This document shows, piece by piece, positions 1 to 39,293 of a stretch of 39,293 nucleotides of DNA. The stretch is from positions 1 through 39,293 of the forward strand of contig JAIRQN010000073.1 in assembly GCA_031256445.1 (NCBI GenBank), given 5' to 3'. Numbering within the stretch: the first letter of the stretch is position 1; every line of letters starts with the position of its first letter. Made by a program: the position numbers and the translations under genes. The stretch is from Treponema sp. (GTDB lineage Bacteria; Spirochaetota; Spirochaetia; Treponematales; Breznakiellaceae). The notes under the pieces were generated by a model. It was given only the letters and a program-made list of their open reading frames with translations. It was not told the origin of the DNA and made no database searches.

Positions 1-163
1 AGTAATTTGCAATCATAACCTGCCAGAGGAGGAAAATAACTGCATAAACGAGTACATGCTTAGGAATGAAAAGAACCGGCTGTTTAGAGTTTGTCAGTTC
101 TGAAGTAACGAGTTCGGTATTGTTAGTGGTTAATCTCTTCCTCCTAAAATTTTTGGAAAACAA
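1..163 (-). CDS. Possible 5' part of a divergent membrane protein gene (runs off the left edge)
   Basis: The minus strand is open from a TTG at 163-161 to the window edge, about 54 codons. The translation begins with a basic stretch (FSKNFRRKR), then a polar segment, then a hydrophobic run ending HVLVYAVIFLLWQVM, which is the usual layout of a membrane protein start. An AGGAGG sequence lies on the same strand at 145-140 but is followed at normal spacing only by TTA in this frame, so the true start is unclear. The family is not recognised. An open frame of this length could arise by chance, so this is a tentative call based on composition and the divergent position relative to the binding-lipoprotein gene. 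Confidence 0.35.
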   Translation of the reverse strand, partial: MFSKNFRRKRLTTNNTELVTSELTNSKQPVLFIPKHVLVYAVIFLLWQVMIANY

Positions 164-196
164 TGTAAAATTTTATGGTACAATACCTGTAGTAAC

Positions 197-1186
197 ATGG
201 AAAAAAGCCGCTTTTTCTGCCTGATTTTAACAATTTCCCTCTGCTTGCTGCCTTCCTGCGCCAGGAAGAATGTCGAGACCAAGGGTATAATCCTCGGTTT
301 TTCACAGATTGGGGCCGAGAGTGCCTGGCGGAACTGTAATACCCGCTCTGTTCAGGAGGCTGCCGCCGGCGCCGGAATACAGCTTCTGTTTTTTAACGCC
401 GAGCAAAAGCAGGAAAATCAGATTAAGGCAATCCGCTCTTTTATTGCCTATCAGGTTGATATTATTGCCTTTGTGCCAATTGTTTCAGACGGATGGGAAA
501 ATGTACTGGAAGAGGCAAAGGAAGCCAACATTCCTGTTCTAATCTGCGACAGGGAAATTAATATACAGGATGAGAGCCTGTACGCCGGGTATTTGGGTAC
601 AAATATGCTTGCGCAGGGGAGAAGTTCGGCGGAGTATTTAATTAAAAAATTTGTGAACCCCGAAACCGGCCAGTTTTTGGAAGAAAGCGGTAAACCTGTC
701 AGGATCGTTGAACTGCGCGGAACGGAAGGATCTTCTCCTGCGATCATGAGGGCAAAAGGATTCAGGGACATTCTTGCCGGATATTCAGGATTTGAAATTA
801 TCTACAGCGAATCGGGGGATTTTCTGCGTTCAAAGGGTTACGAGCTTATGTGCAACATTCTGGAAGAACTGGATGAAATTGACGTTATCTATTCACATAA
901 CGACGGAATGACTCTTGGAGCCATTGACGCCATGAAGGAACGCGGAATTAAACCAGGAGAGGATATTATTATCATCAGCATTGACGCGGAACAGGCGGCT
1001 ATTGACGCGCTAAAGCGCGGGGAGATTAACTGCGTTGTTGAATGTAACCCCAAGCAGGGGCCGGATATTATGCGCCTGTCCGCTCTTCTGGCGGGAAATG
1101 AAAGCATACCGCGCGTTATTTTCATGGAAGAGGAAGTATTCACCGAATGGGATGATCTTTCCGGTATTGCGCCCAGAGGATACTGA
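197..1186 (+). CDS. Sugar-binding lipoprotein, sensor component (AraP/XylFII-like)
   Basis: A 329-residue protein of the periplasmic binding protein type 1 (RbsB/YtfQ) family. A signal peptide of about 20 residues ends in the lipobox LPSC with Cys21, so the mature protein should be membrane-anchored. The fold is recognisable from GFSQIGAESAWR near the N-terminus, DGWENVLEEAK, VLICDREIN and YSHNDGMTLGAIDAM. It is a clear paralogue of the transport binding protein at 4510-5484. It sits directly before a histidine kinase (2-base gap) and an AraC-type response regulator rather than beside permeases. In the Geobacillus AraPST and Clostridium XylFII-LytS systems a protein in this position hands ligand information to the kinase, so a sensing role is inferred. 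The start has no good Shine-Dalgarno sequence; a weak -10-like TACAAT lies at 179-184. Confidence 0.85.
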   Translation: MEKSRFFCLILTISLCLLPSCARKNVETKGIILGFSQIGAESAWRNCNTRSVQEAAAGAGIQLLFFNAEQKQENQIKAIRSFIAYQVDIIAFVPIVSDGWENVLEEAKEANIPVLICDREINIQDESLYAGYLGTNMLAQGRSSAEYLIKKFVNPETGQFLEESGKPVRIVELRGTEGSSPAIMRAKGFRDILAGYSGFEIIYSESGDFLRSKGYELMCNILEELDEIDVIYSHNDGMTLGAIDAMKERGIKPGEDIIIISIDAEQAAIDALKRGEINCVVECNPKQGPDIMRLSALLAGNESIPRVIFMEEEVFTEWDDLSGIAPRGY

Positions 1187-1188
1187 GA

Positions 1189-2760
1189 ATGCCCCGAAGT
1201 GAAAAAATGCGCAGGCAGCGTTTTACGGAAAGGATAAGGACATTCCTTATCAGCGCAAGCATTATTAAAACCATAAAAACATCGCATATCGTTATTATTG
1301 CGCTTCTTCTGGTTCCTCTTATGATGAGCATTGTTGTCACCTTCTTTAACACAATAAGCTATGACCGGCTTATAAGCAATGTTGATAAAACCAACCGTTT
1401 AAACCAGGTTGTAAGAACAGAAGTCACAAATGAGCTTTGGGATATTGTCGCGGGTAACAAATCGTTCGGTTCGGGCAGTCAATACCAAATAATTGACAGC
1501 ATTAATTCCTCTCTTCAGGACATTATGCGCACTACGCGGGACACCAGAAACAGGCAGATGCTGGAGGTTGCGGGCCGCGCGATGCAGACGCTTACCCGTT
1601 ATGTGAACAGGCTTGGCAGTCAAATGGAAAACAATTTTACTGTTATTGAAAATGAGCGCATGCTGGATGAAATAAGGGGAGTTTCGGTTCTTGTATCCGA
1701 ACTGCTGCAGGATTTTATCGTAAGGGAAATTGAATCGGCGGCGGCGGAGAATCAACAGATAAAAACAAGAGCGGTTGTTATCAGCATTGTTGAAGTAGTT
1801 ATCATTATTCTCGCGGTTTTTATATCCATGTTTGTATGGATGTCTGTGGCAAAGAGCGTTGACAGATCGATAGGCTCCCTTGTTTCACTTTCATCCGCTA
1901 TCGCCGAGGGAAATCTGGAAGCCAGGGCCGCACTGCCGCGTGTGCAGGAACTTGAAACGCTTACCGAGAACCTGAATATCATGGCGGATAAAATCAAAAC
2001 CCTGCTTGACGCCAATATCCGCGAACAGCGCAATCTGCAAAAATCCGAGATGAGGGCGCTGCAGGCGCAGATTACCCCTCATTTTTTGTATAATACTATG
2101 GATTCCATCGTTTGGCTCGCGGAAGGGAACCAGAATGAACAGGTTATCTCCATAACCAGGGCTTTTTCCGACTTTTTCAGGATTTCCCTTAACCGCGGGG
2201 ATGAGTGGGTCCGCGTTCAGGATGAGTTCAAGCATATCGAAAGTTATCTGACAATTCAGAAAATACGCTACCGCGACATTCTCGATTATTCAATTGAATA
2301 TGAGCGTGAAATGGAACAGAAGATAATGCTGAAACTTCTGCTCCAGCCGTTGGTTGAAAACGCGCTGTACCACGGGATTAAAAACAAGAGAGGCAGGGGA
2401 ACAATCAGCATCAGGGGCCGGCGGAAAGAGGGTTTCCTGTGTTTCAGCGTTGCAGATAACGGCATCGGAATGACACAGGCGCAGGCAGCGTCTGTTAAGG
2501 AGCAGCTGGCGCGGGGAACTGCGCCGCAGAAAACAGGCTCTCCCGCGCCCGTTATTGACTGGACTGCCGCAGGAGAAAAGGAGAACCGTATTTACGGCCT
2601 TTACAATGTGGCAAAAAGAATGGAACTGTACTATAACAGAATGGATCTTCTTGATATTCAAAGCGTTTACCGCGAAGGAACAACGGTGTCGCTGTTCATA
2701 CCCGAACCGGAGACAAGGCAGAATGAAGGGCTTTCCCCTTTAAGAGGCGCAAATGTATAA
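1189..2760 (+). CDS. Sensor histidine kinase, YesM/LytS type (AraS-like)
   Basis: A 523-residue membrane histidine kinase. Two transmembrane segments (about residues 33-53 and 195-217) flank a roughly 140-residue extracytoplasmic domain; a HAMP linker follows (about 218-270). The His_kinase domain has the phospho-acceptor His298 in QAQITPHFLYN, and the ATPase domain has Asn391 in VENALYHGIK and the G-box DNGIGM at 423-428. The HxLYN type of H-box is typical of kinases paired with AraC-type regulators. GAGGA precedes the ATG, and the end overlaps the regulator gene by 8 bases, so the two are translationally coupled. It probably detects the ligand-loaded lipoprotein encoded just upstream; the binding interface cannot be read from sequence alone. 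Confidence 0.93.
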   Translation: MPRSEKMRRQRFTERIRTFLISASIIKTIKTSHIVIIALLLVPLMMSIVVTFFNTISYDRLISNVDKTNRLNQVVRTEVTNELWDIVAGNKSFGSGSQYQIIDSINSSLQDIMRTTRDTRNRQMLEVAGRAMQTLTRYVNRLGSQMENNFTVIENERMLDEIRGVSVLVSELLQDFIVREIESAAAENQQIKTRAVVISIVEVVIIILAVFISMFVWMSVAKSVDRSIGSLVSLSSAIAEGNLEARAALPRVQELETLTENLNIMADKIKTLLDANIREQRNLQKSEMRALQAQITPHFLYNTMDSIVWLAEGNQNEQVISITRAFSDFFRISLNRGDEWVRVQDEFKHIESYLTIQKIRYRDILDYSIEYEREMEQKIMLKLLLQPLVENALYHGIKNKRGRGTISIRGRRKEGFLCFSVADNGIGMTQAQAASVKEQLARGTAPQKTGSPAPVIDWTAAGEKENRIYGLYNVAKRMELYYNRMDLLDIQSVYREGTTVSLFIPEPETRQNEGLSPLRGANV

Positions 2761-4342
2761 GGTTTTTCTTGTAGAAGACGAGATTCTTGTGCGGGAAGGA
2801 ATCCGCAATAACATTCCGTGGGATCAAACTCCTTATACTCTGGCGGGCGAAGCGCCTGACGGCGAAATGGCGCTTTCCATGATTCAGGACATAAAACCCG
2901 ATATTCTGATAACGGATATCCGCATGCCGTTTATGGACGGTCTTACTCTTTCGCGTATTGTAAAAAAGACCCTGCCGTGGATTAAAATAATAATCCTTTC
3001 CGGTCATGACGAGTTTGAATACGCTAAAGAGGCGATATCAATAGGAGTAGAAGAATATCTTTTAAAGCCGGTTTCTTCGCAGGATATGCGCAAAACGCTG
3101 GATAAAATAGCGATGCGCATAGACGATGAAAAAGAAAAACTTTTAAATATGGAAAAACTGGCGGCCCAGGTTAGGTCTTCGACAGATATTCTGCGCGACA
3201 GATGGCTTGTCGATTTTATGAACGGCAGAATTCCCGCGGCGGACGCGATAGAGCAGGGCAGGGAGTTCGGAGTTGATCTTCTGGCGCGCTCATATATTGT
3301 ACTGGCGGCGGGGATTATTTACCCCGCTGAAAAAGAAGATCAGCTTGTTCAGGTAAAGATAATATTTCAGCTAATACTTGAAAATTATCCGGGCAGCATA
3401 TGGTTTGCCGAAGATGAAAAAAATTTTACTGTTCTTCTGAAGGAAATGTCGAATAACGATGAAGATTCCGCGTATGCTGCCGCTCAGGCGCTGAAATACG
3501 AAATTGAAAGAAAAACCGAATGCAGGGTAATGATAGGCGTCGGGCCTGACGCGCAAAGGATAGGAGAAGCCGCAAAGTCATTTTCAACGGCGCGTAAAAT
3601 TGTCAATTACGGCATTTCGCGCGGTCTTTCGATCATTGCCGATGACAAGCTGCTCCCCCGCGAAGAAGGCGGTTTTGATCCGTCTCCGCTTCTCAGTATC
3701 AGCGGAGACATTTTCCTTACCAGGCTTAAATACGCGGCAAAAAAAGATATCGGTTCAATTATTTCTGAATATACCAAAGTCTTTAAAAATAACTTCAATG
3801 ACAACCAGATGCTCGTTTTCTTCATTTTTGGCGAAATAATAATAGCAGCTTCCAAAATTGTGGAAGCGCTGGGCGGCGATATCAGAAATATCGCTCCTTA
3901 CAGTCTGAACCAGAAGGATATTCAGGGTATCACGGAATCCGAAGAGATTTTCAATGAAAAAGTAAAAAATCTGCTTTCCGCGGTGATTGAGTACCGTGAC
4001 GCTCATACGAAAGGCAGGTATCAGTCTATTATTATGAAAGCCAGGGATTATATAGACCGTAATTTCAGTTCGGCTGATATTTCACTGTATTCAACCGCTT
4101 CCTGCGTAGGAATCAGCCCAAATCATTTAAGCACGGTTTTTACCCAGGAAACAGGTGAAAATTTCATTGAGTATTTGACAAGGGTCCGGATTGACAAAGC
4201 TAAACAGCTTTTGTGGGAAACCTCAATGAAAAGCGCCGATATTGCGCATGAAACCGGTTTCAGCGATCCTCATTATTTCAGCAGCATTTTCAAGAAAAAC
4301 ACGGGGTTTTCTCCGAGGGAATTCCGCCTGTCAAAAAAATAA
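2753..4342 (+). CDS. Response regulator with AraC-type DNA-binding domain (YesN/AraT-like)
   Basis: A 529-residue regulator. The receiver domain covers about residues 1-120 and has the acidic pair at E8/D9, phospho-acceptor Asp55 in ITDIRMPFMDG and the conserved Lys104 in LLKP. A middle region of about 300 residues of the YesN type follows. The C-terminal 100 residues are two helix-turn-helix modules of the AraC family, recognised by SADIAHETGFSDPHYFS and FKKNTGFSPREFR. The length fits the YesN family. It is the partner of the kinase with which it overlaps by 8 bases. The nearest likely target is the importer promoter region starting right after its stop codon (4343-4509). Confidence 0.93.
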   Translation: MYKVFLVEDEILVREGIRNNIPWDQTPYTLAGEAPDGEMALSMIQDIKPDILITDIRMPFMDGLTLSRIVKKTLPWIKIIILSGHDEFEYAKEAISIGVEEYLLKPVSSQDMRKTLDKIAMRIDDEKEKLLNMEKLAAQVRSSTDILRDRWLVDFMNGRIPAADAIEQGREFGVDLLARSYIVLAAGIIYPAEKEDQLVQVKIIFQLILENYPGSIWFAEDEKNFTVLLKEMSNNDEDSAYAAAQALKYEIERKTECRVMIGVGPDAQRIGEAAKSFSTARKIVNYGISRGLSIIADDKLLPREEGGFDPSPLLSISGDIFLTRLKYAAKKDIGSIISEYTKVFKNNFNDNQMLVFFIFGEIIIAASKIVEALGGDIRNIAPYSLNQKDIQGITESEEIFNEKVKNLLSAVIEYRDAHTKGRYQSIIMKARDYIDRNFSSADISLYSTASCVGISPNHLSTVFTQETGENFIEYLTRVRIDKAKQLLWETSMKSADIAHETGFSDPHYFSSIFKKNTGFSPREFRLSKK

Positions 4343-4374
4343 GAAAAAATTACACCTAATTTCGTAGAATATTC

Positions 4375-4433
4375 AATTTATATGGAACCTATACATTTAT
4401 TTATTTTTTTAAATAAAAAATTTCATATAAATT
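4375..4433 (+). repeat. AT-rich inverted repeat between regulator gene and importer operon
   Basis: AATTTATATG at 4375-4384 is matched exactly by its reverse complement CATATAAATT at 4424-4433, and pairing continues inward by three more positions with one G-U. The loop contains further self-complementary T/A runs around 4399-4415. It could end the sensing-operon transcript or act as an operator. The absence of a G+C-rich stem makes it an atypical terminator. Confidence 0.4.
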
Positions 4434-4447
4434 CGTAATAAAAATCA

Positions 4448-4476
4448 TGTACAAAGACAGTTAGTGCCTATATCAT
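4448..4476 (+). promoter_or_regulatory. Candidate promoter of the furanose importer operon
   Basis: TGTACA at 4448-4453 (4 of 6 matches to the -35 consensus) is followed after 17 bases by TATCAT at 4471-4476 (5 of 6 matches to -10). The weak -35 box fits a promoter that needs an activator, such as the AraC-type regulator encoded just upstream. The short motif TTCGTA occurs twice upstream in the same orientation, at 4361-4366 and 4432-4437, and could mark regulator half-sites. This is inferred from pattern only. Confidence 0.38.
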
Positions 4477-4509
4477 ACTTTAATTAAACTTTTTTTATGG
4501 AGGAAAGTT

Positions 4510-5484
4510 ATGAAAAAATTTATCGCAATTCTTTTGGTTCTCACTGTAGCGGCATCAATGGCATTCGCGGGCGGCGGCAAGCAGGCAGCGTCCGGACCAA
4601 AAAACATCACAATCGGTTTTGCGCAATGTAAGGCGGACGAGTCTGACTGGCGCATGGCGAACACAAGGTCAATGTTGAATTCATTCAATGTGCCCGGTTA
4701 CCGCCTGATTATGTCAGATTCAAACAATGACGCGGCAAAACAGGTTGCCGATGTTCAGGGCTTTATTAACATGGAAGTTGACTATATAGTCATCGCCGCT
4801 GTTAACATGGACGGATGGGACACAGTTCTTAGAAACGCCAAGAACGCGCGCATTCCTGTTATTCTGGTAGACCGCAACATCAACGCCGCCGAAGATCTTT
4901 GGACATGCTATGTAGGCCCGGATTTCAAGGTAGAAGGCCAAAAAGCAACCGCCTGGATGGAAAAACATTTCGGCAGCAACCCTGTGAACATTGTCAATAT
5001 TCAGGGACAGCTTGGCTCCGGCGCGCAGGTCGGGCGCAGCGCTGCTCTTGATGACGGTGTCGCAAAACACAGTAACTGGACTCTTCTTGCAAGACAAACC
5101 GGCAACTGGGGCACTGACACTGCGAAACAGATCATGACATCGTGGATACAGCAGTTCGGCGACAGGATCAACTGCGTTTACGCCGAAAATGACAATATGG
5201 CGGACGGCGCTATCCAGGCTCTTAAGGAAGCCGGAAAGAAAGTCGGTAAAGCCGATGGTGTCGCGATCATTTCTTTCGACGCAAACAGACCTTATCTTCA
5301 GATGACGCTCGAAGGGCTAATTAACTGTAACGTTGAGTGCAACCCTCTGCACGGGCCCAGGGTAAAGGGAATCATCGATAATCTTGAGAAGGGAATTCAG
5401 CCGAAGAAGATTGAGTACATCGAAGAAGAAGCATTCTTCTGGGATACAATCACACAGGCTATTATTGACGCCCGCCAGTATTAA
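4510..5484 (+). CDS. ytfQ: Periplasmic sugar-binding protein of a furanose-type ABC importer (YtfQ-like)
   Basis: A 324-residue binding protein of the RbsB/YtfQ family, the ligand receptor for the importer encoded just downstream. A Sec signal peptide of about 20 residues ends AFA before GGGKQ; there is no lipobox Cys, so the protein should be free in the periplasm. Family signatures include GFAQCKADESDWR, NMDGWDTVLRNAK, ILVDRNIN and YAENDNMADGAIQAL. GGAGG at 4500-4504 sets the ATG. YtfQ of E. coli binds galactofuranose. D-Galf and L-Araf have related ring stereochemistry, and two arabinofuranosidase genes lie in the same cluster, so L-arabinofuranose is the inferred ligand here. Confidence 0.88.
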   Translation: MKKFIAILLVLTVAASMAFAGGGKQAASGPKNITIGFAQCKADESDWRMANTRSMLNSFNVPGYRLIMSDSNNDAAKQVADVQGFINMEVDYIVIAAVNMDGWDTVLRNAKNARIPVILVDRNINAAEDLWTCYVGPDFKVEGQKATAWMEKHFGSNPVNIVNIQGQLGSGAQVGRSAALDDGVAKHSNWTLLARQTGNWGTDTAKQIMTSWIQQFGDRINCVYAENDNMADGAIQALKEAGKKVGKADGVAIISFDANRPYLQMTLEGLINCNVECNPLHGPRVKGIIDNLEKGIQPKKIEYIEEEAFFWDTITQAIIDARQY

Positions 5485-5499
5485 TAACGACTGATGAGA

Positions 5500-5531
5500 A
5501 GCGGGGAACAGGAATTTTTTCACTCCCCGCT
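5500..5531 (+). terminator. Intergenic hairpin between binding protein and ATPase genes
   Basis: AGCGGGGA at 5500-5507 pairs perfectly with TCCCCGCT at 5524-5531 across a 16-base loop, and pairing extends outward with one bulge. No T run follows, so it is more likely an mRNA-stabilising or partially attenuating stem than a full terminator. Such stems after the first gene commonly let a binding protein be made in excess over its membrane complex. Confidence 0.55.
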
Positions 5532-5580
5532 CTCTGCTTCCGGCTCCTGACTCCTATTCGTTTTTACGGGAAAATATTTA

Positions 5581-7119
5581 ATGATTGAAATGGGTAATGA
5601 AACGCAGCCCTCCCTGTTAACAATGAGAAATACCGGTATCTCTTTTCCAGGCGTACGCGCGCTCAATCAGGTTAATTTTACATTGCGTCACGGTGAAATA
5701 CACGCTCTGATGGGCGAAAACGGAGCGGGAAAATCGACGCTTATCAAAGTGCTGACAGGCGTTTATCAGACAGATGAAGGAAGCGTTGCTATTGAAGGCG
5801 AACCTGTTTTCATTCGTTCCCCTTCAGATGCCCGCAAGCACGGCGTAAGCACCGTGTATCAGGAAGTCAATCTTTGTCCTAATCTTTCGGTAGCTGAGAA
5901 TCTTTTCCTTGGACATGAACCGCGAAAAATGGGCCTCATTGACTGGCGCAAAATGCATACGGAAGCCGCCGGTTTACTGGAAAAATTGAATATCGCGGTA
6001 GACACGGGAGCGCAGCTTGACAGCTGTTCAATCGCGATTCAGCAGTTGATAGCGATTGCGCGCGCCGTAATGGTAGATTGTAAAATTCTGATTCTGGATG
6101 AGCCGACATCCTCCCTTGACGAGAGCGAAGTGCAAAAGCTTTTCACGCTTATGAGGCAGCTGAAAGATCAGGGCGTGGGAATTATTTTTATTACGCACTT
6201 TATCGAAGAGGTGTACAGGATATGCGACCGCATAACGGTTTTGCGTAACGGAAAGCTGGTCGGCGAATATGTAGCGCAGGATATGCCGCGCCTTGCGCTT
6301 GTGTCAAAGATGATGGGCAAGGCTCTGGATGATCTTGCTAAATTAAAGCCAGATGAAGATGAATTAAAATCTTACGAAGGCGAAATCCCGCTTGTGCAGG
6401 CGCACGGCCTTTCAAGCGGCGTTTCAAAGGTTTTTCCCTTCGATTTAAAAATATATAAAGGCGAAGTTATCGGTTTCAGCGGTCTTTTGGGTTCCGGACG
6501 GAGCGAACTTGTGCGCTCAATTTACGGCGCGGATAAGGCCGTTCACGGGAATTTATCATTAAAAGGAAATACTGTAAAAATAAAAAAACCTCTTGACGCC
6601 ATGAAGCAGAGAATGGCGTATCTGCCGGAAGACAGAAAAGCAGACGGCATTTTTTCTGAACTTTCGGTAAGGGAAAATATTATTATCGCCCTTCAGACAA
6701 AATACGGATTATTCAAACGCATCAGCCGCAAAGATATGGAAAAGTACGCAGACGAGTATATAAAACTGCTCAATATAAAAACGCCGGGAAGCGAAACTCC
6801 GGTAAGGAGCCTGTCAGGCGGCAACCAGCAGAAAGTAATTCTGGCGCGGTGGCTTTTAACGAACCCGGAATTTATGATACTTGACGAGCCTACCAGGGGA
6901 ATTGACGTAGGCACAAAAACAGAAATACAAAAACTTATTTTAAAACTGGCCTCCGAAGGCAGGAGCGTAGCCTTCATTTCCTCTGAACTGGATGAAATGC
7001 TGCGCACCTGTTCAAGAATGGCAGTAATGAGGGATCGCCGCAAGATCGGAGAATTAAGCGGCCAGGATATGAACCAGGAAAAAATAATGCAGACAATAGC
7101 GGGAGGCGAACATGCCTGA
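5581..7119 (+). CDS. ytfR: Sugar ABC transporter ATP-binding protein with two ATPase domains (YtfR/RbsA-like)
   Basis: A 512-residue tandem ABC ATPase that powers the importer with the two permeases that follow. The first domain has Walker A GENGAGKST (residues 45-53), an off-consensus signature region CSIAIQQ and Walker B ILILDEPTSSLD. The second has the degenerate Walker A GLLGSGRSE that is normal for this family, a canonical signature LSGGNQQK and ILDEPTRGIDVG. Length and layout match RbsA/YtfR. The end overlaps the next gene by 8 bases, with GGAGG inside the overlap serving as that gene's ribosome site. The start region has only a weak ribosome site; a second ATG lies nine bases further on. 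Confidence 0.93.
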   Translation: MIEMGNETQPSLLTMRNTGISFPGVRALNQVNFTLRHGEIHALMGENGAGKSTLIKVLTGVYQTDEGSVAIEGEPVFIRSPSDARKHGVSTVYQEVNLCPNLSVAENLFLGHEPRKMGLIDWRKMHTEAAGLLEKLNIAVDTGAQLDSCSIAIQQLIAIARAVMVDCKILILDEPTSSLDESEVQKLFTLMRQLKDQGVGIIFITHFIEEVYRICDRITVLRNGKLVGEYVAQDMPRLALVSKMMGKALDDLAKLKPDEDELKSYEGEIPLVQAHGLSSGVSKVFPFDLKIYKGEVIGFSGLLGSGRSELVRSIYGADKAVHGNLSLKGNTVKIKKPLDAMKQRMAYLPEDRKADGIFSELSVRENIIIALQTKYGLFKRISRKDMEKYADEYIKLLNIKTPGSETPVRSLSGGNQQKVILARWLLTNPEFMILDEPTRGIDVGTKTEIQKLILKLASEGRSVAFISSELDEMLRTCSRMAVMRDRRKIGELSGQDMNQEKIMQTIAGGEHA

Positions 7120-8167
7120 ATTAATCGAAGCGCAGGCAAAACCGTTTTACAAAAGACTTCTGGAAAACCGTTCAATCTTTTCACTGGCGCTTCTGTTTAT
7201 AATTCTGATTCAGAATATTATTACAACGCCGACATTTTTCAGCATGTCAATTACCAACGGGCTGCTTTCCGGTTATATACCAATAATTCTTGACGAAGCC
7301 AGCAGGCTGGTTATTGTTACGCTCGGCATGACACTGGTAACCGCCGTCTCAGGCGGGCAGGATATCAGCGTTGGATCAATTATGGCGATATCCGCGGCTT
7401 TCTGCGGTTTGCTGCTTAACGGTCCCGAATACAGAACTGATGTTTTCCATAACCCCTACGCGCTGGCGGTACTGGCAGGTCTTATGGGCGGCGCGTTATG
7501 CGGCGCTTTTAACGGGTTTTTGGTTGCCGTTCTGCGCATCCAGCCGATGATTGCCTCGCTTATTCTTTTTACAGCCGGGCGTTCAATAGCCAAACTTATA
7601 ACATACAGTCAGACAGTTTACATTATGAACCCTGTTTTTAAATACCTTGGCGTTCAGATACCCGGCATACCAATCAGGACAACAATCATTGTCTCTGTTT
7701 TAATGATAGTGATTGTTACAGCGGTTGTAAAATTTACAAGCCTTGGGCTTAATATCGAAAGTATAGGCATTAACAGTTCCGCCGCCCGCCTTGTCGGAAT
7801 TAATTCCACATTAATCAAATTCATGACATTTGTTATCTGCGGGCTTTTGTGCGCCGTAGCAGGGCTTATGGCTTCCAGCGCTGTCGGCAGCGTGAACTCC
7901 GATGAAATCGGCAGGGCTATTGAACTTGACGCGATACTGGCCGTTGCCCTCGGAGGCACGCTTCTTGGCGGAGGGAAATTCAGCATAGCAGGTTCTGTGA
8001 TAGGAGCGTATACAATTCAGGCGATCACTACGACAATGTACGCAATGCAGGTGCGCGCCGATCAATTGAATGTGTTTAAGGCGATTGTAATAGTCATATT
8101 GATTGTTATTTCAAGCGATGTTTTCAGGGAGAAAATGAAATTTTTTACAGTGCGGGTAAAAAGGTAA
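7112..8167 (+). CDS. ytfT: Sugar ABC transporter permease 1 (YtfT-like)
   Basis: A 351-residue membrane protein of the BPD_transp_2 (RbsC-type) permease family with about eight to ten hydrophobic segments. Family motifs include LVTAVSGGQDISVGSIMAISAA near residue 90 (quoted in part) and DAILAVALGGTLLGGG near residue 275. GGAGG lies six bases before the ATG. It overlaps the ATPase gene by 8 bases and is followed after only three bases by a second, different permease gene. The pair of distinct permeases is the E. coli YtfT/YjfF arrangement and suggests a heterodimeric channel, whereas ribose and xylose importers use one permease gene. Confidence 0.9.
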   Translation: MPELIEAQAKPFYKRLLENRSIFSLALLFIILIQNIITTPTFFSMSITNGLLSGYIPIILDEASRLVIVTLGMTLVTAVSGGQDISVGSIMAISAAFCGLLLNGPEYRTDVFHNPYALAVLAGLMGGALCGAFNGFLVAVLRIQPMIASLILFTAGRSIAKLITYSQTVYIMNPVFKYLGVQIPGIPIRTTIIVSVLMIVIVTAVVKFTSLGLNIESIGINSSAARLVGINSTLIKFMTFVICGLLCAVAGLMASSAVGSVNSDEIGRAIELDAILAVALGGTLLGGGKFSIAGSVIGAYTIQAITTTMYAMQVRADQLNVFKAIVIVILIVISSDVFREKMKFFTVRVKR

Positions 8168-8170
8168 AAT

Positions 8171-9292
8171 ATGGGCGATTTGAAACCGGCGGCTCTTTCC
8201 GTAAAAAATAAAAATCTCGGCAATACAGGCATTCTGCTGATAATCACAATCGCTCTTTTCCTTGTTCTTTACATAACATCTGTTGTTTTATTTAAAGAAA
8301 GCAACTTTGGAAGATACACAATGTTCTTTAATACGTTCTTTAATGAAAAACCGTATCTTCTCGCTCTTTCGCTCGCGTTAACTGTTGTTATGATAGCCGG
8401 AAGCATAGACATCTCAGTCGGCGGGGTAGTCGGACTTGTAGCGATGGCTATTTCCGTGCTGCTTACAGAACACGGGATAAACGCTTTTTGGTCAATTCCT
8501 GTAGCTTTGGGCATTGGGCTGGCTTTTGGAATAGCGCAGGGTTTCCTTGTCGGCTATATGAACATCCAGCCGTTCATTGTAACGCTTGTCGGCATGTTTT
8601 TCGCGCGCGGCATGATCAGCGTTATAAGACCGGTGTCAGTTCCGATAACAAATCCAGTTTTCCTCGCATGGTCAGACGCGAAACTGTACATTCCGTTTTT
8701 GTACAATGTGCGCCGTAACGGCACTCACGATGTCGCATACCTTGTTCCCGCCGGCATTGTCGTGCTAGTTGTCCTTGTCATTATAATAATTTTGCTTAAA
8801 TACACAAGATTCGGACGCTCGCTTTACGCTGTCGGAGGAAACGCGCAAAGCGCTCTGCTTATGGGTATCGATCCGCAAAGAACAAAATTCCTGGCCCATG
8901 CGCTGGCCGGTCTTTTATCCGGGATTGGAGGTTTGGTCTTTACCCTCGGCATGCCGTCAGGCAGCCCTGATTACGGGCGCACTTACGAAATTCACGCTAT
9001 TTCGTCAAGCGTAATAGGCGGCGTTATGTTTTCGGGCGGAGTGGGTCTTCCCATTGGGACGTTCTTCGGAGTGCTGATAAACCTGCTTGTACAGCGGGTT
9101 GTGCCGCTTCTTGGGCTTCTTGAAGCCTCATGGCCTACTATTATTACGGCCGTTTTTCTTCTGGCGTTTATTGTTTTGCAAAGCGTATTGTCCATAGTCA
9201 GTAAAACCGATTCAGGGGCGCCTTCCTGGCTGCGAATACGGAAGGCAGTGATTTTTAAAAAGAAAGAGGAACTTACAGGGATCAGTCCCTGA
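8171..9292 (+). CDS. yjfF: Sugar ABC transporter permease 2 (YjfF-like)
   Basis: A 373-residue RbsC-type permease, the second membrane subunit of the furanose-type importer. The hydrophobic segments and motifs AGSIDISVGGVVGL and IHAISSSVIGGVMFSGG define the family. The C-terminus carries a short basic cytoplasmic tail (RIRKAVIFKKKEE). It starts three bases after the preceding permease stop codon, so the two subunits are probably made in equal amounts. It ends the first importer operon; a small stem-loop separates it from the next binding protein gene. Confidence 0.9.
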   Translation: MGDLKPAALSVKNKNLGNTGILLIITIALFLVLYITSVVLFKESNFGRYTMFFNTFFNEKPYLLALSLALTVVMIAGSIDISVGGVVGLVAMAISVLLTEHGINAFWSIPVALGIGLAFGIAQGFLVGYMNIQPFIVTLVGMFFARGMISVIRPVSVPITNPVFLAWSDAKLYIPFLYNVRRNGTHDVAYLVPAGIVVLVVLVIIIILLKYTRFGRSLYAVGGNAQSALLMGIDPQRTKFLAHALAGLLSGIGGLVFTLGMPSGSPDYGRTYEIHAISSSVIGGVMFSGGVGLPIGTFFGVLINLLVQRVVPLLGLLEASWPTIITAVFLLAFIVLQSVLSIVSKTDSGAPSWLRIRKAVIFKKKEELTGISP

Positions 9293-9304
9293 TTAGTTAT
9301 AAAA

Positions 9305-9344
9305 GTTTACCTGTTGTTGGGTAAACCAAAAATCAATTTTTTTT
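9305..9344 (+). terminator. Stem-loop with T run between the two importer operons
   Basis: GTTTACC at 9305-9311 pairs perfectly with GGTAAAC at 9320-9326 across an 8-base loop. A run of eight T at 9337-9344 follows after a 10-base gap, just before the ribosome site of the next gene. The stem is short and the T run is displaced, so partial termination or mRNA processing is more likely than a strong terminator. Confidence 0.45.
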
Positions 9345-9357
9345 GGAGGAAAAAATT

Positions 9358-10710
9358 ATGAAAAAAATTCTTGGCATTTGCGTAACGCTGCTTCTTGCTG
9401 TCAGTATGCTGGCTTTTGCCGGTGGCGGCAGACAGCGCGCAGCGGCAGACGGCGGCAAGGTCCAAATCTCCTACTCATTCTGGGGGACGCCGGATGAAGC
9501 CCGTGATGTGCAAAAAGTAGCGGATAAATTCAACGGAGAGCAGAACAAGATTCAGGTTACCGTTGTGCAGATTCCCCATGACACCTATGAAGCTACGCTC
9601 AACACAAGAGCGACTGCCGGGACATTGCCTGACTGCGGAATCATGAGCGAAGCCGCTACATTGCAGTATGCAACTAACGGTATGCTGGCCGATGTATCGG
9701 GAATGTACGCGGCAGGCGAATCAAAGCCGTTGGACAGCCTCGCGTTCAGGGGACCGGACGGCAAAGTCGTAGCTTACTCGGTAGCCAATGAAATCCTGCT
9801 GCTGTATTACAACAAGGATATGTTCGACAAGGCCGGAGTGCCGTATCCGCCGGCCGCCGCCGACAAGGCATGGACATGGGATGAATTTGTCGCGACAGCG
9901 AAAAAACTCACTTTGGACGCCAACGGCAGGACTCCGAATGACGCGGGTTTTGATCGCAACAGAATCGTGCAGTACGGCGCGATGGTGGAAACGCTTACAT
10001 GGCAGCTCGAAGTATGGGCGCTCAGCAACGGCGGCGGCTTTTACAGCAAGGACGGCAAGCAGGTAATTATCGACCAGAACGCCGCGATAGACGCAATTCA
10101 GAAAGTAGCGGATCTGCATACAAAAGATCTTGTCGCGCCCCTTTCACCAGGCCTTACCGATGACGGTATTCAGCGGTCAATCATCGCCGGTACTGTCGCG
10201 ATGGCGACAGGCGGACAGTGGAATGTTGGAACCTGTCTGGCGACAGCGCGCGACAAGGAAGGACTCAATTACGGCGTAGCGGTTCTTCCCTACATGAAGG
10301 AACTTGTTACCATTAATACCGGCGGCCCCAATGTAGTGTTCAGCCAGTCCAAAAATCAGAAAGAAGCGATGGAATGGCTCAAGTGGTACGCGCAGGAAGA
10401 GAACAGCTGGTTCCTTATTGAATCCGGCATCTGGATGCCTGTGCTGGAGAAATGGTATACCGATGAAACCTACACAAGAAAATGGGTCGGAAATCCGAAT
10501 TTCCCGCCGTATGATCAGTACAAGAGCGCGGTTGTGGATTTCGCCGCAAAGTACGCAAGGCCTACTTCCTGGTATTTTGTGAACAACACCATCGACTTTA
10601 ACAACCTTCTTCAGTCTGTACTGGGCGAAGTCTGGACAGGCAACAAAACAGCGCGGGATGCCATCACTTCAAACGCGGCGGCTCTGCGAAGGGCGCACTC
10701 AGGTCAGTGA
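9358..10710 (+). CDS. Oligosaccharide-binding protein, extracellular solute-binding family 1
   Basis: A 450-residue binding protein for the CUT1-type importer formed with the next two genes. A Sec signal peptide of about 20 residues ends AFA before GGGRQ, almost the same as in the protein at 4510. Family features are ISYSFWGTPDEARDV at the mature N-terminus and LLLYYNKDMFDKAGVPYP near residue 145. The frame is open from a TTG at 9343, but GGAGG at 9345-9349 stands eight bases before the ATG at 9358, which is therefore taken as the start. By position before two permeases and two arabinofuranosidases it resembles AbnE of the Geobacillus arabinan system; arabino-oligosaccharides are the inferred ligand. 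Confidence 0.9.
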   Translation: MKKILGICVTLLLAVSMLAFAGGGRQRAAADGGKVQISYSFWGTPDEARDVQKVADKFNGEQNKIQVTVVQIPHDTYEATLNTRATAGTLPDCGIMSEAATLQYATNGMLADVSGMYAAGESKPLDSLAFRGPDGKVVAYSVANEILLLYYNKDMFDKAGVPYPPAAADKAWTWDEFVATAKKLTLDANGRTPNDAGFDRNRIVQYGAMVETLTWQLEVWALSNGGGFYSKDGKQVIIDQNAAIDAIQKVADLHTKDLVAPLSPGLTDDGIQRSIIAGTVAMATGGQWNVGTCLATARDKEGLNYGVAVLPYMKELVTINTGGPNVVFSQSKNQKEAMEWLKWYAQEENSWFLIESGIWMPVLEKWYTDETYTRKWVGNPNFPPYDQYKSAVVDFAAKYARPTSWYFVNNTIDFNNLLQSVLGEVWTGNKTARDAITSNAAALRRAHSGQ

Positions 10711-10711
10711 T

Positions 10712-10735
10712 TTGTGAATAGTGACTTGTGAGTAG
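10712..10735 (+). repeat. Short imperfect direct repeat after the binding protein gene
   Basis: TTGTGAATAG at 10712-10721 recurs as TTGTGAGTAG at 10726-10735, with a related GTGAC between them. It starts one base after the stop codon. Function unknown; it may be a remnant of a small dispersed repeat. Confidence 0.4.
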
Positions 10736-10799
10736 CAGCTAACAGTTGACAGTAAAATGCCGGCTGTAAAAAGAGAGTAACAGGGAAAGGCGGCGGAAA

Positions 10800-11705
10800 A
10801 TGCGTAAACAGGGTTTGTCAAAGGCTTCGGTTCACGAGGCGAGGGTTGCGTATCTGTTTCTGATACCGGCGTTTGTGGGCCTTAGTGTACTGACCTACGG
10901 GCCTCTTGCCGCCGTTTTTTCCCTGAGTTTTTTTAACTGGAGAGGCGCTCTTGCACCGACATTTGCTGGATTTGTCAATTATATCCGCCTGTTTACAGAA
11001 GATCCCTATTTTATCGATTCTATAAAGGTAACAAGTTATTTTTCGCTATTGTCGGTGAGCGGCTGTATGGTTTATTCCCTGGCGGTGGCAATGCTTTTAA
11101 ACAGGAAAATACCGGCAAGAGGTTTTTTCCGCGCGGTTTTTTACCTGCCGTATGTTCTGCCCGCAGTTGCCGTGTATATCGGCTGGTCGTGGCTTTACGA
11201 AAGCAATTTCGGTTTATTCAATTATATTTTAAGCCAGCTTGGGATTAACAAGGTAAGGTTTATTGCCGATCCGAAACTGGTTGTGCCTTCCCTGGCTGTT
11301 ATCGCCGTCTGGCTGTCCGGGAATTTAATCGTTATATTCCTTGCAGGCCTGCAGAATGTTTCAAGGGTATATTACGAGGCCGCAGAAATTGACGGGGCAA
11401 ACTCGTGGCAGAAGTTCTGTCATGTTACCATTCCCGGCATGACGCCCATTATTTTTTATAATTTATTAATGTCGCTTATTACCAACATGCAGATAGTAAC
11501 GCCGGCCCTCGCGCTGACATCAGGCGGGCCCGGCAACTCATCCATGTTCATAAGTTATTTGATGTACAGATATGCGTTTGTATCAAGCCGCCTTGGTTAT
11601 GCCAGCGCGATATCATTCATATTTTTTATTATTGTCGCGGTTTTTACCGGCATCCTCTTCGCCACGTCCAAAGAATGGGTGTTCTATGAAGGAGGCGAGA
11701 AATGA
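10800..11705 (+). CDS. Carbohydrate ABC transporter permease, MalF/UgpA type
   Basis: A 301-residue inner-membrane permease with six hydrophobic segments. The cytoplasmic loop that docks the ATPase is visible as YYEAAEIDGANSWQKFCHVT (about residues 194-213), followed by IPGMTPIIF. AGGCGG precedes the ATG. It overlaps the next permease gene by four bases (ATGA). It forms one half of the membrane channel served by the binding protein at 9358. No ATPase gene accompanies this transporter, so it probably uses a shared MsmX/MsmK-type ATPase encoded elsewhere. Confidence 0.92.
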   Translation: MRKQGLSKASVHEARVAYLFLIPAFVGLSVLTYGPLAAVFSLSFFNWRGALAPTFAGFVNYIRLFTEDPYFIDSIKVTSYFSLLSVSGCMVYSLAVAMLLNRKIPARGFFRAVFYLPYVLPAVAVYIGWSWLYESNFGLFNYILSQLGINKVRFIADPKLVVPSLAVIAVWLSGNLIVIFLAGLQNVSRVYYEAAEIDGANSWQKFCHVTIPGMTPIIFYNLLMSLITNMQIVTPALALTSGGPGNSSMFISYLMYRYAFVSSRLGYASAISFIFFIIVAVFTGILFATSKEWVFYEGGEK

Positions 11706-12556
11706 GTTCATATAAAAACCGCATTAGGCACGAAAAAATATTTAACTGTTTTTCATTCGCGGGATTGGTTTTAATTACCGTCGCCGTTATTTTTCCTGTG
11801 TGGTGGATATTCCGGTCAAGCCTTATGAATAACGCCGAGCTGTTCGCGTGGCCTCCTTCGTTCTATCCCAAAAGATGGCTGTTCTCCAATTACGCGCAGG
11901 CGCTGAAATATTTTCCGTTTTGGCGTTATTTTTCCAATACAATGATAATAATTGTTCCTTCTGTTATCGCAGGAACATGCACCGCCACATTGTGCGGTTA
12001 CGCGTTCGCGCGCCTGCGGTTCCCCGGTAAACGTTTTATTTTTTCCCTGTGCGTGGGTTCAATGCTGCTTCCGAATATTGTCACCCTTGTTCCTCTTTAC
12101 ATAATGTGGACCCGCTTTTTTGGCATTGTAGATTCTTATCTGCCTTTGATTCTGCCTTTCTTCTGCGGAGGCGGGGCTTTTAATATTTTTCTTATCAGGC
12201 AGTTTATCCGCACTGTTCCGCGCGAGCTTGATGAAGCCGCGATTATAGACGGCGCCGGGTACTGGACAATCCTTACAAGAATAATTGTGCCTGCGATAAA
12301 ACCGGCCATGATAGTAGTCGCTCTTCTGCTTTTTATTCTTTTGTGGAACGATCTTCTGCAGCAGACGATTTATATTCACTCAACTTCCAAATTTACCATA
12401 GCCATAGGACTGATTCAGTTTAAAGGTTCTTTGTATACCGACTGGTCAATGCTGATGTGCGCTACCTGTATGTCTTTTGTTCCGGGGCTTGTTTTTTATC
12501 TGATTGGGCAGAAATATTTTGTAGAAGGAATTGTTTTAACGGGCATGAAGAATTAG
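11702..12556 (+). CDS. Carbohydrate ABC transporter permease, MalG/UgpE type
   Basis: A 284-residue permease, the second half of the channel. It has the MalG-type docking loop ELDEAAIIDGAGYWTILTRI and IVPAIKP, and ends in the usual short tail (GIVLTGMKN). GGAGG stands six bases before the ATG, inside the end of the preceding gene, so translation is coupled. The next gene is the GH51 enzyme after a 68-base gap that has only a 5-bp stem-loop and a ribosome site, so transport and hydrolysis are probably co-transcribed. Confidence 0.92.
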   Translation: MSSYKNRIRHEKIFNCFSFAGLVLITVAVIFPVWWIFRSSLMNNAELFAWPPSFYPKRWLFSNYAQALKYFPFWRYFSNTMIIIVPSVIAGTCTATLCGYAFARLRFPGKRFIFSLCVGSMLLPNIVTLVPLYIMWTRFFGIVDSYLPLILPFFCGGGAFNIFLIRQFIRTVPRELDEAAIIDGAGYWTILTRIIVPAIKPAMIVVALLLFILLWNDLLQQTIYIHSTSKFTIAIGLIQFKGSLYTDWSMLMCATCMSFVPGLVFYLIGQKYFVEGIVLTGMKN

Positions 12557-12612
12557 CGCCTTCCGGATAATATGTATCTGTCGTATAGACAGCCTGCCTT
12601 ATGAATTTTTAA

Positions 12613-16094
<3,482 letters not shown>

Positions 16095-16098
16095 GCGG

Positions 16099-19000
16099 CT
16101 AAACCAGTTCATTTCTTATTTCGCCGGAGGTTACTCTGGCCTGTTCGAATTCAAAATCGTCAATTTGCCGAATAAGCTGTTCTTTCAATGTTATGCTGAC
16201 AGGGAAAAGACGCAGTTCATTAATATGTTTCCTGCTGTCAGGATTTCCCATATCTATTAGTTTATCCAGTTTATCAAGCAGTTCCAGCGCGGTTTTTCTG
16301 TCAAGAAAAGCCGCATCCTCACTTTGCGCCGCAGGAGATGATAGTTCCAGTTCTTTGATAATATTATTGAATTCCGAAAGAACAACATTCAGTTCCGTAC
16401 CAAACTCTTCAAGCTGCATCGTCGTTATCTGATTGCCGTTTTTTAGCCGGGTTTCAATATCCTCGGCGGCTTTCTGCAGTATTGTCTTTCCCAGCTGCCC
16501 TGCGTTGCTTTTTAATGTGTGCGCGAGTCTGTGCGCCAGTTTTATATCGCCGGCTTTAATTGCCTGTACGATTTCATTGTACCTGTTCTTGTTGTCCTTT
16601 GCAAAATTTATTATAAGCCTCTGGCGCAGTTCGTTTTCCGCCTGCTGCTGCTGAATTTCATCCACCGAATGCCATTTTACCGGAGTAAAGTACTTCATCA
16701 GGCAATGCCATAACTCCTGCGAGGTAAACGGCTTTCCTACGCAGTCATGTATGCCGCTTCTCCTGTACACTTCAATGTCATTTGACATTATGTTAGCTGT
16801 CATTGCCACAATCGGGACGCCGGTGTCAAGCTCGATGATTTTTGACGCCGCTTCAAGTCCGTCCATAACGGGCATGTGCATATCCATGAAAATCAAATCA
16901 AACTGCTTTTCGCCAGAATCGAAGCGGCTTTGAACCAAATCCAGTCCTATTTTCCCATTATTGGCGACGACTGTTTTCAAACCCACCCTGGAAAGATGCT
17001 CGCAAATAACCTGCTGATTCATGGTGTTGTCTTCGCATAACAGGATTTCGCCTTCAAAAGTCGGCTTTTCAAGTTCGTTAAGCACAATTTTTACATTGGA
17101 AAAATTCTTGTCAGTTTCATCTATTGTGTCAAATGTCAGGGCAAAGCTGAATTTGCTGCCAACTCCGGGAACGCTTTCCAGTGAAAGTTTTCCGCCCATC
17201 ATTTCTATTATATTTCTTGTTATTGTAAGTCCAAGCCCTGTGCCGCCGTATTTGCGTGTTGTGCCGGATTCAGCCTGCGTAAACGGATCGAAAACCTTTT
17301 CAATCTGTTCTTTTGTCATGCCGATGCCTGAGTCTTTTATCTCAAAATGAATCATGACGGATTTTTCGCGTATTTCCTTGATCGCGGCATGCACTTTAAC
17401 CATGCCGGTATTGGTGAATTTTACGGCGTTGGAAAGAAGATTTAAAAGAATCTGACGCAGTCTTGTCGGATCTCCCAGCGGTCTTCTGCCCATATTCGGT
17501 TCTGTATAAAAGTGCATCATCAGGCCTTTTTCAATCGCTTTTGGCATGATCAATACCTTGCAGCTCGTAAAAAGTTCATGCATATCAAAGGGAATATTTT
17601 CCAGTTCAAGTTTGCCGGATTCTATTTTGGAGATGTCAAGAACGTCATTAATAATCTGAAGCAGCCATTCCGCGTTTGTTCGGATCTTGTTAAGGTAATC
17701 CTTTGTTTTGGGAGGGATATCGCCGTCCAGCGCAAGCTCGGAGAAACCGATGATACTGTTCATCGGCGTCCTTATTTCGTGGCTCATATTGGCAAGAAAA
17801 GCTGACTTGGAGCGCGATGCCGCAAGCGCCGCTTCTTCAGTTTCCTTCCGCCTGGTTATATCGCGCGCTATCGCGATAAGCCCTATTATATTGCCGTTCT
17901 GTATCAAGGGCGCCCTGACTGTTTCAAGAAACCGCGCTGAACCGTCAGTATCAGGCAATGTTTCTTCCGTTATAATCATGCGGCCTTCATTAAGAACCGC
18001 GTTATCCGCTTCCATGATTCTCAAGGCTACATCCGCTGTAAATTTTAAAGCGTCAATATCGGTTTTTCCGATTATATCTTTTTCGTTTGTTCCGGTGAAC
18101 TTCTCCGTTACCCTGTTGCATTGCGTATAATGCAAATTCAAGTCCTTGCAGTAAATAATATCGGGAATGGAATCGAATATTGTCTGAAGTTTCAGGGTTT
18201 GAAGCGACAGCTCGTGCGTTTTCTTGTCTACAAGATTTTGCAGATGTGCGCCGGTACGCCGGCTTCTTATAAAAAGAACAATAACAAGCGCAAGCACGCA
18301 CAAGGTAAGAACGGAAGAGCCTATCAGCCACGGAAACTGCGCTCTTACCAGTTTGCTCCTGTAATCGTATGTTTTTCTCAGCCATTGATCCGAGATGTTC
18401 CTTGTATCGATCATGCCGAGAGCTTTCTCAAGTATGGAACACAGAACAACCTGATCTATGTTAAGTCCGAATGTCATGCTGATTGTTGTGTCAAAAACAA
18501 CATTTGCTTTATAATCCGGAAGCTCCAGGTAATGGGTAAGGTATAAAATTCTTTTCTGGTTTGCCATTACCATTTCCACTTCCCCGCGCTGAAGGGCGGC
18601 GAAGGCTTCTTCCATTGATTCAAATTCTACAGTATTCATGTGATTGGGAAACCATTTGCTGAAAAGTTCCGTGTATGCGGTATTTCTGGCAAGGCCTACT
18701 TTAACGTATAAAATTTCATTTACTTTCATGTCAGGAAAATCGTATTTTGATATTAGCGCGTAATGGTCGATCATTTGATCCACATTGGGCCATAGAAAAA
18801 GGCCTGAACGTTCTGACGATTGAATTAAATCGGGAGCCAGCGCTATTTCCCCGTTTTTGAGCATTTCAAATATTTCCGGCCAATCGGTTTTTTCATCATT
18901 GACGCGTTCAAAGGCGAGTCCGGAAAGGTCTGAAATTTTCCCAAGAATATCAACGAAAATGCCTTTCCATTCATTATCACGCTTGTCATAAAAACTGTCA

Positions 19001-19965
19001 GGGTAATTGCCGGGATCCATTGCGATAGGTATGGGCGTCATGCGGTGTTTTAGTACGAAATTGCGTTCTTCAATTGACAGCTGTCTGTAGAGTTTATATT
19101 TGTAATATTCCCGTTCGCCCTCGTTGTATAATCTGGTCATATAGCGTATGCCGTCTTCTTCCAGTATTTTTTCAACAACAGATATAATTGGTTTAAGAGC
19201 CGGATCCTGCGTTGTCAGGGAGACATTCCTGTAAATCAGCGGGTAAAAATGCTGCGCGATAATGTCGCTGTGCTGAATAAAATTCGCCTCCGCAGGGCCT
19301 GTGTAATAAAAAGCGTCGATGCGTCCGTTTGACAGCGCGCTGTGAACAAGGTTTATATCGTCTAACAGAACGGTTTCATAAGCGCCGCCTGCAAGTTCAG
19401 CGGTGACAGTATAAATTGTGGAAGTTCCGGCAATGAAACCGCAGCGTACCGGCCTCTCTTTGATAATTTCATTTAACGGCCTGCTTCTGGCAAGACGGTA
19501 ATATTTTAACGGGCGCGAAGCGATGCCGCTTGTCATATAGTAAATTTTTTTACGCTCTTCTGTTTCAGTCAATTCGCCGGTAAAGGAAATTTCTTTTGAT
19601 TCAAGGCCGTCCAGTATATCGCGAAACTCGTATAATTTGGGCCGGAACGGTATTCCGAAAAGCTGCGAGAACCATTCGCAGAGCAGGGCAGTGTATCCCA
19701 TTACATCGCCGTATTCGCTTTCAAACGCTTCGGTACTCAGCGGCATTCCGTAAATAAAAGAATTATAATTTTTTTTAAGGTTTTCGATATCCCTTATTTC
19801 ATCTTCTGTTATTCCCGGAACATCCATGAATGAAGCATATCTTAAGGACTCGTTTTCCCTGACGGATGCCGGTTTATTGCATGATAATACTGGAAAAAGC
19901 GAAAATATTGCTGTCAGGAAAAAAACAGCATTACTTAATGAGATTTTGCTTTTTTTTAAAAGCAT
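16099..19965 (-). CDS. Multidomain hybrid histidine kinase with two periplasmic sensor modules (BvgS-like)
   Basis: A 1288-residue lipoprotein-type membrane kinase. The signal ends in a lipobox (VLSC, Cys29). Two binding-protein (SBP_bac_3-like) modules cover about residues 60-285 and 300-530, followed by a transmembrane helix (about 544-566), a PAS domain (about 590-705), the kinase core with His729 in SHEIRTP, Asn846 in LLSNAVKF and DSGIGM, a receiver with Asp1028 in FMDMHMP, and an Hpt domain with His1149 in AHTLKS. A further helical domain of about 70 residues ends the protein. Start and upstream stop share one base (TAATG), so it is coupled to the paralogous kinase. The periplasmic modules suggest sensing of a small solute; the ligand is unknown. 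Confidence 0.93.
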   Translation of the reverse strand: MLLKKSKISLSNAVFFLTAIFSLFPVLSCNKPASVRENESLRYASFMDVPGITEDEIRDIENLKKNYNSFIYGMPLSTEAFESEYGDVMGYTALLCEWFSQLFGIPFRPKLYEFRDILDGLESKEISFTGELTETEERKKIYYMTSGIASRPLKYYRLARSRPLNEIIKERPVRCGFIAGTSTIYTVTAELAGGAYETVLLDDINLVHSALSNGRIDAFYYTGPAEANFIQHSDIIAQHFYPLIYRNVSLTTQDPALKPIISVVEKILEEDGIRYMTRLYNEGEREYYKYKLYRQLSIEERNFVLKHRMTPIPIAMDPGNYPDSFYDKRDNEWKGIFVDILGKISDLSGLAFERVNDEKTDWPEIFEMLKNGEIALAPDLIQSSERSGLFLWPNVDQMIDHYALISKYDFPDMKVNEILYVKVGLARNTAYTELFSKWFPNHMNTVEFESMEEAFAALQRGEVEMVMANQKRILYLTHYLELPDYKANVVFDTTISMTFGLNIDQVVLCSILEKALGMIDTRNISDQWLRKTYDYRSKLVRAQFPWLIGSSVLTLCVLALVIVLFIRSRRTGAHLQNLVDKKTHELSLQTLKLQTIFDSIPDIIYCKDLNLHYTQCNRVTEKFTGTNEKDIIGKTDIDALKFTADVALRIMEADNAVLNEGRMIITEETLPDTDGSARFLETVRAPLIQNGNIIGLIAIARDITRRKETEEAALAASRSKSAFLANMSHEIRTPMNSIIGFSELALDGDIPPKTKDYLNKIRTNAEWLLQIINDVLDISKIESGKLELENIPFDMHELFTSCKVLIMPKAIEKGLMMHFYTEPNMGRRPLGDPTRLRQILLNLLSNAVKFTNTGMVKVHAAIKEIREKSVMIHFEIKDSGIGMTKEQIEKVFDPFTQAESGTTRKYGGTGLGLTITRNIIEMMGGKLSLESVPGVGSKFSFALTFDTIDETDKNFSNVKIVLNELEKPTFEGEILLCEDNTMNQQVICEHLSRVGLKTVVANNGKIGLDLVQSRFDSGEKQFDLIFMDMHMPVMDGLEAASKIIELDTGVPIVAMTANIMSNDIEVYRRSGIHDCVGKPFTSQELWHCLMKYFTPVKWHSVDEIQQQQAENELRQRLIINFAKDNKNRYNEIVQAIKAGDIKLAHRLAHTLKSNAGQLGKTILQKAAEDIETRLKNGNQITTMQLEEFGTELNVVLSEFNNIIKELELSSPAAQSEDAAFLDRKTALELLDKLDKLIDMGNPDSRKHINELRLFPVSITLKEQLIRQIDDFEFEQARVTSGEIRNELV

Positions 19966-22127
19966 TAGTTCAGCCCTTTCTTTATTTTTCCAAGTGAAAT
20001 AAGAGCCTGATCAAAATTATAATCTTCCATCTGCTGGATAAGGGCGTAAATTAAATCCTTGTCTCCTTCGATCCGCAGAATGCTGCTGATTTGATTTAAA
20101 CTCTCCGGATTTCCCATATCAATCATAAGTTCAAGTTTATCAATTAATTCCAGCGCTGAATGAGTGTCAAGCATTTCGGCTTGGTCACTGGGTAATTGAA
20201 CATTAGTTTCTTCCGGGTTCTGGGCAAGTTCTTCCGTAAGTTGCGATATGACCATTGCCAGTTCGTTCTCCAGAATCTTGAGCTGTTCTTCTGTTACAAG
20301 ATTTTTGCCGTCTTTAAGACGGTTTTCGACAACCGAGGCAGTTCTTTGCAGAAGAATTTTTCCAATTTGCCCTGCGCTTGTTTTTAATGAGTGCGCGAGA
20401 CGGTGCGCGAGTTTTATATCCTGCATCTGCAGAGTCTGCGATATTTCCTGGGCTTTATTCTGATTATTCTTAATAAACAATTCATGAAGAGACCGCAGAA
20501 ATTTCGCGTCCAGATCAATCTGGGTATTATCTTCGGCAGCGCCGCTTTCACTGTGACTTTCATCTTCCTTGTGGCGGTTTATGGGCGTCAGGTACTTTAA
20601 TAAACAGCGCCACAGTTCCTGGGACGTGAAAGGTTTGCCTACACAGTCATGGAGGCCGCTCATTCTGTATATTTCCCTGTCATTTGACATAATATTCGCG
20701 GTCATTGCTACAATCGGAATGCCGGCCTTAAGTTCAATAATCTGCGAAGCTGCCTCAAGACCGTCCATGACGGGCATATGCATGTCCATAAAAACAAGAT
20801 CAAACTGTTTTTCCCCGTTTTCGATGCGGCTTTTAACCATATCAACGCCGATTTTGCCGTTTTCCGCCACAACTGTTTTTATTCCGACCCTTGCCAGATG
20901 CTCGCAGATAACCTGCTGATTCATCAGGTTATCTTCGCATAACAGGACCTCGCTTTCAAACAGCGGTTTTTCAAGTTCGTTAAAAATAACTTTATGTTCA
21001 AATCTGTCCTTGTCTGTTATGTCCACAGTGTCAAATGTCAGATCGAAACTGAATTTGCTCCCGATTCCGGGCGAGCTTTCTACAAAAAGTTTTCCTCCCA
21101 TCATTTCAATTATATTTCTGGTTATTGCAAGACCAAGTCCCGTACCGCCGTAGTTAAGCCGGGAATCAGATTCCACCCGGGCAAACGGCGCGTATATTTT
21201 TTCTATTTGTTCCTGCGTCATGCCGATGCCGGAATCTTTTATTTCAAAATGCATGGTGATGGTTTTTTCGCTGATATCAGTTATGTCAGAAAGAATTTTA
21301 ACCATGCCCGTATTGGTATATTTTATGGCGTTTGAAAGAAGGTTTACAAATACCTGACGCAGCCTTGTCGGATCGCCAAGCGGCCTTTTGCCCACGCTCG
21401 GTTCGGCGTAAAAGTGAAGCAGGATTCCTTTTTCAACGGCCTTTGGCATTACCAGTGTTCTGCAGCTGATGAACAAGTCATGTATATCAAGAGGAATATT
21501 TTCCAGCTCCATGTTGCCGGATTCAATTTTTGATATATCCAGTATGTTATTGATAATCTGCAGCAGCCACTCGCCGTTTAAAATAATTTTTTTAAGATAG
21601 TCTCTTGTCAGAAGTGAAATATCCCCGTCCAGGGCAAGCTCTGAAAAACCCATTATGCTGTTCATGGGCGTTCTAATCTCGTGGCTCATATTGGCAATGA
21701 AAGCCGATTTGGATCTGCTTGCGTTCTGCGCGGCTTCAAGCGCGGTTTCCAGTTCATTTTGATACTTCTTAAGTTCAACTGTGCGCGCCTGCACAAGGTC
21801 TTCCAGCCGTTTGCTTTCGCTGCGTTTTATCTGTAATAACCTGAAGGTAAAAAAAAGACATAAAACAAGAGCAAGCACAATTACTGAAAGCAGTACGCGC
21901 ACAAGAACCGCGTTTATGCCTTGATTTGAAGCATGGGCTGAAGACTGGCTCTGCGCCAGAATAATTGTATATTCGCCCCGTTCCGGGGTATTCCCAATTT
22001 GTTCCTTTCCGGCATAACTGCCGCAAGCCGAAAGCATCGCCAAAAGTAGAATCATTATGGCAATGAACCTGATGAAATTACTCTTTGTTTGACTATTTTT
22101 TAGATCCATAAGATAGTATTTTATCAT
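19965..22127 (-). CDS. Hybrid histidine kinase without sensor domain (HK-REC-Hpt)
   Basis: A 720-residue paralogue of the following gene's kinase half. A lipobox-like signal (LSAC, Cys35) and one transmembrane helix (about 73-96) enclose only about 40 extracytoplasmic residues, so there is no room for a binding domain. A coiled coil (about 102-140) leads to the kinase core with His148, Asn265 and DSGIGM, a receiver with Asp447, an Hpt with His578 in AHSLKT, and the same C-terminal helical domain as its neighbour. The close match across kinase, receiver and Hpt indicates a tandem duplication followed by sensor loss. A start at 22109 would shorten the signal peptide; neither start has a clear ribosome site. 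Confidence 0.9.
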   Translation of the reverse strand: MIKYYLMDLKNSQTKSNFIRFIAIMILLLAMLSACGSYAGKEQIGNTPERGEYTIILAQSQSSAHASNQGINAVLVRVLLSVIVLALVLCLFFTFRLLQIKRSESKRLEDLVQARTVELKKYQNELETALEAAQNASRSKSAFIANMSHEIRTPMNSIMGFSELALDGDISLLTRDYLKKIILNGEWLLQIINNILDISKIESGNMELENIPLDIHDLFISCRTLVMPKAVEKGILLHFYAEPSVGKRPLGDPTRLRQVFVNLLSNAIKYTNTGMVKILSDITDISEKTITMHFEIKDSGIGMTQEQIEKIYAPFARVESDSRLNYGGTGLGLAITRNIIEMMGGKLFVESSPGIGSKFSFDLTFDTVDITDKDRFEHKVIFNELEKPLFESEVLLCEDNLMNQQVICEHLARVGIKTVVAENGKIGVDMVKSRIENGEKQFDLVFMDMHMPVMDGLEAASQIIELKAGIPIVAMTANIMSNDREIYRMSGLHDCVGKPFTSQELWRCLLKYLTPINRHKEDESHSESGAAEDNTQIDLDAKFLRSLHELFIKNNQNKAQEISQTLQMQDIKLAHRLAHSLKTSAGQIGKILLQRTASVVENRLKDGKNLVTEEQLKILENELAMVISQLTEELAQNPEETNVQLPSDQAEMLDTHSALELIDKLELMIDMGNPESLNQISSILRIEGDKDLIYALIQQMEDYNFDQALISLGKIKKGLN

Positions 22128-22158
22128 ATTTTGTCAGTTTCTCAAGTGGAAAGAAGAA

Positions 22159-22184
22159 ATTATAAATTGTTAAAATAAAGTCAA
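22159..22184 (-). promoter_or_regulatory. Candidate promoter of the two-kinase operon
   Basis: On the minus strand a consensus TATAAT lies at 22164-22159 and TTGACT at 22184-22179, but the spacer is only 14 bases, so the -35 assignment is doubtful. The -35 box faces that of the divergent receiver gene: GTCAA at 22180-22184 and TTGAC at 22193-22197 form an inverted repeat with an 8-base gap. Confidence 0.4.
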
Positions 22185-22192
22185 AAAATATC

Positions 22193-22221
22193 TTGACCGC
22201 CTTTAATATAGTTGATATAAT
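22193..22221 (+). promoter_or_regulatory. Sigma-70-type promoter of the single-domain receiver gene
   Basis: TTGACC at 22193-22198, a 17-base spacer and TATAAT at 22216-22221 make a near-consensus promoter. The predicted start of transcription is near 22228, leaving a leader of about 55 bases with an AGGCGG ribosome site. Confidence 0.82.
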
Positions 22222-22282
22222 ACCTCAGTCCGCAAGGGTTATCAAATAATAGGCTGTTTGTTATTTTAACAGGCGGTAAAAT

Positions 22283-22660
22283 ATGACAGACAAAAAAATA
22301 GTTTTGGCGATTGACGATAATGTTCAGCAGCTTAATGAATATAAATATTTTCTGGTTTCTCAGTACGATTTGCGCGTTGTAAAATCGGCTTGTGAAGCCC
22401 TTAATTTTCTGAATTCCAGCAGCGCGGATATTATTCTCCTGGACATTGAAATGCCGGATATTTCCGGTTTTGAATTTCTGGAAGATATCAGAAGAATTCC
22501 CAGATATGCAAATGTTCCGATAATCATAGTCAGCGGTAATTCAGGGCCGCAGTTCATGGAAAGAGCGGGAAGTTCAGGCGCTGTTGATGTCCTGACAAAG
22601 CCTGTCGAACCCAATATGCTGGTTGATGTAATTGAAAAAGCGCTGATACACGCGCATTAA
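22283..22660 (+). CDS. Single-domain response regulator (CheY/Spo0F-like receiver)
   Basis: A 125-residue stand-alone receiver with no output domain. The acidic pair is Asp10/Asp11 in LAIDDNVQ, the phospho-acceptor is in ILLDIEMPDISG (about residue 52), the switch residue is Ser in IIVSGNS and the conserved Lys is in LTKPV. It has its own strong promoter and stands alone on the plus strand between two minus-strand kinase operons, ending 13 bases from the end of the kinase gene at 22674. It may shuttle phosphate between the Hpt domains encoded around it, as Spo0F or DivK do, or act by binding a partner; neither can be shown here. Confidence 0.9.
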   Translation: MTDKKIVLAIDDNVQQLNEYKYFLVSQYDLRVVKSACEALNFLNSSSADIILLDIEMPDISGFEFLEDIRRIPRYANVPIIIVSGNSGPQFMERAGSSGAVDVLTKPVEPNMLVDVIEKALIHAH

Positions 22661-22673
22661 AACGTATTTAAAG

Positions 22674-24833
22674 TTATAAAGATAAAATGGCGGACAGTTC
22701 CTGGTGCAGTGAATACAGTTTTTCCCTGAATATCGGATATCTTTGCCTGCAATAGCCAATATCATGGCCTTTAACTGCAATTTCCAGTTCCAGCGCGGTT
22801 TCGGACAGTCTGGAAGCGCCTATGGCGGCAAGCATGGATTTTAATCCATGTATAGAAGTTGTAAAACGTTTATTGTTATTCGCTTCCAGGAAAGCGGCCA
22901 TATTATTGCATTCGGGCAATATTTTTCTGTGCAGAATATTCAGGGCTTTGCGGTAAATTTCTTCCTTGCCTGACAGATGTTTCATGCCTATTGCCGTGTT
23001 AATTTCCTTAATCGCGCTTACGCTGTTTAAAAAGACACTCTGTGTTTTTTCCTCAGAATCGCGCGCCGCCGGTTCAATGCCTTCGTATTCCTGAAAAAGT
23101 TCAGGCGTTCCCGGGATTGCGTCTTTTTTTACATTCAAAGGCGACAGCCATTCTTTCAGGATTTCATCAAGTTCCCTTATGCCGATTGGTTTGGATAAAA
23201 AGCCGTTAAATCCGCTGGTAAGGAATATTTCCCTCATGCCGGAAACGGCGTTAGCTGTCAATGCAATCACAGGAAGGCCTTTTAATTTGGAAATATTGCC
23301 TACGCAAACGCCGCCGGAAATCCCGGAGCTTTTTTTCTTCCGGAATGTTTCTTCTTCCCATTTTCTTATTTCCTGCGTAGTCTCCATTCCGTCCATTCCG
23401 GGCATCATGTGATCCATAAACACAAGGTCATACTTGTTGCGTTTTATTTTTTCTATTGCTTCCTTTCCGTTAGCCGCCGTGTCTATTTTAAGTCCGTACG
23501 GAGAAAGCATACCCTTTGCCACATACAGGTTCATGTCCATGTCGTCAACAACCAGAACGCGCGCGCCGGGAATTTGTTCGCGGATAAAATTCTGATTTTT
23601 TCTGGATTTTGCCTCATAACTTGATCTGAATTGATTGAGTTTATCCGCGTTTTCTTTTCCTATCTTTTGCGCTCCGGTGTTTCCCTGGGGCAAACGGACA
23701 GTAAAAACAGTTCCCTTGCCTGGTTCGCTCTGCGCGGTAATTTCGCCGCTCATCATACGGATAAAATTCTGAGTTATATTCATGCCAAGACCTGTGCCTT
23801 CTATTGTGCGGTTTGCTCCGGTGTTAAAACGCGAATATTCGTCAAACAGCTTTGCTACCTGATCTGATGTCATTCCCTGTCCGGTATCTTTCACGCGGAA
23901 AATCAGCATAACAATGCCGGGATTGGTTTCCTCATCCGTTTCTTCCTGGCTGATAGACAGTTCGATCTCGCCGGAATACGTATATTTAAAAGCGTTGGAA
24001 AGAAGATTGTTAAGAATCTGTTTAATGCGCAGTTCGTCCCCGTACAACTGCGACGGGACATTTTGATCAACGTTCAGGTTAAAGTCAACCGGTTTATTTT
24101 CGAATTTTATCAGATTAAAAAAAACTGTGTCATTAATAAGGCTGGCGACATCGTATTTTGCTTCAATTAATTCCAGTTTCCCGGCTTCTATCTTTGACAT
24201 ATCAAGTATGTCATTGATAATTCCAAGCAGCAAATCGCCTGAATTGAAAATCCTTGATAGCGCTTCTTTTATTTCATGCGGATGTTTTTCGTTCTGAAGC
24301 TGAATTTCCGATATTCCAAGAATGGCGTTAAGCGGAGTGCGTATTTCATGACTCATCCTCGCCAAAAAAGCCGATTTGGAATGATTTGCCTCATCGGCTG
24401 ATTTTACGGCTTCTTCCAGTTCCTGCTGAAGCCTGACGAGTTTACGGATCTGATTGACGATTTGTATTTGATTGCGAACCCTGGATCTGACAATTTTTGT
24501 ACTGAATGGTTTATGTATAAAATCAGAGGCGTTAAGATCAAGCCCTTTCTCCTCGTCTTCCACCTTGTCAAGGCCTGTTATGAATATTACCGGAATGTTT
24601 TGCGTAACCGGAGATATTTTCAGTTTCTCCAGCACTTCGTAGCCGTCCATATCAGGCATCAGAATATCCAGAAGGATTAGATCCGGTTTGTATTTGCCTG
24701 CCATTTCAATTGCGTTATACCCGCTTTTTGACATATAAACGCCGTATTCCGGGCTTAATATATTAATTAAAACATCGAGATTGGATTTTTCATCGTCTAC
24801 AATAAGTATTTTGTTTTTTTCATCGTTATCCAT
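22674..24833 (-). CDS. Soluble hybrid histidine kinase REC-HK-REC-Hpt
   Basis: A 719-residue cytoplasmic protein with no signal or transmembrane segment. The N-terminal receiver has D13/D14 and phospho-acceptor Asp56 in LLDILMPDMDG. A coiled linker (about 120-150) leads to the dimerisation domain with His162 in SHEIRTPLN and the ATPase domain with Asn280 in LLSNAFKYT, DTGQGM and GTGLGM. The second receiver has Asp474 in FMDHMMPGMDG and the Hpt His662 in IHGLKSM. It is the last gene of a four-gene operon: its ATG follows the TGA of the preceding gene with no gap. The input must come through the first receiver or a bound partner. Confidence 0.93.
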   Translation of the reverse strand: MDNDEKNKILIVDDEKSNLDVLINILSPEYGVYMSKSGYNAIEMAGKYKPDLILLDILMPDMDGYEVLEKLKISPVTQNIPVIFITGLDKVEDEEKGLDLNASDFIHKPFSTKIVRSRVRNQIQIVNQIRKLVRLQQELEEAVKSADEANHSKSAFLARMSHEIRTPLNAILGISEIQLQNEKHPHEIKEALSRIFNSGDLLLGIINDILDMSKIEAGKLELIEAKYDVASLINDTVFFNLIKFENKPVDFNLNVDQNVPSQLYGDELRIKQILNNLLSNAFKYTYSGEIELSISQEETDEETNPGIVMLIFRVKDTGQGMTSDQVAKLFDEYSRFNTGANRTIEGTGLGMNITQNFIRMMSGEITAQSEPGKGTVFTVRLPQGNTGAQKIGKENADKLNQFRSSYEAKSRKNQNFIREQIPGARVLVVDDMDMNLYVAKGMLSPYGLKIDTAANGKEAIEKIKRNKYDLVFMDHMMPGMDGMETTQEIRKWEEETFRKKKSSGISGGVCVGNISKLKGLPVIALTANAVSGMREIFLTSGFNGFLSKPIGIRELDEILKEWLSPLNVKKDAIPGTPELFQEYEGIEPAARDSEEKTQSVFLNSVSAIKEINTAIGMKHLSGKEEIYRKALNILHRKILPECNNMAAFLEANNNKRFTTSIHGLKSMLAAIGASRLSETALELEIAVKGHDIGYCRQRYPIFREKLYSLHQELSAILSL

Positions 24834-27092
24834 TCAATTGACCTCTGATAAAACCGAAAGTTTTTCCGTAATTTTCCCGTAGTTCATCTGATTAATATTT
24901 TCCCTCAGCCACTGAACAAGACCGCTGTCCTGTTCGTATTCATAAATTTCAATTTCTTTAAAAAGCGCTTCTATATCCGCTGTTTTACATTCCCCGCAGG
25001 CCTGAGACAATTTGCAAAGAACATCAGCGTCCGGCCTGTCTTTTTTTATTATTTTTTTAATTTCCATTTTACATGGTAATACATTTTCAATTTCTGTTAT
25101 AAGCTTTAAAGCGGTTTCAATAAAAAGCTGATTGTTATTCCTGATATATTCGTTATCGCCCGCTCTTGCGGCTTTTTCAAGAGCCTGCGCCTGATTGCCC
25201 AGCTCTTCGGCGCAGATGCCTCTGCATGATCCTTTAATTCCGTGAATTGCCGCTATGTAACCGCTGGAATCGGCGTCTTTAATAGCGTCAAGAAGAGGCC
25301 GTGTGTTAAGCGCAAATGATTTCAGAATATCAAGATATGTTTCCCAGACTCCCGCGAATCGCTCAATCCCCCTGCTTATGTCCAATCCCCTGATACCGGA
25401 AGTCAGAAGCCGCCTGTCATATCCTCTTCTTCTGTCGCCTCTTGCGGATCTCCTTTCGTAACCCGTGCGGCTGTCAAAAACTATTTCTCCGTCTATCAGA
25501 ATTTGCCGGTTTCCAGAGGTTTTTTCCATTTCTTTATCGCGCACCCACCGTTTAATAACTGCGTCAAGGCTGTAAATATTGACTGGTTTGGATATAAAAG
25601 CGTTAAATCCCTTGCCTAAAAACATTTCCTCGTTTCCGGCAAGAGCGTTAGCTGTAAACGCTATAATGGGAATGGTTTTTGCGTATTCAGTTCCAATATC
25701 TTCGCGGATTATCCGCGCCGCTTCGATTCCGTCTATCAGCGGCATTATGTGATCCATAAAAATCGCGTTATATCTGATTTTCCCTTCGCGTATCAGGTCT
25801 ATGGCCTGCTGTCCGCCGGATACGCAGTCAATCTGCATCCTGTAGGGTTTCATCAGGCCTTTTGCCACGTCAAGGTTTGTCATTATATCATCTACAACAA
25901 GCACCCGCGCGTAAGGCAGGCTTATCCGCTGAAGCTGTTTTTCCCGGCTTGCCTGATAATGGAAAGATTTTAATTTGCTTACGGTCTGCGGGCCCAATGT
26001 TTCAGCCGCCGCGATTTTTTGGGGAATTTCCACTTTAAAAAGGCTGCCTTTGCCGTATTCGCTTTCCACAAAGATGCGGCCGCCCATAATATCTACCATC
26101 ATTTTTGTAATTGAAAGCCCAAGCCCGGTTCCTTCAATTTTTCTGTTGGCGTTTATATCCATCTGTGCGTAATCTGAAAAAATGGCGCCAAGGTTGCCGC
26201 TTTTAATCCCGATGCCGGTATCCATGACGGAGGCGATCAGCCAAACGACATCTCCCTGCGGCGCAGCTTTTATTATTAATTCCACAGTGCCTTCTTTTGT
26301 GTACTTAAAGGCGTTTGACAAGAGATTGTTTAATATCTGTTTTATCCGCAGATCGTCACCGTACAGGCGCTTTGGAAGATTTTCATCAATATTCAGCCTG
26401 AACTCAACCGGTTTTTCGCCTTTTCGCATAACGCTTTGGACAGCGGCGTCGTTTATCATTGCGGCAGTGTCATATTCAACCGGCGTAAATTTAAATTTAC
26501 CCGCTTCTATTTTTGAAATATCAAGCACATCATTAACAAGGTCAAGAAGGGAAGCGCCCGCGCTTCCTATTTTTTCCACATTTCTCCTTGCCTCTTCGCT
26601 TAACCCTCCCGTTTCAAGAGTCATTTCCGCCATGCCGATAACCGCGTTAAGCGGGGTGCGCATTTCATGGCTCATCCTTGCGAAAAATTTATTTTTTTCC
26701 TCAATGCGGATTTGATTATTCAATTTTATTTGGTTTCGTATCCTTGTCTTTACGATACTTGCGCTGAATGGTTTATAAATATAATCAGCCGCTTCCAGAT
26801 CGAATCCTTTTTCTTCTTCGCCGCTTTTTGGCTCTGTTATAAGAATTACCGGGATATTCCGGGTTTTTTCCGATTTTTTAAGCGCGCCAAGCGCATCATA
26901 GCCGTCCATATCCGGCATATCGGTATCCAGCAGAATTACATCAGGCAAATTGTTATGCGCCATTGCGATTGCGGACAAACCGCTTTGCGCCGCATATACG
27001 GCGTATTCGGGACTTAGTATTTTTAGCAGAGATTCATGATTTGATCTTTCATCGCAGGCAATGAGTACGCTGTTCCTCCCGTCATTGGCCAT
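24834..27092 (-). CDS. Soluble hybrid histidine kinase REC-HK-REC-Hpt, altered first receiver
   Basis: A 752-residue paralogue of the downstream kinase with the same domain order. In the first receiver the acidic pair is changed to Cys13-Asp14 (IACDERSN), while Asp56 and the Lys in YKPFS remain. The kinase core has His142 in SHEMRTPLN, Asn260 and GTGLGL; the second receiver is complete with Asp447; the Hpt has His617 in IHGIKGS. A strongly basic Arg-rich linker (about residues 546-561) separates the last receiver from Hpt. A C-terminal helical domain related to those of the other kinases follows Hpt. It overlaps the preceding gene by 11 bases. It is probably catalytically active, but its first receiver may not be phosphorylated normally. 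Confidence 0.92.
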   Translation of the reverse strand: MANDGRNSVLIACDERSNHESLLKILSPEYAVYAAQSGLSAIAMAHNNLPDVILLDTDMPDMDGYDALGALKKSEKTRNIPVILITEPKSGEEEKGFDLEAADYIYKPFSASIVKTRIRNQIKLNNQIRIEEKNKFFARMSHEMRTPLNAVIGMAEMTLETGGLSEEARRNVEKIGSAGASLLDLVNDVLDISKIEAGKFKFTPVEYDTAAMINDAAVQSVMRKGEKPVEFRLNIDENLPKRLYGDDLRIKQILNNLLSNAFKYTKEGTVELIIKAAPQGDVVWLIASVMDTGIGIKSGNLGAIFSDYAQMDINANRKIEGTGLGLSITKMMVDIMGGRIFVESEYGKGSLFKVEIPQKIAAAETLGPQTVSKLKSFHYQASREKQLQRISLPYARVLVVDDIMTNLDVAKGLMKPYRMQIDCVSGGQQAIDLIREGKIRYNAIFMDHIMPLIDGIEAARIIREDIGTEYAKTIPIIAFTANALAGNEEMFLGKGFNAFISKPVNIYSLDAVIKRWVRDKEMEKTSGNRQILIDGEIVFDSRTGYERRSARGDRRRGYDRRLLTSGIRGLDISRGIERFAGVWETYLDILKSFALNTRPLLDAIKDADSSGYIAAIHGIKGSCRGICAEELGNQAQALEKAARAGDNEYIRNNNQLFIETALKLITEIENVLPCKMEIKKIIKKDRPDADVLCKLSQACGECKTADIEALFKEIEIYEYEQDSGLVQWLRENINQMNYGKITEKLSVLSEVN

Positions 27093-28515
27093 TCCGCCGC
27101 TCCTTTTTCAGTTCCAGCGTTAACGCGTCGATTATGGACACTGCCTCATCGTAATTGCCTTTTAGTTTGTTTTCCAGAATGGCTCTGACAGATTCGCCTA
27201 AATTTAACGGCTTATTTGCGCTTTGAGCGGCGGAGATTTTTCCAAAAGCGTATTTCTGCAGACTGTCAGATGCGTTATTTATTTGCGGAAAATCAAATGC
27301 ATTTAACGCGTTTTTTAAACAGGATAGTTCATTTATCAGTACTTCCGCATTAATGGCGGAATTTCCGTCTTTTTCCGGTTCTTCTTCAAGCGCCAGATTT
27401 ATTTTGCTGATAAGCGTTTCCAGTTCTGCTATAAACGCCGCTGTGTGTTCCCTGATGAAGGCCATATCATTCCGTATTCCGGCGTTTTCCAGCAATTTTG
27501 ATGTCTCTGATAAACTGTCGGCGCCAATGATGGCGCAGGCGCTTTTCAGCGAATGCGCGTTAATGGTATAAGACCTGATATTATCCGTTTCCATGAAGGC
27601 TTTTAAACCGCTGATTTTCTCAAGAGCGTCTTTCTGGAACAGGGAGAGGACTTTAATATAGTTCTGCATATTGTTATCTGCCATGACAATGCCCTTTTCA
27701 GCGTCCAGCCCCTTAATATTGAATTTTTCATTTCTGCCGCCTTCGCCGCCTGAAACTCCGTTTAAAAGATTGGCAATCGTTATGCAATGCACCGGCATTG
27801 CAATGGCGCTGACATTCCCTTTCAGGACTTCTTCGTCTGTATCCGTAAAAACCGCGAATTTTACAAAAGGCGTCAGATATGAATACCTGATTCTGACATC
27901 TTCATACAGGGCCTGCGGAAGAAAAACATAAGAATAATCATTGCTTTCCAGACAGTTGTAAAAGGCGCTGACGCCCGAAACAAGTTTATAGTTAACGCCA
28001 AGGCTGTCCAGAGTACGGATAATTGAGTTTGCGTATATCACGCGCTGTTCATATACAAGAATATTGTTTTTTTCCGGATTTTCAACAACGGCTGTTCTTT
28101 TATCAGCAAGAACATTTTGCGTTAACAATAGCGTAAAAATTTCGCCGCTTAAACTTTCGGATATCTCCATTTTTATTTTGACATCGGTGCTGTTAAAATC
28201 TTCCAGATCGGCGCAAAAGGTTATATATCCCTGACCGGCGTATACGGTGTTCGCCTGATGTTCCGCCGCGAGCGCGGCGCGTCTTATAATATAACCGAAT
28301 ATTCCGGTTAATATATCCCGCATTCCTGCCAGATCGGCGGACAATTTGTCCGGTATGTTACAATCTATGTTTACCGTAAAATGTATGCCCGATTCCGCCG
28401 TTTTGAATTTCATAATGGCGATTATTTCCCTGATAAACGCGGAAAACATGTACTCCTGGGATATAACTCCGGTATTTCTGTCTCTGCCTGTTTTTTGCTC
28501 CAGAATGTCCGTCAT
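27082..28515 (-). CDS. Hpt protein with degenerate kinase ATPase and pseudo-receiver segments
   Basis: A 477-residue soluble protein. Residues about 20-145 align with the start of the ATPase domain of the neighbouring kinases (IPDKLSADLAGMRDIL), but there is no dimerisation domain with phospho-acceptor His, the essential Asn is replaced (Tyr75) and no G-boxes are seen. Residues about 150-250 resemble a receiver but lack the acidic pair (VYEQ) and the phospho-acceptor Asp (FLPQ). The Hpt domain is intact with His321 in INAHSLKSACAIIGADSL, and a C-terminal helical domain follows. It overlaps both neighbours (4 and 11 bases), so it is translated as part of the operon. A role as phosphotransfer scaffold between kinases and the HD-GYP regulator is inferred. 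Confidence 0.82.
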   Translation of the reverse strand: MTDILEQKTGRDRNTGVISQEYMFSAFIREIIAIMKFKTAESGIHFTVNIDCNIPDKLSADLAGMRDILTGIFGYIIRRAALAAEHQANTVYAGQGYITFCADLEDFNSTDVKIKMEISESLSGEIFTLLLTQNVLADKRTAVVENPEKNNILVYEQRVIYANSIIRTLDSLGVNYKLVSGVSAFYNCLESNDYSYVFLPQALYEDVRIRYSYLTPFVKFAVFTDTDEEVLKGNVSAIAMPVHCITIANLLNGVSGGEGGRNEKFNIKGLDAEKGIVMADNNMQNYIKVLSLFQKDALEKISGLKAFMETDNIRSYTINAHSLKSACAIIGADSLSETSKLLENAGIRNDMAFIREHTAAFIAELETLISKINLALEEEPEKDGNSAINAEVLINELSCLKNALNAFDFPQINNASDSLQKYAFGKISAAQSANKPLNLGESVRAILENKLKGNYDEAVSIIDALTLELKKERRNGQ

Positions 28516-29684
28516 TTTGAAAAGCCCGGTTCATCTGCATTTTCGGTATTTGCCGCCGCGGTATCTTCCTGTTCGTCATTTTTCTGCGGTGTTTCATTCG
28601 CAATATCCTTAAACCTGTCTGCAATGCCCAGAAATAAATCCACAAGATCAGGATCAAAGTGTTCTCCGCTATCACCGATTATAATATTCACCGCTTCTTC
28701 ATGCGTAAACGCTTTTTTGTAGGGCCTTTCGGAAATGAGCGCGTCATAAACATCCGCGATTGCCATCAGCCGTCCCTGGAGGGGAATTTCTTCTCCCTTC
28801 AGCCCGTTTGGATAACCGCTGCCGTTCCATTTTTCATGATGCGTTGTTATCAGGATTTTTGCCTGATCCAAAAACGCGCGCTCTGATGTATTTTTCTTTA
28901 TGCGCTCTATTACGTTTTCGCCGAATGTCACATGTTTTTTGATTTCTTCATATTCTTCAGAGGTAAGTTTATCAGGTTTCAGAAGAATGCCGTCTCTGAT
29001 TGCGATTTTCCCGACATCGTGGAGCTGCGATGACTGCAGAATAAGATCCATGTCCCATGACTCAATTTCCTTTTGGTATTTTTCATTTTTTTGAAGCGTT
29101 TCAAGCAGCAGGCTCATGTATAACCTGGTTCTTTCGATATGTTCGCCGGTTGTACTGTCGCGGTATTCCACAAGTTCCGCCATTGTTTTTAAAAGGGCGT
29201 TTTTCAGCTGCTCAATCATTTTTGTGCGGACATCTACCATTTCCATAAGGTTATCATTAAAATCTATCAGCTGGTTTTTTTGGGATTCTACAAGCAGATG
29301 CATCTGAATGCGCTTAAGCAGCAAAGGAGGGGAAAACGGTTTCGCGATATAATCTATTGCGCCTAACGACAGCCCTGTTAACTCGCTTTCAGTATCGCTT
29401 TTCGCTGTCAGGAAAATAACCGGTATATATTTTGAATGTTCATTGCTTTTTAAAATCTTTATTGTACTGTAGCCGTCCATTTCCGGCATTTCGACATCCA
29501 GAAGAATCAGATCCGCCGTATGGTTTTCCAGCATCTTTATCAGGCGGCTGCCTGAATTCATTGTGATGACATTGTAATGTTTACAGAGAGCGTCATTCCC
29601 GAATGCCAGGTTTGTTATATCGTCATCGACCAGAAAGATCGTTTTCATATCTTCGCGGGAAGTCCCATTGCAGGAAGCGCTCAT
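28512..29684 (-). CDS. Response regulator with HD-GYP cyclic-di-GMP phosphodiesterase domain
   Basis: A 390-residue soluble protein. The receiver has D20/D21 in LVDDD and phospho-acceptor Asp63 in LLDVEMPEMDG, then a coiled linker (about 135-165). The HD-GYP domain has His222/Asp223 in QLHDVGKIAI, HHEKWNGSGYP with the GYP triad at 290-292, and IADVYDALISERPYKKAF. The family hydrolyses cyclic-di-GMP, which governs motility and surface behaviour in spirochaetes. GGAGG stands eight bases before the ATG. It is the first gene of the operon and the only one of the island with an output domain, so the phosphorelay probably sets its activity. Confidence 0.94.
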   Translation of the reverse strand: MSASCNGTSREDMKTIFLVDDDITNLAFGNDALCKHYNVITMNSGSRLIKMLENHTADLILLDVEMPEMDGYSTIKILKSNEHSKYIPVIFLTAKSDTESELTGLSLGAIDYIAKPFSPPLLLKRIQMHLLVESQKNQLIDFNDNLMEMVDVRTKMIEQLKNALLKTMAELVEYRDSTTGEHIERTRLYMSLLLETLQKNEKYQKEIESWDMDLILQSSQLHDVGKIAIRDGILLKPDKLTSEEYEEIKKHVTFGENVIERIKKNTSERAFLDQAKILITTHHEKWNGSGYPNGLKGEEIPLQGRLMAIADVYDALISERPYKKAFTHEEAVNIIIGDSGEHFDPDLVDLFLGIADRFKDIANETPQKNDEQEDTAAANTENADEPGFSK

Positions 29685-29761
29685 AAATAATTCCTCCGGT
29701 TCATACTGATATTTTTATCCGTTTTCGCGCTGATTAAATTGCGGAAAATTTAACTTTTTTT

Positions 29762-29770
29762 ATTATAGCA
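29762..29770 (-). promoter_or_regulatory. Extended -10 promoter of the HD-GYP/hybrid kinase operon
   Basis: On the minus strand TGCTATAAT at 29770-29762 is a perfect extended -10 element; no good -35 box is seen upstream. A second TATAAT is present about 22 bases upstream. Transcription from here gives a leader of about 70 bases before the gene starting at 29684. Confidence 0.58.
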
Positions 29771-29817
29771 TGAAAAAAGGTATTATATACACATAAATAT
29801 GGAAATAAACCGGCTTT

Positions 29818-30501
29818 TTAACCGATTATTGTGCCTGTAAATACGTCTCCATTGAGTATCTTTTTAAGGTTTTCAAGATTTTTACCGGCCGCGCATATTA
29901 CCTTAAGGCCGATTTTTTCCGCGTGACGGCTCGCGACAGGATCGAACGGGACATTTTTTCCCGGAACCCATTCATCGCCGGTCAGGGAACGAAAGTCCGC
30001 CCAGGAGATTTTATCAATCGGGCGGGCATCCGGATTCTGTTTGGGATCAGAGGTGTACACCTTTTCAATATTTGAAAGATTAATGACCGATGACGCCCCG
30101 AATCGCTCCGCCAGCAGTACAGCGTCGTAATCTGTTGAAAACCCCGGCTTCCAGCCGGCGGCTACCAGAACATGATCTGTTAAAGGAGCGACTTCCGCCG
30201 GGTTCGTTACAACTTCCTGGCTGCACAATTCACCCATTACGGCTTTTATCAACTGTCCGTTCAGCCTTGTCGCCATTATCCCTATCCAGTCGGCTTCCTC
30301 GTCTTTGGCGTTTTCCGATATTTCACGGTAAGCTTTCTGCCATTGCCGCGCAGGGCCGCCTCCGCCCACAATTATAATAAAGCGCCTGTTTGAATCCGCG
30401 CTGATGAATGAACGAATGAGGCTTACAAAACCTTTCAGAAAATTTACATCTACTCCGTCAGGAGCGGCAATTGACCCGCCCAATGAAATTACCGTTACCA
30501 T
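29818..30501 (-). CDS. pyrH: UMP kinase, archaeal/spirochaete type
   Basis: A 227-residue amino-acid-kinase-family enzyme that makes UDP from UMP in pyrimidine nucleotide synthesis. Motifs are SLGGSIAAP at the N-terminus, IIVGGGGPARQ near residue 44, TDYDAVLLAERFGA and the nucleotide-site segment NLSNIEKVYTSDP. Length and motifs fit the putative archaeal and spirochaete UMP kinase subfamily rather than the common bacterial hexameric form. GGAGG precedes the ATG. It lies 11 bases after the transglutaminase gene and is the last gene of the sigma-factor operon. Confidence 0.9.
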   Translation of the reverse strand: MVTVISLGGSIAAPDGVDVNFLKGFVSLIRSFISADSNRRFIIIVGGGGPARQWQKAYREISENAKDEEADWIGIMATRLNGQLIKAVMGELCSQEVVTNPAEVAPLTDHVLVAAGWKPGFSTDYDAVLLAERFGASSVINLSNIEKVYTSDPKQNPDARPIDKISWADFRSLTGDEWVPGKNVPFDPVASRHAEKIGLKVICAAGKNLENLKKILNGDVFTGTIIG

Positions 30502-30512
30502 ACTTTCCTCCT

Positions 30513-32216
30513 TTAATATATACCGCTGATTGTTATATCACCCCAAAGACTTGAATACGATTCCAGCCCGCCCGCCGCTTCTTCCCATATATTCTGAAGC
30601 GAATATGATTTAGTATGCGAAACAAGCCTGCCTCTGCTTTCCATTTGGGAAAGCACAGGTTCCCCTCTGGAAAATGCAATCCGCATATTATCCATGCTGC
30701 CGAAGTAATAATTTCCCGTATCCTGTTTGCTTATATAAATAGATGGAACCGCTCCGGCTCCCATTACAGGGTCAACAGGCAGCCAGCCGAAATCGGCGAT
30801 CCACAGTTCTGTCCAGTAATGATGCAATGTCTGCCCGCCGCGATCTCTCTCGGAAGGAACAAGTACGCCGGCGACTGGAATGCACGGAAGTCCGGCAGCG
30901 CGTAACATTGCCGTGTATAGCAGAACAGCGCTGCACGGGTCCGCCTGTTTCTGTTCCAGAGCGGTAATTATATCCGGAGAAAATGAATTCTGGGAAATAA
31001 AAATATTTTCCAAAATCCAGTCATATATAAGCCTGGCTTTAACATAAGGATTCTGTTCCCTTCCCAAAATACCGCTTGTCGCCGCTTTTATCCTTTCGTT
31101 ATCGCTTGGAATTAGAGCCGTGCCTTGAGTGTACATTGCGTGAAGAGGAGATTGTTCCTGTTTGACAGACAGCGGCCTCATTCCCGATTCCGCTGTATAC
31201 ACTTCCACCCGGTAAGAAAGATTAATTGTCTGGCTGGCGCCTGCCACCAGGCTTTCCATTTTAAATAGACTGACTCCCCTGTAATTTTCTATAAAAGGTT
31301 CCATACTGCGGGAAATCAGGCTGACATTTCGCTGTGATGGAGAAGTGATCGGCTTTGGAATCCACAGATACAATGTGTTTGGTTTTTGCGCTTCCAGAGT
31401 TCTGATATCTACAGAGTAACTTACCGTGTAGCTGCGTTTTTCCTTAAAAGTTTTTACGCCCGGTTTGCCGCTGATGTCAAAAAACACCGGCCGCGATTTT
31501 CCATGAGGCGTCTTAATTTCCAGGTTCCCGCTGACAACGCCGTCCGGTATTCTGACGCGGATTTCCCTCATGCTCCAGTATTCGTAGCCCAGTTCCGTGT
31601 CAGATACCTCGATAAATTCCGGCTCGTTTACTGCAAAAGGATTTATGGACGGCGTTTCGTAATCCCATGAAAAATAAACGCCGCTGCCTTCCCGCGTACC
31701 GCCGAAATTATTGCCGGTAATTGTTACCTGCATTCCGGGAGCTCCTGTCTGCGGGCTTACTGAATTGATTCTCGGTTCAAGACCGAATTCTTCGCCTTCG
31801 ATTGGCTTTGGAACAGAAGATAAATTTGAAAAAAGAACGCCATTGCTTTTTCTTCTGCCAATATGCACATAAATCAGTCCAGATTCCCCTGTTTCCGGGA
31901 TTCTTACTACAATTTTGTCGTTCTGCCAGAGATGATACGATGAATTGGTAGGCGCGGTTCCAGCTATCGTAACATAGGCTTCCACCCGCGCTTCGCCGAA
32001 ATTACTGCCTGTAAGCGTAATTACCTCGCCCATTTTGCCGATTTTCGGATCAATTGATAAAATAACCGGCGTTTTGGGACTGCAGGAAAGAAAGAATAAA
32101 AAAAACGTTATAACCAGAGCCTCTTGCAAAACTGCGAACCTTCGGTTCGGGTTAGTTTTGCCGAGGCTATGCAGTATACAGTAATTTATATATAGATTTT
32201 TTTTTTTAATTTTCAT
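30513..32216 (-). CDS. Lipoprotein with IPT/TIG domains and a transglutaminase-like protease fold
   Basis: A protein of about 567 residues if it starts at the ATG at 32216, which lies inside the end of the upstream gene (ATGAAAATTAA overlap); the frame is open from 32279. A hydrophobic segment ends in the lipobox LSCS. Two IPT/TIG immunoglobulin-like domains follow (PKIGKMGEVITLTGSNFG and PQTGAPGMQVTITGNNFG). The C-terminal half has the transglutaminase-like triad: Cys in ADPCSAVLLY, His in HHYWTELWI and Asp in PVDPVMG. Such proteins are usually surface or periplasmic proteins that act on or bind other envelope proteins. A 51-bp palindromic element interrupts the signal peptide in frame. The substrate is unknown. 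Confidence 0.85.
   Translation of the reverse strand: MKIKKKNLYINYCILHSLGKTNPNRRFAVLQEALVITFFLFFLSCSPKTPVILSIDPKIGKMGEVITLTGSNFGEARVEAYVTIAGTAPTNSSYHLWQNDKIVVRIPETGESGLIYVHIGRRKSNGVLFSNLSSVPKPIEGEEFGLEPRINSVSPQTGAPGMQVTITGNNFGGTREGSGVYFSWDYETPSINPFAVNEPEFIEVSDTELGYEYWSMREIRVRIPDGVVSGNLEIKTPHGKSRPVFFDISGKPGVKTFKEKRSYTVSYSVDIRTLEAQKPNTLYLWIPKPITSPSQRNVSLISRSMEPFIENYRGVSLFKMESLVAGASQTINLSYRVEVYTAESGMRPLSVKQEQSPLHAMYTQGTALIPSDNERIKAATSGILGREQNPYVKARLIYDWILENIFISQNSFSPDIITALEQKQADPCSAVLLYTAMLRAAGLPCIPVAGVLVPSERDRGGQTLHHYWTELWIADFGWLPVDPVMGAGAVPSIYISKQDTGNYYFGSMDNMRIAFSRGEPVLSQMESRGRLVSHTKSYSLQNIWEEAAGGLESYSSLWGDITISGIY
32118..32168. repeat. 51-bp palindromic element inside a signal-peptide coding region
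   Basis: The arms AGCCTC..CAAAACT..CGAACC (32118-32140) and GGTTCG..AGTTTTG..GAGGCT (32144-32168) pair over about 19 bases around a TTC loop, with small internal differences. The length is 17 codons exactly, and the lipoprotein reading frame stays open through it. The size and structure are those of a REP-like or miniature mobile element. No second copy was noticed in this window. Confidence 0.75.
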
Positions 32217-32772
32217 TGTTTGATTCGGCATGCGTTTCTGTTGCCGTTTCCGCCCTGGCGGAAGGAACGCCGGTGTCACTGTACGGATTTACTGTCAGAA
32301 TTATTTCTATCGAAGAATTAAGCTGCTGTGATGATCCAAGGGGAAAGAAATATATAGGTTCTCCGAATTCAAGCGGGAAGGTAAGGATAGAAGTGTAATA
32401 GCATATGCCTTTTTCCGGATCATCAATCCATATTTGCCCCTGAGCAACAAGCAAATGCTGGCCGCCTCTGCGCACAAACGGGGTGAATTGCAGCGCTACC
32501 ACTACATTCGAACCTACCAGTTTAATGCCGACAGGGTTACCCGGAATTGTCAGTTTAGTGTGATTTTCATTCCAGACAACTACCTGTTTTTCTTCCAGTA
32601 CCCTTGCGTTAATGTCAACCATCAGCGCGCGCCTTCTGAGTCCGGGCATTATATCCGCCGCCTGTTGATCTTCGGCGTGAATTGGCCCGCTTGCGGCGAA
32701 AATAAAAAGAGCGCTGAAGGCTGTAACTAATGTTACTTTGGCAAAAACGGCAGGACAAAGAGAACGGGTCAT
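32206..32772 (-). CDS. Exported protein of unknown function in the sigma-factor operon
   Basis: A 188-residue protein with a Sec signal peptide of about 33 residues (hydrophobic core LVTAFSALFIFAAS, probable cleavage after IHA). The mature part is rich in beta-forming residues, with LTIPGNPVGIKLVGSNVVVALQF (quoted in part), FVRRGGQHLLVAQGQIW and a low-complexity Glu/Thr/Asn tail. I do not recognise the family. It abuts the anti-sigma gene directly (ATG next to the upstream TAA) and overlaps the lipoprotein gene, so it probably belongs to the same envelope function. Confidence 0.85.
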   Translation of the reverse strand: MTRSLCPAVFAKVTLVTAFSALFIFAASGPIHAEDQQAADIMPGLRRRALMVDINARVLEEKQVVVWNENHTKLTIPGNPVGIKLVGSNVVVALQFTPFVRRGGQHLLVAQGQIWIDDPEKGICYYTSILTFPLEFGEPIYFFPLGSSQQLNSSIEIILTVNPYSDTGVPSARAETATETHAESNNEN

Positions 32773-33372
32773 TTACTGGTGTCTCCTTGAACCCGGTTGA
32801 GGCGCTGTTTGATTCATAGAATAATCAGCGGCTCTAATAATTGCCGGGTCGCCGGTTCTGAAAAAATTCCTGCTTTCGGGAAGCCGTAAAATGAGAATAT
32901 CGGCTCCATCGGCGCCTAGGTATTGAAGCACTCCGCTCATGTCAGCGGCGGGTATGATACCCGGTATTTCCTCTTCCGCAGCGAGAATAATGTTTGCCTT
33001 AACAGAAGGTTCGTTAAGCTGATTAACCGGGGTTCCGCGGAACCACAATGCCGCTATAAGCGCAAGAATAATAACTGCCGCGGCTGCCGCGGGCAATGGA
33101 ACAGAAAGCCTGTGCCGCCAGAAGCTTGTTCGCGGCCTGAAATTCCGCATGGATGATAAATTTTGCCAAACCCTTTCTTTTGCAGAGGCGTCTCCTTCCT
33201 GGAATAGCTCCTGGCTTGTATCATTTATTAGCAATCCATGAAGATTTTTCAAATTTTCATAATCTTCTCTGCACCTGGAACATTGAGATAAATGGGTTTC
33301 CAATTTTTCCTTCCATGGGGAAGGTAATTCTCCATCCACATAAATAGATAAAAGCTGCGGATCAGGACACAT
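32773..33372 (-). CDS. Anti-sigma factor with zinc-finger domain, membrane-anchored
   Basis: A protein of about 199 residues. The N-terminal domain has the His27-x3-Cys31-x2-Cys34 motif (HLSQCSRC) of zf-HC2/ZAS anti-sigma factors, which hold ECF sigma factors inactive. One transmembrane helix lies at about residues 91-111 (LPAAAAAVIILALIAALW). The remaining 85 residues would be outside the membrane. The frame is open from a GTG at 33381, but AGGTGG suits the ATG at 33372. It overlaps the sigma gene end by 11 bases, the usual pairing. Confidence 0.88.
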   Translation of the reverse strand: MCPDPQLLSIYVDGELPSPWKEKLETHLSQCSRCREDYENLKNLHGLLINDTSQELFQEGDASAKERVWQNLSSMRNFRPRTSFWRHRLSVPLPAAAAAVIILALIAALWFRGTPVNQLNEPSVKANIILAAEEEIPGIIPAADMSGVLQYLGADGADILILRLPESRNFFRTGDPAIIRAADYSMNQTAPQPGSRRHQ

Positions 33373-33976
33373 TAATACCACCTTGCATTTGCTCTAGTCT
33401 CCCGGCCAGCAATAAAGCAAGCCGTTCACGGGCTCTGAATACCCGTACCTTAACATTCCCCTCGCTTATTCCAAGAACTCTGCCAATCTCCTTGTAATTC
33501 ATTTCGGCATATTCCTTAAAAATCAAAACCATGCGTAAATTCTCCGGTAATTTATTAAGGGCTTCCTGAATTTCTTCGCTTGTTTCCTTTCTGACAAGCA
33601 GCCCTTCGCCGGTTTCTTCCTTTCTGTTATCTTCCCGGAATGCCCGTTGATACGCTTTACGTTCCCGTTCCTTCCTTTTTGCATAATTCAATGCGGCGTT
33701 TTTCACAACCCTGATAAGCCAGTACTTTGCCTCCTCGGGGTTTGGGAAAACCATTTTTTTTTCGTATAAACGAAAAAAACTTTCCTGACAAAGATCTTCC
33801 GCCGCTTCCCTGCTGTTTGTAATACGGAAAGCCACTCTGAACAACACCGGAAAGGTTGAATCATACGTTTGCCTGAACTCCCGGTTGAATGTAACCGAAT
33901 TCCGCCCATGTTCGGCAAATTCGCCACCGGCAGCCGCTGCGTCATGCTCCAATTTTCCCTCTATATTTTTAAACAA
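33362..33976 (-). CDS. RNA polymerase ECF-type sigma factor
   Basis: A 204-residue sigma-70 family factor of the extracytoplasmic-function group. Region 2 is at about residues 40-105 (EAAEDLCQESFFRLYEK, then WLIRVVKNAALNYAKRK) and region 4 at about 140-195 (LPENLRMVLIFKEYAEMNY, then IGRVLGISEGNVKVRVFRAR). The start is a TTG at 33976, supported by GAGG seven bases upstream and the absence of another start nearby. A minus-strand TATAAT at 34008-34003 could be the -10 box of its promoter. The anti-sigma gene follows with overlap. As I recall, a sigma-24-like gene also adjoins cysS in Treponema pallidum. Confidence 0.92.
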   Translation of the reverse strand: MFKNIEGKLEHDAAAAGGEFAEHGRNSVTFNREFRQTYDSTFPVLFRVAFRITNSREAAEDLCQESFFRLYEKKMVFPNPEEAKYWLIRVVKNAALNYAKRKERERKAYQRAFREDNRKEETGEGLLVRKETSEEIQEALNKLPENLRMVLIFKEYAEMNYKEIGRVLGISEGNVKVRVFRARERLALLLAGRLEQMQGGINVS

Positions 33977-34002
33977 GCCTTTTCCTCAATTGTTACATTT
34001 GT

Positions 34003-34008
34003 ATTATA
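34003..34008 (-). promoter_or_regulatory. Possible -10 box for the sigma-factor operon
   Basis: A consensus TATAAT on the minus strand lies about 27 bases before the TTG start of the sigma gene. No convincing -35 box for the housekeeping sigma factor precedes it, and it overlaps the end of the cysS region. Confidence 0.3.
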
Positions 34009-34022
34009 CGGCAAAACCGATT

Positions 34023-35525
34023 TTATACATGGCGCCAGGTCGTTCCTTCAGGACTGTCTTCCAATATAATACCGCGTTCTTTCAGGCTCTGTCTTATATT
34101 ATCGGCGGCGGCGAAATCTTTTGTCTTTTTTGCCTGCGCGCGTTTTACTATAAGTTCGTCTATTTCCCGTATAAATTCCGCGTCTTCGCCTTTTTTGCCT
34201 GACCCGTCTTTAACAGCATCCTCAAGTTTTAAGCCTAAAACCCTGTCCATGTCATAAACAGCCGCAAGCGCCTGCGCGGACGCCGGCCCGTCCTTTAATA
34301 ACCCCCATAATTCCGCTAACGCCCGCGGAGTAGAAAGATCATCCTCAACTGCCTTATCAAAACGATCTATATAAGTTGCTACTTCTTCCCCATACGTCGC
34401 TGGTCTTTTTTCATCACTTTGTACTTTCTGATTCCCGATTCCTGCTTTCTCGGCCAAATTTTTTACCTTGTCTGTCAACGATTTGCGTGAATTTTTCGCT
34501 CCTTTCAGGCTTTCAAACGAAAACTGAAGCTGGCTTCTGTAATGACCGCCAAGTAAAAAATAACGGTAATCAAGCGGATCCCATCCTTCGTCAACGAGAG
34601 TCTGCAGCGTTAAAAAACCGCCTTTGGATTTTGACATTTTTTCGGAACGCATTGCGTCAGAATCACTTGCGCCTGAATCAATTACAAGAAATTCATTGTG
34701 CATCCAGCAGGAAACCCACGGTTTTTTTCCTGTAGCGGCCTCGCTCTGCGCGATTTCGTTTGTGTGATGAATTGGAATGTGATCAATACCGCCCGCATGA
34801 ATATCAAATTGCTCGCCCAGATATTTCATGCTCATCGCCGAACATTCAATATGCCAGCCGGGATAACCCTTTCCCCATGGGCTGTCCCATACAAGCGCCT
34901 GATTTTTAAACTTACTTTTGGTAAACCAGAGCACAAAATCGCCCGGGTTTCGTTTATTTTCATCCTGTTCTATCCGCGCTCCCGCTTTAAGGTCGTCCAT
35001 GCGCAGCAATGCAAGATCGCCGTAAGACGGAAACTTTGAAATATCAAAATACAGATTTCCGCCTGCGAAATATGTAAAGCCGTTTTTTTCTATCCGCTCA
35101 ATTAACGCGATCATCTCCGCGATATGGTCTGTCGCTTTACAGGCTACCGTGGGGCGCGTTATATTCATTCTGTCTGTATCATTAAAGAACGCTTTTGTAT
35201 AGAAATCCGCTATTTCAAGAACGCTCTTTCCTCTTTCTTCCGCGCTTTTTACCATTTTATCATCGCCGTCATCCGCATCATCGGAAAGATGGCCCACGTC
35301 TGTTATGTTCATAACATGGTTTACGTCATAACCCGCGCGGCGTAAAGAGCGTACAAGTATGTCGTGATGCACATAGGCGCGTAAATTCCCGATATGAGCG
35401 TAGTTGTATACTGTCGGCCCGCACCCGTAAAAGCCAACAGTTGCTTTACCGCCGTCTTTTCCGTCATGAACAGGTTTAAAAATTTGTTTTTCCCGCCCCA
35501 ATGTATTAAAAAAAGCAAATGCCAT
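34023..35525 (-). CDS. cysS: Cysteinyl-tRNA synthetase
   Basis: A 500-residue class I aminoacyl-tRNA synthetase that charges tRNA-Cys. The ATP-binding motifs are AHIGN in TVYNYAHIGNLRAYV and KMSKS in RSEKMSKSKGGF. Zinc ligands can be placed at the Cys of FYGCGPT and the Cys of GWHIECSAMS. The length is slightly above the common 460-480 residues. It follows the helicase gene after 56 bases that include an AT palindrome (35542-35556) and precedes the sigma-factor gene by 46 bases. Confidence 0.97.
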   Translation of the reverse strand: MAFAFFNTLGREKQIFKPVHDGKDGGKATVGFYGCGPTVYNYAHIGNLRAYVHHDILVRSLRRAGYDVNHVMNITDVGHLSDDADDGDDKMVKSAEERGKSVLEIADFYTKAFFNDTDRMNITRPTVACKATDHIAEMIALIERIEKNGFTYFAGGNLYFDISKFPSYGDLALLRMDDLKAGARIEQDENKRNPGDFVLWFTKSKFKNQALVWDSPWGKGYPGWHIECSAMSMKYLGEQFDIHAGGIDHIPIHHTNEIAQSEAATGKKPWVSCWMHNEFLVIDSGASDSDAMRSEKMSKSKGGFLTLQTLVDEGWDPLDYRYFLLGGHYRSQLQFSFESLKGAKNSRKSLTDKVKNLAEKAGIGNQKVQSDEKRPATYGEEVATYIDRFDKAVEDDLSTPRALAELWGLLKDGPASAQALAAVYDMDRVLGLKLEDAVKDGSGKKGEDAEFIREIDELIVKRAQAKKTKDFAAADNIRQSLKERGIILEDSPEGTTWRHV

Positions 35526-35541
35526 ATCGATAAGGTAAAAT

Positions 35542-35556
35542 ATTTATTAAATAAAT
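35542..35556. repeat. 15-bp AT palindrome upstream of cysS
   Basis: ATTTATTAAATAAAT has seven-base arms around a single central base. It lies 17 bases before the cysS start on the minus strand and may be part of a promoter region or chance in AT-rich spacer DNA. Confidence 0.3.
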
Positions 35557-35581
35557 TCAATATTCAATATAACGACCGCTT

Positions 35582-38176
35582 TCAGCCAAGGTAATCTGAA
35601 AGGCGGCGGTAGCACTGGTTAATAGTATGTTTCTGCTCAATATCTGTTTCCTCGCCGAGTTCATCAATGAGCGATTCAAGGCTTGAAAGACTCTCATTAA
35701 GGCTTGTGTGAAAACCGCGTGAAGCGCGCAGCCAGTAATTTCCTTCTCCGTCTGTAAAAAGACCGAGGAATCCCAAATCTTTTGAACCTTTTTTCCATAC
35801 AACAGGTCTTGCAAGATTATCAAGATGCTCCAGGAGCGCCGCAAGGTTATGCTCTGAATTAAAATTTATTTTTCGCGGCCATTTGCGTGAAAATATATTT
35901 TTTATATCCAGAATTGGAGCAAGAGACAGAATTAATTCCAGTTTTTCTCCTTCCAGCAGATTAAATTGATTATTGACAATTATTTTCCCTTTTAAACCTC
36001 TGTAAATCGTATCGCCTGTTAAATTTTCTTTGATGTGTTCCAGTTTTTCCCACGGAAGCACAACTGTTTTCTTTCCTTTTACTGCAGCGATCTCAAAAAC
36101 TTCGCTGGAAATTTTTATGTTGTTTGTAAAATCGCGTATTTTCCTTTGTCTTTCCGGTCTGCCGTCTCTGTTTCTTCTGTCATCACGCGCGCTGTAATGC
36201 GAAACATCATGATCTTCCGCGTCGTATTCCGCGAAAAGTCCCGGCCTTATGCGCTCCAGAATGATTCTTGACAGGGGAGAGACTGACATTGCGTACATTT
36301 TTGATGTGCGCACAATTTCTCCTGCTACAATATAGGGCGGATCAAGGCGGAACATTACCGATCCAGGGTGAATAATAATTTTGTCCGCGGTTAAACTGCT
36401 GTATGAACCTGGTTTTCCTCTTCCTTTATGCGATCGTCCTTCATGTACGCAGACAAATTGAATTAATCCCCGCCCGATACAGCATAAATAATCCTCTGTT
36501 TCTTTTTTTGACAGCAGCGCACCGCCTGAAGGACTGTTTTGATGAACAGGAATCTTCATTGAAGAGATAATTTCTTCAAGCTGGTATGTCACATTCAGGA
36601 TTTCCGCCATTGCGCGCTCATCAAGGTAATTTTTTTCGCAGAAATATATTTTATTGGTTGATTCATTATACGCTTTGAACAGTTTAAGGTATGAAACAAA
36701 ATCGCCTGAATCATCGCGGAAGCGGTGATGAGCCTGTCTCGCGTCGGTTTCTTCTCCCGGCGGCAGTATATACGGGCTTTGTGTTGATAAAAAAGCGGCG
36801 GCAATGACTGTTTCAAGGATAACATCAGGATATTTCAGTATTGCTTCCACTATTATTCGCGACTGGCGGGGAGCCAGAGGGAATTCCGTCATTAATTTTC
36901 CGATATTTGACAAGCTGCGATCGCTTTCAAGCGCGTCAAGAAGAGTTAATGTTTCTATTCCGCTGACAAGACCTTCCCTGTCAGGCGCTGAAATAAAATC
37001 AAAATCTTCAAAGTTGGTAATGCCAAGATCGGCCATTCGTAAAATTACTTCTGATAAATCGGTTCTGAAAATTTCTTCTGCGGTAAAGAGAGAACGATTT
37101 TCAAAATCTTTACGCGTATAGAGCCTGTAACATATTCCTTCGCGCGTTCTTCCCGCGCGTCCTTTGCGCTGATTCGCCGATGCTTTTGATATCGGCGCTT
37201 CAATAAGACTGGATGTGAATGTGCGTTGATTATACCAGTTGAGTTTCGCCAGTCCTGAATCGATTACTGCCGTGATTCCGTCAATTGTTACCGATGTTTC
37301 CGCGATATTTGTCGATATAATCACTTTTGTTTTACCCACAGGAGCGTCATCAAAAACTTTTTCCTGTTCTTCCTTGCCGAGTCTTCCGTACAGCGGAAGC
37401 AGATGCAAATATTTTCCGGTTGAACTGAATGTAAGACGGTTAATGCAGTCTTTAATCATTTTTTCTCCGGGAAGGAATACCAAAATATCGCCCTCTCTTC
37501 TTTCACTGATAAAACGGGCAGTAATTGCGTCAATTTTGGTTAAAATAGCCTCGCAAATGTCATTTTTTGCTTCAAAAACCGGATCATAAATCAATGTCAC
37601 CGGAAAACGCTGCGCTTCTATCTTTACAATGGGGCAGCCTCCGAAGTACTCAGAAAAAACTTCCGCGTTAATGGTAGCGGAAGAAATAATAACTTTAAAA
37701 TTTTTTCGGCTTTCCATTACCCTTTTCAGCAGTCCAAGTATAAAATCAATGTTAAGGCTTCGTTCATGCGCTTCGTCAACAACAAGAAGACTGTATCTGG
37801 ATAGCCACGGATCAAGTTTCATCTCCTGAAGCAGAATGCCGTCTGTCATTATTTTTATTTTTGTTTCGTGATTTGTGCGATCTTCAAAACGCATTTTGTA
37901 ACCTATCAGACCAGGAAGCGGCGTTTCTGTTTGACGCGCGATGAATTCGCTTACCGATACAGCGGCAATTCTTCTTGGCTGCGTGACTCCTATGATGCCA
38001 TGCTGCGCGTATCCCGCTTCATAAAATATTACAGGAAGCTGCGTAGTCTTTCCTGAACCTGTCGGACTCTCAACAACAAGCGCCTGATTATTTTCCAGCA
38101 TTGATAAAATTTTTTTCTGATTCTTGTAGACAGGAAGTTCAATATAGTTCATAATATTTATCATAATGGCTTGCAT
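35582..38176 (-). CDS. hrpA: DEAH-box ATP-dependent RNA helicase, HrpA-like
   Basis: A protein of about 864 residues with the DEAH helicase core: Walker A SPTGSGKTTQLP, motif Ia TQPRRIAA, DEAH in LVVDEAHERSLN, SAT in VIISSATINAE, and motifs V and VI in TNIAETSVTIDG and QRKGRAGRT. Winged-helix and OB-fold regions follow. DEAHERSLN favours HrpA over HrpB, but the protein lacks the long C-terminal extension of E. coli HrpA (about 1300 residues). The frame is open from a TTG at 38227; ATG at 38176 has GGAA upstream, and ATG at 38152 begins directly at the conserved IELPVYKNQ segment, so the start is uncertain. Confidence 0.9.
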   Translation of the reverse strand: MQAIMINIMNYIELPVYKNQKKILSMLENNQALVVESPTGSGKTTQLPVIFYEAGYAQHGIIGVTQPRRIAAVSVSEFIARQTETPLPGLIGYKMRFEDRTNHETKIKIMTDGILLQEMKLDPWLSRYSLLVVDEAHERSLNIDFILGLLKRVMESRKNFKVIISSATINAEVFSEYFGGCPIVKIEAQRFPVTLIYDPVFEAKNDICEAILTKIDAITARFISERREGDILVFLPGEKMIKDCINRLTFSSTGKYLHLLPLYGRLGKEEQEKVFDDAPVGKTKVIISTNIAETSVTIDGITAVIDSGLAKLNWYNQRTFTSSLIEAPISKASANQRKGRAGRTREGICYRLYTRKDFENRSLFTAEEIFRTDLSEVILRMADLGITNFEDFDFISAPDREGLVSGIETLTLLDALESDRSLSNIGKLMTEFPLAPRQSRIIVEAILKYPDVILETVIAAAFLSTQSPYILPPGEETDARQAHHRFRDDSGDFVSYLKLFKAYNESTNKIYFCEKNYLDERAMAEILNVTYQLEEIISSMKIPVHQNSPSGGALLSKKETEDYLCCIGRGLIQFVCVHEGRSHKGRGKPGSYSSLTADKIIIHPGSVMFRLDPPYIVAGEIVRTSKMYAMSVSPLSRIILERIRPGLFAEYDAEDHDVSHYSARDDRRNRDGRPERQRKIRDFTNNIKISSEVFEIAAVKGKKTVVLPWEKLEHIKENLTGDTIYRGLKGKIIVNNQFNLLEGEKLELILSLAPILDIKNIFSRKWPRKINFNSEHNLAALLEHLDNLARPVVWKKGSKDLGFLGLFTDGEGNYWLRASRGFHTSLNESLSSLESLIDELGEETDIEQKHTINQCYRRLSDYLG

Positions 38177-38199
38177 AAAAATTTCCAAGCTATTATAAT
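38171..38199 (+). promoter_or_regulatory. Sigma-70-type promoter of ppdK
   Basis: TTGCAT at 38171-38176, a 17-base spacer and consensus TATAAT at 38194-38199. The predicted transcript begins near 38206 and carries GGAGG at 38216-38220 just before the ppdK start. The element overlaps the likely start of the divergent helicase gene. Confidence 0.78.
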
Positions 38200-38226
38200 G
38201 TGAATGAGAAACTATGGAGGTTATCA

Positions 38227-39293
38227 ATGTCTAATAAAAAAAATGTTTACTTCTTCGGTAAAGGTAAAGCTGACGGAGATGCTAAAATGAAAATGGTGCT
38301 GGGAGGCAAGGGTGCCAATCTTGCAGAGATGACTAATCTTGGAATTCCTGTTCCGCCTGGTTTTACAGTTTCTACTGACGTATGCGCCGCATTTTACGAA
38401 AATAAAAATAGTTACCCAAAAGGTATTAAAGAAGAAGTTGAAGCAGGCTTAAAGAAACTTGAATCGGTAATGAAAAAGAAACTTGGCGATCCAAAAGACC
38501 CGCTTTTGGTTTCTGTTCGTTCAGGAGCTGCGGTATCCATGCCCGGTATGATGGATACAATCCTCAATTTGGGAATAAGTGATAAAGCTGTTAAAGGACT
38601 TTCTGATAAAACAGGCAATCCGCGCTTCGCGTGGGACGCGTACAGGCGTTTTATTCAAATGTACGGCGATGTCGTAATGGGCGTTAAGCATGATCATTTT
38701 GAAGAAGCTCTTGCCGCAGTTAAAAAAGGTAAAAATGTTGATCTGGATACAGACCTGACCGCTTCCGATCTTGAAAAACTTGTTGATGATTATAAAAAAA
38801 TCGTTAAAAAAGACTGCGGCAAAGAATTCCCGCAGGAGCCGCTTGATCAATTATGGGGAGCGATAAACGCGGTCTTTGGTTCATGGATGAACGAAAGAGC
38901 GATTAAATACCGTCAGATTAATGAAATCAAAGGTTTAAAGGGAACAGCAGTCAATATTCAGTCAATGGTGTTCGGAAATTTCGGCGACGATTCCGGAACA
39001 GGCGTTTGTTTCAGCCGCGATCCCAGCACAGGTGTTAATGAATTCTACGGTGAATATTTAATGAATGCCCAGGGAGAAGACGTAGTCGCGGGAATCAGAA
39101 CGCCGGAAAGAATTTCCACACTGGAAAAAAAGAATCCTGTTATCTATAAACAGCTTGTAGGAATTAAAAACCGCCTTGAAAAACATTTTAAGGATATGCA
39201 GGATCTTGAATTTACGGTTCAGCAGGGGGAACTCTATCTGCTGCAGACACGGAACGGCAAACGCGCCGGAACCGCGGCTGTAAAATGCGCCGT
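38227..39293 (+). CDS. ppdK: Pyruvate phosphate dikinase, N-terminal part (runs off the right edge)
   Basis: The first 355 codons of a protein that in this family is about 870-900 residues. It interconverts pyruvate, ATP and phosphate with phosphoenolpyruvate, AMP and pyrophosphate. The N-terminal ATP-grasp domain is clear from LGGKGANLAEMTNLGIPVPP, VSVRSGAAVSMPGMMDTILN, GDDSGTGVCFSRDPSTG and LYLLQTRNGKR. The ATG is set by GGAGG six bases upstream. Pyrophosphate-linked glycolysis is common in spirochaetes and other fermenters. The central His domain and the PEP-binding domain lie outside the window. Confidence 0.97.
   Translation, partial: MSNKKNVYFFGKGKADGDAKMKMVLGGKGANLAEMTNLGIPVPPGFTVSTDVCAAFYENKNSYPKGIKEEVEAGLKKLESVMKKKLGDPKDPLLVSVRSGAAVSMPGMMDTILNLGISDKAVKGLSDKTGNPRFAWDAYRRFIQMYGDVVMGVKHDHFEEALAAVKKGKNVDLDTDLTASDLEKLVDDYKKIVKKDCGKEFPQEPLDQLWGAINAVFGSWMNERAIKYRQINEIKGLKGTAVNIQSMVFGNFGDDSGTGVCFSRDPSTGVNEFYGEYLMNAQGEDVVAGIRTPERISTLEKKNPVIYKQLVGIKNRLEKHFKDMQDLEFTVQQGELYLLQTRNGKRAGTAAVKCA

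Follow-up and report, generated by a model that had tools for sequence, protein, structure and literature searches.

A treponemal RpfC/RpfG-type module in which the kinase of a REC-HD-GYP regulator is likely reduced to an Hpt protein beside two soluble hybrid kinases

The genes described here, A, B, C and D, lie on a Treponema contig of 39,293 nt (C74; this whole stretch of DNA is called the window), which belongs to a genome of 2.79 Mb, 98% complete and distributed over 107 contigs. The cassette is an unusual rewiring of the common RpfC/RpfG-type module, and not a new kind of system. Its distinctive trait appears to be that the kinase of the REC-HD-GYP regulator A was reduced to an Hpt protein, B, which stands beside kinases of other families, C and D. 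We read the four genes as a composite phosphorelay on an RpfC/RpfG-type core, in which C and D would pass phosphate to Hpt domains, their own and/or that of B, and from there to A, which would set the level of cyclic-di-GMP. A probability of roughly 0.55 is given to this reading, and we infer the transfer steps from sequence.

All four genes are located on the minus strand, from 29684 down to 22674. Gene A (28512..29684, 390 aa) encodes a REC-HD-GYP response regulator (Pfam Response_reg 7e-24, HD_5 3e-31), presumably a cyclic-di-GMP phosphodiesterase and the output of the cassette. Gene B (27082..28515, 477 aa) encodes a kinase-dead phosphotransfer protein with an Hpt domain (Pfam Hpt 6e-9). 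Genes C (24834..27092, 752 aa) and D (22674..24833, 719 aa) encode hybrid kinases with the domain order REC-HisKA-HATPase-REC-Hpt, assigned by Pfam and motifs. The overlap is 4 nt between A and B and 11 nt between B and C, and there is no gap between C and D; judged by these overlaps, a single transcript for A-D is plausible. Promoter and terminator scans gave counts little above those in shuffled sequence. No transmembrane segment was found in A-D, where the best 19-residue Kyte-Doolittle mean did not exceed 1.39, compared to 3.06 in F and 2.83 in G, two neighbouring membrane hybrid kinases; C and D presumably receive cytoplasmic inputs. The lone receiver E (22283..22660, plus strand, Pfam) is separated by 13 nt from D, which is encoded on the other strand, and is a possible second target. 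It is followed by F (19965..22127, minus strand), with HisKA-HATPase-REC-Hpt, and G (16099..19965, minus strand), which carries one or more SBP_bac_3 domains, PAS and HisKA-HATPase-REC-Hpt in an EvgS-like layout, both by Pfam. An earlier note on this DNA had described four soluble, overlapping or abutting genes for a REC-HD-GYP protein, a kinase-dead Hpt protein and two REC-HK-REC-Hpt kinases, and coordinates, Pfam, hydropathy and motifs agree with it. Its five receivers are correct by count, but the first receiver of C reads ACDE, with Cys where the first acidic residue of the pair would be, and may be weak, and B holds a sixth, inactive one. The HD-GYP protein as sole output holds for the four genes, but E, F and G adjoin them.

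In the proposed relay, C and D would autophosphorylate at H142 and H162, respectively, and phosphate would then move to their internal receivers, at D447 in C and D474 in D. The catalytic motifs of both kinases, i.e., the H-box with these histidines, the N-box and the G-boxes, are intact, and so are the internal receivers and the Hpt histidines, H617 in C and H662 in D; the Hpt of D scored 19.1 bits, which is under the Pfam cut-off, and is backed by a profile built in this analysis. The next acceptors would be the Hpt histidines, either H617 and H662 in the kinases themselves, H321 of B, or both, and B would now act as a separate Hpt protein in the manner of RcsD. Since C and D have their own Hpts, B need not lie in the path. 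Phosphorylation of D63 of A by the Hpts most likely alters the predicted HD-GYP activity and thereby the cyclic-di-GMP level; we infer both this activity and the direction of its regulation. When trees were compared with that of A, B (r 0.51) and D (r 0.50) tied as partner, while paired loci had a median of 0.74. C and D have N-terminal receivers that grouped, in the receiver tree, with output-type receivers, apart from the internal ones (support 99), so the Hpts may feed them as well and gate the kinases. Close to them in the tree were receivers encoded upstream of A's relatives, one of these in a REC-GGDEF gene; the alignment behind the tree is short, and its finer joins are supported only at 80-89.

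The receiver of A retains D20-22, the phospho-acceptor D63, T93 and K115, and its HD-GYP domain, alignable with PA4781 (4r8z) and PmGH (4mcw), retains H222-D223, H251, H282-H283, GYP at 290-292 and D311. The genome, which is 98% complete, encodes at least six proteins with GGDEF and four with PilZ, and HD_5 (the HD-GYP family) matched at about a dozen places, while the search for EAL gave no match. HD-GYP is therefore the only candidate phosphodiesterase class among those searched.

A regulator of this kind with an Hpt protein nearby is a frequent arrangement. A same-strand Hpt protein was located not more than two genes away from 47 of 59 REC-HD-GYP genes in the sampled loci of the genus (44 of 53 when genes at edges were omitted) and from 57 of 81 in the public genomes (51/67 off edges). 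The loci were selected for their resemblance to A or to the genes next to it, and some genomes are possibly in both sets, so these frequencies apply to that family and not to all HD-GYP genes. Within the genus the Hpt-ending neighbour is usually a hybrid kinase, and other phyla have this arrangement too. Several kinases stand beside the REC-HD-GYP gene in L073, L074, L075, L078, L159 and L162. The nearest relatives of A were found in the loci L068, L070 and L071, with a fork supported at 99/94 joining A with L068 and L071. Each of these three REC-HD-GYP genes has nearby a hybrid kinase of the PAS type with REC-Hpt at its end, and those of L068 and L071 were among the best matches of B. The gene order in L068 is MCP-REC, Hpt, a relative of D (REC-HK-REC-Hpt-REC), REC-GGDEF, REC-HD-GYP, a 179-aa gene, the kinase (PAS-kinase-inactive receiver-REC-Hpt) and a Ham1-like gene; in L071 it is a 308-aa receiver gene, REC-HD-GYP, a V4R gene, the kinase and a Ham1-like gene. 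Among A's relatives, L068 was the only one with GGDEF supported by Pfam, and L071 the only one with V4R. In L186 a REC-HD-GYP gene 70% identical to A follows an F/G-like REC-Hpt end, and the intact kinase comes next with no intervening gene, overlapping it by 4 nt, as B does with A. The small V4R gene of L071 (2481-3008, Pfam), between the regulator and its kinase, is without counterpart in the window; genes in the same position in L068 (4148-4687, 179 aa) and L070 (10863-11396, 177 aa) were V4R-like by eye. The partner kinase of L070 (8610-10847) has HisKA, receiver and Hpt and is devoid of the ATPase domain; it is a second case of reduction within this clade. Also noted were a protein with REC and two HD-GYP matches (L117, 4940-6652), beside a hybrid kinase of 1331 aa, and a 1374-aa fusion of kinase, receivers, Hpt and REC-HD-GYP (L250, 10091-14215), adjoined by a separate REC-HD-GYP gene.

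Genes C and D belong to other kinase families. In the kinase tree C clustered with nine kinases (support 99/99), all of them divergent from an ortholog of E and most of these loci then continuing with an [FeFe]-hydrogenase-MCP fusion. Relatives of E were 53-69% identical to it, and nine were seen with an adjoining C-type kinase. Full-length relatives of D, 56-63% identical, occur with an MCP-signal-plus-REC gene (Pfam) and an Hpt gene of 122-126 aa in L068 and L098; L099 and L100 have similar layouts, judged by length and domain order. In L106, L107 and L108 a D-type kinase, an F-type kinase and a REC-GGDEF gene follow each other consecutively. As the relatives of C and D are so often tied to MCP fusions, lone receivers and REC-GGDEF genes, the main targets of the two kinases may be elsewhere. 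They would then chiefly serve E, chemotaxis proteins and REC-GGDEF proteins, and their place by A and B would be incidental or give weak cross-talk. We consider this rather unlikely, though it is the competitor that survives best. The two genes follow B directly, gapless and on the same strand, and the D relative of L068 lies just upstream of REC-GGDEF and the A ortholog. Moreover, an enzyme of cyclic-di-GMP metabolism stands beside the D-type kinases of L068, L106, L107 and L108, and REC-HK-REC-Hpt kinases adjoin REC-HD-GYP genes in L075 and L159.

Protein B is likely what remains of A's own hybrid kinase after loss of the catalytic parts and the true receiver. It consists of an ATPase remnant (residues ~14-140), an inactive receiver (~148-254), an Hpt (~266-380) and a C-terminal helical part, of which Pfam detected the Hpt alone (289-345), with the active-site histidine H321 within AHSLKS. 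It aligns with the hybrid kinase found beside A's nearest relatives. Compared to the intact kinases, B starts where the second DHp helix ends, and the phosphorylatable histidine is thus lost; the N-box NLLSNA reads GIFGYI, without its Asn residues, and a block of 54 columns with the G-boxes is absent, as is the true receiver between the inactive receiver and the Hpt. By alignment and predicted fold, the receiver that is left has a receiver fold without phospho-acceptor, placed after the catalytic domain. The ATPase remnant was 23-40% identical to the relatives, against 53-70% for the same regions among intact kinases. The corresponding values were 34-49% and 32-49% for the inactive receiver, and 41-46% and 41-58% for the Hpt, i.e., within the range of intact kinases, so that relaxed constraint is limited to the dead ATPase remnant. 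That B keeps an inactive receiver under normal constraint without a kinase suggests that such receivers act beyond the kinase itself.

In the AlphaFold2 model of B (mean pLDDT 77.9, pTM 0.50), part of a catalytic domain precedes a receiver fold, which is followed by a helical Hpt and further helices at the C-terminus; the relative placement of these domains is unreliable at this low pTM. Foldseek gave ShkA (6qrj) as the top match, and the Hpt part matched solved Hpt domains, best 3myf. Residues 9-264 of B superposed on residues 72-382 of the ShkA crystal structure with Z 16.4 and 3.4 A over 220 residues. The structural comparisons taken together probe chiefly the receiver and Hpt parts of B. 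With phmmer nothing was found for B in PDB at E 0.1. Among the matches listed from 100 relatives there was no ortholog of B as such, the best being larger kinases or their parts, and a contig scan with B alone as query found no relative. NCBIfam gave two weak matches, TorS and ArcB; RcsD was not among them, and the library may hold no RcsD model. In the Hpt tree, B fell outside the L068/L070/L071 group, next to it in a fork that the tree did not resolve.

The losses in B, together with the complete relay domains of C and D, could also mean that B is a decaying leftover and that the Hpts of C and D phosphorylate A directly. We find this improbable, because the frame of 477 codons is open and in a neutral-drift simulation, with substitutions only, none of 300 frames was still free of stops at either 65% or 50% identity; a chance or decayed reading frame is thus unlikely. 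The active site of the Hpt is also intact and conserved as in intact kinases, and kinase-less Hpt or REC-Hpt neighbours of REC-HD-GYP genes were found in L076, L077 and L192 as well. Other apparent cases of the latter were left out as they were at contig ends, had broken frames, were fragments or were distant (L185). A more elaborate version of the preferred relay is a little more doubtful still: A's kinase would have been cut down to an Hpt hub, B, with C coming from the hydrogenase-linked locus and D, MCP- or cyclase-linked, both driving A, while the Hpts would feed the N-terminal receivers of C and D, and the inactive receiver of B would bind cyclic-di-GMP and provide feedback. Transfer through Hpt domains is reversible in principle, and B, which seems to have no kinase activity of its own left, might act as a phosphate sink that drains A to the receivers of the kinases and switches A off; the direction of flow is not readable from sequence, and we give this little credence. 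The sequence of B comes from a single MAG, and the ATPase-domain loss in L070 is likewise from a MAG, so B might owe its deletions to faulty assembly. We hold this to be highly improbable, since assembly error would hardly produce a number of distinct losses that all leave the frame unbroken, together with a diffuse divergence limited to the ATPase remnant.

The preferred reading, the composite relay, was compared with known systems. In RpfC/RpfG, of the DSF system of Xanthomonas, a hybrid kinase with receiver and Hpt drives an adjacent, cyclic-di-GMP-degrading REC-HD-GYP protein by phosphotransfer via the Hpt (PMC4504480). Similarly, in the cassette a REC-HD-GYP protein with intact motifs is adjoined by HisKA-HATPase-REC-Hpt kinases, but C and D each carry an extra N-terminal REC, and A's own kinase is likely reduced to the separate, kinase-dead B. 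RpfC is a single membrane protein with five transmembrane helices which senses DSF, whereas C and D are soluble, with no hydrophobic stretch. In the absence of such a five-helix membrane sensor on C and D the cassette was not classed as an Rpf/DSF system; no rpfF/rpfB-like families (DSF synthesis) were found among the main window genes scanned. RcsD is an Hpt protein thought to be derived from a hybrid kinase, with a non-functional ATPase less conserved than that of the active kinase (PMC7418988). B resembles it in having an Hpt with an active-site histidine and an inactive ATPase. However, RcsD is membrane-bound and feeds RcsB, while B is soluble, retains an inactive receiver and adjoins an HD-GYP gene, and as it has no membrane anchor it is RcsD-like in working at most and was not classed as RcsD. 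In ShkA of Caulobacter, as in the intact relatives of B, a pseudo-receiver separates the kinase from the receiver, but B is without the active ATPase, the second receiver, the REC1-REC2 linker and the DDR motif. Autoinhibition of the ShkA type through the REC1-REC2 linker is thus impossible within B, which has neither active ATPase nor second receiver. In the phosphorelay architecture M3, a kinase-receiver-Hpt protein works with a separate regulator (PMC8199921); taken with A alone, either C or D conforms to it, but here two such kinases and an extra Hpt protein stand by one output regulator. The reduction of a kinase to its Hpt, with its regulator kept, is traceable here, and the intact counterparts in close relatives allow a comparison of before and after. 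If confirmed, it would show a way in which a cyclic-di-GMP phosphodiesterase is deprived of its own sensor and comes under the control of other kinases.

The exact set A-B-C-D was found in one MAG only, and nowhere else among the surveyed genus loci and public genomes; the idea of a conserved four-gene unit was accordingly rejected. A search for the same gene order, proposed in the earlier note, thus returned the pieces of the cassette but not the whole. Nor do the four genes form a natural unit by themselves: in relatives, the E ortholog accompanies C-type kinases, and D-type kinases are followed by F-type ones. The titles and abstracts listed in literature searches gave no description of the set, in line with the remark that no named system has it, although the cassette elaborates an RpfC/RpfG-type module. 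The signal integrator for cyclic-di-GMP that had been envisaged fits the anatomy and the presence of GGDEF and PilZ without EAL, but not as a stand-alone system.

As an F-type kinase follows the D-type kinase in L106-L108, F and G are probably part of a wider cluster. The two are 61% identical over their shared part, and the NCBIfam EvgS model matched G at 314-1159, far under the cut-off. The arrangement of a C-type kinase divergent from a lone receiver, often then with an [FeFe]-hydrogenase-MCP fusion, was seen in the window's own genome (L105, 7911-12912, contig C4) and in L267-L279. The fusion was identified by Pfam in L105, and BLAST with the L105 protein located it after the E ortholog in L267, L268, L273, L277, L278 and L279. 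It also follows the E ortholog in L270, L271, L272 and L274, where there was no C-type kinase in the stretch examined, and it was not detected within the 1.5 kb examined in L269, L275 and L276, of which L269 has another kinase there. Putative chemotactic hydrogenases constitute group C2 in HydDB (PMC5037454). Family ties alone hint at a connection between hydrogenase-linked signalling and cyclic-di-GMP in these treponemes. Elsewhere in the window, 197-16094 encodes ABC transporters and binding proteins of the sugar type, together with a His_kinase/AraC-type regulator pair and enzymes of arabinofuranosidase families (Alpha-L-AF_C, GH127).
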